Shown: positions 1 to 53,546 of the stretch, in pieces | How the letters are laid out: every line of letters starts with the position of its first letter | How positions within the stretch are numbered: the stretch's first letter is position 1 | From: a virus | Direction: 5' to 3' (one strand) | Virus record (IMG/VR): IMGVR_UViG_3300025146_000019 | Location: 1-53,546 of that record | Length of the DNA stretch: 53,546 bases | The notes under the pieces: generated by a model | The model's database searches: none | The model's input: the letters and a program-made list of their open reading frames with translations, nothing else | Told to the model about the DNA's origin: nothing | Translations under genes and position numbers: made by a program

Positions 1-1931
1 AGCTTCTGCGCCTCACCCCAGCTCGGGCCGACCTCGATGTCGACCTTGCTGGGGACGCGCAGCGGCACGCAGTTCCTCATGATGTCGGCCAGGCCGTGCG
101 CCTGGTCTGGTGATGACAGGCTGAGGTCCAGCTCGTCGTGGACCTGCAGCTGCAGCGGGTAGCCGGCACGGTCGGCCTCCACCATCGCCCTCTTGGTCTG
201 CTCGGCGGAGCTGCCCTGGATGAGGCGGTTGAGCGCCTTGTGTGTCCAGTCGAAGTTCCCCGCGTCGTCGCGCGGGAAGTGGCACACGTGTCCCAGCAGC
301 AGCCGGATCTGCCCTGCCTTCTCCGCGCGACGGGAGCAGCGCCGGCTCAGCTCGCGGGCCCACGGGACCTCCGCGTCGAACTGGTTCAGGATCTCCTGTC
401 CCTCGGGACCGGCCACCACCACCCACCGACCCTTGCGCTGGACGCGCTGCGTGGGCAGGCCCAGGCTCCGGCACAGCTTGGCCCCGCCCATGCCGTACAC
501 CAGGCCGAGGAAGATGTTCTTGGCGTACTTGCGGGGCAGCCCGGTGAGGTCCGCCATCATCTGGTGGAAGTCGGTGCTGGGGTCCTCGCGGTAGCGCTTG
601 GCCGCTATGGCCGCCTTGGGCAGCTCCAGCAGGTCGGCGTAGTGGACGGTGAGGCGCGGCTCCTGCTGGCTGTAGTCCAGCGAGCACCAGACCTCGCCCG
701 GCTCCGGCACATAGATGCTGCGCCACATGGGCCCCAGCTCGTCGTCGCGGGCGGGCTCCTGCTGGACGCCAGGGTGGTTGGCGCTGAGCCGGAACGAGCG
801 GGTGCCCTTCAGGTTGCCGTCCTCGTCCTCACGCCGGATCGGGTTGAATGTCGGGTGGATGCGGCCGCGGACCATGTAGGCCATGCGACTCTCGCAGAAC
901 GTAGTGCGCAGGTTGGAGACGTCCCGAGCACGCCGGATGGCGGCGGCCACCGGGTGGTCGATGGCGCCGAGCACGTGTTTGTCGATGTTGGGCTTGTTCT
1001 GGTCAGTGCGCGGGACCTTCACCCCGATGGACAGCAGCACCTGCTCCAGCACCGTGGCCTTCTTGGCGTCGCCGACGGCAACCTGGATGCCGGTCTTGTG
1101 CTTCACGCGGGCCCAGCAGTCACGCTCCTCCGTGAGCGTCCAGTCGTAGATCTGCTGGAGCTTGGTCTGGTTGATGCGCACGCCGCGGCGGGTCATCTTG
1201 ACCAGCACCTTGGCCACGTCCTGCTCCAGTCGCCAAGCGGCGTCCAAGTCCTGGATGCGCACCTCCTCCCGCTGCTGCGCGTAGATCTCCAGCGGCCCGA
1301 CAGCGTCGCGCTCGGCGTAGGCGCCCACGTAGCGAGCGGGCAGCCGCCACAGCCCCGCCTTCGGGTCCACCCCGTAGTGGCTGGCGGCGGCGCGCAGCAG
1401 CGACTCGTCCTTCAGAGGCAGGTCTCGACGCGCGAGGATGGCGTCGAGCTTGTAGGCGTCCTGGTGCTCGTCGATGAGCGCGTCGAGCGTGGCGATGTCC
1501 GCCACGCGGCAGGGACCCGTCAGGAAGTCCACCCCCTCCTCTGCCAGGTAGTCCAGCTCGTAGTCGGCGCTGTGGACGACCAGCTCCCCGCGAAACACCC
1601 TGGCCTGCTCGGCCAGGTAGCCCAGGACTCCGTCGGCGTCCAGGTTGTCGCCGCCCTCGTGGCGGATGGGCAGGTAGCGCGGCTGCTCACCCTCCACGCA
1701 GAACGCGACGCCGCAGATGAAGCCCCCGCGCCGCACTCCGGGGCCCATGTCGCTGAGCTGCGGGTCGCAGGTCTCGATGTCTATGCTCACCCGCGGGGCG
1801 TCGGCCCAGGAGCTGGGCAGCGAGCTGATGGGTGCTGGGCGCCAGGGTGCATCGGGCAGCAGCCCCGGCAGCGGCATCTGCAGGGGGCGCCCCGGGCGGC
1901 TGGCCGCCTTGGCCTTCTGCTTGGTGGCCAT
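1..1931 (-). CDS. polA: DNA polymerase I family (family A), C-terminus cut by window edge
   Basis: This is the replicative polymerase of the phage, with 643 codons visible before the sequence runs off at base 1. An N-terminal 3'-5' exonuclease domain shows DIET at residues 51-54 (Exo I), HSADYELD near 120-127 (Exo II) and YAERD near 205-209 (Exo III). The polymerase domain has motif A (SLDYSQQEPRL, about 412-425), motif B (RKYAKNIFLGLVYG, about 467-480) and motif C (VHDELD, about 596). No 5'-3' exonuclease domain precedes it, as is usual in phage enzymes. The residue matching E. coli Phe762 in the O helix is Leu475. The ATG at 1931 lies 4 nt after the preceding gene. The family call is secure; the end of the protein is not visible. 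Confidence 0.95.
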   Translation of the reverse strand, partial: MATKQKAKAASRPGRPLQMPLPGLLPDAPWRPAPISSLPSSWADAPRVSIDIETCDPQLSDMGPGVRRGGFICGVAFCVEGEQPRYLPIRHEGGDNLDADGVLGYLAEQARVFRGELVVHSADYELDYLAEEGVDFLTGPCRVADIATLDALIDEHQDAYKLDAILARRDLPLKDESLLRAAASHYGVDPKAGLWRLPARYVGAYAERDAVGPLEIYAQQREEVRIQDLDAAWRLEQDVAKVLVKMTRRGVRINQTKLQQIYDWTLTEERDCWARVKHKTGIQVAVGDAKKATVLEQVLLSIGVKVPRTDQNKPNIDKHVLGAIDHPVAAAIRRARDVSNLRTTFCESRMAYMVRGRIHPTFNPIRREDEDGNLKGTRSFRLSANHPGVQQEPARDDELGPMWRSIYVPEPGEVWCSLDYSQQEPRLTVHYADLLELPKAAIAAKRYREDPSTDFHQMMADLTGLPRKYAKNIFLGLVYGMGGAKLCRSLGLPTQRVQRKGRWVVVAGPEGQEILNQFDAEVPWARELSRRCSRRAEKAGQIRLLLGHVCHFPRDDAGNFDWTHKALNRLIQGSSAEQTKRAMVEADRAGYPLQLQVHDELDLSLSSPDQAHGLADIMRNCVPLRVPSKVDIEVGPSWGEAQK

Positions 1932-1935
1932 GGGC

Positions 1936-2391
1936 TCAGTGGTCCCTTGTGCAGGTCATGCAGTCGGCCGCGTACTGGAAGCCGTGCGGGCACGGCGTGG
2001 GCGGGGGTGGCGGCAGCGGCATCGGCACGCCGGGTGGCCTGCCGGCTACCCCCATGATCTCATGCTCGGTGGCGTCTCGCTGCGCCCGCCGGGCCATCAC
2101 CTCGGCCTTCACCAGCAGCAGGTAGCAGCGCAGGTCGTCGATCTGGTCGAGGAAACCCTCCTCCGCGCCGTCTGCCTCACAGGCCGCGAACACGTCCATG
2201 TGGTGCTGCTCGAGCATGGCGACGATGCGGTCCCACTTGCGGACCAGGCCCTGGTAGAACACGCCCGCACCTCCGTGCCGCTTCCAGGCGCCGTGGTACA
2301 CGGCCTCCTTGGCGCGCACCGTCTCCACGTCCTGCTCTACGACGGCGCGGAGGTAGGCGATGTGCTTGTCGTCCCACTTGCTACTGCTCAT
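1936..2391 (-). CDS. Small helical protein, possibly nucleotide-modification-associated (Nmad1/DUF1599-like)
   Basis: This 151-aa protein has a helical core with YHGAWKRHGGAGVF near residues 32-45, RKWDRI near 51-56 and DQIDDLRCYLLL near 82-93. The spacing resembles the phage-associated Nmad1/DUF1599 family, which often lies beside base-modification enzymes; I know that association from the literature but cannot run a profile here. A proline run and a Cys/His cluster (CPHGFQYAADCMTC) form the tail and could bind a metal. Its start overlaps the end of the deoxynucleotidase-like gene by 11 nt and it ends 4 nt before the polymerase, so it belongs to the modification and replication operon. The family assignment is tentative. 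Confidence 0.55.
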   Translation of the reverse strand: MSSSKWDDKHIAYLRAVVEQDVETVRAKEAVYHGAWKRHGGAGVFYQGLVRKWDRIVAMLEQHHMDVFAACEADGAEEGFLDQIDDLRCYLLLVKAEVMARRAQRDATEHEIMGVAGRPPGVPMPLPPPPPTPCPHGFQYAADCMTCTRDH

Positions 2392-2995
2392 AGATCATCT
2401 CCATCACCCACTCGTGGAGCTGGTCCCACGCGCGGTCCGGCTCCAGGTAGCTGTCCGCCAGGAGCGTGCCGGGCGGCACCGGGTCCTTCGGGTCGTCGTG
2501 GTACGGGTAGCGCACGGAGGCCAGGCGGGCCTCCGGCCAGTGCTTGCGGTAGCTGCGCAGCGTGGACGCCTTGTCGTCGACCAGCAGGTCGAGCTTCACG
2601 AGGTGCTTCCGCGGTACCAGGTTCAGCTGGTCCGCGTGCAGGAACGGCAGGTGGCGCCGCACCCACTTGGTCTTCGCCGAGGCGGACACCGTGCCCCAGG
2701 GTGCAGACACGAGGTGCAGCTCGCATGCAGAGTTCCACTGCTGCAGGTACTCGGGGATCCGTGCACTCAGCAGGGGCAGCTCGGTCCAGAAGAACTCCAT
2801 GTCGAGCAGCTCGCTGCGCACCATCTTGGTGGCTGCCTCGCGCCAGCCGGGCGGCACGCAGTCCTCGAAGTGCCAGTGCCGCAGGTCCGCGGGACCGATG
2901 CGTGCCTCGGGAGGGGCCATCTCGTTGAAGCGCTGGCAGAACTCGCGCTGGATGTCCACGATGATCCCGTCCATGTCCACACCGACCCGGAGCAT
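2381..2995 (-). CDS. HAD-family 5'(3')-deoxyribonucleotidase-like phosphatase
   Basis: The 204-aa protein looks like a compact HAD phosphatase of the 5'(3')-deoxyribonucleotidase type. Motif I is DMDG at residues 7-10 with the nucleophile Asp7 and the acid/base Asp9. A motif II Ser is likely in LVSAPW (95-100), a Lys at 130-134, and the metal-binding pair is in LLVDDK (137-142). Family members remove the phosphate from deoxynucleoside monophosphates. Several 5-hmdU phages use a phosphatase to deplete dTMP, so clearing dTMP or an unwanted dNMP would fit its place right after the thymidylate-synthase homologue. The ATG at 2995 shares one base with the stop of that gene (TGATG). The substrate is inferred. 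Confidence 0.75.
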   Translation of the reverse strand: MLRVGVDMDGIIVDIQREFCQRFNEMAPPEARIGPADLRHWHFEDCVPPGWREAATKMVRSELLDMEFFWTELPLLSARIPEYLQQWNSACELHLVSAPWGTVSASAKTKWVRRHLPFLHADQLNLVPRKHLVKLDLLVDDKASTLRSYRKHWPEARLASVRYPYHDDPKDPVPPGTLLADSYLEPDRAWDQLHEWVMEMIYEQ

Positions 2996-4098
2996 CAGTT
3001 CACCTCCGGGTTGACCGCGTGCGGCCCGTCGTCCCGGGCGCGCTCCCAGGCAGTCATGCGCCGGTCCAGCCACTCCGTGCCGGCTCGGTACCAGTCGGTG
3101 GCGGCACACCCGTGCATCTCCTCGCTGGCCCTGCGGTGGCCCTCCTCACCCCGGTTGCTCACCCAGGCCTCGTGGGCGAGGGCCATGGGCGCGGCCACGT
3201 CCCGGACCCAGGGGTCCTCGAACTTCCGGTGCGGGCCCTCGTCGAGCAGCTGGCGCAGGCTCCGGTCGAATCGGTCCAGGTCCGCGCTCTCCGGGAACAG
3301 CGGGTAGGGTTTCACGGCGCCCGTCACGTAGGGGCAGCCAGCGCAGCCCGAGTAGGGCTTGCTCAGCAGCTGTGGGATGGCCAGCTCCTGCCGACTGGGC
3401 ATCTTGTCGAGCACAGCCAGGTAGGCGTGCCAGTTCACGCTCACCTGGGTCAGCTCACCGACGGGCCTGCCGACGCCCGCGGCCACATACTCCTGGAGCA
3501 TGGAGAAGTGGACCGCGTTGGCCCCGTAGGCGCCCCAGATGACGTCGTTGGAGCGGCAGAACACCGTCATGTCGACGTGACCCGAGGGGCTCACCTGAAC
3601 CGTGGCGGTCAGGTTGCAGGGAGCGTCAGCGCCCCGGTAGCCCAGGTCGGTCTCCGGGTCCCACATCTGGATGACCTGGCGGCGGCAGTTGGGGTCCTGC
3701 CGCAGACCCGCGATGACCTCGCGCACCTGGTCCAGCGGACCGGCCCCCATGATGGTGGGGAACCAGTCGCGCCACCGCCGGCCGTAGGCCCCGTGGAGCA
3801 CCTCGCCGTCGTCGCTGTAGGTGCGCATGCGCTCCACGTAGCGAGCGGGGAAGGCCACGTCGGCTCGACCCGCCAGCATCCACACGCTCTCCAGCAGGTG
3901 GAAGAACGGGTTGGCGTCGCGCCACGCCCAGGTCAGCACCCGCTCCTCCGGGTCGGAGTAGGACGTGCCCACCGGACTGTGGAACTGCACCACGGGACCG
4001 TTGCGGCTGTCGCGCCGCTTCATGAGGCTCTCGTCTCTTGCAACCCGCAGTGCAATCGTGAGTGCCTGGTTTACGTTGCGTGCCAGGATCGTCTGCAT
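2995..4098 (-). CDS. Thymidylate synthase homologue, probable dUMP hydroxymethylase
   Basis: This 367-aa protein belongs to the thymidylate synthase fold. It carries HGAYGRRW at 102-109, the double-Arg phosphate-binding segment CRRQVIQMWDP at 138-148, the nucleophile Cys161 in APCNL, RSND at 182-185 and an Asn at 194 in WGAYGAN, followed by the VNWHAYL histidine segment at 221-227. Classical enzymes have PCH where this has PCN, and the stretch before Asn194 is one residue longer. Homologues in 5-hmdU phages convert dUMP to 5-hydroxymethyl-dUMP, and the kinase and transferase genes that follow make that role likely. The ATG at 4098 follows an AAGGGGGG ribosome site. It could instead be an ordinary dTMP synthase. 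Confidence 0.85.
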   Translation of the reverse strand: MQTILARNVNQALTIALRVARDESLMKRRDSRNGPVVQFHSPVGTSYSDPEERVLTWAWRDANPFFHLLESVWMLAGRADVAFPARYVERMRTYSDDGEVLHGAYGRRWRDWFPTIMGAGPLDQVREVIAGLRQDPNCRRQVIQMWDPETDLGYRGADAPCNLTATVQVSPSGHVDMTVFCRSNDVIWGAYGANAVHFSMLQEYVAAGVGRPVGELTQVSVNWHAYLAVLDKMPSRQELAIPQLLSKPYSGCAGCPYVTGAVKPYPLFPESADLDRFDRSLRQLLDEGPHRKFEDPWVRDVAAPMALAHEAWVSNRGEEGHRRASEEMHGCAATDWYRAGTEWLDRRMTAWERARDDGPHAVNPEVN

Positions 4099-4129
4099 CA
4101 GCCCCCCTTGCTTCTCGTCTCGTCCGCTG

Positions 4130-5011
4130 CTAGGCGGACCGTCTTCCAGCGTAGCGCCGCTTCAGCGGCTGCGACAAGTGGGTAGCTCGGCACCACTTGT
4201 CGTACTCACAGGCCCAGTGCTCCACCTCGCGCATCTCCCAGCGCTCCCAGCCACTGGGCCACCGGACCACGCTCCTGCTCTCCTGCAGCAGCCGATGCAT
4301 CAGCAGGGTCATCTTCCGCTGGTCGCGCTCGCTGGTGTAGCGGTACTGGTCCGGCCTGCCGTGGAACACCCAGCTCAGGCCGCGGGCGCAGCCGGGCCCG
4401 GCGGCGGCCCAGCTGTTGATGTCCGTGGCCATGGACAGCAGCGGAGTCCACCGCAGGTCGCTCACCACCTCGTACGCCATGAACTGGCCGAGGAACGGGC
4501 ACTGCATCAGGTCGGCGTGGGCAGCTGCCAGCGAGCGCCACCCGTGCATCCACATCAGCTGCGCGCGCTGTCGCAGCGCCTCCACGCACCAGATGACCCC
4601 CTCGAGCTTGTTCATGCCGTCCGGCGTCTTCACCAGGTAGGCGCCACCCACCAGCGGGCTGACATCGCGCAGCCGGGTGCGGACCTCCTCGCTGTCCCAG
4701 CGGCCCTCCGCCAGCATGGAGCGCAGCCGCTCGAGCGTCTCGACGCGGTTGATCCAGCGGCAGGCAGCCATGCCAGTGATCAGCTCCGGGCCGCTGCCCC
4801 GCTCCACCAGTGGCTTCCGGACGTGCTCCGCGATCCACTGCGTGGTGCGGTCGTCCTCGCGACGGACGTTGCAGAAGAACCAGGTCGACATGGCCCGGTC
4901 CCCGGTCCAGGGTCCCGGCAGCCCAGCCAGCCGGGCGAGGCGGATCTTCTCCCGCTCCACGGCGGTCTGGAAGAACTCCGCGATGCCCTCCTCGACCTGG
5001 CGGGTGATCAC
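4130..5011 (-). CDS. Amino acid:DNA transferase of the aGPT-PPlase family
   Basis: The 293-aa protein matches the phage family first named alpha-glutamyl/putrescinyl-thymine pyrophosphorylase and later shown to move amino acids onto phosphorylated 5-hydroxymethyl-dU in DNA. Family hallmarks are FCNVRREDD at 46-54, RWINR at 85-89, PFLGQFMAYEVVSDLR at 172-187 and ATDINSWAAAGPGCARGL at 195-212. The enzyme would displace the (pyro)phosphate put on by the kinase encoded just upstream and form a C-N bond to an amino acid or amine. The GTG at 5011 overlaps the kinase stop (GTGA). Which amine it uses cannot be read from sequence; glycine would suit the flavin enzyme at 7.7-8.5 kb. Confidence 0.85.
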   Translation of the reverse strand: MITRQVEEGIAEFFQTAVEREKIRLARLAGLPGPWTGDRAMSTWFFCNVRREDDRTTQWIAEHVRKPLVERGSGPELITGMAACRWINRVETLERLRSMLAEGRWDSEEVRTRLRDVSPLVGGAYLVKTPDGMNKLEGVIWCVEALRQRAQLMWMHGWRSLAAAHADLMQCPFLGQFMAYEVVSDLRWTPLLSMATDINSWAAAGPGCARGLSWVFHGRPDQYRYTSERDQRKMTLLMHRLLQESRSVVRWPSGWERWEMREVEHWACEYDKWCRATHLSQPLKRRYAGRRSA

Positions 5012-5589
5012 GCCGTCCCCCACCCCAGGGCCTCGAGCACCCGGCGCAGCGCGGACTCCCGCCCGTGCCACTCGGCCTGGACGCCCTCCCGCTGGAGGCG
5101 ACCCATGGACAGCTGGGTGGCCTTCACCTTGGCGATGGTGTTGCTTGGGTTCAGCGGGCGTCCATCCCCCCGGGCCCTGCGCCGCTCCTCGATGGAGGCC
5201 ACGCAGATGGCGATGGGCACGTCCAGCGCCACCACCAGCAGCGGCAGTCCATCGCGGTGCATGGCGCCGCACCACTTGGCGTCGCCGGAGAGGAGCAGAC
5301 CCTCGAAGAGGACGTGGTGCCCCTGGCCATGGTACTCGCGGACCAGCTTGTCCACCACCTCGTAGCTGGGCAGCGTGTCGCAGCCACCGCACGCAGTCTC
5401 GTAGTGGCCAGCCACGAACAGTCCTGCGGGCTGACTGCCGGGGTAGCCTGCCTGACGGCGCAGCAGGTAGCCCACAGGGCGCTTGCGGCCGGTCTGTGTG
5501 ACGACGCTCTTGTCCTCGTACCGCCTCATGACCTCGCGCACGAGCGTGCTCTTCCCAGTGCCCGACGTTCCTCGGATGTTGATGATCAC
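5008..5589 (-). CDS. P-loop 5-hydroxymethyl-dU DNA kinase, kinase domain only
   Basis: This 193-aa protein opens with a Walker A loop, GTSGTGKST, at residues 7-15. It also carries GHYETACGGCDTLPS at 61-75 and VLFEG at 93-97, a pattern I associate with phage 5-hmdU DNA kinases. Such kinases phosphorylate the hydroxymethyl group of 5-hmdU within DNA to activate it for amino-acid transfer. The protein is short because it lacks the helical domain; a separate gene at 9.1-10.0 kb seems to supply that part. The GTG at 5589 overlaps the stop of the upstream phosphatase gene (GTGA), and its own stop overlaps the transferase start. Confidence 0.82.
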   Translation of the reverse strand: MIINIRGTSGTGKSTLVREVMRRYEDKSVVTQTGRKRPVGYLLRRQAGYPGSQPAGLFVAGHYETACGGCDTLPSYEVVDKLVREYHGQGHHVLFEGLLLSGDAKWCGAMHRDGLPLLVVALDVPIAICVASIEERRRARGDGRPLNPSNTIAKVKATQLSMGRLQREGVQAEWHGRESALRRVLEALGWGTA

Positions 5590-6032
5590 TTGTTTCTGTT
5601 CTCCAGGTCTGTGGCCAGTAGCCCTCGGCACGCCGCGATGATCAGGTCGACCACCTGCTCGAAGCGGTCCTGCTCGCTGCTCGGGATGAAGGCGGGATCC
5701 GGGATGCGCGGCTGGCTGACGTAGGCGCCCAGGCAGACGGCGGTGCTGGGCAGGTGCCCGTCGCACATGGCGCGCAGGCGCTTCTCGTTGCCGCGGTCCA
5801 TGTACAGGATGAGGTCGTGCCTCAGCAGCATCTCGCGGGTGACCTGCTGCGGCACGTGGCTGTCCAGGTCGTAGCCTCGCGCAGCCATTGCGCGGCGCAT
5901 GCGGCCAGCGGCGACCTTGGCGCGTGGGTGGAAGCCAGCGCTGGTGACGTGCTCGTAGCCCAGGGAGCGGAGCACCGCGGCAGCGGCCGGGCTGCGCATG
6001 TAGTTGCCGTGGCAGAGCACCAGGATCCTCAT
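5586..6032 (-). CDS. Low-molecular-weight protein-tyrosine-phosphatase-like enzyme
   Basis: The 148-aa length and motifs fit the low-molecular-weight phosphatase family. The P-loop CHGNYMRS puts the nucleophile at Cys7 and the phosphate-binding Arg at residue 13 (C-x5-R), and the general acid is Asp112 in IPDPAF. Such enzymes form a phosphocysteine intermediate and act on phosphotyrosine, phosphoarginine or small phosphates. Here the gene is translationally coupled on both sides (ATGA with the amidoligase, GTGA with the DNA kinase). A role in removing or editing phosphates on modified bases is therefore as plausible as dephosphorylating a host protein. The catalytic residues look intact; the substrate is unknown. 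Confidence 0.85.
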   Translation of the reverse strand: MRILVLCHGNYMRSPAAAAVLRSLGYEHVTSAGFHPRAKVAAGRMRRAMAARGYDLDSHVPQQVTREMLLRHDLILYMDRGNEKRLRAMCDGHLPSTAVCLGAYVSQPRIPDPAFIPSSEQDRFEQVVDLIIAACRGLLATDLENRNK

Positions 6033-6952
6033 GGCTGGAACGTCCCCTCCCGTATGCGCTCCAGGTTCCCCCGCACCACGTCCCGGGGCACCGTGCCGTC
6101 GAGGACGGTCGCGCGGTAGCGCACCTCCATCCAGTGAACGTAGGGGGGGAACTGCGGGAACTTCGCCTGGGCGAACCCCTCGTGGAAGATGGCCTCCGGT
6201 CCCCGCCGAGTGTTGAGCGCGTCCAGCAGGAACGCCCGGCACCACCGGGCGCAGGTCACCACCTCGCTGGGCTGGAGAGTGCCGGGGAAGTGCCGGAACT
6301 CGACGGTGTTGGTCTCCTTCCACATCTGGCGGAGGTTCACCGCGGCTCGCGGCTGCGCGTGCCACATGACCCGACCGTGTCGGTCGCGCACGCACTCCGC
6401 CTCGAAGAACTCCTGCACAGTGTCCGCGCGGAGCTGAGCCTCGACCCGCTTGGCGGGCACCCGCGTGTGGTGGCTGACCAGGCGACGGCGCCAGCGGCGC
6501 AGCGCTCCGTTGTACTCCTCGCTGCTGGCGTACTGGTCGCTGGTGGGCCGGCGTATCGGCTCGACCAGCGCCAGCGCCCGCTCCAGAAAGGCGTCGCAGT
6601 AGGCCTGGACCTCCTTCAGCGCGTCCAGGTCGTCGCGCAGGCCCGGCACCCGCACGTGGATGTGCAGGTTGGACCGGTGGTTCACCCGCGACTCCGGGTG
6701 CATCAGGAGGAAGGTCGCCAGCATCAGTCCCTGGCCCTCCGGCGTGGCCGTGGGCGGGGTGTTGACCTCGCCGCCCCGGGTGTTGATCACCCCCCTGGGG
6801 TCCACCGCGCTGCCGTCCGAGTTCATCATGGTGACGTCGCGCTCGTCCACTGCCCAGCCGGGTGGCTCGGTGGGCAGCCCGCGGGTGCGGTCCCAGTCGG
6901 CCAGCTCGTGCTCGGCCCCGTAGGTCCAGGTGCGGCCGGTGCGGTCGGTCAC
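6029..6952 (-). CDS. COOH-NH2 amidoligase (glutamine-synthetase-fold amidoligase family)
   Basis: This 307-aa protein shows the marks of the amidoligase family, whose members use ATP to join a carboxylate to an amine. They are GAEHE at 12-16 near the N-terminus, GGEVNTPPT at 60-68, the metal-binding NLHIHV at 95-100, and AVNLRQM followed by NTVEFRHFPGTL at 204-226. The predicted fold is that of glutamine synthetase. Its gene sits inside the thymidine-modification operon, joined by GTGA to the 90-aa gene before it and by ATGA to the phosphatase after it. I infer that it forms an amide on an amine-bearing thymine or on its precursor. The amine and acid substrates cannot be told from sequence. 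Confidence 0.8.
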   Translation of the reverse strand: MTDRTGRTWTYGAEHELADWDRTRGLPTEPPGWAVDERDVTMMNSDGSAVDPRGVINTRGGEVNTPPTATPEGQGLMLATFLLMHPESRVNHRSNLHIHVRVPGLRDDLDALKEVQAYCDAFLERALALVEPIRRPTSDQYASSEEYNGALRRWRRRLVSHHTRVPAKRVEAQLRADTVQEFFEAECVRDRHGRVMWHAQPRAAVNLRQMWKETNTVEFRHFPGTLQPSEVVTCARWCRAFLLDALNTRRGPEAIFHEGFAQAKFPQFPPYVHWMEVRYRATVLDGTVPRDVVRGNLERIREGTFQP

Positions 6953-7221
6953 CCCTCACCCCCCACATCGTCTCCATCGTCTTCGTCATCCTCGAGAGTA
7001 CCGGACTCCGGCACCACCGGCCTGGGCGAGCCGGCCATCCCGTCCACTCGACGGTACAGCTCCGCGTCGAAGCTGCCGTTGCGCTTCTCCGCCTCCACCT
7101 CCCCCTGCATGACGTTGTGCGCGGCGTCCGCCAGCGCCACCCAGCAGCCGGAACCGTCCACGTACTGGTCCGCCCGGTCCAGCAGGTAGGCGGCCACGTC
7201 CCTGGGCTCGAGCTTCGCCAT
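6949..7221 (-). CDS. Small acidic-tailed protein, unknown function
   Basis: A 90-aa protein starts at ATG 7221, overlapping the cupin stop by the ATGA arrangement. The N-terminal 60 residues look helical (EPRDVAAYLLDRADQYV) and the C-terminus is a low-complexity acidic stretch (TLEDDEDDGDDVGGEG). Acidic tails of this sort are common on small phage proteins that contact DNA-binding partners, but no family is recognised. Its tight coupling to the amidoligase gene on the other side places it within the modification operon. Confidence 0.65.
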   Translation of the reverse strand: MAKLEPRDVAAYLLDRADQYVDGSGCWVALADAAHNVMQGEVEAEKRNGSFDAELYRRVDGMAGSPRPVVPESGTLEDDEDDGDDVGGEG

Positions 7222-7691
7222 CACGAGCGCCTCCGCGCGATGAACTCCTGCCAGGGCAGATAGCCCATGACCGGGCTCCAGAAGCCCCACGACCCCTCGT
7301 CGTCAGCCTTCGGGCCGGTGATGAACAGGGTCCAGCAGTCCTGCTCCCGCAGGTCCACGCGGTGAAAGGTCCTCGAGGTGATCAGGTTGAGCTGCAGCGG
7401 CCGGACCTCGCGCCGGACGATGGTGTCGTCCGGCAACCGCACATCCTCCCAGTAGCCGCCAGCCAGGATGAGCGACACGGCCCACTGCCAGGGGTGGTTG
7501 TGCAGTTCACCGGCGTCGTCTCCGGTGTGGAACTTGTGCAGCATCATGTTGAATGGCCAGCGGCTCCAGCGGCCCTTGCGCGGCCCGCCGAGTAGGTAGA
7601 ACCGCGACAGGTATGGAGTCACCCCATCGCGGTTCCTGATGACTCGGACGCGCAGCCGGTACGAGACCCGCTCCAGCATCCGCCGGATCAC
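7221..7691 (-). CDS. Cupin-like protein with HxH metal-binding signature
   Basis: The 156-aa protein looks like a small cupin. FHTGDDAGELHNHPW carries a Glu and an HxH pair of probable metal ligands, and the later FHRV and WTLFITGPK segments continue the beta-barrel pattern seen in cupins of phages and high-GC bacteria. Cupins of this kind may be dioxygenases, epimerases or simple binding proteins. The GTG at 7691 overlaps the stop of the flavoenzyme (GTGA); an internal ATG at 7679 is the alternative start. Placement between the flavoenzyme and the amidoligase suggests a step in tailoring the modified base, which is inference. Confidence 0.72.
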   Translation of the reverse strand: MIRRMLERVSYRLRVRVIRNRDGVTPYLSRFYLLGGPRKGRWSRWPFNMMLHKFHTGDDAGELHNHPWQWAVSLILAGGYWEDVRLPDDTIVRREVRPLQLNLITSRTFHRVDLREQDCWTLFITGPKADDEGSWGFWSPVMGYLPWQEFIARRRS

Positions 7692-8521
7692 GACGTGGCC
7701 TCCAGGATGCGGCTGGCTGCCCAGCCGGCTGCGATGGTGCCGCTCTTGGCGCCGCCCGTCGCCAGCCAGATGCCTGACTCGCGCTCCTCCAGCAGGCAGG
7801 GCTTGGCACCCTGGACGTAGGGCCGGTCCCCGACCATGGGCTGGGCCAGCTCCTCCGGCTGCTCGACGAAGTTGGCGCACCGCACCCGGCTCTTGTGCTC
7901 GCGCTCGGTGGTCCAGCTCTCGGGCTTCAGCGCCGAGCCGTCGCCGCACCAGATGGTGCCGGGCCGCTCCTGGAAGGCGACCAGCTGCTTGTACGGTGCC
8001 CAGACGTTGATGGTGGGCTGGAACTCCCCCGGGAAGCGCCAGGCGGTGCCGCGCAGCGCCTTCAGGTTGGGCACCTGCATCAGCTCCCGGCACCAGATGC
8101 CGGCCGCGACGACGACCAGGTCGGCGTCCAGCCAGCCTCCTCGGGCCAGTCCCACGCCGTGCGGTCCGCTGTCGTCGCTGTAGCGGATGGAGGACACGGT
8201 GTCCTGCACGTGCATATCGCCCAGGTCGAGCACCGCCGCCGGGTTGACCCGGTAGACCTTGGAGCGCAACCCGCCGGGCCTGATGGTGAACTCGATCTCC
8301 TGCAGTCCGTACAGGTCGGACAGCATCCGGAGGCCGGCGTCCGCGACGCCCTTGCCCAGGCCGCTGAACCAGCTGGGCTTCATCAGGCACGCGCTGGGTG
8401 CCGACCCGCTCATGGGCCGGCGGTCGTCGACCACCTTGACCGAGCGACCCTGGGCCCGGAGCGCCTTGGCGATGGTGGCGCCGAACAGCCCGCCACCGAC
8501 GACGACCGCGTCCAGCCTCAC
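7688..8521 (-). CDS. FAD-dependent glycine-oxidase-like enzyme, probable flavin-dependent lyase of base modification
   Basis: This 277-aa protein has the DAO-family layout. A Rossmann dinucleotide site VVVGGGLFGATIAKAL (6-21) is followed by an acidic strand end VVDD near 30-33, and a C-terminal GGAKSGT loop near 255-262 closes over FAD. DAO flavoenzymes oxidise amino-acid C-N bonds. In phage thymidine hypermodification, flavin-dependent lyases act on an amino acid already attached to the base and can leave a 5-aminomethyl group. The surrounding transferase and kinase genes support that role over free glycine oxidation. I chose GTG 8521, which overlaps the stop of the 28-aa peptide by GTGA; GTG 8524 is equally close. 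Confidence 0.83.
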   Translation of the reverse strand: MRLDAVVVGGGLFGATIAKALRAQGRSVKVVDDRRPMSGSAPSACLMKPSWFSGLGKGVADAGLRMLSDLYGLQEIEFTIRPGGLRSKVYRVNPAAVLDLGDMHVQDTVSSIRYSDDSGPHGVGLARGGWLDADLVVVAAGIWCRELMQVPNLKALRGTAWRFPGEFQPTINVWAPYKQLVAFQERPGTIWCGDGSALKPESWTTEREHKSRVRCANFVEQPEELAQPMVGDRPYVQGAKPCLLEERESGIWLATGGAKSGTIAAGWAASRILEATS

Positions 8522-8604
8522 CACGGGAACACCCACACAGCGATGACAGCAGCCAGCGCGAAGCACAGCAGCGCTGCCCACAGCAGGTACGGATCTCGGT
8601 TCAC
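8518..8604 (-). CDS. 28-aa single-span membrane micropeptide
   Basis: A 29-codon reading frame fills the gap between the GIY-YIG gene and the flavoenzyme exactly, with GTGA overlaps at both ends. The peptide begins VNRDPYLLWAAL and continues as one hydrophobic span ending VWVFPW, so it would sit once in the membrane with a very short tail. No function is recognised. The exact fit into the overlapping gene chain is the main evidence that it is translated. Confidence 0.6.
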   Translation of the reverse strand: MNRDPYLLWAALLCFALAAVIAVWVFPW

Positions 8605-9125
8605 TCTCTTCTCTCCCTGGCCCGGCGGGCCTTCATGGCGGCGGACACGCGCGCACGGCGCTCCGGCGTCCACTCGAACGTGGGTGCGCGGGAAGTTCCA
8701 CGCAGCTTCCGGGTCGCTGCGGCCTTACGCCCCACCTCGGCTGGGGTGGTCTTCCAGGCAGCCTGCCCTAAGCGACCCTCCGCATGCAGGCGCTTCGCAT
8801 TCCGTGAGCGTGACGCGCGCACCGCTGCAGTACTCTCTGGGCAACGTGCGATACGTGAGAGGTTCAGCAACCGCTCTGCCGGCAGCGAATCCAGCCAGGA
8901 CTGCTCCACTACGACCCGCACCTCCGCAATACACTCCTCCAACACGATCAACTGAAGGGCGCCCGCGCCGTGCTTATCGTGAATGGCCTGGAGCCAGCGG
9001 TTCCAGTGGAGACCAAGACGGAACATGCGCTGGTGCATGTACCAGCGCGACTCTATCGCCCGAGACGAACCCACGTACAGTTGTCCGCGCCTCGCGTAGA
9101 CGATTGCGTAGACGCCGCAGGTCAC
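8601..9125 (-). CDS. GIY-YIG endonuclease, homing-endonuclease type
   Basis: The 174-aa protein begins with a GIY-YIG nuclease domain: GVY at 4-6, YVGSS at 17-21, the conserved Arg27 and following His in SRWYMHQ, and a catalytic Glu in VLEECIAE. The basic C-terminal half contains NUMOD3-like segments (TPAEVGRKAAATRKLRG and SAAMKARRARERR) that usually bind DNA in phage homing endonucleases. Such genes are often selfish insertions. The GTG start at 9125 overlaps the stop of the upstream gene and its stop overlaps the micropeptide start, so it is fully built into the operon. It could alternatively degrade unmodified DNA. Confidence 0.85.
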   Translation of the reverse strand: MTCGVYAIVYARRGQLYVGSSRAIESRWYMHQRMFRLGLHWNRWLQAIHDKHGAGALQLIVLEECIAEVRVVVEQSWLDSLPAERLLNLSRIARCPESTAAVRASRSRNAKRLHAEGRLGQAAWKTTPAEVGRKAAATRKLRGTSRAPTFEWTPERRARVSAAMKARRARERRE

Positions 9126-10036
9126 CGGGAGCCCTCCGGCATGGCTGCCAGGAATTGGCGGGCCGTCAGGCTGTGGGGCAGCCACGGCTCCAGCCCCTCC
9201 CTGATCTCATCAATGTCGTTGAACAGTGGATAGTGTCCACGCACGTGCGACTTCCAGCAGCAGAGGATCGTCTCTACTTCTTGAAGCCCCACAGGACGGT
9301 CCATCCGTGGTGGCGCCTTGTAATCCTTGAACACGTCCAGTAGATAGTCCACCACCCCGTCGAGCGCCGCCTGGCGGTTCTTTGGCCGCGCGCTGTCGGG
9401 CAGCTGCATCTTGGCGCGCCACACCATCAGCGCCGCCTCAGCCGGGTCCCTGTACATGAAGACGCTGGCCCGGCTGAAGTCGACCGGGGTCTCCAGGACG
9501 CGGTCCAGCATGTCGCCCACCTTGAAGGCGATCCAGTCGCCGAACAGGTGGTGGCGCTTCACCCGCTGGCGCAGCTCCGCGAACGGCATGGGCCACACGG
9601 ACGTGGAGATGATGTAGCTCACCAGGTGCTGGGGCCCGTTGGGGTACTGCGTCGCCAGGTCGTGCACGCAGCGCTCCGCCGCCTCGCCACGCCAGTGCCG
9701 CCGCTCCGCCGCCCTGGGCCACCGTCCGCCCGTGGGCGCGGCCTCCTGGTTCCTGGCCGCCAGCAGCAGCGCCTGCCAGAAGCCGCGCCCCGCGTGCTGG
9801 CTCAGCCAGCAGCTGGCGCCCACGTGGTAGCAGCACCAGTAGGCGACCAGCCACCGCTGCAGCTGCTCGGCATCCAGGTGCTCGCTCTCCCGCATGCGGT
9901 GCAGCGCGACGTACACCGGGTCCAGGTCTCCTGACGCGAGGAGCTGCCGGCCGAAGTCCTCGACCGGCAGCACCTCGTAGGGGGGCACCCTCGGCGCTCT
10001 CTTCTTCTCCTCGCGTTGGGGTGCCGCCCGACTCAT
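9122..10036 (-). CDS. Helical protein of the 5-hmdU DNA kinase helical-domain / aGPT-PPlase clade 2 type
   Basis: This 304-aa all-helical protein contains ERRHWRG at 111-117 after a WPR, a long helical middle with YPNGPQHLVSYI, and GDWIAFKVGDMLDRVL at 166-181. I recognise this combination from the helical domain that accompanies phage 5-hmdU DNA kinases, first described as a clade of aGPT-PPlases. Here it stands alone, while the P-loop kinase domain is encoded 3.5 kb downstream. I infer that the two act together on 5-hmdU DNA. The ATG at 10036 overlaps the previous stop (ATGA). Recognition is by motif memory, not a profile search. Confidence 0.7.
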   Translation of the reverse strand: MSRAAPQREEKKRAPRVPPYEVLPVEDFGRQLLASGDLDPVYVALHRMRESEHLDAEQLQRWLVAYWCCYHVGASCWLSQHAGRGFWQALLLAARNQEAAPTGGRWPRAAERRHWRGEAAERCVHDLATQYPNGPQHLVSYIISTSVWPMPFAELRQRVKRHHLFGDWIAFKVGDMLDRVLETPVDFSRASVFMYRDPAEAALMVWRAKMQLPDSARPKNRQAALDGVVDYLLDVFKDYKAPPRMDRPVGLQEVETILCCWKSHVRGHYPLFNDIDEIREGLEPWLPHSLTARQFLAAMPEGSR

Positions 10037-10386
10037 CCCTGCTCCTTCTCTCGCTTGGCCCGCTTCAGGTGCTCCTCGAAGCGCGCCAGGCCCTGCAGGT
10101 CGACGCCCGCGTGCTCCGCGTAGTTGCGGAGCATGAGCGGGTTCCAGCGGCCACCGCCCTGGATGCGCAGCCGCCGGCTGGCCAGCACCCGACGGTGGCT
10201 GGCCCCCTCCTCGTCGTCGCTCACCTCCACCGGGGCCCAGACGAACACCAGCTGGTTCCCCTGCTTGGAGACGAACAGCACGACGTCCGTGGCGCTCATC
10301 TTGTGGGGGCTGGCCTTCATCAGCTCGGTGAACATGGTGGCCTCGCTCTTGCGGAAGTCCGTCTCTGCCACGCGGACGAGTCTCAC
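10033..10386 (-). CDS. Hypothetical 117-aa protein
   Basis: The protein starts with GTG 10386 overlapping the stop of the HTH gene and ends in an ATGA overlap with the helical-domain gene. The N-terminal half alternates charged and hydrophobic strands (VVLFVSKQGNQLVFVWAPVEV), and the C-terminus is a basic helix (EEHLKRAKREKEQG). No family is recognised. Its position at the head of the modification island suggests it is co-expressed with the base-modifying enzymes. Confidence 0.7.
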   Translation of the reverse strand: MRLVRVAETDFRKSEATMFTELMKASPHKMSATDVVLFVSKQGNQLVFVWAPVEVSDDEEGASHRRVLASRRLRIQGGGRWNPLMLRNYAEHAGVDLQGLARFEEHLKRAKREKEQG

Positions 10387-10742
10387 GACGCACCTCCGAT
10401 CTGGTCCATGATCCGCTGCAGCTCGCGCCGCAGCAGCCGGTGGGCGATGGGCCGGATGGCCTCGGTGATCTCCGACTCGAGGTCGGTCATGGGCTCGGCG
10501 GCAGCAGCCCGCGCGGCCCTGTCAGCGGCGTGGACCTTCCGCGCAGCGGACAGGGCGCGCTTGTGACCACCGCTCATGGGCCTCTTGCGGTGCAGGCCCT
10601 TCTTCACCCAGTACTGGATGGTGTTGGGCTTCAGCCCGTGAGCAGCGGCCACCGCACCGCGAGCACCGCCCCTCTTGGCGCGGGCGTACTCGCGGGCGAT
10701 GGACGCCTTCTGCTCGGCGGACAAGTTGATGCGGGCAGCCAC
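10383..10742 (-). CDS. Helix-turn-helix DNA-binding protein
   Basis: This 119-aa basic protein carries a helix-turn-helix near residues 20-45 (ARGAVAAAHGLKPNTIQYWV), similar to the HTH of transposase-like and IS-type regulators. A second basic helix follows (KRALSAARKVHAADRAARAAAA) and a helical tail. It may regulate the operon or bind phage DNA during replication. I chose the GTG at 10742, 2 nt after the stop of the upstream gene; its own stop overlaps the next start (GTGA). Confidence 0.68.
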   Translation of the reverse strand: MAARINLSAEQKASIAREYARAKRGGARGAVAAAHGLKPNTIQYWVKKGLHRKRPMSGGHKRALSAARKVHAADRAARAAAAEPMTDLESEITEAIRPIAHRLLRRELQRIMDQIGGAS

Positions 10743-10744
10743 AG

Positions 10745-11263
10745 CTACTTGTCCTCCGCCTTCGGCTCCGTCGGCTTCCAGGTGATGGTCTCGCCGTCGG
10801 TGCTGATGAGGCGGTAGTCGTCCTCGGCCACCTCCTTGATGCCGAAGCCCAGCCGGTTGTTGAGGATGCGGAGCGCCTCGCTGAACTGGCGCTCGTTCCA
10901 CTTGGCCGCCTTCATCATCTCGGCGCCGGTGGCCCCACCCCGACGGCCCATGAGAGCCAGCACCACCTCGCGGCGGCTGCCGCGGCGCGGCTCCTGGACG
11001 GTCTTGGAGGCCGGGTAGAGCTTCAGGCGCGGCGCCTTGGGCTTGTCGTCGACCTTGTTGTTGGCGGGCAGCGCGGCCTGCCACCCGGTCAGCGCCTCGA
11101 GGGTGCGCTGCTGGGCGATGCCCTTGTCGCGGAACGCCTTGAGCCCGCGGCCGGTGATCTCGTTGAAGACGTCCAGCAGCGCGCCGAGCGTCATCGCTCC
11201 GATGGTGACGTGGGTGATCTCGCCGTGCTTCTTGGAGGGGAACGGGGTCTTGTTGGTCGCCAT
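10745..11263 (-). CDS. Protein with C-terminal winged-helix domain (DUF3489-like)
   Basis: The 172-aa protein has an unrecognised N-terminal half and a C-terminal winged-helix-like domain. The stretch REVVLALMGRRGGATGAEMM (about 98-117) and the following KWNERQFSEALRILNNRLG resemble DUF3489 domains, which are short DNA-binding modules. ATG 11263 follows an AAAAGGAG ribosome site. The 83-bp gap before it holds TTGCCT, a GTCGAG and TGATAGT, a possible but weak promoter. It is the first gene after that gap and could be an early regulator of the island. Confidence 0.68.
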   Translation of the reverse strand: MATNKTPFPSKKHGEITHVTIGAMTLGALLDVFNEITGRGLKAFRDKGIAQQRTLEALTGWQAALPANNKVDDKPKAPRLKLYPASKTVQEPRRGSRREVVLALMGRRGGATGAEMMKAAKWNERQFSEALRILNNRLGFGIKEVAEDDYRLISTDGETITWKPTEPKAEDK

Positions 11264-11346
11264 TGTCTGTTGCTCCTTTTCTGGGTCGCGCCGGAAACCG
11301 ACGCGTGACTATCAGTCTGGCTCGACCTGCGAGAAAAGGCAATACC

Positions 11347-11643
11347 TCATCTGGGTTTTTCTTTCGTAGCCTGCAACTGCTTCCTGGCATCTTGCAGGGC
11401 AGACTCAGCGGCCTCCGCGCGGACCGCCATCTGGCTGGCGCGGTGCACGGACACCATGTTGGCCTCCAGGGCGCGGGCCAGCTCCGCCTGCACCCGCGCC
11501 AGGGTGGCGGCGCAGGTGTCCAGGTCCTCCATCAGAGTGGTGTTCTGCGCCTCCAAAGCCAGGACCTTCTCCTCCAGCGCTGCCACCTTGCTCTCGTAGC
11601 GCTCGCAGCAACTGGGGTCCATGATGACCTCTGAGCCGCTCAT
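11347..11643 (-). CDS. Coiled-coil protein, unknown function
   Basis: The 98-aa protein is mostly a heptad-repeat helix (YESKVAALEEKVLALEAQN, then LARVQAELARALEAN) and should form a coiled coil. ATG 11643 overlaps the stop of the RecD/Dda-like helicase gene (ATGA), which suggests the two are made together. No enzymatic motif is present. A role as a helicase accessory or a small scaffold is possible but not shown. Confidence 0.7.
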   Translation of the reverse strand: MSGSEVIMDPSCCERYESKVAALEEKVLALEAQNTTLMEDLDTCAATLARVQAELARALEANMVSVHRASQMAVRAEAAESALQDARKQLQATKEKPR

Positions 11644-12866
11644 CGCACCACCGTGACCCGGACCGCGGCCCGCGTGAGCGCGGTGTACAGCCATCGTCGG
11701 GCGTTCTCGCGGAACACCCCGCTCTCGTCGATGACCAGCACGTCGTTCCACTGGCTGCCCTGCGCCTTGTGGACCGTGAGCGCGTAGCCGTAGTCGAACT
11801 CCTGGGCCTCCTTGCGCTCGTACCAGGGCAGCTCCTCGCGGTCACCGCGCAGGTGGCACGCGTGGGCCGTCACCTCCAGCTGCGGCCCGCCCTCCTCCGG
11901 CTCCACCGTGAGGCACAGGCGGTCCTCGATGGGCTGAGTGGCGTCCTCCACTGCCCTCCAGAGGGTGCCGTTCAGCAGCCCCACCTTGTGGTCGTTGCGC
12001 AGGCAGACTAGCCGGTCGCCCTCCCGCGGCTTCCAGTCGACGTTGCCCACCAGCTGGCGGTACCGCTTGTTCACCGCGTGGCGGGTGGCGTTGCGACCGC
12101 AGAGGATCTGGTCCGCTGACATGTAGTCGTTCTGGTGCGTCTGGCTCTTGGGGATCACGTGGCACCCCGAGCCGTGGTCGCCCATGGCGACTGCGCGGCC
12201 CTCGCGGACGTCGGTGGCCATGCGTATGATCGGGCTCTCCGCCGCCTGCCGGTGAATCTCCGTGAGCATGGTGTTGGGCTGGCGACTGGTGAAGTAGCCG
12301 CCGCCCATGACCGGAGGCAGCTGGGCCGGGTCGCCCAGCACCAGGATCTTCTTGCGGAAGGACTCCAGGTCACGCCCGATGCGCTCGTCCACCATGGAGC
12401 ACTCGTCGATGACGACCAGGTCGGCGCCTGCCAGTTCCGACTCGCCCGACAGCTCGAAGCTCAGCTGGCGCAGCGCGCGGCGCTCACTCACGCGCTGGCG
12501 CTTCAGCTGCTCCATCTGGGCGCGCAGCGCTGGGGTCGGGTCAACGAGCAGCGCCGCCTCCACCTCCGCCATCTTCTGCTCCACTGCCAGCAGCCCCTGG
12601 CGCGACTTCTCCTTGGGGTGGTAGATGAGGCTGTGGATCGTCTGGGCGCCTGCGCAACCCTTGGCGCGCAGCACCGCTGCTGCCTTGCCGGTGTAGGCGG
12701 CGAAGACCACGCGCCCGTCGACCTGCTCCGCCAGGTAGCGAGCCAGGGTCGTCTTTCCCGAGCCAGCGTAGCCTGCCAGGTAGTAGACCTGGTCCTCCTC
12801 GACCGGCAGCTTGAACCACCGGTCCACGTCGCGGAGGGCCGCGTCCTGCTGTGGGGGGAATTCCAT
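11640..12866 (-). CDS. RecD/Dda-like SF1B DNA helicase
   Basis: This 408-aa helicase has a Walker A loop GYAGSGKT at 32-39, the Ia region AAYTGKAA near 56-63, Walker B VIDECS at 152-157, motif III GDPAQLPPV at 178-186, motif V ALTVHKAQGSQW and motif VI LYTALTRA near the C-terminus. The length and layout fit the phage Dda/RecD2-like SF1B helicases that work 5' to 3' during replication or recombination. The ATG start at 12866 lacks a strong ribosome site (AGGA only) and is preceded by a strongly structured gap at 12.88-12.99 kb, which may affect its translation. The family call is secure. Confidence 0.92.
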   Translation of the reverse strand: MEFPPQQDAALRDVDRWFKLPVEEDQVYYLAGYAGSGKTTLARYLAEQVDGRVVFAAYTGKAAAVLRAKGCAGAQTIHSLIYHPKEKSRQGLLAVEQKMAEVEAALLVDPTPALRAQMEQLKRQRVSERRALRQLSFELSGESELAGADLVVIDECSMVDERIGRDLESFRKKILVLGDPAQLPPVMGGGYFTSRQPNTMLTEIHRQAAESPIIRMATDVREGRAVAMGDHGSGCHVIPKSQTHQNDYMSADQILCGRNATRHAVNKRYRQLVGNVDWKPREGDRLVCLRNDHKVGLLNGTLWRAVEDATQPIEDRLCLTVEPEEGGPQLEVTAHACHLRGDREELPWYERKEAQEFDYGYALTVHKAQGSQWNDVLVIDESGVFRENARRWLYTALTRAAVRVTVVR

Positions 12867-12888
12867 GGGGGTCCTGGAGAGTGGAGTA

Positions 12889-12993
12889 GCCGCGAGCGGG
12901 CGCAGCAGGCACGGCGGGCCTCCTCTCGGAGGCCTCGCTTCCCAGGGGAGGGATTCACCGTGTTGACGCCGATGCCCGGCGCCCGCTCGCGGC
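12889..12993 (-). repeat. Nested inverted repeat in the gap before the helicase gene
   Basis: A perfect 15-bp inverted repeat (GCCGCGAGCGGGCGC at 12889-12903 and its complement at 12979-12993) flanks a 75-nt loop. Inside it is a second stem, GGCCTCC/GGAGGCC, at 12917-12934. The element lies 23 nt upstream of the helicase ATG and just after the stop of the preceding gene. It has no U-rich tail, so it is not a plain intrinsic terminator. It may be an attenuator, an RNA-processing site or a protein-binding RNA. Confidence 0.8.
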
Positions 12994-13001
12994 CTCTCCG
13001 G

Positions 13002-13844
13002 CTAGAAGTGGGTGAAGCCCCCCTGGTCACCCGCTCCACCGCCGGAGGTCTGCTCCTCGCGGGAGTGGTCGGCCTTCATGGCGCCGGACATCACCGCCTC
13101 GCGCACGGCCTTGGCAGCGACCATGCAGGGGTGACCAGGCGGCAGCAGGCTCGTGATCGGCTTGCCGGTGGCGGGAGCCACGTCGACGTTGTGCCAGACG
13201 TTGCCCTGCTTCTCGACCTTGTGGGTCGTGAGCCGGCTGTGGTAGGCCCACAGGGGTGGGACCTGCTTGCGCCCGCCCGGGGCCGGGACCGTCAGCATGT
13301 CGAACTGACTGGTCCACTTCTTGTAGGGTCGGATCTTGGTGGAGGAGCAGCCGATGACGATGGGCTCGTAGGGCTGACCGTCCTCCACGCGCACCGCGTA
13401 GATGTAGAAGGTCTCGACCAGCTCGTTGCCCTCCGGGGTGAAGTACTCACCGAAGGTCTTGGACGCAGCCTTGGCCGCCCTGACCACGTCGCTGTCTGGC
13501 TTGTGGGTGGCGATGAACCCGCCGCCCGCGTCGCGGGGGCGCCACTCCACGAACAGGTGCTGCGTCATGGCGGGCACGAACTCGATGCCGTCCTTGCCGT
13601 CGTAGATCTGCTCGGTGGCGGTGTTGAAGAGCGCACCCGGCTTGGCGCCCGCCATCTCACCGGTGACCTGCGGGCTGTTGCTCTGGAGCACGGTGACGAA
13701 CGGCACCAGGCGGTCAGCCTGACCGCGGTCCTCGCGCCCGCCGCCAACATCCTCGCCGTAGTCGTACACCTCCAGCGACTGCTCCTGCGGACGAGTCTCG
13801 AGCGCCTCACTGGGCGCTGCACTGCCGGTCTTCTTGCTTGACAT
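13002..13844 (-). CDS. Conserved phage early protein, possibly DNA-binding
   Basis: The 280-aa protein contains LVPFVTVLQSNSPQV near 46-60, a FVPAMTQHLFVEWRPRDAGGG segment split around residue 95, and a middle region with several beta strands. I recall similar proteins from the replication modules of unrelated phages, usually without a function. A single-strand DNA-binding role would fit its place beside helicases, but no OB-fold motif is clear and the tail is glycine-rich (GGGAGDQGGFTHF) rather than acidic. ATG 13844 follows a GAGGAG ribosome site. Confidence 0.78.
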   Translation of the reverse strand: MSSKKTGSAAPSEALETRPQEQSLEVYDYGEDVGGGREDRGQADRLVPFVTVLQSNSPQVTGEMAGAKPGALFNTATEQIYDGKDGIEFVPAMTQHLFVEWRPRDAGGGFIATHKPDSDVVRAAKAASKTFGEYFTPEGNELVETFYIYAVRVEDGQPYEPIVIGCSSTKIRPYKKWTSQFDMLTVPAPGGRKQVPPLWAYHSRLTTHKVEKQGNVWHNVDVAPATGKPITSLLPPGHPCMVAAKAVREAVMSGAMKADHSREEQTSGGGAGDQGGFTHF

Positions 13845-13953
13845 TGTCTCTCCTCGTGGTTGTTGCCGGTCCGTTGCGTCAGCAGCCCCGACCGAGCGCG
13901 GGCCCCCACCACTGTGCGGCTGTTCAGCCGCGAGCAGGTGGCGCTCACATCTT

Positions 13954-14505
13954 CTACTTGAGCTTGGCGACCTGCTTCTGGAAGACGCCGAACAGCTCGA
14001 GCGGCAGGTCCTCCCCGTCCTCGAGCATCTGCCGTACGAAGGCGCGCAGGGTGGACCAGTGTACGTCCTTCTTCATCTTGGGCTTCACGCCCTTCTCCGC
14101 CAGGATCCCCTGCAGCTCGTCGGCCAGCTCATCCGAGTCCTTGCCTAGGTCAGCGGTGATCTGGTTCTTGATCATGCCTCCGTAGCCGTTGTCCTCGAGC
14201 CAGGCGTGCGCCGCCTCCGCGCGTTCCTTCGAGATGCCTGCCTCGACCACCTTCTCGATGACCAGGTGCAGGCCAGCCTCCGTCTTGAACTCCGCGATGC
14301 CCAGCTCGCGCATGGCCTCGGGCAGCATGCGCTCGGTGACGTCGCGGTAGTCGTCCTCGGCCTTCTTCAGCTCGAGCTTGCGCTCCTCGATGAGCTGCGC
14401 CCGCTCGAGCATGAGCGCCACCATGCGCGTGAGCGTGGCCAGGGAGGCCCCGGTGGGCTGATCCTGATACGCCGAGTAGTCGTGAGCCGCTCTCTCGTCC
14501 GACAC
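13954..14505 (-). CDS. Conserved phage protein with N-terminal coiled coil
   Basis: The 183-aa protein begins with a long helix (RAQLIEERKLELKKAEDDYR) and continues with a compact C-terminal half (WLEDNGYGGMIKNQITADLG, then VHWSTLRAFVRQMLEDG). The pattern recurs in phage replication regions but I cannot name its function. I chose the GTG at 14505 because AAAAGGAG lies 6 nt before it. A TTGCCT-18-TATGAG promoter lies about 97 nt further upstream, so this gene probably opens a transcription unit with the 280-aa gene after it. Confidence 0.75.
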   Translation of the reverse strand: MSDERAAHDYSAYQDQPTGASLATLTRMVALMLERAQLIEERKLELKKAEDDYRDVTERMLPEAMRELGIAEFKTEAGLHLVIEKVVEAGISKERAEAAHAWLEDNGYGGMIKNQITADLGKDSDELADELQGILAEKGVKPKMKKDVHWSTLRAFVRQMLEDGEDLPLELFGVFQKQVAKLK

Positions 14506-14601
14506 TGCTTCTCCTTTTCTGCCCTGACGCGCCAGTCCCCCGACCCGCGTCCCCCGTCCATCCATCCCACCCAAGCTGCGGCGTTACGAATCCGCCCCTC
14601 C

Positions 14602-14631
14602 CTCATAGCCCCACCGCGTGTCATCAGGCAA
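14602..14631 (-). promoter_or_regulatory. Putative promoter, TTGCCT-18-TATGAG
   Basis: On the minus strand TTGCCT (14631-14626) and TATGAG (14607-14602) are 18 bp apart, in the gap just after the stop of the 134-aa gene. It would give a leader of about 90 nt for the GTG at 14505. The same -35 style recurs at other gaps in the window. Confidence 0.5.
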
Positions 14632-14632
14632 G

Positions 14633-15037
14633 TCAGCCAGAGCGCTCAGGACCAAGTTTTTGGTCCGTCCCGCGAGACGGATCCGTTTTCGACCCGCCAA
14701 GGTCCGGTGACACCACGAGGTAGCGGCCCTCCTTGCCCGACCACTGCAGCATGCGCCACCGCCCCCGGTTCACCGCCGCAGCGATCACACACGCGATCCC
14801 GATGAGGCAGGGGTTGCCCACCAGCAGCAGGCTGTCCGCGTCGCCGTAGCCTCGCAGCTTCTCCATCATCTCCTGGGTCACCGACTCCAGGTTCCAGGGC
14901 CCGGCGCTGGGGCTCAGCAGGTACACCAGCTCCCCGTGCTCCCGGGCCGGGCTGAGGTCGAACTTGGGCACCAGCCGCTGCTCGTCCTCGGACCAGTGGT
15001 GCTGCTGCTGGACCACGAACACTCTGCCACTGCTCAT
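14633..15037 (-). CDS. Conserved phage hypothetical protein
   Basis: This 134-aa protein contains GELVYLLSPSAGPWNLESV near residues 38-56, DSLLLVGNPCLIGIACVIAA near 71-90, and RWRMLQWSGKEGRYLVV near 96-112. The ordered alternation of strands and helices suggests one compact domain. I associate the LLSPS and QWxGxExRY pattern with small phage early proteins of unknown role. ATG 15037 overlaps the SNF2-like helicase stop (ATGA), so the two are probably coupled. Confidence 0.75.
   Translation of the reverse strand: MSSGRVFVVQQQHHWSEDEQRLVPKFDLSPAREHGELVYLLSPSAGPWNLESVTQEMMEKLRGYGDADSLLLVGNPCLIGIACVIAAAVNRGRWRMLQWSGKEGRYLVVSPDLGGSKTDPSRGTDQKLGPERSG
14649..14666 (-). terminator. Small hairpin at end of the 134-aa gene
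   Basis: GGACCAA (14649-14655) and TTGGTCC (14660-14666) can pair across a 4-nt loop, within the last codons of the gene ending at 14633. The stem is short and no T-run follows on the minus strand, so any terminator role is weak. Confidence 0.3.
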
Positions 15038-16575
15038 CGCAACCACTCCCTCAGGCTGTCGCCGGTGACCTGGGCAGCCACGTCCATCTTCGCCTGGAGC
15101 GCGGCCACGATGCGCTCGTCGACTGTGTCCGGCGCCACCAGGTCGACGTAGTGGACCGGGTGTACCTGCCCGATGCGGTGGGCCCGGTCCTCCGACTGGA
15201 GGCGCTCTGTGAGCTTGAAGCTGTTGTTGTAGTAGATCACGGTGCGCGCCGCGTGGAGCGTCAGGCCCTCACCGGCAGCAGCCGGGTTGCCGACGAAGAA
15301 CTCCGCATCCCCCTGTTGGAAGGAGCGCACCGCGTCGCCGCGCTCCTTGTCCTTCACGGTGCCGTCGTAGCGCACCCACGTCCGCTTGGCGGCGGTGAGC
15401 GCCTCGCAGATCAGGTCAATGTCCCGGCGGAAGCGCGCCCAGATGATTGCCTGGTGGGGCAGGTCCTCCACGATGCCCAGGAGGGTGTCGAGGCGAGGGT
15501 TGCCGCCGGGGATGTCCTCCAGCTTGGCCCTGAACGTCATCAGCTCTGGCTGCAGGTGGGCGACCCCGGCGTCGGTGGGTGGGATCTCCGCGGTCGTGGC
15601 GGGCACATACCCACAGGTGATCTGCTGGAGCCGCAGCAGCCGCACGATGGCGAGCGGTGCCATGACCTCTGCGCCGCTGTCCAGCTCTGCGACGAACCCC
15701 TCGCGCAGCTCGTCGTACAGCCGGCGCTGCGCGGGGGTCAGCTCGAAGCTCACGCGGCTGTAGAGCTTGGGCGGCAGGTCCAGGCCAGCCTGGTCCTTGG
15801 TGATGCGCGTGGCCACGCGGTCGACGATCTTGTGCAGCTGGTCGAGCCGCGTGTAGCTGACCAGGCGCGGGAACCGACGGCCCCCCGCCCAGCCGTCCTC
15901 CCACACGCCGAAGTACGCCTTCATGGCGCCGAAGGTCCCCAGCCCGTGGCGGTGCCAGAACTTCTCCTCCAGGAACTTCAGTGGCGAGTAGACGTCGAAC
16001 GGTCCGTTGGCCACCGGGGTGCCGTCCAGCAGCCTGCGATACGGCGCGTAGCGAGCGCTGGCCAGCACCGTGCGGGTGCGGATGGTGCGCGGAGTCTTGA
16101 TGCGGCGGGCCTCGTCCAGGACGTACAGGCAGCGGCGCCGGGTGAGGAACGCCTTGGCCAGCGCCTTGCCGCGCGTCGTGCAGAACCCGTCGTAGCTCAT
16201 GGTGAGCACCGCCAGGCCCCCGCACTCCAGCAGCGCCTCCGCCGCCGCCTGCTGCTTCCTGGTCTTGGCCCGGGACGAGTACCAGGCCAGGCAGGTGGTC
16301 GGGACGACGTCCGGCATGTGCGCCGGCACCTCATCGGTCACCCAGTTCCGGTGCACCCCCTCCGGAGCCAGCACCAGCAGTCCGCTGGCCAGTCCGCGCA
16401 TGTACAGCCAGGCTGCCGTGTCGATGGTGAGCTTGGACTTGCCGGTGCCCTGCTCCCAGTAGATTGCCCGGGTGGGCTCCTCCCTGCTGCGCTCCCACTC
16501 CTCCAGCTGGTGCCGGAAGGGGGTCGTCTTCCACGGGTAGTGCTCGGAGTCTCGTGCCTCAATCGTGTCCACCAT
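15034..16575 (-). CDS. SNF2-family DNA helicase/translocase
   Basis: The 513-aa protein has both RecA-like lobes of an SNF2 ATPase. The first carries EQGTGKSK at 41-48 and a Walker B variant DEAR at 154-157 in place of DEAH, then LLDGTPVANG. The second carries IIWARFRRDI, VGNPAAAGEGLTLH and ends with SEDRAHRIGQ, the motif VI arginine finger region. Phage SNF2 proteins act in replication or remodel protein-DNA complexes. ATG 16575 follows AAAAGGAG, with promoter TTGCTC-18-TATAGG 23 nt or more upstream. It is the first gene after the left control module, so it probably heads the early operon. Confidence 0.92.
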   Translation of the reverse strand: MVDTIEARDSEHYPWKTTPFRHQLEEWERSREEPTRAIYWEQGTGKSKLTIDTAAWLYMRGLASGLLVLAPEGVHRNWVTDEVPAHMPDVVPTTCLAWYSSRAKTRKQQAAAEALLECGGLAVLTMSYDGFCTTRGKALAKAFLTRRRCLYVLDEARRIKTPRTIRTRTVLASARYAPYRRLLDGTPVANGPFDVYSPLKFLEEKFWHRHGLGTFGAMKAYFGVWEDGWAGGRRFPRLVSYTRLDQLHKIVDRVATRITKDQAGLDLPPKLYSRVSFELTPAQRRLYDELREGFVAELDSGAEVMAPLAIVRLLRLQQITCGYVPATTAEIPPTDAGVAHLQPELMTFRAKLEDIPGGNPRLDTLLGIVEDLPHQAIIWARFRRDIDLICEALTAAKRTWVRYDGTVKDKERGDAVRSFQQGDAEFFVGNPAAAGEGLTLHAARTVIYYNNSFKLTERLQSEDRAHRIGQVHPVHYVDLVAPDTVDERIVAALQAKMDVAAQVTGDSLREWLR

Positions 16576-16597
16576 GCTGCTCCTTTTCTAGGTGCAG

Positions 16598-16627
16598 CCT
16601 ATACAGCAACGACACTCCGGAGAGCAA
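16598..16627 (-). promoter_or_regulatory. Putative early-operon promoter, TTGCTC-18-TATAGG
   Basis: On the minus strand TTGCTC (16627-16622) and TATAGG (16603-16598) are 18 bp apart, followed by a short leader with AAAAGGAG and the helicase ATG at 16575. It lies directly downstream of the GTCGAG repeat module and so is probably controlled by whatever binds those repeats. Confidence 0.6.
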
Positions 16628-16665
16628 GCACCGCGTGCGGTCAACTTGCTCGCGCTCCGACACGC

Positions 16666-16827
16666 CTCGACTTCCCGTTCGTGTTCTCCCTGCGATGCCG
16701 CGGGGAACTCGACGTACTCGACCAGCTCGACCGTTTCGCAGTTCGCCCGAGCCGAGGCTCGCGGGGCCACCGACCCCTCCCTCAATTCCCTACTCTTCTT
16801 CTTAGAAGTAGAGGGAGTCGAGTTCTT
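16666..16827 (-). repeat. Left copy of GTCGAG control module
   Basis: Read on the minus strand, this region has a pyrimidine/purine hairpin around 16827-16790 and, after about 58 nt, three GTCGAG boxes exactly 9 bp apart (16731-16726, 16722-16717, 16713-16708). These are followed by TTCCCCGCG, an 18-nt spacer and GAACGGGAAGTCGAG ending at 16666. The same series in the same order occurs at 45.46-45.62 kb on the plus strand. The hairpin overlaps the stop of the zinc-ribbon gene and may double as its terminator. Confidence 0.78.
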
Positions 16828-17419
16828 GAAGAGCCCCTGGTGGGGCCACGGGAATCGGGCGCTCCGACACCGCTTGTCCTGTTGCCCTCTGTGCGAGGAG
16901 GTCGAGGCACGGCTGACAGACGATGGCACCCAGCCGGTCGGGCCGCAGCGTGATGCGCTGGCGGCACCGCCAGCAGGGCATGGGGTAGGGCTGGCCCGTC
17001 GGGATCAGCGCCCGCTCCCTGCCCAGGTCCGTCACCAGCAGGAACTGCCGCAGTGTCAGGCCGGTGTAGCCGCTGCTATCGTTCCGGAACACGTAGGTCC
17101 AGGGTCCGCCGGTCGGGTCAACCCGGTGCAGCCACCACCGGTCTCGACTGGGCGGCAGCGGGTACTCCGCGCCCAGGCGGCCCGGGTGCCCGAGTGGGAG
17201 ACCAGCCACGACCGGCGGCTGGGGTCGCGTGGGTCGCTGGGGCGGCACAGGTGCTGGCGCAGCCGGCTGTCTCGGCCTCGATCGCATCTGTGGCACCCTC
17301 TCAGGTGCCCGGGGCCCAGGTGGGGCCGGCTGCGCCAGCGGAGCGTCGGGGGCCAGTCCTGGGAGGCCGAGCTGCCCAGGGAGCGGTGCCTGGCTACGGG
17401 ACCGCCGGCCTGCTGGCAA
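16802..17419 (-). CDS. Proline-rich protein with C-terminal zinc-ribbon-like motif
   Basis: The protein has up to 205 aa. Its N-terminal 85 residues are rich in Pro, Arg and Ala; the rest is compact, with WWLHRVDPTGGPWTYVF and a CWRC...CQPC pair about 20 residues apart that probably binds zinc. It ends in an acidic/hydrophobic tail (ELDSLYF). The start is uncertain: TTG 17419 overlaps the upstream gene by 26 nt and keeps GC-rich codon use, while ATG 17287 has GAGAGG before it and gives 161 aa. No family is recognised. Confidence 0.62.
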   Translation of the reverse strand: MPAGRRSRSQAPLPGQLGLPGLAPDAPLAQPAPPGPRAPERVPQMRSRPRQPAAPAPVPPQRPTRPQPPVVAGLPLGHPGRLGAEYPLPPSRDRWWLHRVDPTGGPWTYVFRNDSSGYTGLTLRQFLLVTDLGRERALIPTGQPYPMPCWRCRQRITLRPDRLGAIVCQPCLDLLAQRATGQAVSERPIPVAPPGALQELDSLYF

Positions 17420-17639
17420 GGTGCTGCTCCAGCCGGCGCTGGCGCAGCCGGGGCACGTAGCCGTGCAGGCACTCGTGCTTCCAGCGGACCAGCGCGTACT
17501 CGTTCAGGCTCGGGTCGCGCGCCGCCACCATCGTGAGCATGCGCGCGTAGTCCACCCGGGCGCCCTCCGGGAGGTACACCATGGGCACGCGACTCACGCC
17601 CTCCATGAGGACCAGCAGCGCCCTCTCTCGCTGCGTCAC
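17394..17639 (-). CDS. Hypothetical 81-aa protein
   Basis: A GTG at 17639 overlaps the stop of the HExxH lipoprotein gene (GTGA). The product is basic, with the segments RVPMVYLPEGARVDYARML and WKHECLHGYVPRLRQRRL. The gene also overlaps the next one. No family is recognised. Coupling suggests joint expression with the lipoprotein. Confidence 0.65.
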   Translation of the reverse strand: MTQRERALLVLMEGVSRVPMVYLPEGARVDYARMLTMVAARDPSLNEYALVRWKHECLHGYVPRLRQRRLEQHLASRPAVP

Positions 17640-18118
17640 TCGCCGCACCAGGGGCAGGTGGGCGGCTCCACGGTGCCGTCGGCGCAAACCGGCTCCAGCA
17701 GTGCCAGCTGGCAGGTCAGAGCGGACAGCCCGCTCCACAGCAGCCCCGCGTGGTAGTGGTCAGGGTCTCCGGTTCGCTGCCACTCTAGCGCGTGCAGCAC
17801 CTCGTGGGCCAGCGCCGACTTCGCGACGGAGCGCTCCGGGCGCCAGACCACGATCACCTCGAGCGGGCCGGCGGTCTCGCCCGCCACCACCACGCCGTCA
17901 GCGTTTGTCATGCCGGGCTCCACCCACAGCACATCCGGGCAGGTGCCCGCTGCCCACCCCGTCTGCTCGCCGTACCACTCGAGGGTCACGGCGCAGGCGG
18001 AGGCGGCCAGCTCCGGCGCGGGGCCCTCGGTGGGGGTGTAGACGCTGCCGCCGTGGGGGGACTGGGCGCAGCAGGTCAGGACGAGCAGGACCAGGATGGG
18101 CAGCGGGTTCTTCCTCAC
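17636..18118 (-). CDS. Predicted lipoprotein with HExxH zincin-like motif
   Basis: The 160-aa protein starts with a signal sequence (KNPLPILVLLVLTCC) whose Cys16/17 fits a lipobox, so it should be exported and lipid-anchored. The mature part has SALAHEVLHALEW with HEVLH at 105-109, a zinc-protease type motif, and a nearby HYH that could supply a third ligand. The C-terminus has several Cys residues (CADGT, CPWCGE). The GTG start lies 7 nt after the -10 box TAGAGG, so the message is probably leaderless. Its position beyond the tail-tip gene suggests a cell-surface role such as superinfection exclusion; lysis is the other possibility. Confidence 0.72.
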   Translation of the reverse strand: MRKNPLPILVLLVLTCCAQSPHGGSVYTPTEGPAPELAASACAVTLEWYGEQTGWAAGTCPDVLWVEPGMTNADGVVVAGETAGPLEVIVVWRPERSVAKSALAHEVLHALEWQRTGDPDHYHAGLLWSGLSALTCQLALLEPVCADGTVEPPTCPWCGE

Positions 18119-18125
18119 CCCACCA

Positions 18126-18154
18126 CCTCTAAGGCAAGCACGGGAAAAAGGCAA
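18126..18154 (-). promoter_or_regulatory. Putative promoter of the HExxH lipoprotein, TTGCCT-17-TAGAGG
   Basis: TTGCCT (18154-18149) and TAGAGG (18131-18126) on the minus strand are 17 bp apart and the GTG start follows after 7 nt, as in leaderless transcripts. It fills the gap between the two lipoprotein genes. Confidence 0.55.
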
Positions 18155-18155
18155 G

Positions 18156-18371
18156 TCACGCGCACTCCGGCCACTGGGGCGTGGAGGCGCAGCAGTCGGC
18201 GCAGTCCTCCGCCTGGCACTCGGCCACGCAGCCCTCGAAGCTGACGCCGGTGAGGTCGTGCTCCCAGGCGCAGTAGCGCTCGCACTCACTGGGCATGGCG
18301 TCGGGGGTGGACTCCATGGGCTCGGTGCAGCCGAGGAGCAGGGAGAAGATAGCGACGGTGGTGAGTCTCAT
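18156..18371 (-). CDS. Small cysteine-rich lipoprotein
   Basis: The 71-aa product begins MRLTTVAIFSLLLGC, a clean signal peptide with lipobox LLGC and lipid-attachment Cys15. The mature protein is short and rich in cysteine (CERYC, GCVAEC, EDCADCC, PECA), suggesting disulfide bonds outside the cytoplasm. I chose ATG 18371 because the -10 box TACGAT ends 7 nt before it; an in-frame ATG at 18380 with GGAG before it would overlap that box. It directly follows the tail-tip gene, where other phages carry surface-exclusion proteins. Confidence 0.72.
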   Translation of the reverse strand: MRLTTVAIFSLLLGCTEPMESTPDAMPSECERYCAWEHDLTGVSFEGCVAECQAEDCADCCASTPQWPECA

Positions 18372-18378
18372 ACCGCCC

Positions 18379-18407
18379 ATCGTAACTCCATTGTTGCCTT
18401 TTCGCAA
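18379..18407 (-). promoter_or_regulatory. Putative promoter of the small lipoprotein, TTGCGA-17-TACGAT
   Basis: TTGCGA (18407-18402) and TACGAT (18384-18379) on the minus strand are 17 bp apart; the ATG at 18371 follows after 7 nt. This separates the lipoproteins from the late tail operon, so they could be expressed on their own, for example in a lysogen. Confidence 0.55.
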
Positions 18408-18430
18408 GCCCCTGGAGGAAACCGCTGCTA

Positions 18431-21400
18431 CTACCGGCCCTTGTGGATGCGCGCCTGGATCGCGTCGAACCATGGCCGGTTCGCGCCGCTGTTCACGCCG
18501 ACGAAGCGGATCCGCCAGCGGTCGGTGTTCGCCGGCATGACCAGGACGAAGTCGCGTCGGACCCAGGCGGAGGACCCGACGTTCTCGGCCGTCGAGTCCT
18601 TCGAGAGCAGGACGACGTCGGAGCTGTCGCGCAGCTCGACGATGATCTGGCCGGTGGCCCCGGACTCGTCGCGCCGCCAGACGGTCACGACTAGGACATC
18701 GCCGGCGCTCTTGTAGCCGACGCCGATCACGTTCTGCTGGTAGAACTCGCCCGATGCCGAGCAGCTCAGGAACCCGGCGCCCTCCAGCGGCGTGCTGGTG
18801 CTGCGCACCCAGGTCCCGGAGAGCGTCGTCCACCCGGCGAGGTCGACGTTGAACGTCGGGTTCGATAGTAGCGCGGTCGCGGGCTCGCCGATGACGTCGC
18901 CGACCTGGAGCGTGAAGTTGTCGAGCCGCGTGTCCGGCGCGCCGCCGCCAGGATCCTTGATGGTCGCCGTCAGGCGGAGCTTGACCACCCCGGCCGAGAG
19001 CGTGAGCTTCTGCTCGCGGAGCGTCCAGGTGTTCAGGACCGGCGAGTACTCGCCAGAGTCGTAGGTGTCCAGGACGGAGCTGTTCTTGTCGAGCGACTCC
19101 AGCTTGACCTGGACCTTGTCGGCCGCGTTGACCGCGTAGTCGAAGTATTGGAGGCTCGCGTTCCTGGTCGACAGCTCGTCGAGCGAGAGGGCGGCGACGT
19201 CGACCTCCTGCTTGATCGTCTGCGTCGCCGCGCCACCGTGGCCGAAGCACTTCCCGCCGTCGAGCCCGTTGGTCGTGAACGTCGGCGTCCCGGTCACGTT
19301 CGTCCATCCGCGGCCGTCGTCCTCGAATGACGGGTTCAGCAGCAGCTGGCGGAAGTGCGCCAGGATCATCTTGAAGCCAGGTCCCTGGAGCGACCGGAGC
19401 GTGTGGTTGCCGAAGACGTCCTCGAAGTTGTGCCGGGCGAATGCACGAACCTCACCGTTCGCTGTGCCCGAGTTCCACGACAGGCTGGTGACCGGCAGCC
19501 ACCCGCTCGCCGCAGAGATCGCCGTCACGAGATCATCGTGAGTCTGCGTGATCACGTGATTGCCACTGCCCTGGCTGGTCAGGTCGATCGCAGTCCCGAG
19601 GATCGCGTTCGCTAGGGTCGTGGCGAGCTGGAACTCGTCCGCGCTAGACCGGATGATGAAGTACGACGAGCCGGCGGTCAGCCCGCCGATTGCAGTCGCG
19701 CCGGACTCCAGCGTGTAGGTGATCTTGTTCCCGGTCTTGAACCCGTGCGCGGTCCGGGTGAGCTTGTCCGTCGTCGTGTTCACGCTGGCCGCTGCGATCG
19801 AGTACGTCGAGGACTCATGACGACCGTCCCACTCGTACTGGGTGGCCTCGGCTGGGTCATCATCGCCGTCGTCACCGCGCTGTATCTGGGCGTGGAGTCG
19901 GTCGTAGCGCTGCCAGGTCCCGAACAGCTCGTTCTCGACCACGTAACCGGAGAGCTTCGAGCCACTGGCCGCCTCGGCGGTCGTGTCGTTCGTCGCGGTC
20001 GTCAGCACCTTGCCGATTCGCTGCTGCAGCTTGACACTCTTGGGCGGATACGGCCGAGCAGCCCGCTGCTGCAGCTGGAGCGCGACGGCGGTCACGGCGT
20101 CCTCGGAGACGTAGCCCCAGCTGCCACGCGGCACCAGCTTCACCGACAGCGCCTCGTCGCCGTCGAACTCCAGGGTGCCGACGATCGCGTCGCGGATGTG
20201 GCCGACGAAGTAGACCGGGGTGTTCGCGGCCCACTCGCGCGGCACCGTGTCGAGCAGGCCGCGCCAGGGGTCCTGCAGGACCCAGGTCCCGTCGCCCAGG
20301 TCAGTGACCTCCTCCCACCCGATGAACTCGTGGTCCCCCATCGGGTCTCCGACGAGCACGATGTTCTTGCCGGAGACGCGGATGGTGGACTCGGCGAACA
20401 GCGCCTTGATGATCGTAGACGCGGGGACTCCGTTCGGCGTGACGACCTGATACACGTTGAACGAGCTGGCGGTGTCGTAGGGCTCCGTGGTGCGCAGGAT
20501 CTGGGCCTGCAGCTTGCCCTTCGCCGTGAAGGGCAGCGGGTTCTTGTCGCTCGCGGTGACCGACCCATCCTGCACCCTCGGCTTGAAGTCCAGCGTGGTC
20601 GTGCCTGGGTCCGCCACCGGGTACATGACGGTCGCCTTGTCCGGGTCGTCCGGCCGCTCGGCCAGCACCTGGAACCACCGTGGGGTCTCCAGGATCGCCT
20701 CGTCGGAGACCAGCGAGGCACCTGGGTCGATGGCCGGCGGTGCGGGGTTGACCGCCGGGAACCCGGAGCCTGCCGCCGGCTGGGCGAAGCGGTCCTGCAC
20801 GCACTCGATCTTCACACGTCCGTCCTCGAGCGCGCCGCGGCTTACTCGCACCACCCGGAGCACCATCTGGGTGATCGAGTAGTCGGGCCAGGTCCAGACG
20901 ATGGGGTCCCCGGGCAGGACCGTGTGCGCGTCGCGGTTGCAGATGAGGGCCACGGTAGCCCAGGGGCGGCACAGCGCCAGCTTCTCGCGGCTGGCGAGCG
21001 TCTGGGCCAGCCGCATGTTGGTGACGCCGGGCATGTAGATGGTGTGCAGCCGTGGCGAGCTGCCGTGCGACGCGACCATGACGGCGGGTGCCTGACTGAA
21101 CGCGGTGTTCTCGCGGAAGTCCATCTCGCGGTCCCGGAACTTGACGGCCACCTCGTCGTAGACGCCGTCCCAGGTACCGGCGGTGTACTCCACGTCCTCG
21201 ACGTTGTCGTCGTTGAACACTGGTAGGTCACCGATGGTGTAGTCGTCGCGGATCAGCTTCAGCTCGACCTTGCCGGTCACCGGGTTGAACCGCAGCACCC
21301 CGTCGATCTGGTGGCAGATCTCCTCGACCAGCTGGCGCGCGTCGTTCTGGTTGTAGGCCGTGAGGCCCACGCCGTTCTTCTCGGTCAGCAGCGTGTCGCG

Positions 21401-22819
21401 ACCCGCGGTGAAGGTGGACGTCTCCACGTCGGTGGTCGGCAGGCCCAGGCGCCCGTGTCGGGTGGTGAGCAGGTCGTACAGCGCGGTGGCGGGGTTCAGC
21501 TCGTACTCGACTGTGGCGGTGCCGCCCAGCGCGTTGGGCGCGGAGAGCACCCAGAACGAGAGCTGTGGCAGGTACGGCTGGCGACCGAGCAGGAAGCCCA
21601 GAGCACCCGCCAGGTAGATCTGGTGCGTCCCGGTGCCCTGGCTGGTGAGGTTGATCTCGGTGCCGGCCTCGGCGTTGGCCTTGGAGGTAGCGAGCTGGAA
21701 CGAGTCGTCCCCTGTCTTGATCAGGTAGTACGTGTTGCCGCTGGTGAGCCCGCCGATCGGGGCGCTGCCCTGGACGTAGATGACCGCCGCGCCTGTCTGG
21801 TACTCCACCAGGCTCGTGAAGCTCAGGTCGAACGAACCGGTGACGGTGTCGGTACCGGTGTCGACATCGCCCGCTGCGAAGCTGATCGCCTTCTTCCTCG
21901 CACCCAGTGCGATCGTCGCGATGCCGCGGTAGGCGGGCAGGTGGTCCTTGTTGAAGATGCCTGAGAGCGCGTTCTCGAAGTCGTACGCCTCGGAGACGAT
22001 GGCCGAGCGGCCCACGTCGTACTCGCCGTCGGAGTACTCGAAGCTGCCGTCGATCCTGATCTCGGTGGCGACTGGCAGGCTGGTGTTCGAGGGCCCGATG
22101 ACGAAGAACGCGGTGCTCGCGGTGGCTGTGATGTCGATCGCGGTGCCGTCGATGGCGTCCTGCATGGACAGGGCCACCTTGAACTTGTTCGCGTCGACGC
22201 GGATGGCGTAGTAGCGGCGGAGGGCGGTCAGTGGTGCCGGCACGGTGTGCCCGGACAGGCCGACGAAGAACATGATCGGGTCGCCGGTCAGCATGCCGTG
22301 CGTCGTCTTCGTGATCTCGTCGGTGGTGGTGTTCACGTCCGTCGTCGCGAGCGCCACCGCACCGCCCTGGCTCAGGTCGACGCGGCCGGAGTCCAGGTCA
22401 CCGGACCAGAGGATGCGCTCGCCGTACTGGATGCGCTTCAGCCGCACCGGGTACCCGTCGGTGCCCAGGCACAGTGCGTACTGCAGGGTCAGCCGATACT
22501 CGTAGGCTGCGGCGTTGGAGTCGTACCCCTCACCCAGTACGTTGCCGTCGGCGTCCAGCGCGATGAGCTTGAATGCGCCGTACCAGAGCAGCGTGGGCCC
22601 CTCGATGCGCTGCAGTCCGTACACCAGCGGGATCGGGGTGCCGCGCTCGGTGAGCGTGACCTGCACGTCGCCCAGCTCGGAGGGCTTCGCCCGCTCACCC
22701 TGCGGCCCCCGTGGCCGGAGGAAGTACTGGGCTGCGGCGCTGATGATGATGAGCGCCACGAAGCCCCAGATCGACGCGGCCTGGACCTGCGGGAAGTCGG
22801 TGATGAGGTTAGGTTCCAT
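18431..22819 (-). CDS. Tail tip / host-specificity protein (gpJ-like)
   Basis: This 1462-aa protein is the largest in the window and ends the tail operon. After a short hydrophobic segment (AASIWGFVALIIISAAAQY, about 14-32) comes a gpJ-type start, TERGTPIPLVYGLQRIEGP, and a long hub region. An ~80-residue beta module occurs three times, each with DxITKTTHG- or LTxGNxYYLI-like strands and a TEINLTSQGTGTH-type end (near residues 160-260, 330-410 and about 1010-1095). Two C-terminal beta sandwiches begin LLNPSFEDDGRGW and LLSNPTFNVDLAGW and look like carbohydrate-binding domains. ATG 22819 overlaps the previous gene by 11 nt. The tip role is secure; the receptor is unknown. Confidence 0.88.
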   Translation of the reverse strand: MEPNLITDFPQVQAASIWGFVALIIISAAAQYFLRPRGPQGERAKPSELGDVQVTLTERGTPIPLVYGLQRIEGPTLLWYGAFKLIALDADGNVLGEGYDSNAAAYEYRLTLQYALCLGTDGYPVRLKRIQYGERILWSGDLDSGRVDLSQGGAVALATTDVNTTTDEITKTTHGMLTGDPIMFFVGLSGHTVPAPLTALRRYYAIRVDANKFKVALSMQDAIDGTAIDITATASTAFFVIGPSNTSLPVATEIRIDGSFEYSDGEYDVGRSAIVSEAYDFENALSGIFNKDHLPAYRGIATIALGARKKAISFAAGDVDTGTDTVTGSFDLSFTSLVEYQTGAAVIYVQGSAPIGGLTSGNTYYLIKTGDDSFQLATSKANAEAGTEINLTSQGTGTHQIYLAGALGFLLGRQPYLPQLSFWVLSAPNALGGTATVEYELNPATALYDLLTTRHGRLGLPTTDVETSTFTAGRDTLLTEKNGVGLTAYNQNDARQLVEEICHQIDGVLRFNPVTGKVELKLIRDDYTIGDLPVFNDDNVEDVEYTAGTWDGVYDEVAVKFRDREMDFRENTAFSQAPAVMVASHGSSPRLHTIYMPGVTNMRLAQTLASREKLALCRPWATVALICNRDAHTVLPGDPIVWTWPDYSITQMVLRVVRVSRGALEDGRVKIECVQDRFAQPAAGSGFPAVNPAPPAIDPGASLVSDEAILETPRWFQVLAERPDDPDKATVMYPVADPGTTTLDFKPRVQDGSVTASDKNPLPFTAKGKLQAQILRTTEPYDTASSFNVYQVVTPNGVPASTIIKALFAESTIRVSGKNIVLVGDPMGDHEFIGWEEVTDLGDGTWVLQDPWRGLLDTVPREWAANTPVYFVGHIRDAIVGTLEFDGDEALSVKLVPRGSWGYVSEDAVTAVALQLQQRAARPYPPKSVKLQQRIGKVLTTATNDTTAEAASGSKLSGYVVENELFGTWQRYDRLHAQIQRGDDGDDDPAEATQYEWDGRHESSTYSIAAASVNTTTDKLTRTAHGFKTGNKITYTLESGATAIGGLTAGSSYFIIRSSADEFQLATTLANAILGTAIDLTSQGSGNHVITQTHDDLVTAISAASGWLPVTSLSWNSGTANGEVRAFARHNFEDVFGNHTLRSLQGPGFKMILAHFRQLLLNPSFEDDGRGWTNVTGTPTFTTNGLDGGKCFGHGGAATQTIKQEVDVAALSLDELSTRNASLQYFDYAVNAADKVQVKLESLDKNSSVLDTYDSGEYSPVLNTWTLREQKLTLSAGVVKLRLTATIKDPGGGAPDTRLDNFTLQVGDVIGEPATALLSNPTFNVDLAGWTTLSGTWVRSTSTPLEGAGFLSCSASGEFYQQNVIGVGYKSAGDVLVVTVWRRDESGATGQIIVELRDSSDVVLLSKDSTAENVGSSAWVRRDFVLVMPANTDRWRIRFVGVNSGANRPWFDAIQARIHKGR

Positions 22820-23027
22820 GGTACCCCGGCAGCCTCGCCGCGAAGGCGCTGACTGCTCGCTGGATGCGGACTGGCGTCCCCGTGGGGCTGTGCATCTCGT
22901 GGACCAGCTGCTCGCAGAGTGAGTGGATCGCCGCCACCAGCGCCGCGTGCTCGACACTCAGCGCCTCGTGGTCGGCCTGCAGCTGCTCGACCAGCGCCTG
23001 CAGCTCTGGCAGCGAGAGCACGCTCAC
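22809..23027 (-). CDS. Small coiled-coil protein of the tail region
   Basis: The 72-aa protein is a helical heptad-type peptide (LPELQALVEQLQADHEAL, then HAALVAAIHSLCEQL) with a basic tail. GTG 23027 overlaps the stop of the upstream hub gene (GTGA), and its end overlaps the gpJ-like start by 11 nt. Function is unknown; position suggests a tail-tip assembly helper. Confidence 0.68.
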   Translation of the reverse strand: MSVLSLPELQALVEQLQADHEALSVEHAALVAAIHSLCEQLVHEMHSPTGTPVRIQRAVSAFAARLPGYHGT

Positions 23028-23884
23028 ACCAGCCAGAGCCCGAACTGGACGATCTTGCGACCGCTCATGTGTGGGGCGCCCCCGTAGTTGAGCACGTTGT
23101 TGAACTTGGTGAAGCACCCGTCAGCGCCGTCCACCGTGTGGTCGCAGCCGGGGTACAGGTCCACGGAGTCCGTCGGGGCGAGCGCGACGAACGTCTCGAA
23201 GAGCGTGAGGGTGGTGGTCGCCCCGGTCTGCACCTGGATGTCTCGCTCCTCGCTGTCGGAGAGCTTCTTGATGGTCCCGTTGGTGAAGTAGTTCGCTGGC
23301 TTGCCGCCGATCGACGCGACCACCACCTGGTTGCCGGTGATCGACGAGATGGTGGTGTTCACCTTGAGTGGCTCCAGGTCCACCCGGCAGAGCGTGTCGC
23401 CCAGGCGGTTCCCGCACTGCGGGTTGTACGCCTTCGCGGGAACAGCGGTGCGCAGCGCGTCGTTGAGCAGCGAGGGGGAGCGGGCAGCCGCCATGCTGCC
23501 TCCGCCGCCCGGCACGAACCCGTGGCACTTCCCCTCCCACGCCTGCTCGAACGTGCCGTCTGGCGACGGCCGGCGGTAGACGATCAGGTTCAAGGAGCGC
23601 CGGGGTGGTCGCTTCCAGGCGAACTCCGCGAGCAGCGGATTTGCCGTACCGTCCGGCATCTTGATGGGCATCTCCACGCGGATCTCCTCACCGTCCCCGC
23701 CAGCCGCCAGCGCGATCTCGGTGCGCAGCAGGGGGCAGGAGGTGTAGGTGTTCCCACCGTGGCTGAGGTCGCGGTCGGCCGAGGCGAAGCGGTAGGTGAA
23801 CGACGCCGACGGGCCGGAGAACTCGTACAGCTCCTCCCGCAGCGCGTCGTGGACGCTCTTCTCTATCTGGTCGTTGGTGGGCAC
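23024..23884 (-). CDS. Tail hub protein of the DUF2163/BR0599 type
   Basis: The 286-aa protein resembles the hub-domain proteins (DUF2163 with BR0599-like end) found before the tip gene in phages and gene transfer agents. The conserved cysteine segments are YNPQCGNRLGDTLCRVD near 150-166 and PGCDHTVDGADGCF with FNNVLNYGG near the C-terminus. Four cysteines at these spacings are typical and may form disulfides or bind a metal. It should connect the tail tube to the tip protein encoded next. The upstream 87-aa gene ends 13 nt before its ATG at 23884. Confidence 0.8.
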   Translation of the reverse strand: MPTNDQIEKSVHDALREELYEFSGPSASFTYRFASADRDLSHGGNTYTSCPLLRTEIALAAGGDGEEIRVEMPIKMPDGTANPLLAEFAWKRPPRRSLNLIVYRRPSPDGTFEQAWEGKCHGFVPGGGGSMAAARSPSLLNDALRTAVPAKAYNPQCGNRLGDTLCRVDLEPLKVNTTISSITGNQVVVASIGGKPANYFTNGTIKKLSDSEERDIQVQTGATTTLTLFETFVALAPTDSVDLYPGCDHTVDGADGCFTKFNNVLNYGGAPHMSGRKIVQFGLWLV

Positions 23885-23897
23885 AGCTCAGCCTAGC

Positions 23898-24161
23898 TCA
23901 GCGACGCTTGTTGACCTCCCCGAACTTCTCCTCGGACGGGATGCCAGCCGGCTCGATGCCCAGGGACTTTTGCAGGGTCTCGAGCATGGCCAGCTGCTGC
24001 TCGCGGGGCATCTCGTCCACTCGCCTGCGCAGCGCCGCCTCGCTGCGGAGCCGTACCAGGCTCTTGATCTTGGCGCGCAGCGCGTCCTGCTCGGCGCAGA
24101 GTCGGTCGATCTCTCGCTGGATCTCGTCCGGCCCCAGTGCGGCGTAGTCCATGTTGCTCAC
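23898..24161 (-). CDS. Small helical protein in tail region
   Basis: An 87-aa highly charged helical protein (EIQREIDRLCAEQDALRAKI and RREQQLAM-like segments) starts at GTG 24161, overlapping the previous stop (GTGA). The heptad spacing suggests a coiled coil. No function is recognised; it lies between minor tail genes. Confidence 0.68.
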   Translation of the reverse strand: MSNMDYAALGPDEIQREIDRLCAEQDALRAKIKSLVRLRSEAALRRRVDEMPREQQLAMLETLQKSLGIEPAGIPSEEKFGEVNKRR

Positions 24162-24697
24162 GCGGTCCTCACTTTCTCTCGATCGCCGACGATGGTCGGC
24201 GTGCCCACAGCGCTCCTCGGCTCGATGCTCGGCATCTGCCGGCACTCTCGGTCCCAGGCGGCTCGCTTCGCCGCCTCGTCGAGCACGGCCGGGTCGCTGG
24301 AGAGCCCGACGGTCGCACCGGCCCGGGTCAAGATCGCCTGGTCGCGGGCGACCTGCTCGCGCTTCTCGTGCGCCTCGGCGTAGCGGACCGCCTCCAGCAG
24401 CCCGCGCCCGACCGCGTCGGCGACCTCAGGAGGCACACGGAAGACCAGCCTCCCCTCCACGATCAGTCCCACTGTCAGCCCGTCGCGCTCCACCTGGTAG
24501 CGGCGACCGCCGACGGGTCCGCACACCGGGGAGCTGGTCGAGATGGTGGCGCCGGAGCGGAAGAGGTGGCGGGCCAGGTGCTCCATCGGGCGCCAGGCAC
24601 CGCCGACGACCGGCTCGCCATCCACGAGCAGGGCGACGCGGTCGTCGACCCGCCTGACGTCGAACCGGACTCGGGTGTTCTGCAGGATGTCCGACAT
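24158..24697 (-). CDS. Hypothetical minor tail-region protein
   Basis: The 179-aa protein has a beta-rich N-terminal half (VRFDVRRVDDRVALLVDGEP, then GLTVGLIVEGRLVFRV) and a helical, charged C-terminal half. No family is recognised. ATG 24697 follows the 135-aa gene after 8 nt, and the stop overlaps the next GTG. It is probably a structural or assembly component of the distal tail. Confidence 0.68.
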   Translation of the reverse strand: MSDILQNTRVRFDVRRVDDRVALLVDGEPVVGGAWRPMEHLARHLFRSGATISTSSPVCGPVGGRRYQVERDGLTVGLIVEGRLVFRVPPEVADAVGRGLLEAVRYAEAHEKREQVARDQAILTRAGATVGLSSDPAVLDEAAKRAAWDRECRQMPSIEPRSAVGTPTIVGDREKVRTA

Positions 24698-24705
24698 GGT
24701 CTCCC

Positions 24706-25113
24706 TCAGAGCTTGAAGATCTTGTTCGCGCCGGAGTCCCAGACGATGGTGATGTTGCCACCACTCGGGGTGAACGGCAAGCCCGTCGCGGTGTCGATGT
24801 AGAAGATCAGGGTGCTGGTGGACTCCGTGCCGGTGTCCCGGAAGCCGTTGAGTGACTCGAACGGGTCGCCCGAGACCGACGTCAGGGTGACGTCGTCGGC
24901 GTCAGCGACGCCGCTCGTCTTCGTCTTGCCTGCCAGCGCACCGGACGTCGCGACGCGCGCCCCGGCTGCCAGGTCGTCCAGGTTGTCGTCGGTGGCGACC
25001 ACTGGAGTGTCGTCCGCGTGGTCGATGCAGACGACCTTGATCGTGTGCGCGTCCCAGTCGAGGTCGCCCCCCAGGAACGCCTCGCGGCCCTTGTCGTATA
25101 GTGCATTGGCCAT
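24706..25113 (-). CDS. Conserved phage tail-region protein
   Basis: The 135-aa protein begins MANALYDKGREAFLGGDLDW and continues as a beta-rich domain (KVVCIDHADD, STSTLIFYIDTATGLPFTPSG, NITIVWDSG). I recall proteins with this start beside fibre and decoration genes of several siphoviruses, where they are thought to be virion components. ATG 25113 follows a GGGAGAACG stretch and lies 18 nt after the large fibre-like gene. Confidence 0.72.
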   Translation of the reverse strand: MANALYDKGREAFLGGDLDWDAHTIKVVCIDHADDTPVVATDDNLDDLAAGARVATSGALAGKTKTSGVADADDVTLTSVSGDPFESLNGFRDTGTESTSTLIFYIDTATGLPFTPSGGNITIVWDSGANKIFKL

Positions 25114-25131
25114 GGTCTATCGTTCTCCCTG

Positions 25132-27864
25132 TCAGGAAAGGCGGGTCTTTCGGATGGCGCAGTTCGCGTTCGTGGTGATCGTCCCGGAGGCAGCCGCAAC
25201 TTCGCGCGCGAACTGCACCTGGAGCCAGCCGGCGGTCGAGCCGTTGCGGAAGTAGCCGGTGATGATCGCGATCATGTCAGTCGCTGCTGTCGTGGACGTG
25301 CTCTCGACGCGATCGCCGTAGGCTCCGATGCGGCCGAAGGCCAGGAGCGCGTCGGTGCGAGCTATGCGCACGAACCCCTCGAACTCGGTCGGCGAGGCTG
25401 GTCCGTTCATGCCGAAGCCGGCACCGGTCGCGGTCGTATCGCTCTGGAAGATGCAGCGCGCCTCGAACGCAAACTCCTCGTCGGCATCAGCCCATACGCG
25501 ACAGCCCGGGATGTCCTTTAGAGTTCCGGCATTCTCAGTCTCCGTCCCCGTCGCGATGCCGTTGTTCGGGTCAGCGGGATCGATCTCGATCAGGTCGCCG
25601 ACGGAACCCGCCTTGGCGGTGACGCTGAGTCCGTTCGCCTCGGCGGCATGTCGGGCGATCAGGTTGCCGCTCGCTGACGGCAGGATGATGCCCTCGATGT
25701 AGCCGAAGTTCTCACCGGTCTGAGATCCGCTGCCGTTCGGACCGGCTGCGTCGTAGCCGGCCTGCCCACCTCGCACTTGCGAGTTATTCGCGATCGCGAT
25801 CTGGACCATGGACACGCAGACTGTGAACGTCGGACCGTTCACCGCCAGCCTGTATCCAGTCGTCGTCGCGTCGGCGGTCCAGGCAACCCAGAAGCGGAAC
25901 CAGTATAGTACGCCGCTCGTGACCGCCAGCTCCAGGGCCTGAGCGGCGCCTGGGTCGATGTCGGCAAGGGTCGCGCTGGAAGCGCCAGCGTTGGTAGCAT
26001 CACCTCCGAGGACCACCAGTCCAGTCGTGCGTTTGGCGAGCCACGAGCCGCGCAGGGCCGTCGCGGTGTCGGTGCCGTCTGTCGTCCGGATCTTCACAGA
26101 GAGGTTGCCAGCCGTGCTGCCGTTCTCGAACAGGATGGCTATGACGACGCCGACCCGACCCGTGAACGAGGCAGCCGCCGTACCGGTGTTGTAGGCGGCA
26201 GTCCAGCGGTTCATCACCTGTCCGCCGTCGAACACACGGTGTATCAGGATCCGAACGGGACTCGCTGGTCCATCAATCTGCAGGCCGAACGTGACGTTGG
26301 CGTCGCTCATGTCGAAGAACGCGAAGCCGTGGATAAGGTACTTGGTGTTCGCGGCGACGGCGAGCGTGAACCCAGCGACGGCTTCGAACGTGGAGTTCGA
26401 GACGGAGTCGTCTGCAGTCAGCTCCTCGAAGATGTCTGGATCGCTGAACAGCTCGGCGGTACCGAACGCCTCAGCGCCAGCGATCGCTGACGGCTCGATC
26501 TGCGCTGCGTCCCCCTGGACCGTCGGCGTCCCGAACCAGAAGCTGCCCCCGCTGGGGATGTCGCCAGCGCCGGAGATCTGGCCGTCCAGCCGCGCCGCGC
26601 CGAGTGCCTCCGCCGACGGGATGCCGTTGCCGCCGAACACGTCGAGCCGGATGTTGCCGTCGAGCCGGGCGGTCCCGAACGCCTGCGCTGACGCGATGCC
26701 GGTTGCCTCGATCTCGGCGAGCACCTCGTCCAGGGTGCGCGCCACGAAGCCCAGGCGGCCCCTCGCATAGCCGTACTCGATCTCCACCTGGTCGGACCCC
26801 AGCCGCACCAGCTGCAGCAGCGAGATCTTCGTCGCCGTGAAGGGGAGCGGGTAGTTGAGAGTGAGGGTGACCGTCGGGGTCCCAGCCACGGCCGTCACGC
26901 GGTGCTGGGAGGTGTTCCCGGAGGCGTCCTCCGCCTGGATGTGCGGGTTGCGCTCCGCCGCGTACCACGCCGCGATGTAGCCCACGGGGTCATCGCTGAC
27001 GGTCGGCGTGCTGCTCCCCGAGGGGGCCGACACGATGGCGAAGTCCGGTGTCCAGGTCGGCAGCCAGAACGGCTCGCGCATGCCGACCAGGTCCTCCAGC
27101 AGCGCCTCCACGTCCGCGAGGTCCGCGCGCCCGCCCAGGTGGAGGCTGCGCGGGTAGGTGGCCCTGCCCCGGTCCCACCCGCGCACCAGCGCCACCCGCG
27201 CGCCGAAGTCGGCCCGCTCCTTGCCCGCCTCGTAGCTCTCCTCGAACTGCTCGCCTGCTGGTGGGTCCCCGATGATGGGGAGACCGCGGTACAGCGAGAC
27301 GCTGCCCCCACCCCCACCAGGGCTGCGGTGGCGCAGGACGTCCGCCACCAGGCTCACCTCCGCAGCGTTCACGGGCCAGCGGCTGATGCCCTGCTGCTCG
27401 CGGAGCAGCGCCTCCACCGCCAGGTACACGCGGGAGCCAGCCGCGTAGGTGTTCGCCAGGTTCCCACTCAGCGTGAGCTGGGACGCGCTCGCCACGGACA
27501 CCGTGCCGAACTCCGAGACGGTCCCGTCCCGCCTGCGCAGGAACACCCAGTCCCCCGCGACGATGTCGGACTTGGTGTTGTCGAGGTCCACGACGGCCTG
27601 CCCCGACGCAGCGTCAGCGGTCACCCGGGCCGGCTTGTGCCACACCGGGACTCGCCACGACTCCCCGAGCTTCTGGCTCAGCATCCAGCGCAGGCGCCTG
27701 ATGTCAGCCTCGCTCTGGAGGCGCAGTGTCATGGTGAGCATCCACCGGGGCGAGGAGCGCTGCGCGGCCCGTCGCTCCAGCCCCGAGCGAGCCACGATCA
27801 CGTCCGTCCTCCACTCCAGGGAGAGGCTGATCGGAGACTCCGGCTCCAGGGTCAGGTCGATCAC
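25132..27864 (-). CDS. Distal tail / receptor-binding protein with repeated C-terminal domains
   Basis: The 910-aa protein combines an N-terminal tail-attachment part with an adhesive C-terminus. The first ~380 residues look like a baseplate or distal tail protein (SLEWRTDVIVARSGLERRA, PVWHKPARVTADA). Next come short repeats of the form ASAQAFGTARLDG, PSAEALGAARLDG and AGAEAFGTAEL. The last ~430 residues hold three related beta domains, each with an aromatic strand and a GxxxNGP or GLQIDGP turn (YLIHGFAFFDMSD, YWFRFWVAWTADA, FAFEARCIFQSDT). Three like domains at the end suggest receptor binding. GTG 27864 follows GGAGGA. Confidence 0.75.
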   Translation of the reverse strand: MIDLTLEPESPISLSLEWRTDVIVARSGLERRAAQRSSPRWMLTMTLRLQSEADIRRLRWMLSQKLGESWRVPVWHKPARVTADAASGQAVVDLDNTKSDIVAGDWVFLRRRDGTVSEFGTVSVASASQLTLSGNLANTYAAGSRVYLAVEALLREQQGISRWPVNAAEVSLVADVLRHRSPGGGGGSVSLYRGLPIIGDPPAGEQFEESYEAGKERADFGARVALVRGWDRGRATYPRSLHLGGRADLADVEALLEDLVGMREPFWLPTWTPDFAIVSAPSGSSTPTVSDDPVGYIAAWYAAERNPHIQAEDASGNTSQHRVTAVAGTPTVTLTLNYPLPFTATKISLLQLVRLGSDQVEIEYGYARGRLGFVARTLDEVLAEIEATGIASAQAFGTARLDGNIRLDVFGGNGIPSAEALGAARLDGQISGAGDIPSGGSFWFGTPTVQGDAAQIEPSAIAGAEAFGTAELFSDPDIFEELTADDSVSNSTFEAVAGFTLAVAANTKYLIHGFAFFDMSDANVTFGLQIDGPASPVRILIHRVFDGGQVMNRWTAAYNTGTAAASFTGRVGVVIAILFENGSTAGNLSVKIRTTDGTDTATALRGSWLAKRTTGLVVLGGDATNAGASSATLADIDPGAAQALELAVTSGVLYWFRFWVAWTADATTTGYRLAVNGPTFTVCVSMVQIAIANNSQVRGGQAGYDAAGPNGSGSQTGENFGYIEGIILPSASGNLIARHAAEANGLSVTAKAGSVGDLIEIDPADPNNGIATGTETENAGTLKDIPGCRVWADADEEFAFEARCIFQSDTTATGAGFGMNGPASPTEFEGFVRIARTDALLAFGRIGAYGDRVESTSTTAATDMIAIITGYFRNGSTAGWLQVQFAREVAAASGTITTNANCAIRKTRLS

Positions 27865-27880
27865 CGCCTGTCCTCCGGGG

Positions 27881-30199
27881 TCATCGCCTGCTCCTCAGGG
27901 CCCGCTCCACGTGGGGCATCATCCCCATGACCTCGTTGCGGATGACCTGGCGCCCTCCCGCACTGCTCATGGCAGACATCGCGGCCATCGCGAAGTCGTT
28001 GGCGTTGAAGTGGTTGACGACAGTGACCCCGCCGCCACTCCCCTGCTGGTCGCCGCGCCGCTGCTGCCCGGGGGTCTGTATGATGACGCGCTCACCTGGG
28101 GTGGCGCGGAACATCACGGGCTGGCTGTCGATGCCGCCGCGACCACGCACCATGAAGCTGCCACCGGTCTGGAAGCCCGGGACCGTGAAGCTGCCGCCGG
28201 TCTGGAACGAGCCCAGCAGGCCGCGGATTCCCAGCTGCAGCGTCATGCGGGTGAGCTGCTGTAGGAACTTGTCGCCCTCGATCTGACCAGTCTGGAAGAA
28301 GTCCAGCAGGGCCTCCTCGGCCATGTGCCAGGCCTCGACCATGTGGTCGCTGACCAGCGTGCCGATGTCCCCCACCTCAGCCTTGATGCGCGCCCAGCCG
28401 TCCGCGGCTCCCCCCTCCACGGTGGTGCGGCGCACCGCCTCGTTGAAGGCGTTGGTGGCTGACGTGGCCTGCCCTGCCGCGGCAGTGACCGCGTTCCAGG
28501 CCTCCGCCGTGCCCAGGATCTCTGCCTGCGTGACGGCCCAGTCCACCTCCGCGTAGGCGCGGACCACGTCGGCGCGCAGGTCGCCCAGCCCCCTGGAGCC
28601 AGCGCCGATGCCGGCCACCGCCTCCTGGGCCCGCTGCCGGGCGTTGGCTGCCGCGATGGCCGCAGTGGCCTCCTCCGCGGACCGCTTCACGTCGTCCAGA
28701 GACTGCCGCAGGCGGTCCTGGTTCACCTCGGCCAGGCGCCGTGACAGCTCCTCCGCCTCGGCCAGCTCTGGATTCAGGCGGTCGCGGTAGGCCAGGGCCA
28801 GCTGCCCCTGGATCTCCCTGATCGTCTCCATGGGGACCCGCAGCTTCTTGTGCGCCTTGTCCAGCAGTGCCAGCTTCCCCTCGTACTCGGCGGTGGCCCC
28901 CAGCACCGGGTCCATGGAGAGCTGCAGCTGGTCGAACTCCTCGCGCAGCTCCTTGATGGGGTTGCGACCGCCGCCTCCTCCACCCCCACTGGTCAGCACG
29001 ATGCCCTCGGCGTCGGCCATGGCCTGTCGGAAGAAGTCTGCCTTGGCCGCCTCGAACTGCTCGCTGGTGATCTTGTTGCCCAGGGCCTGGAGCTTGGCCA
29101 CTGACTGCAGGTACTTCTCCACGGCGGCCCGGCGGCGCGCGAAGGCGGCCACCTCCGAGGTGGTCCCGTCCGTCAGAGTGGAGAAGTCGGCGGCCAGCGC
29201 CGACCAGGGCTTCAGGCGCTCCAGCGCCTCGTTGATGCTGCGCAGGTTCTCGGTGCGCTCTGCGACCGCGTCCAGGCTGTCCAGGTACTCGTCGAAGGTG
29301 ATGCGTCCCGAGCGGTACAGGTTGAACAGGGTCGCCTGCGCCTGGTGCAGCTCGTAGGTGGCCTGCTGGTCGCGCAGCTTCACAGCGATGTTCGTGTCGA
29401 ACGTGGCTGCCAGCTCGGCGCCTGCCCTCACCAGGGGAAGGATGGCGTCCGCGGTCTGGGCGCGCATCTTGATGCCCAGGTCTGCGATGCGCCGGTCCAT
29501 CGTGCCGGCCTTGTGGCTGGTGTCGAGGAAGACCTTGCCCAGCTCCTCGAACTCCTTGCGGACCTTGTTCTTGATGTTCACCAGGCGGGTCAGCTCGCGG
29601 TCGTCGCCCGTGAGGCCCACCAGGTCGCGGTCCACGCTGTAGTCCGCCAGCGCCTCGATGGCCTTGGGGATCTGCTTGATGCCCTCCACGGCCTTGTCCT
29701 CGATGAACTGGAACGCGCTGAACGCGGCCTTGGCCACGAGCCCGAAGCCCAGGCCGAGAGCGATCGTCTTCACGTTCAGCTGCTCCATGCCGGACAGCAT
29801 CTTCTTGATGCGCTTGCCGCTGATGTCGTCGAGGCCCTTCTCCTTCTTGATGAGGTCGTCCGTTGCGGTGCCCAGCTTGCGGGTCTCCTTCTCGGACTTG
29901 CTGAGTCCCTCCACGATGCTGGAGAAGTGCAGCTCCTCCATCGACTTGTCGAGCACGCCGAGCTTGTCCAGCGGCTTCTGCATCTCAGCGCTGAATGCCT
30001 TCATGGTCCCGGAGGCTATGGCCTCGTCGCGGGCTGCCGCAGCCGCGACCTTGTCGATGGCGGCGACCATGCGCTCGAAGTCCGCGGTGGTCTTCTTGGC
30101 TCGGTCGCTCATCTTGCCCAGCACGGTCTGGACCTTCGCCCCGCCCGCCTCTGCCGGAGCCGGGTTGATGGGTACGTCGATGCCGAACTCGATGGCCAC
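27881..30199 (-). CDS. Tape measure protein
   Basis: This 772-aa protein sits after the tail chaperone frames, as tape measure proteins do. It is largely helical, with one hydrophobic stretch around residues 145-165 (KTIALGLGFGLVAKAAFSAF), long coiled regions and a glycine/polar C-terminus (GGSFMVRGRGGI, QQRRGDQQGSGGG). By the usual 0.15 nm per residue it would set a tail of roughly 115 nm, in the siphovirus range. The GTG at 30199 shares one base with the chaperone TAG stop. Confidence 0.88.
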   Translation of the reverse strand: MAIEFGIDVPINPAPAEAGGAKVQTVLGKMSDRAKKTTADFERMVAAIDKVAAAAARDEAIASGTMKAFSAEMQKPLDKLGVLDKSMEELHFSSIVEGLSKSEKETRKLGTATDDLIKKEKGLDDISGKRIKKMLSGMEQLNVKTIALGLGFGLVAKAAFSAFQFIEDKAVEGIKQIPKAIEALADYSVDRDLVGLTGDDRELTRLVNIKNKVRKEFEELGKVFLDTSHKAGTMDRRIADLGIKMRAQTADAILPLVRAGAELAATFDTNIAVKLRDQQATYELHQAQATLFNLYRSGRITFDEYLDSLDAVAERTENLRSINEALERLKPWSALAADFSTLTDGTTSEVAAFARRRAAVEKYLQSVAKLQALGNKITSEQFEAAKADFFRQAMADAEGIVLTSGGGGGGGRNPIKELREEFDQLQLSMDPVLGATAEYEGKLALLDKAHKKLRVPMETIREIQGQLALAYRDRLNPELAEAEELSRRLAEVNQDRLRQSLDDVKRSAEEATAAIAAANARQRAQEAVAGIGAGSRGLGDLRADVVRAYAEVDWAVTQAEILGTAEAWNAVTAAAGQATSATNAFNEAVRRTTVEGGAADGWARIKAEVGDIGTLVSDHMVEAWHMAEEALLDFFQTGQIEGDKFLQQLTRMTLQLGIRGLLGSFQTGGSFTVPGFQTGGSFMVRGRGGIDSQPVMFRATPGERVIIQTPGQQRRGDQQGSGGGVTVVNHFNANDFAMAAMSAMSSAGGRQVIRNEVMGMMPHVERALRSRR

Positions 30200-31037
30200 T
30201 ACGTGCTACCCTTCCTCTCCATCTCTGCGGCCTGATGCCTCAGCCACTCCGCGTCCAGCTCCCGGATGAGGATGACGAACCGCGCGGTGTTGACCCGGTC
30301 GAGCCCGAGCGCCAGTGCTCGCTCCCGGATGTCCCTGACGGGGATCTGCCCCAGGGCCATGCCCACCGCGCGCTGTGTGTCCAGCTCCCAGAACTCCCGG
30401 ATGTACAGCTCGTCGGTGCGCTCCAGCTGCGGCTCGTTCAGGTACCATTCGGGCAGCGCCCTCCTCTTGGCCTCGGCGCCTCCGACCTGGAACCAGTCTC
30501 GCTGGTACTTCAGCTCCCAGGCGAGGCGCCGCCTCAGTTTCCCGCCTGCTCTGCCACCTCCTCCGGGTCCAGCGCGGCCACCACGAAGTTCTCCTCCGTG
30601 GTGACGAAGCGCCGCAGCCGGTCGAACAGCCAGTCGGGCAGCGCCCGCATGAGTGCCAGCGCCGCCTCGGCGCTGTGGCTCACCTCCTGGTCCTGCCGGT
30701 TGCGCACACCGCGCCAGCCCCTCACGATGTAGCGCGCGATGAGGTCGCGGTCCTCCTCCCGCTCGTCCTGCTTGTAGCGGAGGAAGTGGGCCGGGTCCAG
30801 CTCCTTGCCCTCCCGCTGGGCCTCCTTGCGAGCGCGCTCCAGCGCGCGGGCTCGCTTCCGGGTGCCGTCGCGCCGCAGGCTCTCGTTGAAGAACTCCCGG
30901 TTCTCCTCGCCTGCGTAGGCCACGTCCAGCACGGCGCTGGTGATGCCCCTGGGCAGCACCGCCGTGGTCAGGCTCGTCATCGCCAGCGGCACGGTCCGCT
31001 GGGAGATCTGCAAGTCGCTCAGGTCGAAGTCGTGCAC
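30199..31037 (-). CDS. Tail assembly chaperone fusion GT, made by -1 frameshift
   Basis: After the first chaperone reaches its last sense codon, the sequence GGGAAAC followed by TGA allows a -1 slip, so reading continues LRRRLAWELKYQRDWF and on to a TAG at 30201-30199. The extension adds 112 residues, giving about 279 aa. It contains YLNEPQLERTDELYIREF and RFVILIRELDAEWL, typical of the T part. Frameshifted G/GT pairs upstream of the tape measure gene are a hallmark of long-tailed phages. No good start codon opens the T frame on its own, which supports the frameshift. Confidence 0.85.
30534..31037 (-). CDS. Tail assembly chaperone G
   Basis: The 167-aa unshifted product starts at GTG 31037 behind AGGAGG. 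It has an N-terminal beta part (RTVPLAMTSLTTAVLPRGI), a basic middle (KRARALERARKEAQREGKEL) and a helical end closing with AEQAGN just before TGA. It should bind the tape measure protein and help tail tube polymerisation, acting with its frameshifted GT form. Position between the tail tube and tape measure genes fits. Confidence 0.85.
   Translation of the reverse strand: MHDFDLSDLQISQRTVPLAMTSLTTAVLPRGITSAVLDVAYAGEENREFFNESLRRDGTRKRARALERARKEAQREGKELDPAHFLRYKQDEREEDRDLIARYIVRGWRGVRNRQDQEVSHSAEAALALMRALPDWLFDRLRRFVTTEENFVVAALDPEEVAEQAGN
30537..30543 (-). promoter_or_regulatory. Programmed -1 frameshift slippery site GGGAAAC
   Basis: The heptamer GGGAAAC (30543-30537) has the X-XXY-YYZ form with GGA AAC in the zero frame and lies immediately before the G stop codon TGA (30536-30534). 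Slippage opens a 113-codon frame that runs exactly to the tape measure start. Confidence 0.85.
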
Positions 31038-31045
31038 GCGGCCTC

Positions 31046-32911
31046 CTAGTAGTCGCTGGGCAGGTACGGGAACAGACTGATCCCGATGGAGTAGCCCAGG
31101 GTCTCGTCCTCCTCCGCCATCAGGCTGGTCTGGATGGTGACGGACTCGTTCTCGGGGAAGCCGCGCAGGCCCTGTCCGATGCGGCAGGACGGGACGCTGA
31201 AGTGCACGGCTCCGTCCTCGTTGCGCAGCGCCCAGCGGAACCCGACCAGGGTGTTGTCCCGGATGCGTGTGGCCACCGCCGAGTTCGAGAACACCATGGT
31301 GGCGTCGATGTCCACCATGAACTTGCCGTGGTTCATGTACTTGGCGCCCAGGGTGCCCTGGACCTTCTCGGCCTGGACACCGTTGCGGATGGTGGCGGTC
31401 CAGGTCTTGAAGTCGGTGGTGAGCCCCGCCTCGTCCTCGTCCTGCACGGTGAGGCGCAGGTAGTGGATGGCGGTGGAGAACACCTGGCGCTGGGCCTGCT
31501 CGGTGGCGTCGTTGGCGTCGGTGGCGCGGCTGGCGGTGGGGGCCGGGGTGTCCGTGCCCACGAAGTTGAAGCCCACGCCCACGATGCCGGTGAGCGGCAT
31601 CGACATGCTCAGCTCGTTGCAGTAGTTCCCCTTGGCGTACTCGTACTCGGTGGCGCCGCCGCTGCCCAGGTTGGGGTAGGCCAGCTCGAACTGGAAGCTG
31701 CGCTCCAGGAACTCGCTGTCGTCGGTGTCGACGTCGCGCACGAACTGACCGAACCAGATGCGGACCGTCTTGCCAGCGCCGTCGTCCTCGACGAACGTGG
31801 TGTCCTTGTGTCCGAGGGTGAGCTTGCTGGCGGCGATGGTCTCGATCTCGGCCAGGCCGCGGTTGGCCGCGGTGGCGAAGTTGTAGGCAGACCCGTCACC
31901 ACCGATGCCGATGCACTGACCCGCCAGCAGGTCGAGCGTGGTGAAGTCCAGTGCGGTGGAGATGAGGTCCCCGTTCGCGTCGATCTCCAGGTCACCGCTG
32001 GCGCCCTGGAACCCTGCCACCTCCACGGTGCAGTGGTCCGGAACGGAGGTCTCGGCGACGATGTCGCCCTCGACCTTGATGGAGGTGGCGCCCGAGCCAG
32101 ACTCCACGACCTTCAGCCCGTTGTTGCCAGCGATGGCCGCGCCACGCACCACGACCAGGGTGCCCACGGGCAGGGCCCCGCCAGAGGCCACGGTGTACGC
32201 GCCGTCCACCCCGCCCGACAGGGCAACCGCACCACCGGCCCATGCGCCGTTGACCATGGTCTCGGCGAGCACGATGGCGTTCCCGTTGGTGCCGTCGATG
32301 ATGGCGGTGACCGTGACGGTGTCCGCGTCCGTCTTCACAGCCGTCACCTGGGTGTGCGCCACGGTGCCGGCGTGGTACTTGGTGCCGCTGCCCGTTCCGC
32401 CGTTGATGGCGTTGGTCAGGTTGGTCAGCGAGTCAGTGACCGCCGCCTCGATCAGCACGTCGTAGGCCGCGGCCAGACCCGCGCCCGAGGTCCGCCACCG
32501 GTAGACGATCGAGCCGATGGTGATCGTCTCGTCCAGTGAGATGGCTCCGGTGACGTCGATCGCCTTGCTCGCTGCGACCGAGGCGGTGATGGCCGTGGGC
32601 GAGAACACCGCCACGTCCGTGCTGCCTGGAGCCGTGGCGGTGGCGAACATGAAGCCCTCGATGAACCGGCGGAACGTCGAGAGGCGCAGGTCGTCCTCGA
32701 ACTCCACCCCGCTGTTCAGGTCCACCGGCACCGACGACTGGCGTCGTCGGTTGCGACTGATGGGCGAGGACTCCGCGGTGACCACCTCGGCGCCCCAGCG
32801 TCCGATGGACTTCCACGGCATGGTGTGCCAGTCCGGGCTGCCAGGCAGGGTGTTCAGGCTGGCCTCGGCGGCCACCTGTAGAGTGCAGCGGTTGCTGATC
32901 GGGCGTCCCAT
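31046..32911 (-). CDS. Major tail tube protein with inserted beta domains
   Basis: The 621-aa protein is long for a tube protein. The first ~110 residues and the last ~200 look like the Phage_tube_2 type (SIGRWGAEVVTAESSP at the start; GNYCNELSMSMPLTGIVGVG and KYMNHGKFMVDIDATMVFSN at the end). Between them lies an insert containing a common phage beta module (AISLDETITIGSIVYRW, YDVLIEAAVTDSLTNL, NAIVLAETMVNGAW) and a second beta region. The inserts probably decorate the outside of the tail. Placement before the chaperones supports the call. ATG 32911. Confidence 0.8.
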   Translation of the reverse strand: MGRPISNRCTLQVAAEASLNTLPGSPDWHTMPWKSIGRWGAEVVTAESSPISRNRRRQSSVPVDLNSGVEFEDDLRLSTFRRFIEGFMFATATAPGSTDVAVFSPTAITASVAASKAIDVTGAISLDETITIGSIVYRWRTSGAGLAAAYDVLIEAAVTDSLTNLTNAINGGTGSGTKYHAGTVAHTQVTAVKTDADTVTVTAIIDGTNGNAIVLAETMVNGAWAGGAVALSGGVDGAYTVASGGALPVGTLVVVRGAAIAGNNGLKVVESGSGATSIKVEGDIVAETSVPDHCTVEVAGFQGASGDLEIDANGDLISTALDFTTLDLLAGQCIGIGGDGSAYNFATAANRGLAEIETIAASKLTLGHKDTTFVEDDGAGKTVRIWFGQFVRDVDTDDSEFLERSFQFELAYPNLGSGGATEYEYAKGNYCNELSMSMPLTGIVGVGFNFVGTDTPAPTASRATDANDATEQAQRQVFSTAIHYLRLTVQDEDEAGLTTDFKTWTATIRNGVQAEKVQGTLGAKYMNHGKFMVDIDATMVFSNSAVATRIRDNTLVGFRWALRNEDGAVHFSVPSCRIGQGLRGFPENESVTIQTSLMAEEDETLGYSIGISLFPYLPSDY

Positions 32912-32920
32912 TTGGCTACC

Positions 32921-33349
32921 TCACTTTGTCTCGTAGAACTCGAAGTTGGCCCGGCACGTCTTGGTCTGCCAGCGACCCTCCTGGCCAGGCGGGCTCACCT
33001 GGCAGGCGGGGATGAACAGGAGGCCGTCGACGTCGACCCCCTCGAACGTGTCGCGGAACAGCTGGACGAGCGCGTTCATGGTCGCGTCGCCCTCGTCGAC
33101 CTTCACCCGGAACTCCGCCATGGCCACGCAGCTGCGCCGCACCTGGCGCTGACCAGCAGGAGCCTGCGTGTCCCACTCGGAGCCCACCTCGAACACCTGG
33201 AAGTGCGCGGCGGACACCTCGTCCGGCCACTCGAAGGGCTCCGGACCCAGCGTGATCTGCGTGTCCCGGTCTAGCGTGGCCGGGTGGAAGGCGTCGATGA
33301 AGCGGTCGTAGGCCGTTGCCATCGCCTCCTCGAAGTTCTCCGCGGTCAC
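32921..33349 (-). CDS. Probable tail terminator protein
   Basis: The 142-aa protein has the mixed alpha/beta pattern of tail terminators: an N-terminal helix (EEAMATAYDRFIDAF), a strand with FEWPDE, and VAMAEFRVKVDEGD followed by a helix and a final strand ending ANFEFYETK. Size and position just before the tail tube gene match. ATG 33349 overlaps the neck gene stop (ATGA). Confidence 0.68.
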   Translation of the reverse strand: MTAENFEEAMATAYDRFIDAFHPATLDRDTQITLGPEPFEWPDEVSAAHFQVFEVGSEWDTQAPAGQRQVRRSCVAMAEFRVKVDEGDATMNALVQLFRDTFEGVDVDGLLFIPACQVSPPGQEGRWQTKTCRANFEFYETK

Positions 33350-33747
33350 TGCTCCACCTCCGCCACCGGTCCGGCACTGAGACGGGCAGCCACGGCGCGG
33401 CGCACCGCAGCCTCCACGGCGCTGAGCTCGATGGCTCCGCCCTCGCTCAGTCCCACGTAGGGCACCCGGTTCGACACGTACACCGGACCCTGGTCAGTGG
33501 AGTAGCCCGCCAGTGCGCGGATGGCCTGCGCGTCAGTGGTGCCGCCCCCGCGCTTGCCCTTCGAGCCCACCGGCTGCGTGGGTGGGCTGCCCACGGTGCA
33601 CTGCCAGTTGGCGCGGGCGTAGCCTGTCACGACGCGGGTCGCGCGGACCAGCTCGGAGCGCACCTCGAGCGCCAGCGCGATGACCTGCTGGCCCTTGAAG
33701 GTCTCCAGCTCCGCCATCACCGCGGCGACGGTCTTCTTGGCCGCCAT
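33346..33747 (-). CDS. Probable neck / head-tail joining protein (HK97 gp10-like)
   Basis: The 133-aa product, from ATG 33747, has a first helix (AAVMAELETFKGQQVIALAL), the segment TRVVTGYARANWQCTVG and a late VYVSNRVPYVGLSEGG. This TGYARANW...VPYVxxxExG pattern is typical of HK97 gp10-like neck proteins. Its gene order between capsid and tail terminator agrees. The stop overlaps the next ATG. Confidence 0.75.
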   Translation of the reverse strand: MAAKKTVAAVMAELETFKGQQVIALALEVRSELVRATRVVTGYARANWQCTVGSPPTQPVGSKGKRGGGTTDAQAIRALAGYSTDQGPVYVSNRVPYVGLSEGGAIELSAVEAAVRRAVAARLSAGPVAEVEQ

Positions 33748-33760
33748 GGTGGCGGCCCCC

Positions 33761-34087
33761 TCAGCTCCGGGCCTGCCGCCCCTTGCGGCCCTTCTCGACC
33801 AGCACCTCGCCACCGCCCAGGACAGCCTCGCGGGCCTCGGCTGCGGCCGCCTCCGCGCGCTCGCGCAGCTCGCGGTCCGCCCGCTTCTGCGCGGCCCGCG
33901 CGTTGCGCCGCTTCTCGCGGTCGCTCGGCTCCCCGAAGTCGATGAGGTGGGCGCGCCACTGCCGGGCGAGCGCCAGCTCCTCGATCCCCTCGGGGTAGCG
34001 GTCCCCGGGCAGGTACCTCCGCCCGCGGAAGTAGTGCTCCGCGCGGGCGTAGGCTCCAGCAGCCGGGTTGAAGTGCGGACGAGCCAC
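33761..34087 (-). CDS. Small charged protein next to the capsid gene
   Basis: The 108-aa protein is basic, with an N-terminal part (AGAYARAEHYFRGRRYLPG) and a long charged helix (REKRRNARAAQKRADRELRE). It lies between the major capsid and neck genes and may be a connector or assembly helper. No family is recognised. Confidence 0.68.
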   Translation of the reverse strand: MARPHFNPAAGAYARAEHYFRGRRYLPGDRYPEGIEELALARQWRAHLIDFGEPSDREKRRNARAAQKRADRELRERAEAAAAEAREAVLGGGEVLVEKGRKGRQARS

Positions 34088-34113
34088 AGGGCGGTGTCAG
34101 GCCTCTCTCCCGG

Positions 34114-35148
34114 CTACGCCGGGGTGGTGAGCATGTCGTGGAACCAGACGCAGAGGTCGGCGGCGACGACCTTCATGTCGTACGCCTGCTCGATCTCGTA
34201 GAAGTCCGCCATGGTGGGGACGTCCTGCCAGCGCCGCATGCGGGCGCCGGCCGGGCTGTAGCCGGTCCAGTCGAACTGGTACATCGCGCTCGGGGTGAGC
34301 ACGCCGGGGCTGGACGGCACGTGGGCCAGGAGCAGCGAGTCCTGCTCCGAGATGAAGTCGTAGGTCGAGGCCGCCTCGGTCGGGGTCTCGGCGCTGGTGG
34401 TCTTGATGACCCGGGCCACGCGGACCTCGTCCAGCTCGAGCAGGGCCGCGATGTTGGCCAGGGTGACCTGGGCGGGTCCGCCCGGGGTCTGGCCGCTGTT
34501 CACCCGGTTGATCACGTTCGGGTGGTTCTTCATCGTGCGCCACAGCTCGTCGCCGATGAGCATCTTGTTGGGCCGGTACGACGGGCCCACGAGCTTGATC
34601 TGGGCGTGGATGGCCGCGTCCAGCTGGTCGATGGGCTGCGCGTCGGTGTCCTTCCAGGTCAGGACCTCGTCGGCCGCGTCCGGGGTGGTGTCGGCCCCGG
34701 TGTACTGGGTGGTCCAGACGCCGTCCTTGAAGAAGGTCGACATGAACTGGACCTCGCGGTTCAGCAGCGCCTTCTGGGCGCACAGCGCCGCGGCCTGCCG
34801 GTCGAGGTCGATGGTGCGGGTGTTGGCGCGCAGCTGCGGCCCGACCTTGGTGTGCCACGCCCAGACCTCGCACAGGAAGTCCAGGTAGGTGATCCCGTAG
34901 CCGCCGCCGGCCGACACGGCGCCGTCCGCCCGCTTCTCCATGTCGTCCCGGTACCACCAGCCACGCGGGAAGTTCGGGAACTTCCCGGAGACCTGGTCCA
35001 CCGGCACGTGCGGACAGAAGGCGCTGGCGACGAAGTCGCTCTCGGCCTGCAGGAACCCGACCGACAGGTTGGTCAGCTCCGGCTCGACGTAGGCGTCGCG
35101 CATGTCCGGGAGCCCCTTGCGGATCATCTGGCCTCTGGTGTCGAGCAT
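34114..35148 (-). CDS. Major capsid protein
   Basis: This 344-aa protein follows the protease and decoration genes, the place of the major capsid protein. It has an N-terminal GFLQAESDFVASAFCPHVPV segment, a long central helix region (RTIDLDRQAAALCAQKALLN) and a late YQFDWTGYSPAG strand with EIEQAYDMKVVAADL near the end, consistent with an HK97-fold capsid. ATG 35148 follows an AGGAGACCG ribosome site. I cannot assign a named capsid subfamily. Confidence 0.8.
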   Translation of the reverse strand: MLDTRGQMIRKGLPDMRDAYVEPELTNLSVGFLQAESDFVASAFCPHVPVDQVSGKFPNFPRGWWYRDDMEKRADGAVSAGGGYGITYLDFLCEVWAWHTKVGPQLRANTRTIDLDRQAAALCAQKALLNREVQFMSTFFKDGVWTTQYTGADTTPDAADEVLTWKDTDAQPIDQLDAAIHAQIKLVGPSYRPNKMLIGDELWRTMKNHPNVINRVNSGQTPGGPAQVTLANIAALLELDEVRVARVIKTTSAETPTEAASTYDFISEQDSLLLAHVPSSPGVLTPSAMYQFDWTGYSPAGARMRRWQDVPTMADFYEIEQAYDMKVVAADLCVWFHDMLTTPA

Positions 35149-35199
35149 CGTTGTCGGTCTCCTGTGAGAGGGTGCGGTGCGTCGGTCGGTTGCGGAGAC

Positions 35200-35221
35200 G
35201 GGGGCCGGTCACCCGGCCCCC
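35200..35221 (-). terminator. GC-rich hairpin between decoration and capsid genes
   Basis: GGGGGCCGG (35200-35208) pairs with CCGGCCCCC (35213-35221) across a 4-nt loop, just after the stop of the decoration gene and before the capsid gene on the minus strand. There is no T-run, so it is more likely a pause, partial terminator or mRNA-stability element that sets capsid dosage. Confidence 0.5.
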
Positions 35222-35230
35222 GCAGGGTTG

Positions 35231-36211
35231 CTAGCTGATGGTGGCGCTGACCAGGGTGAGGGCGACCCAGCGGTTGCCGTCCCACTCGATGAAGGCCTGG
35301 TCCGCCGCGGCGTTGAGGTTGATGTCGGTGCCGTCTCCCGAGCCGTCCTCGTCGTAGAAGATGCCGGAGATGGTGCCCACGGGGGTGGCAGCCGCCGACG
35401 CCACCGCGATCTGCTTGCGCTGGCCGATGAAGATGCCGTCACCCAGCACCCAGTCGTTGGTGCCGCTGATGGCGACCACGTGGACCTCCACCAGCGGGCG
35501 GAGGGTGGAGGCCGCGGCCGGCGCGTCGGTGCCGGCGGTCTTGCCGCCGATGCACTTCCATCCGGTGGCGGTCCACATCAGGAGGACCTCCTGACCGGGC
35601 GCCGTGAACACGTAGGTGGCCGGGGCACCCGCGAACACGGTGGCCGGGGTGACGGTCCCCACCGGGGTGTTGACCGCCGCGATGCAGCGGATGCGCTTGG
35701 TCTGGCCGACGTACTTGCCGTCCGCCAGGGTGAAGGCGTCGGTGCCGTCGACCGACAGCTCGGTGATCTCGGTGGTGACCGACAGGGCGCCCGGCGCGGT
35801 CACCGAGTCGAACCCGGTGACGGCCACGGTGCCGGCCGCGTTGGCCAGCAGCAGGAGACAGAACATGTCCCCGTCGGCCGCGGCAGCGGTCACCGCGACG
35901 CCGACCCCCGAGCCAGCCGCGATGTCGGAGGCCGAGGCCAGGACGAACTTGCCGGCCGAGTCGACCTTCACGATGTCGCCCGCGGAGAGTACGCCACCGG
36001 CGACGGCCGGCTGGGTGCCCAGGACGCCGACCAGACCGGCCTCGTCCGCCGCCTCCGGCTTGTTCAGCAGGATGCCGAGGATGCGGCCACCCGCGGTGGG
36101 CAGGGCCAGCTTGCCGGAGCTGATCACGACGGCGCGGTAGATGCTGGCCGACAGGTCCGAGCCCGCGGGGTGCGAGATCGGGGGAGCGAGTACGGGTACG
36201 TTTGCGCCCAT
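35231..36211 (-). CDS. Capsid decoration protein with duplicated C-terminal domain
   Basis: The 326-aa protein has an N-terminal ~115 residues like DUF2190-type capsid cement (GRILGILLNKPEAADE, LSAGDIVKVDSAGKFVLA). Two related beta domains follow. Each contains GDG- or ADG-(K/I)-(Y/F)-(V/I)-GQ, a xxTPVGT(V/I) turn and a W-x-x-x-GW or EWDGNRWVAL end (about 160-235 and 250-325). Such domains often stick out from capsids and bind surfaces. ATG 36211 lies 58 nt from the previous gene. Confidence 0.72.
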   Translation of the reverse strand: MGANVPVLAPPISHPAGSDLSASIYRAVVISSGKLALPTAGGRILGILLNKPEAADEAGLVGVLGTQPAVAGGVLSAGDIVKVDSAGKFVLASASDIAAGSGVGVAVTAAAADGDMFCLLLLANAAGTVAVTGFDSVTAPGALSVTTEITELSVDGTDAFTLADGKYVGQTKRIRCIAAVNTPVGTVTPATVFAGAPATYVFTAPGQEVLLMWTATGWKCIGGKTAGTDAPAAASTLRPLVEVHVVAISGTNDWVLGDGIFIGQRKQIAVASAAATPVGTISGIFYDEDGSGDGTDINLNAAADQAFIEWDGNRWVALTLVSATIS

Positions 36212-36269
36212 CGTCTAGGTCTCCTGGTTGCGGTGCTCGGTCAGTTCCAGCTCGTAGTGGTGGTGGTTC

Positions 36270-37523
36270 TCAGGCGCGGGCCGTGGTCGGCGGTCGGCTG
36301 GCGTCGCGCTCGGCGCGGACGGCCTCGTACAGGTCGCGGGCCTCCTGACTCTTGCTGGTCAGGTCGACCAGGGCCGCGGCCTCGGACATGCTCTTCTCGC
36401 CCGCGTGCTTCACGACCATGGCGTGGAGCTTGGTGGCGGCGCTGTCGTCGGTCATGTTGGGGGCCGGGCCGCCCAGGGCCTTGGCCAGCTCGGCGCAGGC
36501 GAAGCTGGCTCCGCGCAGCGCCTCGTGGGCCGCCTTGCGGGTGGCCTCGTCGGCGATGCCGTCGACGGCGCGCAGGATGGCGGAGCGCACGGGCAGGGTG
36601 CCCTTCAGCGCGGGGATCTCCTCGCTGGCGCGCTTCTCCAGGCGGGCCTGGGCCGCCTCGCGCCGGTCGTGGTCCCGGTCCTTGGCCATCTGGACCAGGC
36701 GCGGGTCGTCCGACTTGCGGAACACCTCGCCGCTGTCGCTGCGGTAGGCGACCTGGTCCGGGTCGTGGAGCTTGGTGACCTGCTCGAGCTGGGCGCGCAG
36801 GCCGTCGCGCTCGGCGGTGAGGGTCTCGACCGACTTGGAGAGGCGCTTGTTCTCCGACGCCATCTCCTCGTCCTCCTCCTCGTCGTCTTCCTCCGGCGGG
36901 AACTCCGACTTCATCGCGGCGATCAGGGCGGCGCGGAGGGTGGGGTCCTGCTTGAGGGCGGAGATGATGGTGGCCTGGTCGAGCTTCACGGTGTTCTCCT
37001 GCTGGTTGTCCGTCTTCACGGTCTCGCGCTCGCCGATGCCGGCGATGCTGAAGCCGGTGAACTCGCCCGACTTGAACTTGGCGAGCACCTCGGGCGACGG
37101 GCGCACGGCGATCATCAGTCCGTAGGTGTCGGTCTGGACGCCGAACGCCTTGGCGACCTCTGGGGTCATCGGCATCGCGAACACGACCTCGCCGTCCTTG
37201 CGGTAGTCGTGCATCGCGTCCTGAGCACGCGACCGAGACATGAACTCGGCCGCGGCAGCCATCATCGACTGCGCGTCGATGTGGTCCCCCTGCAGGTCGA
37301 AGTAGTCCTCGCCCTTGCGGGCGTTGACCATGGCCCAGCCGAACACCAGCCCCAGCTCGTCGCTGACCTTCACGGCCGGAACGAACTTGGAGACGATGTC
37401 CAGCTGCTTGCTGCCCTTGATCAGCACCACGACCGCCGGCTCCTGGGCTGGCTTGTCGACGGCGCTGATGAAGTTCAGCTGCTTCAGCCGGAGGAGGAAC
37501 TGCCTGGTGGCGTCGGAGGGCAT
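36270..37523 (-). CDS. Prohead protease (XkdF-like) fused to scaffold
   Basis: The 417-aa product begins with an XkdF-like serine-protease domain: VFGWAMVNARKGEDYFDLQG near 62-81, AMHDYRKDGEVVFAMPM near 105-121 and KSGEFTGFSIAGIG near 153-166. The remainder is a charged, acidic and coiled region (PPEEDDEEEDEE, SKSVETLTAERDGLRAQL), as in scaffolds. The protease would cut itself and the scaffold during head maturation. I chose ATG 37523; a longer upstream frame exists but would include the promoter. Confidence 0.8.
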   Translation of the reverse strand: MPSDATRQFLLRLKQLNFISAVDKPAQEPAVVVLIKGSKQLDIVSKFVPAVKVSDELGLVFGWAMVNARKGEDYFDLQGDHIDAQSMMAAAAEFMSRSRAQDAMHDYRKDGEVVFAMPMTPEVAKAFGVQTDTYGLMIAVRPSPEVLAKFKSGEFTGFSIAGIGERETVKTDNQQENTVKLDQATIISALKQDPTLRAALIAAMKSEFPPEEDDEEEDEEMASENKRLSKSVETLTAERDGLRAQLEQVTKLHDPDQVAYRSDSGEVFRKSDDPRLVQMAKDRDHDRREAAQARLEKRASEEIPALKGTLPVRSAILRAVDGIADEATRKAAHEALRGASFACAELAKALGGPAPNMTDDSAATKLHAMVVKHAGEKSMSEAAALVDLTSKSQEARDLYEAVRAERDASRPPTTARA

Positions 37524-37545
37524 CCGTGCGACTCTTGCACTAGGA

Positions 37546-37574
37546 CACCTATCCCAACGCGATCGGTCCGGCAA
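37546..37574 (-). promoter_or_regulatory. Putative promoter before the protease/scaffold gene, TTGCCG-17-TAGGTG
   Basis: TTGCCG (37574-37569) and TAGGTG (37551-37546) on the minus strand are 17 bp apart in a 131-bp non-coding gap, 22 nt before the ATG at 37523. GATAGG two bases upstream is an alternative -10. It may boost expression of scaffold, decoration and capsid. Confidence 0.45.
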
Positions 37575-37654
37575 CGGCGATCTGCGAGGAATTTTGTCGT
37601 GCCGCTCAGCGCGACGCTGTTGCCTTAGTGACTATCACACTGCGGTGGACAGGA

Positions 37655-37834
37655 CTATCGGGCTCGTCGCTCGGCGATGCGCCGCATCAGCTCGGACGGG
37701 TCGTCCTGGAGCATAAGGATGGCCTGCGCCCGCTCTGGTGTCAGCTCACCGCGCGACCGCAGCCGCTCGTACAGCTCGAGTGCGGCGTCCGCGTCGTTGC
37801 GGGGCAGGTCCTCCACGTGCCTGTACTTTGTCAT
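37655..37834 (-). CDS. Small head-region protein, 59 aa
   Basis: The 59-aa acidic/basic helical peptide starts MTKYRHVEDLP at ATG 37834, overlapping the stop of the gpF-like gene by ATGA. It continues with AALELYERLRSRGELTPERA and ends RRIAERRAR. The overlap and GC-rich codon use support it as a gene. No function is recognised. Confidence 0.65.
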   Translation of the reverse strand: MTKYRHVEDLPRNDADAALELYERLRSRGELTPERAQAILMLQDDPSELMRRIAERRAR

Positions 37835-39690
37835 ATCTTCGCGTCCTGAACGAACCGCTTCAGGTTCTCCCGCTCACTGTCCGTCAGAGGTGTACCACGC
37901 CGCGCCAGGGCAGCCGCCTCCACCTTCTCCAGGAAGCGCCTCACCGCTCCCTCCGCACCACCCAGGATGTGCCCCGCCTCCCGCTTGTGCAGCAGTGCCG
38001 CCTCCTCCAGGAGACCAGCAGCCTCTGCGCGAGTGACGTCCAGCGCGCGTCGAATGGCGTCGACGACGCCATCTATGGCTCGCTGATAGCTGCTCTGTCC
38101 CAGGGTGAGAAACTTGACGTTGTTCTTGAGCTTGGCGCCGTCGGCCAGCCACAGCTCTCCGAACTGGTCGCGCATGACCTTGCGCGCCAACACCTCCGTG
38201 GTGACCTCCTCGATCACAGCACCAGACCCCCAGTAGCTGTCAGCCGCACCGCGACCCACGCTGTGGACCTGCTCGTGGATGAACGTCTGGAAGCTGTCGG
38301 CCTCCCTGCTGAGCATCTCCCGATTCTCCTCGACCGCCTTCAGGAACTCGCGCGCCTGCTCGGCCACGTCTCGCCGTATGGTCATCACGCCAGTCCGTGG
38401 ACTGTACATGCCGTATGCGTCCGGCATCACCTTGGTGGACTCCACCGTCAACGGGAAGGCGGAGGAGTTCGTCGGCTTGAACTGACTGGGCAACTGGTAC
38501 CTGTCGTTGACCAGCTTGGACAGCTCCTGACGCACGTCGTAGTTCCACGGCGCGAACTTCTTGGCCAGGAGCGTGTCCAGGGAGTGACGCATCTTGCCAG
38601 CCTCGTCGCGCGTGAGCCCGACGGCAGCACTGACTGGGGCAGCGGGCGCGGGAGTGGGAGCAACCGGAACCGGCGCGGGGGGTGGTGGCGCCGGAGGCGG
38701 GGGTGCCACGGGTGGTGGCGCCAACCCGGTGCCGCGGCTGGAGGGCTCGAACCGCGTCGTCAGCACGCACCGACACTGCGCCGTCTCCTCGATCGGCGCC
38801 GACGGGTCGCCCGGGTACGCGAGCAGCGCGCCGCTGGGCGAGCGGAACGGCTGGCCCAGGGAGCGCGCCTGGTTGTGCATGGCGCGGTGCGTGTCGCGCG
38901 TCTCTCCGTCGATCGCCGCCACCCACACGCGCTCCAGCGACTGCGGTCGAATCTTGCCAGAGTCCGCCACCTGGCGGAACAGCTCGTCGGTGCCCGCGTG
39001 GACAGCGCGCAGCGCCTCCGTGCGGGCGATCACCTCGGAGCGATACGCGATGTAGCGCTCGCGGTACCGGCCCACCATGCGGTCGACCTGGTCCGCGCTG
39101 AGCGGGCGGTCTCCCGCGACCGCCCGGCCCACCGAGCCGTCGAAGCGCCGGTCGCGCAGCGCCCTGTTCAGCGCCTCCGGCGACCCCTGCTCCAGCAGCC
39201 GGCGGTAGTTGCGCACCGCCGCCTCCTGGGTCTGCGTGAGCCCGATGGAGTCTCGGAACCGACGCGCCTGCTGCAGCGGGTTCAGGCCCTCCTCGACCCC
39301 GCTCACCAGCGCCTGGCGGGTGGCTGCCTCCTGCTCGCGCGTGAGCCCCCCGACGATGCGCAGGTCGTTGTTCCGCATGGCGCGCACCGCTGCGTCGCTC
39401 TGTGGCTGGAAGCGCACCGCCACGCCCAGGCGGTCACTCACGAACGGGGCCGCTCGATCTCCAGCCGCGATGTAGGCGCGGTTCACCGCGTCGCTGAACA
39501 CCGCCATCTCGCGGCGGACCACGGTCAGTGCCTCGTCGATGCGGCGCCCCGCCAGCATCTCCGCCAGCTCCCCCATTCGCCGCTCGTCCTGGATGGCCAG
39601 CAGCGAGCGGAGGAACTCCCGGCGCAGCTGCGGCTCCAGCTGGGCGAGCAGCTTGTCGAGGTTCCTCGACGAGTAGGAGTAGGCTGGCAC
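37831..39690 (-). CDS. Head morphogenesis protein (Mu gpF-like) with C-terminal metallopeptidase-like domain
   Basis: This 619-aa protein is about twice the usual gpF length. The N-terminal ~310 residues match Mu gpF/SPP1 gp7 minor head proteins, with AYRSEVIARTEALRAVHAG, WVAAIDGETRDTHRAMHN and CRCVLTTRFEPSS. A Pro/Ala/Val linker (APPPPAPVPVAPTPAPAAP) leads to a second domain with FIHEQVHSVG, HEQVH at 472-476, and IEEVTTEVLARKVM supplying a possible third ligand. Phage minor head proteins can carry such effector domains into the host. ATG 39690. Confidence 0.8.
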   Translation of the reverse strand: MPAYSYSSRNLDKLLAQLEPQLRREFLRSLLAIQDERRMGELAEMLAGRRIDEALTVVRREMAVFSDAVNRAYIAAGDRAAPFVSDRLGVAVRFQPQSDAAVRAMRNNDLRIVGGLTREQEAATRQALVSGVEEGLNPLQQARRFRDSIGLTQTQEAAVRNYRRLLEQGSPEALNRALRDRRFDGSVGRAVAGDRPLSADQVDRMVGRYRERYIAYRSEVIARTEALRAVHAGTDELFRQVADSGKIRPQSLERVWVAAIDGETRDTHRAMHNQARSLGQPFRSPSGALLAYPGDPSAPIEETAQCRCVLTTRFEPSSRGTGLAPPPVAPPPPAPPPPAPVPVAPTPAPAAPVSAAVGLTRDEAGKMRHSLDTLLAKKFAPWNYDVRQELSKLVNDRYQLPSQFKPTNSSAFPLTVESTKVMPDAYGMYSPRTGVMTIRRDVAEQAREFLKAVEENREMLSREADSFQTFIHEQVHSVGRGAADSYWGSGAVIEEVTTEVLARKVMRDQFGELWLADGAKLKNNVKFLTLGQSSYQRAIDGVVDAIRRALDVTRAEAAGLLEEAALLHKREAGHILGGAEGAVRRFLEKVEAAALARRGTPLTDSERENLKRFVQDAKI

Positions 39691-39697
39691 CGGGCCC

Positions 39698-40099
39698 CTA
39701 CTCCGGGCGGCACTGGCAGGTGTACGAGGCCCGCGCCGGGTCGGGCTGCACCCGGATGACGCGCCAGTTCCTGCCGCCGATGGTGATCAGGTCGTTGGCC
39801 TCCGGCACCACCCCTGCGGCGTGCAGTGGGGCGGCCAGGAGCAGGATGCTGGGCGCGTCGCGGTCACGGCGCATGGAGTCCCCGCTGCCCAGTAGGTTGG
39901 AGTCGCCCGCGCGGCGCACCTCGTCCAGCACGCCGCGGGTGACGTAGGCGGTGGGGGTACCGACCTTTCCGGCGGTCAGGTCGGCGGGGTTGCGGCTGGC
40001 GTAGCTGACCTTGGTGAGGGTGGCCTCGGGGATGGACCCCACCGGGATGGCGTCGGCCACCACAGCCTCCACGTCCACACCGAAGAGCTTGATCCCCAT
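39698..40099 (-). CDS. Probable head-tail adaptor or head-closure protein
   Basis: The 133-aa protein is beta-rich (ATLTKVSYASRNPADLT, LITIGGRNWRVIRVQ) and ends with a CQCRPE tail. Size and the place between connector and gpF-like genes suggest a head-closure component. No diagnostic motif is visible, so the role is inferred from position. Confidence 0.6.
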   Translation of the reverse strand: MGIKLFGVDVEAVVADAIPVGSIPEATLTKVSYASRNPADLTAGKVGTPTAYVTRGVLDEVRRAGDSNLLGSGDSMRRDRDAPSILLLAAPLHAAGVVPEANDLITIGGRNWRVIRVQPDPARASYTCQCRPE

Positions 40100-40105
40100 G
40101 ATCTC

Positions 40106-40675
40106 CTAGAGCGGCTGGTTGCGGTCGTAGCGGTCGCACTCGTCCAGCTGGGCCTCCTCGTCGGTGCCGTATGCGCGCCCCGCGATGTAGCTGCCCGCAC
40201 TGCCCAGCCACAGGCCCACCAGCTCGTGCACCACCTGCGGGAAGCGGGTGCCGTCCACCCCCTTGAAGAACGAGACTCCGACGCTGCCAGCCTGCACGGA
40301 CGAGACGTTCGAGCCGGTGGCTGACGACTTGCCCAGGATCGACGGGTCCACCAGCAGCGCCAGGGCCAGCTCCTGGCAGGCCATCACCAGGGCCGCGGGC
40401 AGCGAGTCCGATGCCAGGTCCTCGCCCTCGACGTCCTCGAGGTCGGTGCGCGGCCAGCTGAGCGCGTTGGCCGCGTCCGTCTTGTCGCCCTGCCACCGCT
40501 GGCGGTCGAGGAAGAGGGTCGCGGTGCGCAGCGCCTTGGCCTTGTTGTCGGCGGTGGCGCTGGTCCAGGCAGACGCGTCCAGCCTGGCGGCGAAGTAGCT
40601 GTCCGCGCTGGCGACCGTGCTGAACGAGTCGTAGTCGACAGCGCTGATGGTGACCTCTGGATAGACGAACGCCAT
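40106..40675 (-). CDS. Head-tail connector protein (DnaT-like fold type)
   Basis: The 189-aa protein shows SADSYFAARLDASAWTSAT near 23-41, KALRTATLFLDRQRWQGDK near 46-64 and LSWPRTDLEDVEGED near 71-85. This YFAxR...AxW...AL..AT..LD pattern is typical of phage connector proteins annotated as DnaT-like. It should join the portal ring to the neck. ATG 40675 directly abuts the portal stop. Confidence 0.78.
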   Translation of the reverse strand: MAFVYPEVTISAVDYDSFSTVASADSYFAARLDASAWTSATADNKAKALRTATLFLDRQRWQGDKTDAANALSWPRTDLEDVEGEDLASDSLPAALVMACQELALALLVDPSILGKSSATGSNVSSVQAGSVGVSFFKGVDGTRFPQVVHELVGLWLGSAGSYIAGRAYGTDEEAQLDECDRYDRNQPL

Positions 40676-42214
40676 CTACTTCTCCTCCTCGTCGTCACCA
40701 CCCTCGGCACTCGGCGGCTGTCCGCCGGGCTGGGGTGGCTGTCCAGGCTGGGGCGGTCCACCGGGCTGGCCCGGTGGCGGAGACGGCAGGAGCGGGTTGA
40801 CGCCCGGGACTCCGAGTCCGGCGAGCGCTCCCGCCGTCAGCGGGTCGACCTCGGGGGCCGGCGGCAGGTCCATGCGCGTCCGGATGATGTCGATGGCGCG
40901 GTCGGTGGGGTCGAGCGCGGCGCGCGTCAGGGACTCGAGCACCCGCGCGTCCTTCTCGACGTCGGCGGGCCGCAGCATCTCGGTCTTCAGCCTCGGCTTC
41001 AGGTCCTCGTCCCACTGGTTCAGGCGCCACAGCACGTCGACGACGTCGCGCTGGTACACGTGGCGGACGTCGCGCAGCGCCGACTCCACGACCAGGGTCA
41101 GCTGCGTCGACTTGTCCTCGCTGAGGGCATACGAACCCGTCTCCTGCATCCCGATCAGCAGGCCCTCGACCCCGAGGATGAGCGCGATGTTCTTGATCTC
41201 GCGCTGGATGGCCACGTGGATGTACTGCTGGCTGTTGACCGCCGCCTGGATGAGGTCCAGCGCCCACTCGTAGGTGCCGCTCGGACTGGCCGAGTCGTCC
41301 TCGCTGCGGGCCACCGCGGAGTCCGTGAGCCACCCCGTCCTTGGGCTCCGCGTGTGGTTCTGGAGGATGTCGATCAGCGGCGCCAGCAGCGTGTCGATCC
41401 CGTCGTCGTCGATCTTGCCGGCGTCCTTGAGCTTCTGGAGCTTGGTGAGTGGCGCCCGACCGATGGGCACGCCCGCCAGGTCGCTCTCGAAGCCGAAGCC
41501 CTCCAGCTGCTGGTAGCGGCGCAGGATGCGCCACGACTCGACGGTCTGGCGGAACAGCCCGAACCCCTCCGGGCTGTCGCTGAGCGCGTCGTCGACCGCG
41601 TAGACCATCTTCACGCGCGGGAGGTAGACCTCCTCCATGGTCAGCGGTGGCCGCTGGATGCAGCCCAGCACGCGACCGTGGAGGTCGACGTCCCACCGCT
41701 CGATGGAGTGCTGCGGCCTCGGCGCGATCTCGTCGATCCACCAGTCGCCGTCCTTGAGCTTGTAGGTCGCCTCCTGGACGCTGAACCCGTAGAAGGGGAA
41801 GGTCAGAGTGCGGCGCACTGCTCGGCGCAGCGGGATCTGCATCTCGTCGAGCATCTCCTCCACCAGCTCCGCCTTCTCGCGCGCCTCGGGCGTGTCGTCG
41901 GCAGGCTCCGCGCGCCACGACGGTCGGGACCCGAGGTTGAGAAAGTAGCGCACGCCGGCTCCCACGATCGCGCAGTTGGCGACCATGTTGTCGAACGTGA
42001 TGTATCGCTGCCTACCCGCGAGCGCCGGGTCCTTCTCACCGCTGGCCACCCAGCCCTGGTGCACCGCAGTGCCGGGCATGCCGACCACCTCGTCGGGACT
42101 GGCCTCGCGCCGGACCAGCGGCGACATCAGGAAGTTCAGGAACCTCCGGGCAGCGCCGGGCCTCGCCGGCTGGGAGGGGGAGAGCTTCACGAGCGCTGCC
42201 TGCCGGTTGGCCAC
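40676..42214 (-). CDS. Portal protein (DUF935 / Mu gp29-like)
   Basis: The 512-aa protein has the layout of DUF935-type portals. FPFYGFSVQEATYKLKDG and RPQHSIERWDVD lie in the wing region, LLAPLIDILQNHTRSPRTGW and QYIHVAIQREIKNIALILG in the stem/crown region, and a Pro/Gly/Gln-rich tail ends in an acidic run. It forms the DNA entry ring at one capsid vertex. I chose GTG 42214, which follows the -10 box TATAGG by 6 nt; a TTG at 42250 would lie inside the promoter. Confidence 0.87.
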   Translation of the reverse strand: MANRQAALVKLSPSQPARPGAARRFLNFLMSPLVRREASPDEVVGMPGTAVHQGWVASGEKDPALAGRQRYITFDNMVANCAIVGAGVRYFLNLGSRPSWRAEPADDTPEAREKAELVEEMLDEMQIPLRRAVRRTLTFPFYGFSVQEATYKLKDGDWWIDEIAPRPQHSIERWDVDLHGRVLGCIQRPPLTMEEVYLPRVKMVYAVDDALSDSPEGFGLFRQTVESWRILRRYQQLEGFGFESDLAGVPIGRAPLTKLQKLKDAGKIDDDGIDTLLAPLIDILQNHTRSPRTGWLTDSAVARSEDDSASPSGTYEWALDLIQAAVNSQQYIHVAIQREIKNIALILGVEGLLIGMQETGSYALSEDKSTQLTLVVESALRDVRHVYQRDVVDVLWRLNQWDEDLKPRLKTEMLRPADVEKDARVLESLTRAALDPTDRAIDIIRTRMDLPPAPEVDPLTAGALAGLGVPGVNPLLPSPPPGQPGGPPQPGQPPQPGGQPPSAEGGDDEEEK

Positions 42215-42220
42215 GGCTAA

Positions 42221-42250
42221 CCTATACGCCCGATCCCGCGCCTGCGGCAA
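42221..42250 (-). promoter_or_regulatory. Putative leaderless promoter of the portal gene, TTGCCG-18-TATAGG
   Basis: TTGCCG (42250-42245) and TATAGG (42226-42221) on the minus strand are 18 bp apart and the GTG at 42214 comes 6 nt later. The spacing to the start codon matches leaderless transcripts. The -10 hexamer is the same as at the early-operon promoter. Confidence 0.6.
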
Positions 42251-42281
42251 GCAGCCTGGAGCAGGCCCCCCAAGCCGCCTC

Positions 42282-42359
42282 TCACTGCCGAGGCCTCGGC
42301 GTCGTCAGCCAGGCGACCGCCATGACCAGCACCCAGATCACCAGCCACTCCGGACTCAT
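42282..42359 (-). CDS. 25-aa membrane micropeptide between terminase and portal
   Basis: The peptide begins MSPEWLVIWVLVMAVAW and ends LTTPRPRQ: one hydrophobic span with a short basic tail. ATG 42359 follows GTGAGG by 5 nt, a fair ribosome site, 15 nt after the large terminase stop. Function is unknown; a holin-like role cannot be excluded but has no support beyond the span. Confidence 0.5.
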   Translation of the reverse strand: MSPEWLVIWVLVMAVAWLTTPRPRQ

Positions 42360-42374
42360 GGGCACCTCACGGGG

Positions 42375-43889
42375 CTACCCGCCCCCCGACGGCGTGATGG
42401 CCCGCGGGGCGAGGATGCCGGTGGGCACCGCGTCCTCGGACTTCCGGTTCAGGTGCGCGAACGCCCGGCTCAGCGCGTCCACCTGGTCGGACCAGCGCCC
42501 CGCCGGGAACGTGGTCACCTCCTCCAGGAACGCCTCGTTCCAGGGTCCCCGGACCAGGCGCACGTTGCCGGCCTCCGCCTGGGCCGCGACCGGCTCGGCG
42601 CGCGTGAGCTTGTCGCCCGTCTCCGGCGTCGCCGTGATGGTGTACCCGCTCAGCTCGGTGGCGAAGTGCTTCACCTGCGCCTTGCCCGCCTGGCCCGGGT
42701 CCTGCGGGATGGAGATGGCGACGCCGTGACCGTCCTGCGAGGCGGTCGCGCGCAGCAGCCGCGTGACGGCGCCGGGACCGCTGCGCAGGCTCACGACGTC
42801 CTCCACGTAGTACACGCCCTGGTGGCGGCGCACCCGCACGCCGCGGGTCCAGGGCGCGTCGTCGCCGTCGGACGACGCCAGGTCCCACGCGCGCACCACT
42901 CTGCCGCCGGCCGGTGCTGCGGGGACCACCTCGAACCACTCTCTCCTGAACAGGCCGCCCTCTCGAGGCGCGGGCCGCTGCTGGAACTGCCCGGCCACCG
43001 CGTAGGCGCCCATGGCGCGCTTGTCGCGGTCGACCACCTCGCGGGTCATGTACTCCGGCCAGAGCAGGTCCCCCTCCTGCAGCCGCGGGTCCACGAACCC
43101 GATGGACGTCCGGCACCGGCGATCCGCCTCGAACTCCATGGGCAGGCACAGGTGCTCGTAGCCCAGGTCGCGCGCGAGCAGGTCGCCGCTGACGTCCTGC
43201 TCGTGGATGCGCTGCATGATGAAGATGATGGCGGACGAGCGGGGGTCCGACAGGCGCGTGGGCAGCGACTCCCGCTCCCACAGCACCTTGGCCTCGCGGT
43301 CCGCCTCGGACTCGCCGTCCTTCACGTTGTGCGGGTCGTCCACGACCACGCGGTCGCCTCGCTCGCCCGTGGCCATGCCGGCCACCGACGTCGCGATGCG
43401 GTACCCGCGCTTGTCGTTGTCGTACCTGATCTTCGCGTCCTGGTCGGCGACCAGCCGGAAGCGGTCGCCCCACAGGCGCTGGTACCAGGGCGACTGGATG
43501 ATCTGCCGGCAGCGACGGTTGTCGCGCACGGTCAGCTCCACCGAGTAGGAGAAGGAGAGGAACCGCTTGCCGGGCATGCCGCGCGGGCCCCACTCCCACG
43601 CCGGCCAGAAGACGTTCGTCAGCAGCGACTTCATGCAGCCCGGCGGGATGTTGATCAGCAGCCGCGTGATCTCGCCCCGGGTCACCGCCTCCAGGTGCTC
43701 GCAGATGGCGTCCACGTGCCAGCCCGGGACGAACGGTCGGGCCGGCTCGACGATGGGCCAGGCGAGCTGGAGGAACCGGCGCAGGGAGCGCTCCGCCTCG
43801 TGGCGGTCCAGGTCGTCGGCCAGGGAGGCGGGGTCCCAGGGCAGCACCAGGTCGTCACCGCGCAGCGCCGTCCTCCTGGCCTGGGACAT
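42375..43889 (-). CDS. Large terminase subunit
   Basis: The 504-aa protein has an ATPase domain with a Walker A variant PPGCMKS at 82-88 and Walker B VVVDDPHN at 181-188, then MQRIHEQDVSG (225-235). A C-terminal nuclease domain opens with RAWDLASSDGDD (333-344), whose Asp residues should bind metal. It pumps and cuts concatemeric DNA. I chose ATG 43889; longer in-frame starts encode low-complexity sequence in the G-rich gap. Two alternative GC hairpins at 43894-43913 cover the region just upstream of the start. Confidence 0.92.
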   Translation of the reverse strand: MSQARRTALRGDDLVLPWDPASLADDLDRHEAERSLRRFLQLAWPIVEPARPFVPGWHVDAICEHLEAVTRGEITRLLINIPPGCMKSLLTNVFWPAWEWGPRGMPGKRFLSFSYSVELTVRDNRRCRQIIQSPWYQRLWGDRFRLVADQDAKIRYDNDKRGYRIATSVAGMATGERGDRVVVDDPHNVKDGESEADREAKVLWERESLPTRLSDPRSSAIIFIMQRIHEQDVSGDLLARDLGYEHLCLPMEFEADRRCRTSIGFVDPRLQEGDLLWPEYMTREVVDRDKRAMGAYAVAGQFQQRPAPREGGLFRREWFEVVPAAPAGGRVVRAWDLASSDGDDAPWTRGVRVRRHQGVYYVEDVVSLRSGPGAVTRLLRATASQDGHGVAISIPQDPGQAGKAQVKHFATELSGYTITATPETGDKLTRAEPVAAQAEAGNVRLVRGPWNEAFLEEVTTFPAGRWSDQVDALSRAFAHLNRKSEDAVPTGILAPRAITPSGGG

Positions 43890-44260
43890 GGGGCCGTCCC
43901 CCCGGACGGGGGGTGTGCGGCGGACCTTACCGGCCAAGGGGCCCCCCCTCCCCCCCGGTGGTCGCGGGTGCGTGGGCAGGAGACGCTGGCAGCTGGTGGG
44001 GGGTACCCCCTCCCCCCTCCCCCCTACATGGGTGGGGGCCGGGGGTCGCTCGCTTGCCGGTCGGTGGGAGCCGGCCACCGCCCCAGGATCGAGGGGGGGC
44101 TCCCACGATTTTGCGTATCCCTCCGTAACTACAGCGCTTTATGTTGAACGATCCCGAGACCTTAGCACGCGACGCGACGCGTCGTGCATAAGATCCCGCA
44201 ACGACACAAGATAATCTCCTGCGCCCTCGCCGTGTTGCGCGCGACCCCCGCCGCGCGCCC

Positions 44261-44282
44261 GCCTGTCCTGAGCCTGTCCTGA
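44261..44282 (+). repeat. Tandem 11-bp direct repeats with a downstream inverted copy
   Basis: GCCTGTCCTGA occurs twice back to back (44261-44271, 44272-44282), and its core reversed, TCAGGACA, occurs at 44309-44316. The arrangement resembles terminase-binding sites near cos or pac. Confidence 0.75.
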
Positions 44283-44394
44283 CCGTCGCGTAAGTATCCG
44301 TACCCTCGTCAGGACACAGCTCCTGGAGTCTCTCGCGCCGCCTCGAGTCTCCCTCACCCCTCTCGCCTCCACAGGGGTTACGCGAGATAAGGTA

Positions 44395-44446
44395 AGCCTC
44401 GGGTCCAAATCGAGGCTCCTGGAGGTCCAGCCTGGGGAAGACCTCC
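44395..44446. repeat. Two adjacent 7-bp inverted repeats
   Basis: AGCCTCG (44395-44401) pairs with CGAGGCT (44411-44417), and GGAGGTC (44421-44427) pairs with GACCTCC (44440-44446). The two stems lie 3 nt apart in the terminase gap and could form a double hairpin in RNA or DNA. Confidence 0.65.
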
Positions 44447-44513
44447 CCCATGGTAAGCTGCGACTCCAAGACACGAGCTAACTCTCCGTCCTCTCGTGCC
44501 GAGCCACACGGAA

Positions 44514-44555
44514 CTAGGGGTAGTGGGGGGAGGGAGTCAGGGGAACTACCCCTAG
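44514..44555. repeat. Perfect 11-bp inverted repeat downstream of small terminase gene
   Basis: CTAGGGGTAGT (44514-44524) is matched by ACTACCCCTAG (44545-44555) across a purine-rich 20-nt loop, 21 nt past the small terminase stop. It lacks a T-run. It could be a terminator-like hairpin or a protein site used in packaging. Confidence 0.7.
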
Positions 44556-44575
44556 GTCGCCTCGCCTGGACGGCC

Positions 44576-45355
44576 CTAACCATCCGTGTTCTCATCAGGC
44601 ATGAGAGTGACACCAGGGCTCACCTCCACGCCGGCCGGTTCCGGCCCTGCCCCCAGGGCCGCCTGCACTGCCTCCCCAGCCGCCTGCCTCCTCGCCTCCG
44701 CCTGGGCCATGATCTCGTTCACCCGGCCCACCAGGGTGCGCACCTCCTGGCGCTCCTCCTCGCTCAGCAGCGAGAGGTCGACCCGGGCGTTCCCCTCGGT
44801 GTCCACGTGCTCGACCTGGACCTTGTCGCCCCACCTGGAGCGGTCCAGGGCGCGGGCGTACCTGAGGAGGAGGGTGTTGTCGTAGCGCTCCTCGTAGGCG
44901 ACGATGACGCCCTGAGAGACGATGGGGCGCTGGTACGCCATCATGGCCCTGCGCTCTATCTCGTCCTCGATCTTCGCCAGGGCCTCGGCCTTGGCCGTGT
45001 CGACAGCTGCGCCGAACTCGGGGTCCTCTCGGGCGAGGCGCACCCAGGTGCTGTAGTCGATGCGACCCTCGCCGGGGTCCGGGGCAGCGGCCTTGGCGGC
45101 ACTCGGCATGCTGCCCGTCTCGGCGAGGCGCTTCAGGAACACCGCCTTCCGCCTCTCGGTGATGGGGGCGCGGAGGATCCGCCCCGTCACGGGGTCGCGC
45201 TTGGCTACGTTCGCTCGGCTCGGCTTCGAGACTACGGGTACTTGGCCACTGGACGGAGGCTTAGCCACGGGTGTGTCGGCGCGTGTGTCGGGAGACTTGG
45301 TGAGGCTCTCGGCTCCCAGCCTAGCCCAGCCACGGGTCGCCCGGCAAGCCCCCAT
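44576..45355 (-). CDS. Small terminase subunit
   Basis: The 259-aa protein has a helix-turn-helix region (FLKRLAETGSMPSAAKAAA, then YSTWVRLAREDPEFGAAV) like those of small terminases. The helical core contains KIEDEIERRAMMAYQRPIV and YDNTLLLRYARALDRSRWG, known from Sf6-like and related subunits. It should recognise the packaging site and hand DNA to the large subunit. The start is uncertain: ATG 45355 has no clear ribosome site, and the first ~45 residues may not be translated. Confidence 0.82.
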   Translation of the reverse strand: MGACRATRGWARLGAESLTKSPDTRADTPVAKPPSSGQVPVVSKPSRANVAKRDPVTGRILRAPITERRKAVFLKRLAETGSMPSAAKAAAPDPGEGRIDYSTWVRLAREDPEFGAAVDTAKAEALAKIEDEIERRAMMAYQRPIVSQGVIVAYEERYDNTLLLRYARALDRSRWGDKVQVEHVDTEGNARVDLSLLSEEERQEVRTLVGRVNEIMAQAEARRQAAGEAVQAALGAGPEPAGVEVSPGVTLMPDENTDG

Positions 45356-45462
45356 CTGCCCAGTCGGTGGGCCCCTCGACCTACCTCCTCCACCGAAGTC
45401 ACCGGGTCGAGCGTCAAGAGAGTAGGAGATTCGGTTGGCTGGCCGCGGGGTTACTACTATAC

Positions 45463-45636
45463 TTGACTCTCTCTACTTAAAAGAAGAAGAGTAGAGTAAT
45501 ACAGGGGCCCCCAGCGCCCCGCCGGCCCCGGGCCTACCGATTGAAACGTGTCGAGCTAGTCGAGCTAGTCGAGTTCCCCGCGTGATCACAGCAGATCCAC
45601 GAACCGGAAGTCGAGCTGGTCGAGCGCCAGGTCGAG
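45463..45636 (+). repeat. Right copy of GTCGAG control module
   Basis: On the plus strand a CTCTACT/AGTAGAG hairpin lies around 45470-45496. About 55 nt later come three GTCGAG boxes 9 bp apart (45550, 45559, 45568), TTCCCCGCG, an 18-nt spacer and GAACCGGAAGTCGAG. Two more boxes follow at 45619 and 45631. The order and spacing match the left module at 16.7 kb in reverse orientation. Confidence 0.78.
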
Positions 45637-45665
45637 CGGCCCGCCCCGCTCGGAGTCGGCGGCGC

Positions 45666-45671
45666 TATACT
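45666..45671 (+). promoter_or_regulatory. -10 box TATACT of a leaderless promoter
   Basis: TATACT ends 7 nt before the ATG at 45679, so transcription would begin at or next to the start codon. No TTGNNN -35 lies at 16-18 bp; the GTCGAG boxes upstream suggest activation by a bound protein. Confidence 0.6.
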
Positions 45672-45678
45672 GACCCTC

Positions 45679-45942
45679 ATGCCCCTATCGTTCCGATGGC
45701 GCTCCGTGACCCGCGACCAGGCCAGAGAGTTCATCCATAAGCTGCAGGCTGGCCTCACGGTGCAGGCCGCAGCCCGCGAGAGTTCCACCTCGGTGCCCGG
45801 ACGGGTGCGCGCCACCTGGAAGACGTACCATGCGCTGGCGGCCCACGACGCCGAGTTCTGGGACGCGCTGCACCTGGCCTTCAGGGGGACGGCCTGGCTG
45901 CAGTTCCTGCCGCCCCGACCCGCCACCCCTGGGGCCCCCTAG
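45679..45942 (+). CDS. Small HTH-like protein, the only plus-strand gene
   Basis: The 87-aa protein starts at ATG 45679 directly after a -10 box. RDQAREFIHKLQAGLTVQAAARESSTS looks like a helix-turn-helix core when split at the AAARE turn, followed by RATWKTYHALAAHDAEFWDAL. It may be a regulator acting on the GTCGAG boxes beside it; that is inference. Its TAG shares CTAG with the TAG of the converging gene at 45939. The conserved control module upstream is the best evidence that it is real. Confidence 0.6.
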   Translation: MPLSFRWRSVTRDQAREFIHKLQAGLTVQAAARESSTSVPGRVRATWKTYHALAAHDAEFWDALHLAFRGTAWLQFLPPRPATPGAP

Positions 45943-46316
45943 AGTTCCACCCACCGGGGCGTCGCCACCGACCGCCCCTCCCTGCGCGCCCGCTCAGCCG
46001 CCGCCAGCAGCCTGGGCATCCACCGCTCCATGGTGCCCTGGGCCACCTCCTCGGCGTAGACGAGCCACGGCCAGCATGCGAGCCGCACCAGGGCGAAGCA
46101 CCGCACCCGCACCGTGGCCTCCAGCGCACGCCCCTCGGCCTGCACCAGGCTCATGGGCTCCACGTCGTCCATGGCCCGGAACAGCGCCGGCCACGGGCTC
46201 GCCACGGCCTCCGTGCGCAGCCACTCGCCGTCCGCCCCCAGCAGGGGGAACTCCCCCGTGATGCGGTAGCCCGCCAGTCCACCACCACCCCGCTGCAGAG
46301 CCCACTGGCCCGTCAC
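45939..46316 (-). CDS. Hypothetical 125-aa protein
   Basis: GTG 46316 overlaps the previous stop (GTGA). The protein has RITGEFPLLGADGEWLRTEA and a helical end (RWMPRLLAAAERARREG), with no recognised domain. It is the last gene of the rightmost leftward operon and meets the plus-strand gene at a shared CTAG. Confidence 0.65.
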   Translation of the reverse strand: MTGQWALQRGGGGLAGYRITGEFPLLGADGEWLRTEAVASPWPALFRAMDDVEPMSLVQAEGRALEATVRVRCFALVRLACWPWLVYAEEVAQGTMERWMPRLLAAAERARREGRSVATPRWVEL

Positions 46317-46696
46317 GGCGTCGCCACCAGGTCCCCCGACCTGGGCCGCTCGAACCGAGCCACGCTGCGGCCGTCCACCTCCACGCGCCCCTCGAACATC
46401 GCCAGCGGCCGGGCCCACACCTGGTGCCGCGCCAGGCTGTAGTACACCACCATCACCTCGCCCTCCGCCCCCTGGTACCGAGACGTGTGCGGGTACACCG
46501 CCACCTGCCCCGCCGCGTCCACCACCAGCGAGAACGAGCACTCGCGCTGCTCGCTGAAGCGGCCCTCCATGACGTGGACGTAGACGTCCACCTGCGGGTT
46601 GCGGCGCACGGGCGCCACCTCCAGCGCCACGTACCACCCACCCTTGTAGTGCCGGCGCAGGCCCACCACCACGTCGCGCACCTCCACGCTGGTCAC
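46313..46696 (-). CDS. Hypothetical beta-rich 127-aa protein
   Basis: GTG 46696 overlaps the upstream stop (GTGA). The sequence alternates strands (GWYVALEVAPVRRNPQVDVY, CSFSLVVDAAGQVAVY, GEVMVVYYSLARHQVW) and looks like a compact beta protein. No family is recognised. Confidence 0.65.
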   Translation of the reverse strand: MTSVEVRDVVVGLRRHYKGGWYVALEVAPVRRNPQVDVYVHVMEGRFSEQRECSFSLVVDAAGQVAVYPHTSRYQGAEGEVMVVYYSLARHQVWARPLAMFEGRVEVDGRSVARFERPRSGDLVATP

Positions 46697-47310
46697 AAGG
46701 GCCTCTCGTGCCACACCTTGCCCGCTGCCAGCCCCTGGCGGAACATCTCCTCCAGGCGCAGCAGCAGGCCCACGTAGTTGGCCAGGGGTCGGTTGCTCCT
46801 CGTGGCCAGCACCTGGGCCACCGCCTCCGCCACCTCCGGCGTCAGCTCGGTGATGCCGCGCAGCAGCCCCTCGAGCTGCACGATGCCGATCCCGGCCCTC
46901 ACCGCCAGCTCCTCCACCCCCACGCCCACCGCATCCATCATCTCCCGGATGTGCGCGCCCGGGTGGGTCACCCAGTCGGGCGAGAACGGCCTGCCCTCGG
47001 TGTCCACCTGCTGGTCGCCCCGCGAGATGGCCCGGTCGATGACGCGTCGGTCGGTCTCGCTGGCCACCAGGCGGTTGGCCTGGGTGGGGCACGTTGGCGC
47101 GTGTGGGCTGCCCTCCACGTAGCGGCCGCAGTCGCGACAGAACCACGCGAGCAGCACGGTCACCTGGGCAGGGTCCAGCGCCCGCAGCAGGTCGCGCGCC
47201 TCCTCGGGCAGTCGCTCGCGGTGGTGCGCCGCGTGCCCCGCCACCCTGTCGGGGGGCATGTCCAGGCCGCAGGTGCGGCAGGTGTACAGCGGGTTCAGCA
47301 GGTGGCTCAC
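46693..47310 (-). CDS. Zinc-finger protein with HigA-like helix-turn-helix
   Basis: The 205-aa protein has two probable zinc sites, CRTCGLDMPPDRVAGHAAHH near 10-30 and CRDCGRYVEGSPHAPTC near 58-74. A HigA/XRE-type domain follows (HPGAHIREMMDAVGVGVEEL and IGIVQLEGLLRGITELTPEV, about 115-160). HigA proteins are antitoxins and repressors. No toxin gene lies next to it, so a regulator role is more likely. GTG 47310 overlaps the sulfotransferase stop (GTGA). Confidence 0.75.
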   Translation of the reverse strand: MSHLLNPLYTCRTCGLDMPPDRVAGHAAHHRERLPEEARDLLRALDPAQVTVLLAWFCRDCGRYVEGSPHAPTCPTQANRLVASETDRRVIDRAISRGDQQVDTEGRPFSPDWVTHPGAHIREMMDAVGVGVEELAVRAGIGIVQLEGLLRGITELTPEVAEAVAQVLATRSNRPLANYVGLLLRLEEMFRQGLAAGKVWHERPL

Positions 47311-47933
47311 TTCGCTCTCCTGTTCTCGTGCGGGAACTCCGCGCCCCACTGCGCCGCCAGCATCTCCTCGGTGACCTCCACCCCCTCGTCGCGCAGCACG
47401 CCCATCAGCTGCTCCCACGGTGACCGCAGCGGCCTCTCCTGACACAGCTGCAGCCCCGGTGCCCTCAGTCGGATGCACGCGGCCACCCAGTTCTCGGACC
47501 ACGCGGCCCGCGCCTGGTGGTCGGCCAGCGGCCACCCGAGCCAGGCGTGGCGCAGCAGGCACTCCCCTCCCGGCGGCCCCAGGGTGAGCGTGCCCCAGCC
47601 GGGCATCGGGGTCGGGGGCGTCCGGGCCCACCCCTGCGCCCGCACGCTGGCGAGCCAGGCCTCGCGCTCGCGCAGCGTGCACAGGGCCACCCCACCCAGG
47701 GCGCGCACCGCGTCGACTGCCTCGGGGGCCCGGCAGTAGTAGGGCTCGCTGAGGTAGGTGAAGCCGTCGGCGAGGTCCGCCTCCACGGCCTCGCGGACCT
47801 TCCCCGCCAGCAGCAGCTCCATGCGCCGCGCCTGGTACGGGTCCTCCTGCGCTCGCCACCCGAGGAGGGTCATCGCCCGGCGCAGCGACGTCGTGCCGGT
47901 CCTGGGCAGCCCGACGTTCATCACCAGTCTCAT
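47307..47933 (-). CDS. P-loop sulfotransferase-family protein
   Basis: The 208-aa protein opens with NVGLPRTGTTSLRRAMTLLG, in which PRTGTTS (residues 10-16) is the PAPS 5'-phosphosulfate loop of sulfotransferases. The remainder (CTLREREAWLASVRAQGW) fits the family's middle segment. Such enzymes move sulfate from PAPS to a hydroxyl or amine. Its target here is unknown; a host surface glycan, a small molecule or a modified base are all possible. ATG 47933 overlaps the upstream stop (ATGA). Confidence 0.75.
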   Translation of the reverse strand: MRLVMNVGLPRTGTTSLRRAMTLLGWRAQEDPYQARRMELLLAGKVREAVEADLADGFTYLSEPYYCRAPEAVDAVRALGGVALCTLREREAWLASVRAQGWARTPPTPMPGWGTLTLGPPGGECLLRHAWLGWPLADHQARAAWSENWVAACIRLRAPGLQLCQERPLRSPWEQLMGVLRDEGVEVTEEMLAAQWGAEFPHENRRAK

Positions 47934-48295
47934 GACCCCAACCCCACGTGCACGCGACCTGATACGCCGCTGCGGTGGATCTCGGCAGCCAGGCCGCAGC
48001 GCTCGCACTGCGCCAGGTTGGTGCCCACGTGGTCGTGCTCGCTGGGGTCGAGGTCGTTGCCGTCCTTCATCTGGCGTGTCAGCTCCATCAGCAGCCAGTT
48101 GAAGCGATGACCCCACCCACCGTTGCCCGGCTCGTGCGCGTCCATGGAGACGAGCAGCTCCGCGATCTCCTGGTCGACGGTTACACGCTCGCGTTCCAGC
48201 TGCTGCAGCTGCCGGGCCGCCTCTCGCAGGGCGGGCAACGCGATGTCTAGGGTGTGCGCCCTGCTCAGCAGGACGCGGTATGGCTTGCGGCTCAT
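47930..48295 (-). CDS. Hypothetical 121-aa protein
   Basis: The protein has a long helix (REAARQLQQLERERVTVDQE) and a C-terminal CERCGLAAEIH segment that could be half a metal site. ATG 48295 overlaps the upstream stop (ATGA), and its stop overlaps the sulfotransferase start. No family is recognised. Confidence 0.65.
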   Translation of the reverse strand: MSRKPYRVLLSRAHTLDIALPALREAARQLQQLERERVTVDQEIAELLVSMDAHEPGNGGWGHRFNWLLMELTRQMKDGNDLDPSEHDHVGTNLAQCERCGLAAEIHRSGVSGRVHVGLGS

Positions 48296-48651
48296 ATGCG
48301 GTCGCTCACCCTCACGTGGAACTGGTTGGCCGCGTGCGGCACCACCACGAGGGTGCCGTCCGGGCTGTTGACGACCAGCGCGCCCCGGTCCTCGTCGATG
48401 TGCACGTGGACCCGGTAGCGCAGGTCCTTCAGGCGGTGCTGGACCAGTTCACCAGCGATGGTGAACTGGATGCGCGCGCTGGGCGGCAGCCCGCGCTCCT
48501 GCTTGCGCCGGTCGTCGGCCGTGTAGTCCAGCAGGTGCGTGTTGGTCTGGCCCTCCTCGCCTGCGGCGGCCAGCGCCCTGCGCTTCCAGTACTCGAGGTC
48601 GAGCTGGAGCTTGGTCACCATGTCGGCCTCCCTCTTGGTCATCGCCGTCAC
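48292..48651 (-). CDS. Hypothetical 119-aa protein
   Basis: GTG 48651 overlaps the upstream stop (GTGA); ATG 48642 is an alternative. The N-terminus is helical (MVTKLQLDLEYWKRRAL) and the rest forms strands (RYRVHVHIDEDRGALVV, GTLVVVPHAANQFHVRV). No family is recognised. Confidence 0.62.
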   Translation of the reverse strand: MTAMTKREADMVTKLQLDLEYWKRRALAAAGEEGQTNTHLLDYTADDRRKQERGLPPSARIQFTIAGELVQHRLKDLRYRVHVHIDEDRGALVVNSPDGTLVVVPHAANQFHVRVSDRI

Positions 48652-48905
48652 GCACCTCCCCTGCGGTCGACGTGGTCGGGCTCCGTGCCCCGGTCCATCA
48701 CCTGGTCGATGCGCCCCTCCAGCTGCAGCGCGATGGCCACGCTCCACCGGGCCACCCACTCGGGTGGGGCGCTCTCCGTGCGGTACGCGGTGGTGCCCAG
48801 CTCCACCTCGCGCGCCAGCGCCGCCAGTGGGCCCGCGATGTTGCCTGCCATGCGCATGAGGCGTGACTTGCGCTCCGCTCTCCTCTTGTCGGTGGCGTCG
48901 CTCAA
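48648..48905 (-). CDS. Hypothetical 85-aa protein
   Basis: A TTG at 48905 overlaps the previous stop as TTGA, matching the ATGA/GTGA style of its neighbours. The product is basic and helical (KRRAERKSRLMRMAGNIAG; WSVAIALQLEGRIDQVMD). No family is recognised. Confidence 0.58.
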   Translation of the reverse strand: MSDATDKRRAERKSRLMRMAGNIAGPLAALAREVELGTTAYRTESAPPEWVARWSVAIALQLEGRIDQVMDRGTEPDHVDRRGGA

Positions 48906-50155
48906 GACCCCACCGCCTGGGGCTGCCACGGTCCCGGCTCGTCGCTCTCCTCGGTCTCGCAGTGGACCACCGCGACCTTCTTCCTCCGCCGCGCCTCCAT
49001 CGCCGCCACCTTCTCGCGCAGCTCCGCCTGGCGCGCAGCGCTCGCCTCCGCGCTGATGGCCGCTTCCTTGGCGTCCTCCCGGCGCCGCAGCTCGTTGCCG
49101 AGCACGACCTTCACGTCGCACACCTGGCGGATGAGGTGGCTCAGGTCGTCGGGGTCCACCCTGGCCAGGTCGAGGTCGCGCCTCATGGCCGCGATGTTGG
49201 CCATGTGGATGCCCCGCTCCAGCGCGATGCGTGGGTCGCGGCCCTCACCACCGGCCAGCCGCTGGTTGTCCAGCCGGTCCTGTAGACTGGTGACCTGCTG
49301 CCTCAGCTGCTCCCGCTCGGCCAGCACCTGCGCCAGGTCGACGTGGGCCGTGGCCAGGCGCTGCGGCTCCGCCGGCTGCGTGGGCACCTCGAACGAGCCA
49401 CCCACCTGCCAGTTCTTGTCGTCGTGGCGCGGAGGCTCCTTCCCGTGGTCACGGTCCCCGAACGGGGTCACCACGCCCATCGTCTCCAGGATGGGCGCAG
49501 CGCGCCAGGCGCCGCTGGCGTAGTATCCGAACACCTGCACTATCCTCTGGGCCATGCCGCGCGGAGACACCTCGTTCACCAGCTCGCGGTGGGTGACCCG
49601 CATGGCCATCCTGCCGTCGTCGTAGAACAGCTCCCAGTCGCGACTGGCCGCGTCGTAGTGCATGGTGCACAGCTCGGTGTAGTGCCGGTCGCGCTTCCGG
49701 CAGTAGGCGCGGGCGTTCGCGCTGCGCATCGACCGGCGTGCCTCGCTGGGCGTGGCCACGGTGGTGCGCCGCCCCACCCCGATGGGCCCATCGGACACCT
49801 CGACGATCACCCCGAGCTGCGCGGGGAGGCGGCCCTTCACCATCACGGCCGCGTTGTGGCCGAACGTCAGGGGTGGCTCGCGAGCGCCCACCTGCCTGGC
49901 GTCCACCATCACCACCCAGCAGCTGCCGTCGGGCGCGCGCACCACCGGCTGCACCAGGCCCTCGTGCACCAGGCCGACGCCCGACCAGTCGCACAGCACC
50001 TTGCCGCGCAGCTTGAGCCTCGTCTCGTTGTGGCGGACCTCCATGGCCTCCACCGGCAGCTCGTGGGCGGTGCCCGGCACCTCGTACATCGGCTTGTCAT
50101 CGGCCTCGACGGCCCAGACCGAGATCGTCCAGATCCTCTTCTTCTCCTCGCTCAC
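48902..50155 (-). CDS. Hypothetical 417-aa protein with coiled-coil C-terminal half
   Basis: The first ~230 residues are beta-rich with several Trp and Arg (VRHNETRLKLRGKVLCDW, GPIGVGRRTTVATPSEARRS). The C-terminal part is helical and charged (VLAEREQLRQQVTSLQDRL; RQAELREKVAAMEARRRKK). No enzyme motif is evident. GTG 50155 overlaps the previous stop (GTGA). Confidence 0.65.
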   Translation of the reverse strand: MSEEKKRIWTISVWAVEADDKPMYEVPGTAHELPVEAMEVRHNETRLKLRGKVLCDWSGVGLVHEGLVQPVVRAPDGSCWVVMVDARQVGAREPPLTFGHNAAVMVKGRLPAQLGVIVEVSDGPIGVGRRTTVATPSEARRSMRSANARAYCRKRDRHYTELCTMHYDAASRDWELFYDDGRMAMRVTHRELVNEVSPRGMAQRIVQVFGYYASGAWRAAPILETMGVVTPFGDRDHGKEPPRHDDKNWQVGGSFEVPTQPAEPQRLATAHVDLAQVLAEREQLRQQVTSLQDRLDNQRLAGGEGRDPRIALERGIHMANIAAMRRDLDLARVDPDDLSHLIRQVCDVKVVLGNELRRREDAKEAAISAEASAARQAELREKVAAMEARRRKKVAVVHCETEESDEPGPWQPQAVGS

Positions 50156-50850
50156 AGCAGTCCTCCGTCTCCGCTCTCGCGGCGTTCGTCGCTCACGTCC
50201 ATCACGGCCACCACCCTCGCCCCGGGTCCCAGCGCCTCGTCACACAGCTCCCTCGGGTACACCTTCTCCAGGAACGTGCGCGCCAGCACCCGGTCGCCCC
50301 CGGTGAGCCGCACGTACCCCTCCATCGTCTCGCGCACCTCGGCGCGTCGCTTCTCCAGGTCGCGCTGCTCGCGCCAGTCACTCCACAGCTCGGTGGTCTC
50401 CTTCTCCACCTTGCTGAGGGCCTCGCGGTACTCGCGCGTGCGCGCCTCGTTGGAGGACACGATGCGCTTGCGCTCCTTCAGCGCCAGCTTGTGGTGCTCC
50501 ACCGCCTCCTTGGTGGGCAGCTGTACCGACTCCACGCGCATGCCCTTCAGGGGCTCGACGTAGTTGGTGCCTGCCTCGTAGTCGTTGGCGACGTCGAACA
50601 GCAACATGCTCATCAGCGACTCCGCCGCCTCGGCCGTCTGGAACGCGAAGCCCAGGTCGTGGCCGTAGCCGTACCCGATGCGGTACACGGTCTGCGTGGG
50701 CAGCCTCACCTCCTCGGGCACCGCCTCCAGCTCGGGCTCCCTGGGGCGCAGCACGCCCCGCTCCATCAGCTCCACCGCCAGCAGGTCGCGCACGGCGTCC
50801 TCGGTGAGGGCGGCCCGCTCGGGGCCGGTCATGTTCCAGTAGCGTTTCAT
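50152..50850 (-). CDS. Hypothetical 232-aa protein
   Basis: The protein starts MKRYWNMTGPERAALTEDAV at ATG 50850 (ATGA overlap). A YRIGYGYGHDLGFAFQTAEA segment is followed by a long charged helical region (KERKRIVSSNEARTREYREA). No family is recognised. Confidence 0.65.
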   Translation of the reverse strand: MKRYWNMTGPERAALTEDAVRDLLAVELMERGVLRPREPELEAVPEEVRLPTQTVYRIGYGYGHDLGFAFQTAEAAESLMSMLLFDVANDYEAGTNYVEPLKGMRVESVQLPTKEAVEHHKLALKERKRIVSSNEARTREYREALSKVEKETTELWSDWREQRDLEKRRAEVRETMEGYVRLTGGDRVLARTFLEKVYPRELCDEALGPGARVVAVMDVSDERRESGDGGLL

Positions 50851-50996
50851 CGCCCCTCCTTGCACTCGTAGCGAGCACGCTCCTCCTGGACGCGGCCCTC
50901 CACACAGGTCTTCACCATGTACGAGCAGAACAGTCCGCCCAGCACAACCCACAGTGTCCACGCAAAGATCTCTCGCTTCTTCAGTCCGTCGCTCAC
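50847..50996 (-). CDS. 49-aa single-span membrane protein
   Basis: GTG 50996 overlaps the zinc-ribbon gene stop (GTGA). After a short basic head (SDGLKKREI) comes one hydrophobic span, FAWTLWVVLGGLFCSYMV, then a charged tail. Function is unknown; such small membrane proteins in phages may be holins or exclusion factors, but nothing decides it. Confidence 0.6.
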   Translation of the reverse strand: MSDGLKKREIFAWTLWVVLGGLFCSYMVKTCVEGRVQEERARYECKEGR

Positions 50997-51136
50997 GACT
51001 TCCTCCTGGTCCCCTGTCGATGGATGATGCCGCACTTGGGGCACTTGGCCCCCTTGGCCTGTGCCGGCGTCCACACGGTGAATACCTCGCCGCACTCGCA
51101 TCGGATGTTGTAGGGTGGTGCCAGCTGCTCAGCCAT
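50993..51136 (-). CDS. 47-aa zinc-ribbon protein
   Basis: The peptide carries CECGEVFTVWTP near 13-24 and KCPKCGIIH near 31-39, so two CxC(G)/CxxC knuckles can bind one zinc, followed by a basic tail (RQGTRRKS). ATG 51136 overlaps the end of the upstream gene by 8 nt. Small zinc ribbons of this kind often bind DNA, RNA or the host polymerase. Confidence 0.65.
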   Translation of the reverse strand: MAEQLAPPYNIRCECGEVFTVWTPAQAKGAKCPKCGIIHRQGTRRKS

Positions 51137-51383
51137 CGTCCTCCCCCTTGCCCGCGTTCACGTTGTCTGCTGCCTTCTTGGCCTCCGCCGCCTGCTGGGC
51201 CAGCTGTGTGTGCTTGGAGACGATCAGCTGCTCCTGCAGCCGCCGGCACTCCGCCTGCTCCTCGGCATTCAGCGGCCGGCTCTGCTCGCCTCCAGCCCAA
51301 CGCAGCGCCCGGCTCAGCAGGCGCAGCTCGGTGCCGGTGAGCACCAGGCCATAGGTGATGTTGACCCGCACGTCCATGGTCAC
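51129..51383 (-). CDS. Hypothetical 84-aa protein
   Basis: GTG 51383 overlaps the upstream stop (GTGA). The protein has a strand-helix start (VNITYGLVLTGTELRLLSRA) and a charged helical tail (QLAQQAAEAKKAADNV). No family is recognised. Confidence 0.62.
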   Translation of the reverse strand: MTMDVRVNITYGLVLTGTELRLLSRALRWAGGEQSRPLNAEEQAECRRLQEQLIVSKHTQLAQQAAEAKKAADNVNAGKGEDDG

Positions 51384-51628
51384 GCCGAGGGCGGCTCCAG
51401 CCGCACCCAGTCGGAGCCCACGTAGTAGGTGAAGGCGTCGGCGTTCTCACTGCCGTCCAGCAGCACGCCGAGGATGCGGCCCCTCAGGCGCCGCGGGTCC
51501 CAGTTGGATAGGTCGTTCTGGAGCACGGCTCCCTCCTCGTTGATCGACACCACGGTGCCCCGCTCCTCGCGCAGGTCGCCACTGGGGTCCGCCGCGATGA
51601 TGACGCGGTCTCCCACCTTGTAGGCCAT
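51380..51628 (-). CDS. Small beta-barrel-like 82-aa protein
   Basis: From ATG 51628, the product begins MAYKVGDRVIIAADPSG and continues RGTVVSINEEGAVLQ, a KOW/SH3-like beta pattern, then YYVGSDWVRLEPP. The resemblance is general. The ATG shares one base with the previous stop (TGATG). Confidence 0.6.
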   Translation of the reverse strand: MAYKVGDRVIIAADPSGDLREERGTVVSINEEGAVLQNDLSNWDPRRLRGRILGVLLDGSENADAFTYYVGSDWVRLEPPSA

Positions 51629-51765
51629 CACTTGGCCTCCACCAGCAGCTTGCGCATGGGCTCCACGTTCTCCGGGTTCTGCATCACCACCACGTCCATC
51701 CAGCTGTTGAGGCCCAACCAGGCGGCGATGCCCTCGCCTGCGGCGTAGATCATCTGCGGGCTCAT
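51628..51765 (-). CDS. Hypothetical 45-aa protein
   Basis: The peptide begins MSPQMIYAAGEGIAAWLGL and ends EPMRKLLVEAK. ATG 51765 follows AAGGACGAG; a GTG about 36 nt upstream in the same frame could extend it. Its stop overlaps the next ATG by one base. No family is recognised. Confidence 0.5.
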   Translation of the reverse strand: MSPQMIYAAGEGIAAWLGLNSWMDVVVMQNPENVEPMRKLLVEAK

Positions 51766-51813
51766 CTCGTCCTTGTCCTTCCTGAAGTGCGACCGCACCA
51801 CGGTGAGGATGAT

Positions 51814-51924
51814 TCAAAGCGTGCCGTTCTTCCGCACGACTCCCTGGCTGCTGTCCAGGTAGGCCGCGCGAGCGGCAGCCTTGTCCCGCTTGGTGAGCTT
51901 GATGGTTGCGTACCTGTTGATCAC
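51814..51924 (-). CDS. 36-aa basic micropeptide
   Basis: GTG 51924 overlaps the helicase stop (GTGA). The peptide begins VINRYATIKLTKRDKAAARA, and it is positively charged. Its only support is the overlap and the codon style. No function can be assigned. Confidence 0.48.
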   Translation of the reverse strand: MINRYATIKLTKRDKAAARAAYLDSSQGVVRKNGTL

Positions 51925-53546
51925 GACGACTGCACCTCCTGCTCGTCCGCCTCGCGCTCCGGCATCCGCCCCACCTGCCGCCAGTACTTGGCGCACACCG
52001 CCTGCGCCAGCCCCCACTCCACGCTGCTCAGCCCGCCGCGCAGCCGCTCGGCCAGCGCGTGGCCCACCCCGCCGTCAACCTTGTTGAAGCCCACGTCGTT
52101 GCGGGCGTAGGCGCGGTCCGGGTCCATGCCCGCCAGGGCGGTCAGCGCCTGGGCTGCCCAGCGCTCGCGCGCCGTGCGGGGCCCGCGGCGGGGGGCTACC
52201 CCTCCCCCCTCCCCCACCTTCACGCCGCGCCGCTCGGCGCTCCGCCGCGCCTTGGCCTGGGCCCTCCGCTCGGGCTCCAGCTCGGCGACGGCCCGCTCCG
52301 CTGCCTCGGCCTCCGCCGCCAGCTGGGCCAGGCGGGCCTCCAGCTCGGCCTGCTCGGCGGCCAGCATGCGGCAGCGGGCGGTGTCGACGCCCAGGTCGGT
52401 CACCACCTCCTCGACCACCTGGGCCGGGGTCGGGCGCTGGCTGCCGCGGGTGCGGGCCGCGTCCACCGAGGCCTCCATGAGAGCGAGCTTGGCACCCAGC
52501 AGCTCCGCGACGCGCCGGTCCAGCGCGTGGTCCGCCACCAGACGGGTGATGGTGACGGCGCTGCGCTGCCCGATGCGGTGGACCCGGTCCTCGGCCTGCA
52601 GGTTCAGCGCCGGGGTCCAGTCCTGGTCCACCACCAGCAGGCTGGACGCCCGCGTGAGCGTGACTGCCACGCCACCGGCCCGGATGGTGAGGCCCACGCC
52701 GCGCAGCTCGCCGGCCTGGAACTGCCGGGCGATCTCCGTGCGCTCCTCAGCGGAGGTCTCGCCGGTGATGACGGCCCAGCCGGGGCGGGCAGCCAGCGCC
52801 TCGACCGGGGCCCTGTGCGCGCTGAAGACCACCAGCGGGACCTCCGCCTCCTCGTGCTCCTCGACCAGCGCCATCATGTGCGGGATCTTGGCGATGGCCA
52901 GCGCCCTGCGGGCGGCGGACATCTGCTCGAAGGCGGTGCCGCCGCACCGGGTCTCCTCGGCCAGCTCGGCCTCCTCGTCCCAGTCGATGCCCTGCTCCTC
53001 GAGGGCGCGCAGCGCGCTGTCGCACAGCGCCCGGGTCTCCCGGTCGAGGCCGTTCACGGAGACGTCGCGCCGGGTCTTGGCCGGCAGGTCGGACAGCACC
53101 TCGGCCTTCATGCGGCGCAGCATGCCGCGCTGCAGTCGGCGGGCCACCTCGTCGCGGTCGATGCGGTCGGGGAACCAGTCGTAGCCGTAGCGGCCCCTCA
53201 CCCCGCCCATCACCTGGGCGAAGGTCCACCACTTGCCGAAGCACTCCTCCGCGACGTCGGCAGCCGCCAGCATCCGCCACAGCTCCTGCGGACGGTTCAG
53301 CAGCGGGGTGCCGGTGAGCAGCCAGGTGCGCCCACCCGCGTCGCGTGCGCCCTGCGCCATGGCGTCCCAGGCGGCGGCCCGCTTCACCTTGCGCGGGTCG
53401 CCCTTCAGCGCGTGGGCCTCGTCGGCGATGAGCACCGTGCCGGTGACCGGCAGCGACAGCTGGGCCAGCTGCTCGGGGGTCGGGAGCACGTCGTAGTTGG
53501 TGATGACCAGCTCGCCCATGTCGGGCCAGCGGAACGAGCCGCGACC
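51921..53546 (-). CDS. Second SNF2-family helicase, N-terminus beyond the window
   Basis: The reading frame is open at the right edge, so the Walker A part is missing; 541 codons are visible. It has LIADEAHAL as the DEAH box, LLTGTPLLNRPQELW, a KTRRDVSVNGL spacer, VVFSAHRAPVEAL in lobe two, and QAEDRVHRIGQR as motif VI. A C-terminal extension of about 190 residues is coiled and basic (EARLAQLAAEAEAAERAVAE), then globular. It is a different gene from the SNF2 protein at 15.0-16.6 kb. The DEAH box here is canonical. Confidence 0.9.
   Translation of the reverse strand, partial: GRGSFRWPDMGELVITNYDVLPTPEQLAQLSLPVTGTVLIADEAHALKGDPRKVKRAAAWDAMAQGARDAGGRTWLLTGTPLLNRPQELWRMLAAADVAEECFGKWWTFAQVMGGVRGRYGYDWFPDRIDRDEVARRLQRGMLRRMKAEVLSDLPAKTRRDVSVNGLDRETRALCDSALRALEEQGIDWDEEAELAEETRCGGTAFEQMSAARRALAIAKIPHMMALVEEHEEAEVPLVVFSAHRAPVEALAARPGWAVITGETSAEERTEIARQFQAGELRGVGLTIRAGGVAVTLTRASSLLVVDQDWTPALNLQAEDRVHRIGQRSAVTITRLVADHALDRRVAELLGAKLALMEASVDAARTRGSQRPTPAQVVEEVVTDLGVDTARCRMLAAEQAELEARLAQLAAEAEAAERAVAELEPERRAQAKARRSAERRGVKVGEGGGVAPRRGPRTARERWAAQALTALAGMDPDRAYARNDVGFNKVDGGVGHALAERLRGGLSSVEWGLAQAVCAKYWRQVGRMPEREADEQEVQSS

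Follow-up and report, generated by a model that had tools for sequence, protein, structure and literature searches.

The described phage systems closest to the locus reported here include two thymidine-hypermodification pathways. The PaMx11 cluster, with a glycinyltransferase, a flavin-dependent lyase (FDL) and an acetyltransferase, yields 5-acetylaminomethyl-dU, and M6-type clusters, with a radical SAM and a PLP enzyme, yield 5-aminoethyl-dU (5-NedU). CmoY has been demonstrated to form an amide on a base of phage DNA in an ATP-dependent ligation; together with CmoA and CmoX it makes 5-glycylcarboxymethylcytosine in Synechococcus phage S-B43 (PMC12783734). Phages Dp-1 and HVTV-1, which have proteins of the QueF type, contain 7-aminomethyl-deazaguanine (PMC6884629). 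Amidoligase_2 proteins (PF12224) are found in LUZ24-like and OM43 phages, with a glutamine amidotransferase partner in many loci; the literature links those of OM43 phages and phage U17 to cell-wall or peptidoglycan modification and leaves those of LUZ24-like phages unassigned.

The window, that is the whole 53,546-nucleotide stretch analysed, is a linear virus record, possibly incomplete. A minus-strand gene chain occupies positions 1936-10036, adjoining genes mostly overlapping by 4 bases, and a second contig is 100% identical to the left part across 6,623 bases. Elsewhere the window has what is usual in a tailed phage: genes for terminase, head, tape measure and tail. The original prediction had proposed a thymidine hypermodification island in this chain. 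Every protein that it named was located, on the minus strand, at the coordinates below (E-values in brackets); the limits of the helical partner, kinase and amino acid:DNA transferase (ADDT) are corrected here, and an endonuclease and an orphan gene are added to the layout.

9122-10036, minus strand: ADDT, predicted glycinyltransferase (PF18724, 9.5e-21; solved glycinyltransferase 8z2m, 4.8e-83; ADDT protein 25qc, 1.7e-93)
8601-9125, minus strand: GIY-YIG endonuclease, probably a homing or mobile insert (PF01541, 4.7e-5)
7688-8521, minus strand: FDL, predicted to convert glycyl-T to 5-aminomethyl-dU (solved flavin-dependent lyase 8z2o, 1.4e-63; invariant positions kept)
7221-7691, minus strand: cupin, accessory (phrog_4786, 1.9e-32)
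6949-7221, minus strand: 90-aa orphan protein (without significant Pfam or PHROG match)
6029-6952, minus strand: amidoligase of glutamine synthetase/gamma-glutamylcysteine ligase (GS/GCS)-like fold, predicted to acylate a base amine (PF12224, 4.4e-6)
5586-6032, minus strand: low-molecular-weight phosphatase, LMWP (PF01451, LMWPc, 2e-21; CX5R and DP motifs)
5008-5589, minus strand: 5-hmdU DNA kinase, P-loop (AAA_33, 9.3e-7; phrog_800, 5.2e-18)
4130-5011, minus strand: HMUDK helical partner, HMUDK_hel (PF18723, 1.5e-36)
2995-4098, minus strand: thymidylate synthase (TS) homologue, predicted dUMP hydroxymethylase (PF00303, 3.1e-19; phrog_5131, 7.2e-108)
2381-2995, minus strand: HAD 5'(3')-deoxyribonucleotidase, NT5C (PF06941, 4.4e-17)
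1936-2391, minus strand: 151-aa protein at the chain end (without Pfam match)

Pfam, PHROG and profile searches thus find a TS-family hydroxymethylase, a 5-hmdU DNA kinase with HMUDK_hel, and an ADDT in one cluster, the combination that marks a thymidine hypermodification pathway, and they place the kinase, transferase and lyase in thymidine-hypermodification families rather than in unrelated ones. The TS homologue has a nucleotide match to TS/deoxyuridylate hydroxymethyltransferase genes of Bordetella phages. The kinase carries a Walker A motif (GTSGTGKST) and is related to the M6 and PaMx11 kinases; its match to HMUDK (2e-4) is below the Pfam cut-off. HMUDK_hel has the same gene order as in PaMx11 and M6, and a sequence search of it against solved structures returned nothing meaningful. 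The lyase matches DAO in Pfam (1.2e-15) and retains CLMKPSW and the other invariant positions. As ADDT and FDL match a solved glycinyltransferase and a solved lyase, glycine addition is well supported by homology, and so is 5-aminomethyl-dU (5-NmdU) as an intermediate, which the original prediction had called probable if glycine is the amino acid added.

The core steps up to 5-NmdU can be predicted on the same basis. The TS homologue would make 5-hydroxymethyl-dUMP and the HAD nucleotidase, which occupies the place of the HD-domain protein of M6 and PaMx11, is predicted to deplete dTMP, so that 5-hmdU would enter DNA. There it would be activated with pyrophosphate by the kinase and its HMUDK_hel partner; glycine, transferred by ADDT, would displace the pyrophosphate to give N-alpha-glycyl-T, and the lyase would cleave this to 5-NmdU.

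The window shares the ADDT, FDL, kinase, HMUDK_hel and TS families with PaMx11 (identity about 50% for ADDT and about 44% for FDL), as well as its order, ADDT-FDL-acetyltransferase-kinase-HMUDK_hel-TS, except that the acetyltransferase is replaced by the amidoligase and LMWP, plus the cupin and the orphan. With M6 it shares the ADDT, kinase, HMUDK_hel and TS families, but has a lyase instead of the radical SAM and PLP enzymes. The absences noted in the original prediction were borne out: no radical SAM enzyme (M6-seeded profile and Pfam) or PLP enzyme (M6-seeded profile) was found in the window, and neither the window nor the overlapping contig yielded a GNAT acetyltransferase (profile seeded with PaMx11, and Pfam). 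The window therefore belongs to neither the M6 type nor the PaMx11 type. Because the amidoligase-LMWP pair lies at the position of the PaMx11 acetyltransferase, the final base is expected to differ from those described, as had been anticipated.

The amidoligase matches Amidoligase_2 weakly (27.2 bits against a 22-bit cut-off) and phrog_2443 only at 0.003, and unlike the LUZ24-like and OM43 proteins its clade sits in base-modification clusters. Single and profile searches of its sequence against solved structures gave nothing meaningful. The top 50 fold matches of its AF2 model (pLDDT 93.4) are all GS, GCS or YbdK-type ligases, with weak scores (E about 2e-3, TM about 0.3-0.4) that speak to the superfamily and not to the substrate. 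Together the Pfam match and the model place it, at the superfamily level only, among the GS-GCS carboxylate-amine ligases. Catalytic-type residues are invariant across 15 aligned sequences. The LMWP motifs (CHGNYMRS and IPDPAF in the window) likewise retain the CX5R loop and the acid-loop DP in 14 aligned sequences. The pair is also present in phage Simon, a sewage phage that has been sequenced.

To place these genes in context, loci were gathered by pattern scans, in which closer relatives are preferentially sampled. Of the 50 distinct FDL loci, the amidoligase is present in 21 and an acetyltransferase in 15; 14 (e.g. Stenotrophomonas phage Sonora) have neither gene, and no locus has both. 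This exclusion gives a Fisher p of 3e-5 with relatedness ignored, or 1e-4 after dropping three loci found only through the amidoligase query. On the FDL tree the labels change places, with 11 amidoligase changes by parsimony, at least three of them forced by starred branches. Amidoligase and acetyltransferase usually occupy the same slot and have been swapped repeatedly, and the amidoligase step seems to take the place of the known acetylation.

Scanning for the amidoligase with one sequence recovered one locus and with a three-row alignment two; a 15-row alignment recovered 54 in IMG/VR and two in bacterial bins. The 50 distinct loci comprise 21 with FDL, 12 with a glutamine amidotransferase (GATase), five with PLP/radical SAM enzymes, two with QueF, four with other hypermodification genes and six others; in one of these six, L051, an ADDT-family gene is present as well. 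In 45 of the 50 the amidoligase therefore lies with genes for base modification, by several chemistries that are unrelated to one another; the remaining five are without a recognisable base-modification pathway, FolE being present in some. M6-like loci with the same amidoligase are L040, L057, L067, L074 and L079. On the 109-kb contig of L043, which has QueF, FolE and QueC, QueF lies just upstream of the amidoligase and LMWP, and neither ADDT nor HMUDK_hel was found; in a Vibrio phage the amidoligase adjoins QueF. Pfam gave no TGT match, as for a TGT/DpdA transglycosylase, in either. In the lyase, PLP/radical SAM and QueF settings alike, the base is left bearing a primary amine by the pathway.

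LMWP partners the amidoligase in 16 of the 21 FDL loci that carry the latter, and is missing from the other five and from four of the five PLP/radical SAM loci. Of the three additions that the original prediction had listed in place of the missing enzymes, all are present; amidoligase and LMWP form a recurrent, functionally linked new pair, and the cupin is an optional accessory outside the conserved module. The cupin has no Pfam match, its PHROG is annotated as 'cysteine dioxygenase', and it shares an HNHPW...GGYWE...FHR motif with its homologues; a sequence search against solved structures gave nothing meaningful. As a core enzyme it was rejected, being missing from most amidoligase loci and, in the few that have it, mostly located elsewhere in the cluster. 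A clean-up role for LMWP on 5-hmdU phosphates is disfavoured as a general one, since LMWP accompanies the amidoligase in L043, where searches gave no ADDT or HMUDK_hel. The endonuclease, between ADDT and the lyase, has relatives within the L014, L018 and L023 clusters, and the first set of lyase loci surveyed contained no relative of the orphan.

Post-replicative thymidine hypermodification with a new last step, in which the amidoligase acylates the 5-NmdU amine, is the probable explanation of the cluster. From fold and context we infer that the amidoligase most likely acts on, and caps, the base amine. It would form an acyl phosphate from ATP and a small carboxylic acid and then acylate the aminomethyl group, so that the base becomes an N-acyl-5-aminomethyl-dU. 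As donor, glutamate (in a gamma-glutamyl amide) is a first guess, since it is what the best-known members of the fold use. The calculated neutral mass is 257.101 for 5-NmdU, 386.144 ([M+H]+ about 387.151) for its gamma-glutamyl amide, 314.123 for a glycyl amide and 299.112 for the acetyl form. LMWP may strip a phosphate from donor or product. The best reading of the product is an undescribed amide base whose amine is acylated by a small carboxylic acid, for which glutamate is a candidate. As in CmoY, the predicted reaction is ATP-dependent amide ligation onto a modified phage base. In that system the base is a cytosine bearing a carboxylate and the ligase an AMP-forming asparagine-synthetase homologue, whereas here the base is predicted to bear an amine and the ligase to have a GS/GCS-like fold.

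The polarity could instead be reversed, the amidoligase activating the glycyl-T carboxylate and joining ammonia or another amine to it, before or instead of the lyase; this is unlikely. CmoY does link a base carboxylate to glycine, and ammonia use is expected for amidoligases paired with class-II GATases. The neighbouring GATases found all keep a Met-Cys start (15 of 15), and a Pfam ADDT match lies on the contig in 10 of the 12 distinct GATase loci, those 10 being the ones searched. The GATase in these 12 loci also fits an ammonia-using enzyme for carboxylate amidation, and so counts against amine acylation. In the locus survey, however, this GATase family is absent from the FDL, PLP/radical SAM and L043 loci; in FDL and PLP/radical SAM loci the carboxylate is lost through the lyase or decarboxylase, QueF pathways supply an amine and not a carboxylate, and mutual exclusion with an acetyltransferase also indicates an amine.

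A role for amidoligase and LMWP outside base modification, in which they modify peptides, host signalling or peptidoglycan and are only passengers in the cluster, is distinctly improbable. Annotations do assign other phage amidoligases to modification of the cell wall or peptidoglycan (PMC10580990, PMC11945000), and most LMWP relatives with a solved structure are protein phosphatases, but the association with base-modification genes in 45 of 50 loci, usually within the chain at the acetyltransferase slot, and the failure ever to co-occur with an acetyltransferase in lyase loci argue otherwise. Peptidoglycan-module partners (ATP-grasp, GGCT, COOH-NH2 ligase) were not found by Pfam among the cluster proteins scanned. 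Finally, that the additional genes are inert and the base is plain 5-NmdU, as expected for the 14 lyase loci without a tailoring gene, is very doubtful, because divergent relatives retain the active-site-type residues of both amidoligase and LMWP, which requires selection.

Amine capping by the amidoligase may extend beyond this cluster. There is an even chance that the amidoligase, usually accompanied by LMWP, works in phage DNA as a general module for acylating base-borne primary amines with a small carboxylic acid (e.g. gamma-glutamate). It would then serve at least three amine-making routes of unrelated chemistry (glycine/flavin lyase, radical SAM/PLP and QueF 7-deazaguanine), and perhaps another in which ammonia derived from glutamine aminates 5-hmdU directly. 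In that case amide-linked aminoacyl bases would form a class of DNA base still to be described.

The window belongs to a virus of bacteria that probably converts part of its thymine to an amine-bearing base and then caps the amine as an amide. The amidoligase tailoring step occurs in dozens of viruses in this survey, predicting a widespread, unreported type of DNA base, the amide-capped aminoalkyl bases, and indicating a tailoring enzyme common to pyrimidine and 7-deazaguanine modification systems. An amidoligase and a phosphatase that other annotations call hypothetical or wall-modifying also gain a likely function.

The window, a virus record of 53,546 bases, encodes typical proteins of a tailed phage (terminase, head morphogenesis, major head, tape measure and tail proteins) and has a chain of twelve genes on the minus strand, running from 10036 down to 1936, most of which overlap by 4 bases.

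Genes of the chain in order, 10036 to 1936, all minus strand
amino acid:DNA transferase (ADDT)
GIY-YIG endonuclease (8601-9125)
FAD enzyme, a flavin-dependent lyase (FDL)
cupin
90-aa orphan
amidoligase
low-molecular-weight phosphatase (LMWP)
P-loop kinase
HMUDK_hel, helical partner of 5-hmdU DNA kinase
thymidylate synthase (TS) homologue
HAD NT5C-type nucleotidase (2381-2995)
151-aa protein

All proteins named in the original prediction of a thymidine hypermodification island at 1936-10036 are found here by family matches. Contig L002 is 100% identical to the left part of the window over 6,623 bases and extends past its left end, where ORFs identified by eye resemble DNA polymerase and dCMP deaminase. 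The nucleotidase occupies the place of the HD-domain protein in phages M6 and PaMx11, and is likely a non-homologous replacement of the dTMP-depleting step. GIY-YIG genes also lie within the ADDT/FDL clusters of contigs L014 (8450-9127), L018 (11385-12023) and L023 (9370-10002), as if hypermodification loci were targets of homing endonucleases. Elsewhere, the window has two distinct SNF2-family helicase genes (15034-16575 and 51921-53519) and an ORF (36270-37574) matching a DNA-methyltransferase PHROG and also head-maturation-protease PHROGs.

ADDT matches the solved glycinyltransferase 8z2m (4.8e-83), the FAD enzyme matches the solved flavin-dependent lyase 8z2o (1.4e-63), and both retain their families' invariant positions, supporting the predicted core classes and 5-aminomethyl-dU (5-NmdU) intermediate. 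The order kinase, HMUDK_hel, TS is identical in the window, PaMx11 and M6. In work by Lee and colleagues (2018, 2021) and Wen and colleagues (2024), these families reportedly make 5-hmdU and convert it to glycyl-T and then 5-NmdU; given the matches and this established knowledge, the same route is predicted for the window phage. As originally stated, neither an acetyltransferase nor a radical SAM or PLP enzyme is found in the window, a possibly incomplete contig; for radical SAM, the M6-seeded profile carries more weight, as the Pfam model gives even M6's own enzyme a low score.

The predicted departure from described pathways is supported by the genes at the acetyltransferase position. PaMx11 has the order ADDT-FDL-acetyltransferase-kinase-HMUDK_hel-TS, whereas in the window the cupin, orphan, amidoligase and LMWP occupy the acetyltransferase position. 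In phage Simon, from sewage, ADDT and FDL are followed by an amidoligase and LMWP (48% and 39% identical to those of the window) directly ahead of the kinase, with another protein at the place of the cupin. IMG/VR was scanned from three sides (FDL, amidoligase and ADDT), with genes called by locally built profiles, and FDL sequences were collapsed at 90% identity. The resulting 50 FDL loci carry an amidoligase in 21 cases, an acetyltransferase in 15, neither in 14 and both in none (Fisher p = 3e-5, or 1e-4 minus three loci found via the amidoligase query alone; the test assumes independent loci and is a guide only). Mapped onto the FDL tree, presence of the amidoligase requires 11 changes by parsimony, and starred branches force at least 3. 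Thus, amidoligase and acetyltransferase have replaced each other repeatedly.

Amidoligases are also found outside lyase loci. By neighbours, 50 distinct amidoligases divide into FDL (21), class-II glutamine amidotransferase (GATase; 12), PLP/radical-SAM of the M6 kind (5), QueF (2), other hypermodification genes (4) and none recognised by local profiles (6); in one of the last six, L051, further search found an ADDT-family gene. The GATases (L049, L053, L054, L055, L058, L060, L061, L069, L073, L082, L086 and L087) retain the Met-Cys start, and most of their loci have an ADDT-family protein and LMWP. A Pfam search that covered all of these loci but L086 and L087 gave an ADDT match on each of the 10 contigs, and L086 carries a member of the same ADDT-like gene cluster. 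These loci may carry out direct amination to 5-NmdU with glutamine ammonia. TET-associated-glycosyltransferase-like genes adjoin amidoligase-LMWP in L049 (11594-12244), with clustered genes in L054 and L082, a hint that the product is glycosylated in certain phages. FolE is present on most remaining unassigned amidoligase contigs. Phage contigs L075, L076, L077, L078 and L080, most with FolE, have at least one amidoligase copy in a conserved neighbourhood; a LuxE-like synthetase and UvdE are part of it in L076.

QueF and amidoligase lie side by side in two 7-deazaguanine-type phages (L043, about 9228-11364; L007, 11866-13940), and a Pfam TGT search of both records gave no match. In the 109-kb contig L043, QueF is directly upstream of amidoligase and LMWP, FolE and QueC are present, and neither ADDT nor HMUDK_hel was found. 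In the other of the two, Vibrio phage 2.275.O, the amidoligase adjoins QueF, and QueC, FolE and a GATase-like protein are encoded close by. The product of QueF is preQ1, a 7-aminomethyl base. Lyase, PLP/radical-SAM and QueF routes share a primary amine on the base as product, which is the chief reason to expect that amine to be the target of the amidoligase. 7-aminomethyl-deazaguanine occurs in DNA of phages Dp-1 and HVTV-1, both with QueF-type proteins (PMC6884629).

The window amidoligase was modelled with AlphaFold2 from 15 sequences (pLDDT 93.4, pTM 0.90); the model supports membership of the GS/GCS superfamily, although the fold does not name the substrate. Glutamine synthetases, gamma-glutamylcysteine-ligase-type enzymes and YbdK make up all top 50 fold matches; the probabilities lie at about 0.5-0.99, but E values are no better than about 2e-3 and TM scores are about 0.3-0.4. 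Among the invariant positions are GxExE, GGE, H99, R202/N206 and ExR. In GS/GCS-type enzymes the acid is activated by ATP to an acyl phosphate, which is then attacked by an amine. Among the acids used by enzymes of this fold, glutamate is the best known, so a first guess for the product would be the gamma-glutamyl amide of 5-NmdU.

The LMWP retains CX5R and DP, and its gene often overlaps that of the amidoligase, which it accompanies in 16/21 FDL, 11/12 GATase, 1/5 PLP/radical-SAM and 1/2 QueF loci. Removal of 5-hmdU phosphates is unlikely as its general role, because L043 has LMWP without hydroxymethyl-dU kinase machinery; it may instead act on a phosphate carried by the acyl donor or the product.

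For other phage amidoligases, cell-wall or peptidoglycan modification has been suggested (PMC10580990, PMC11945000). No link between amidoligases and DNA hypermodification was identified in the literature searched, a scope outside which lie key thymidine-hypermodification papers, where an earlier mention is possible. ATP-dependent amide ligation on a phage DNA base has been demonstrated for CmoY, which joins the carboxylate of carboxymethyl-cytosine to glycine (PMC12783734). The window system would be its mirror image, with a base-borne amine, an acid from the cell and another ligase fold. The main addition to the original prediction is that amidoligase and LMWP are predicted to form an interchangeable capping module serving multiple pathways.
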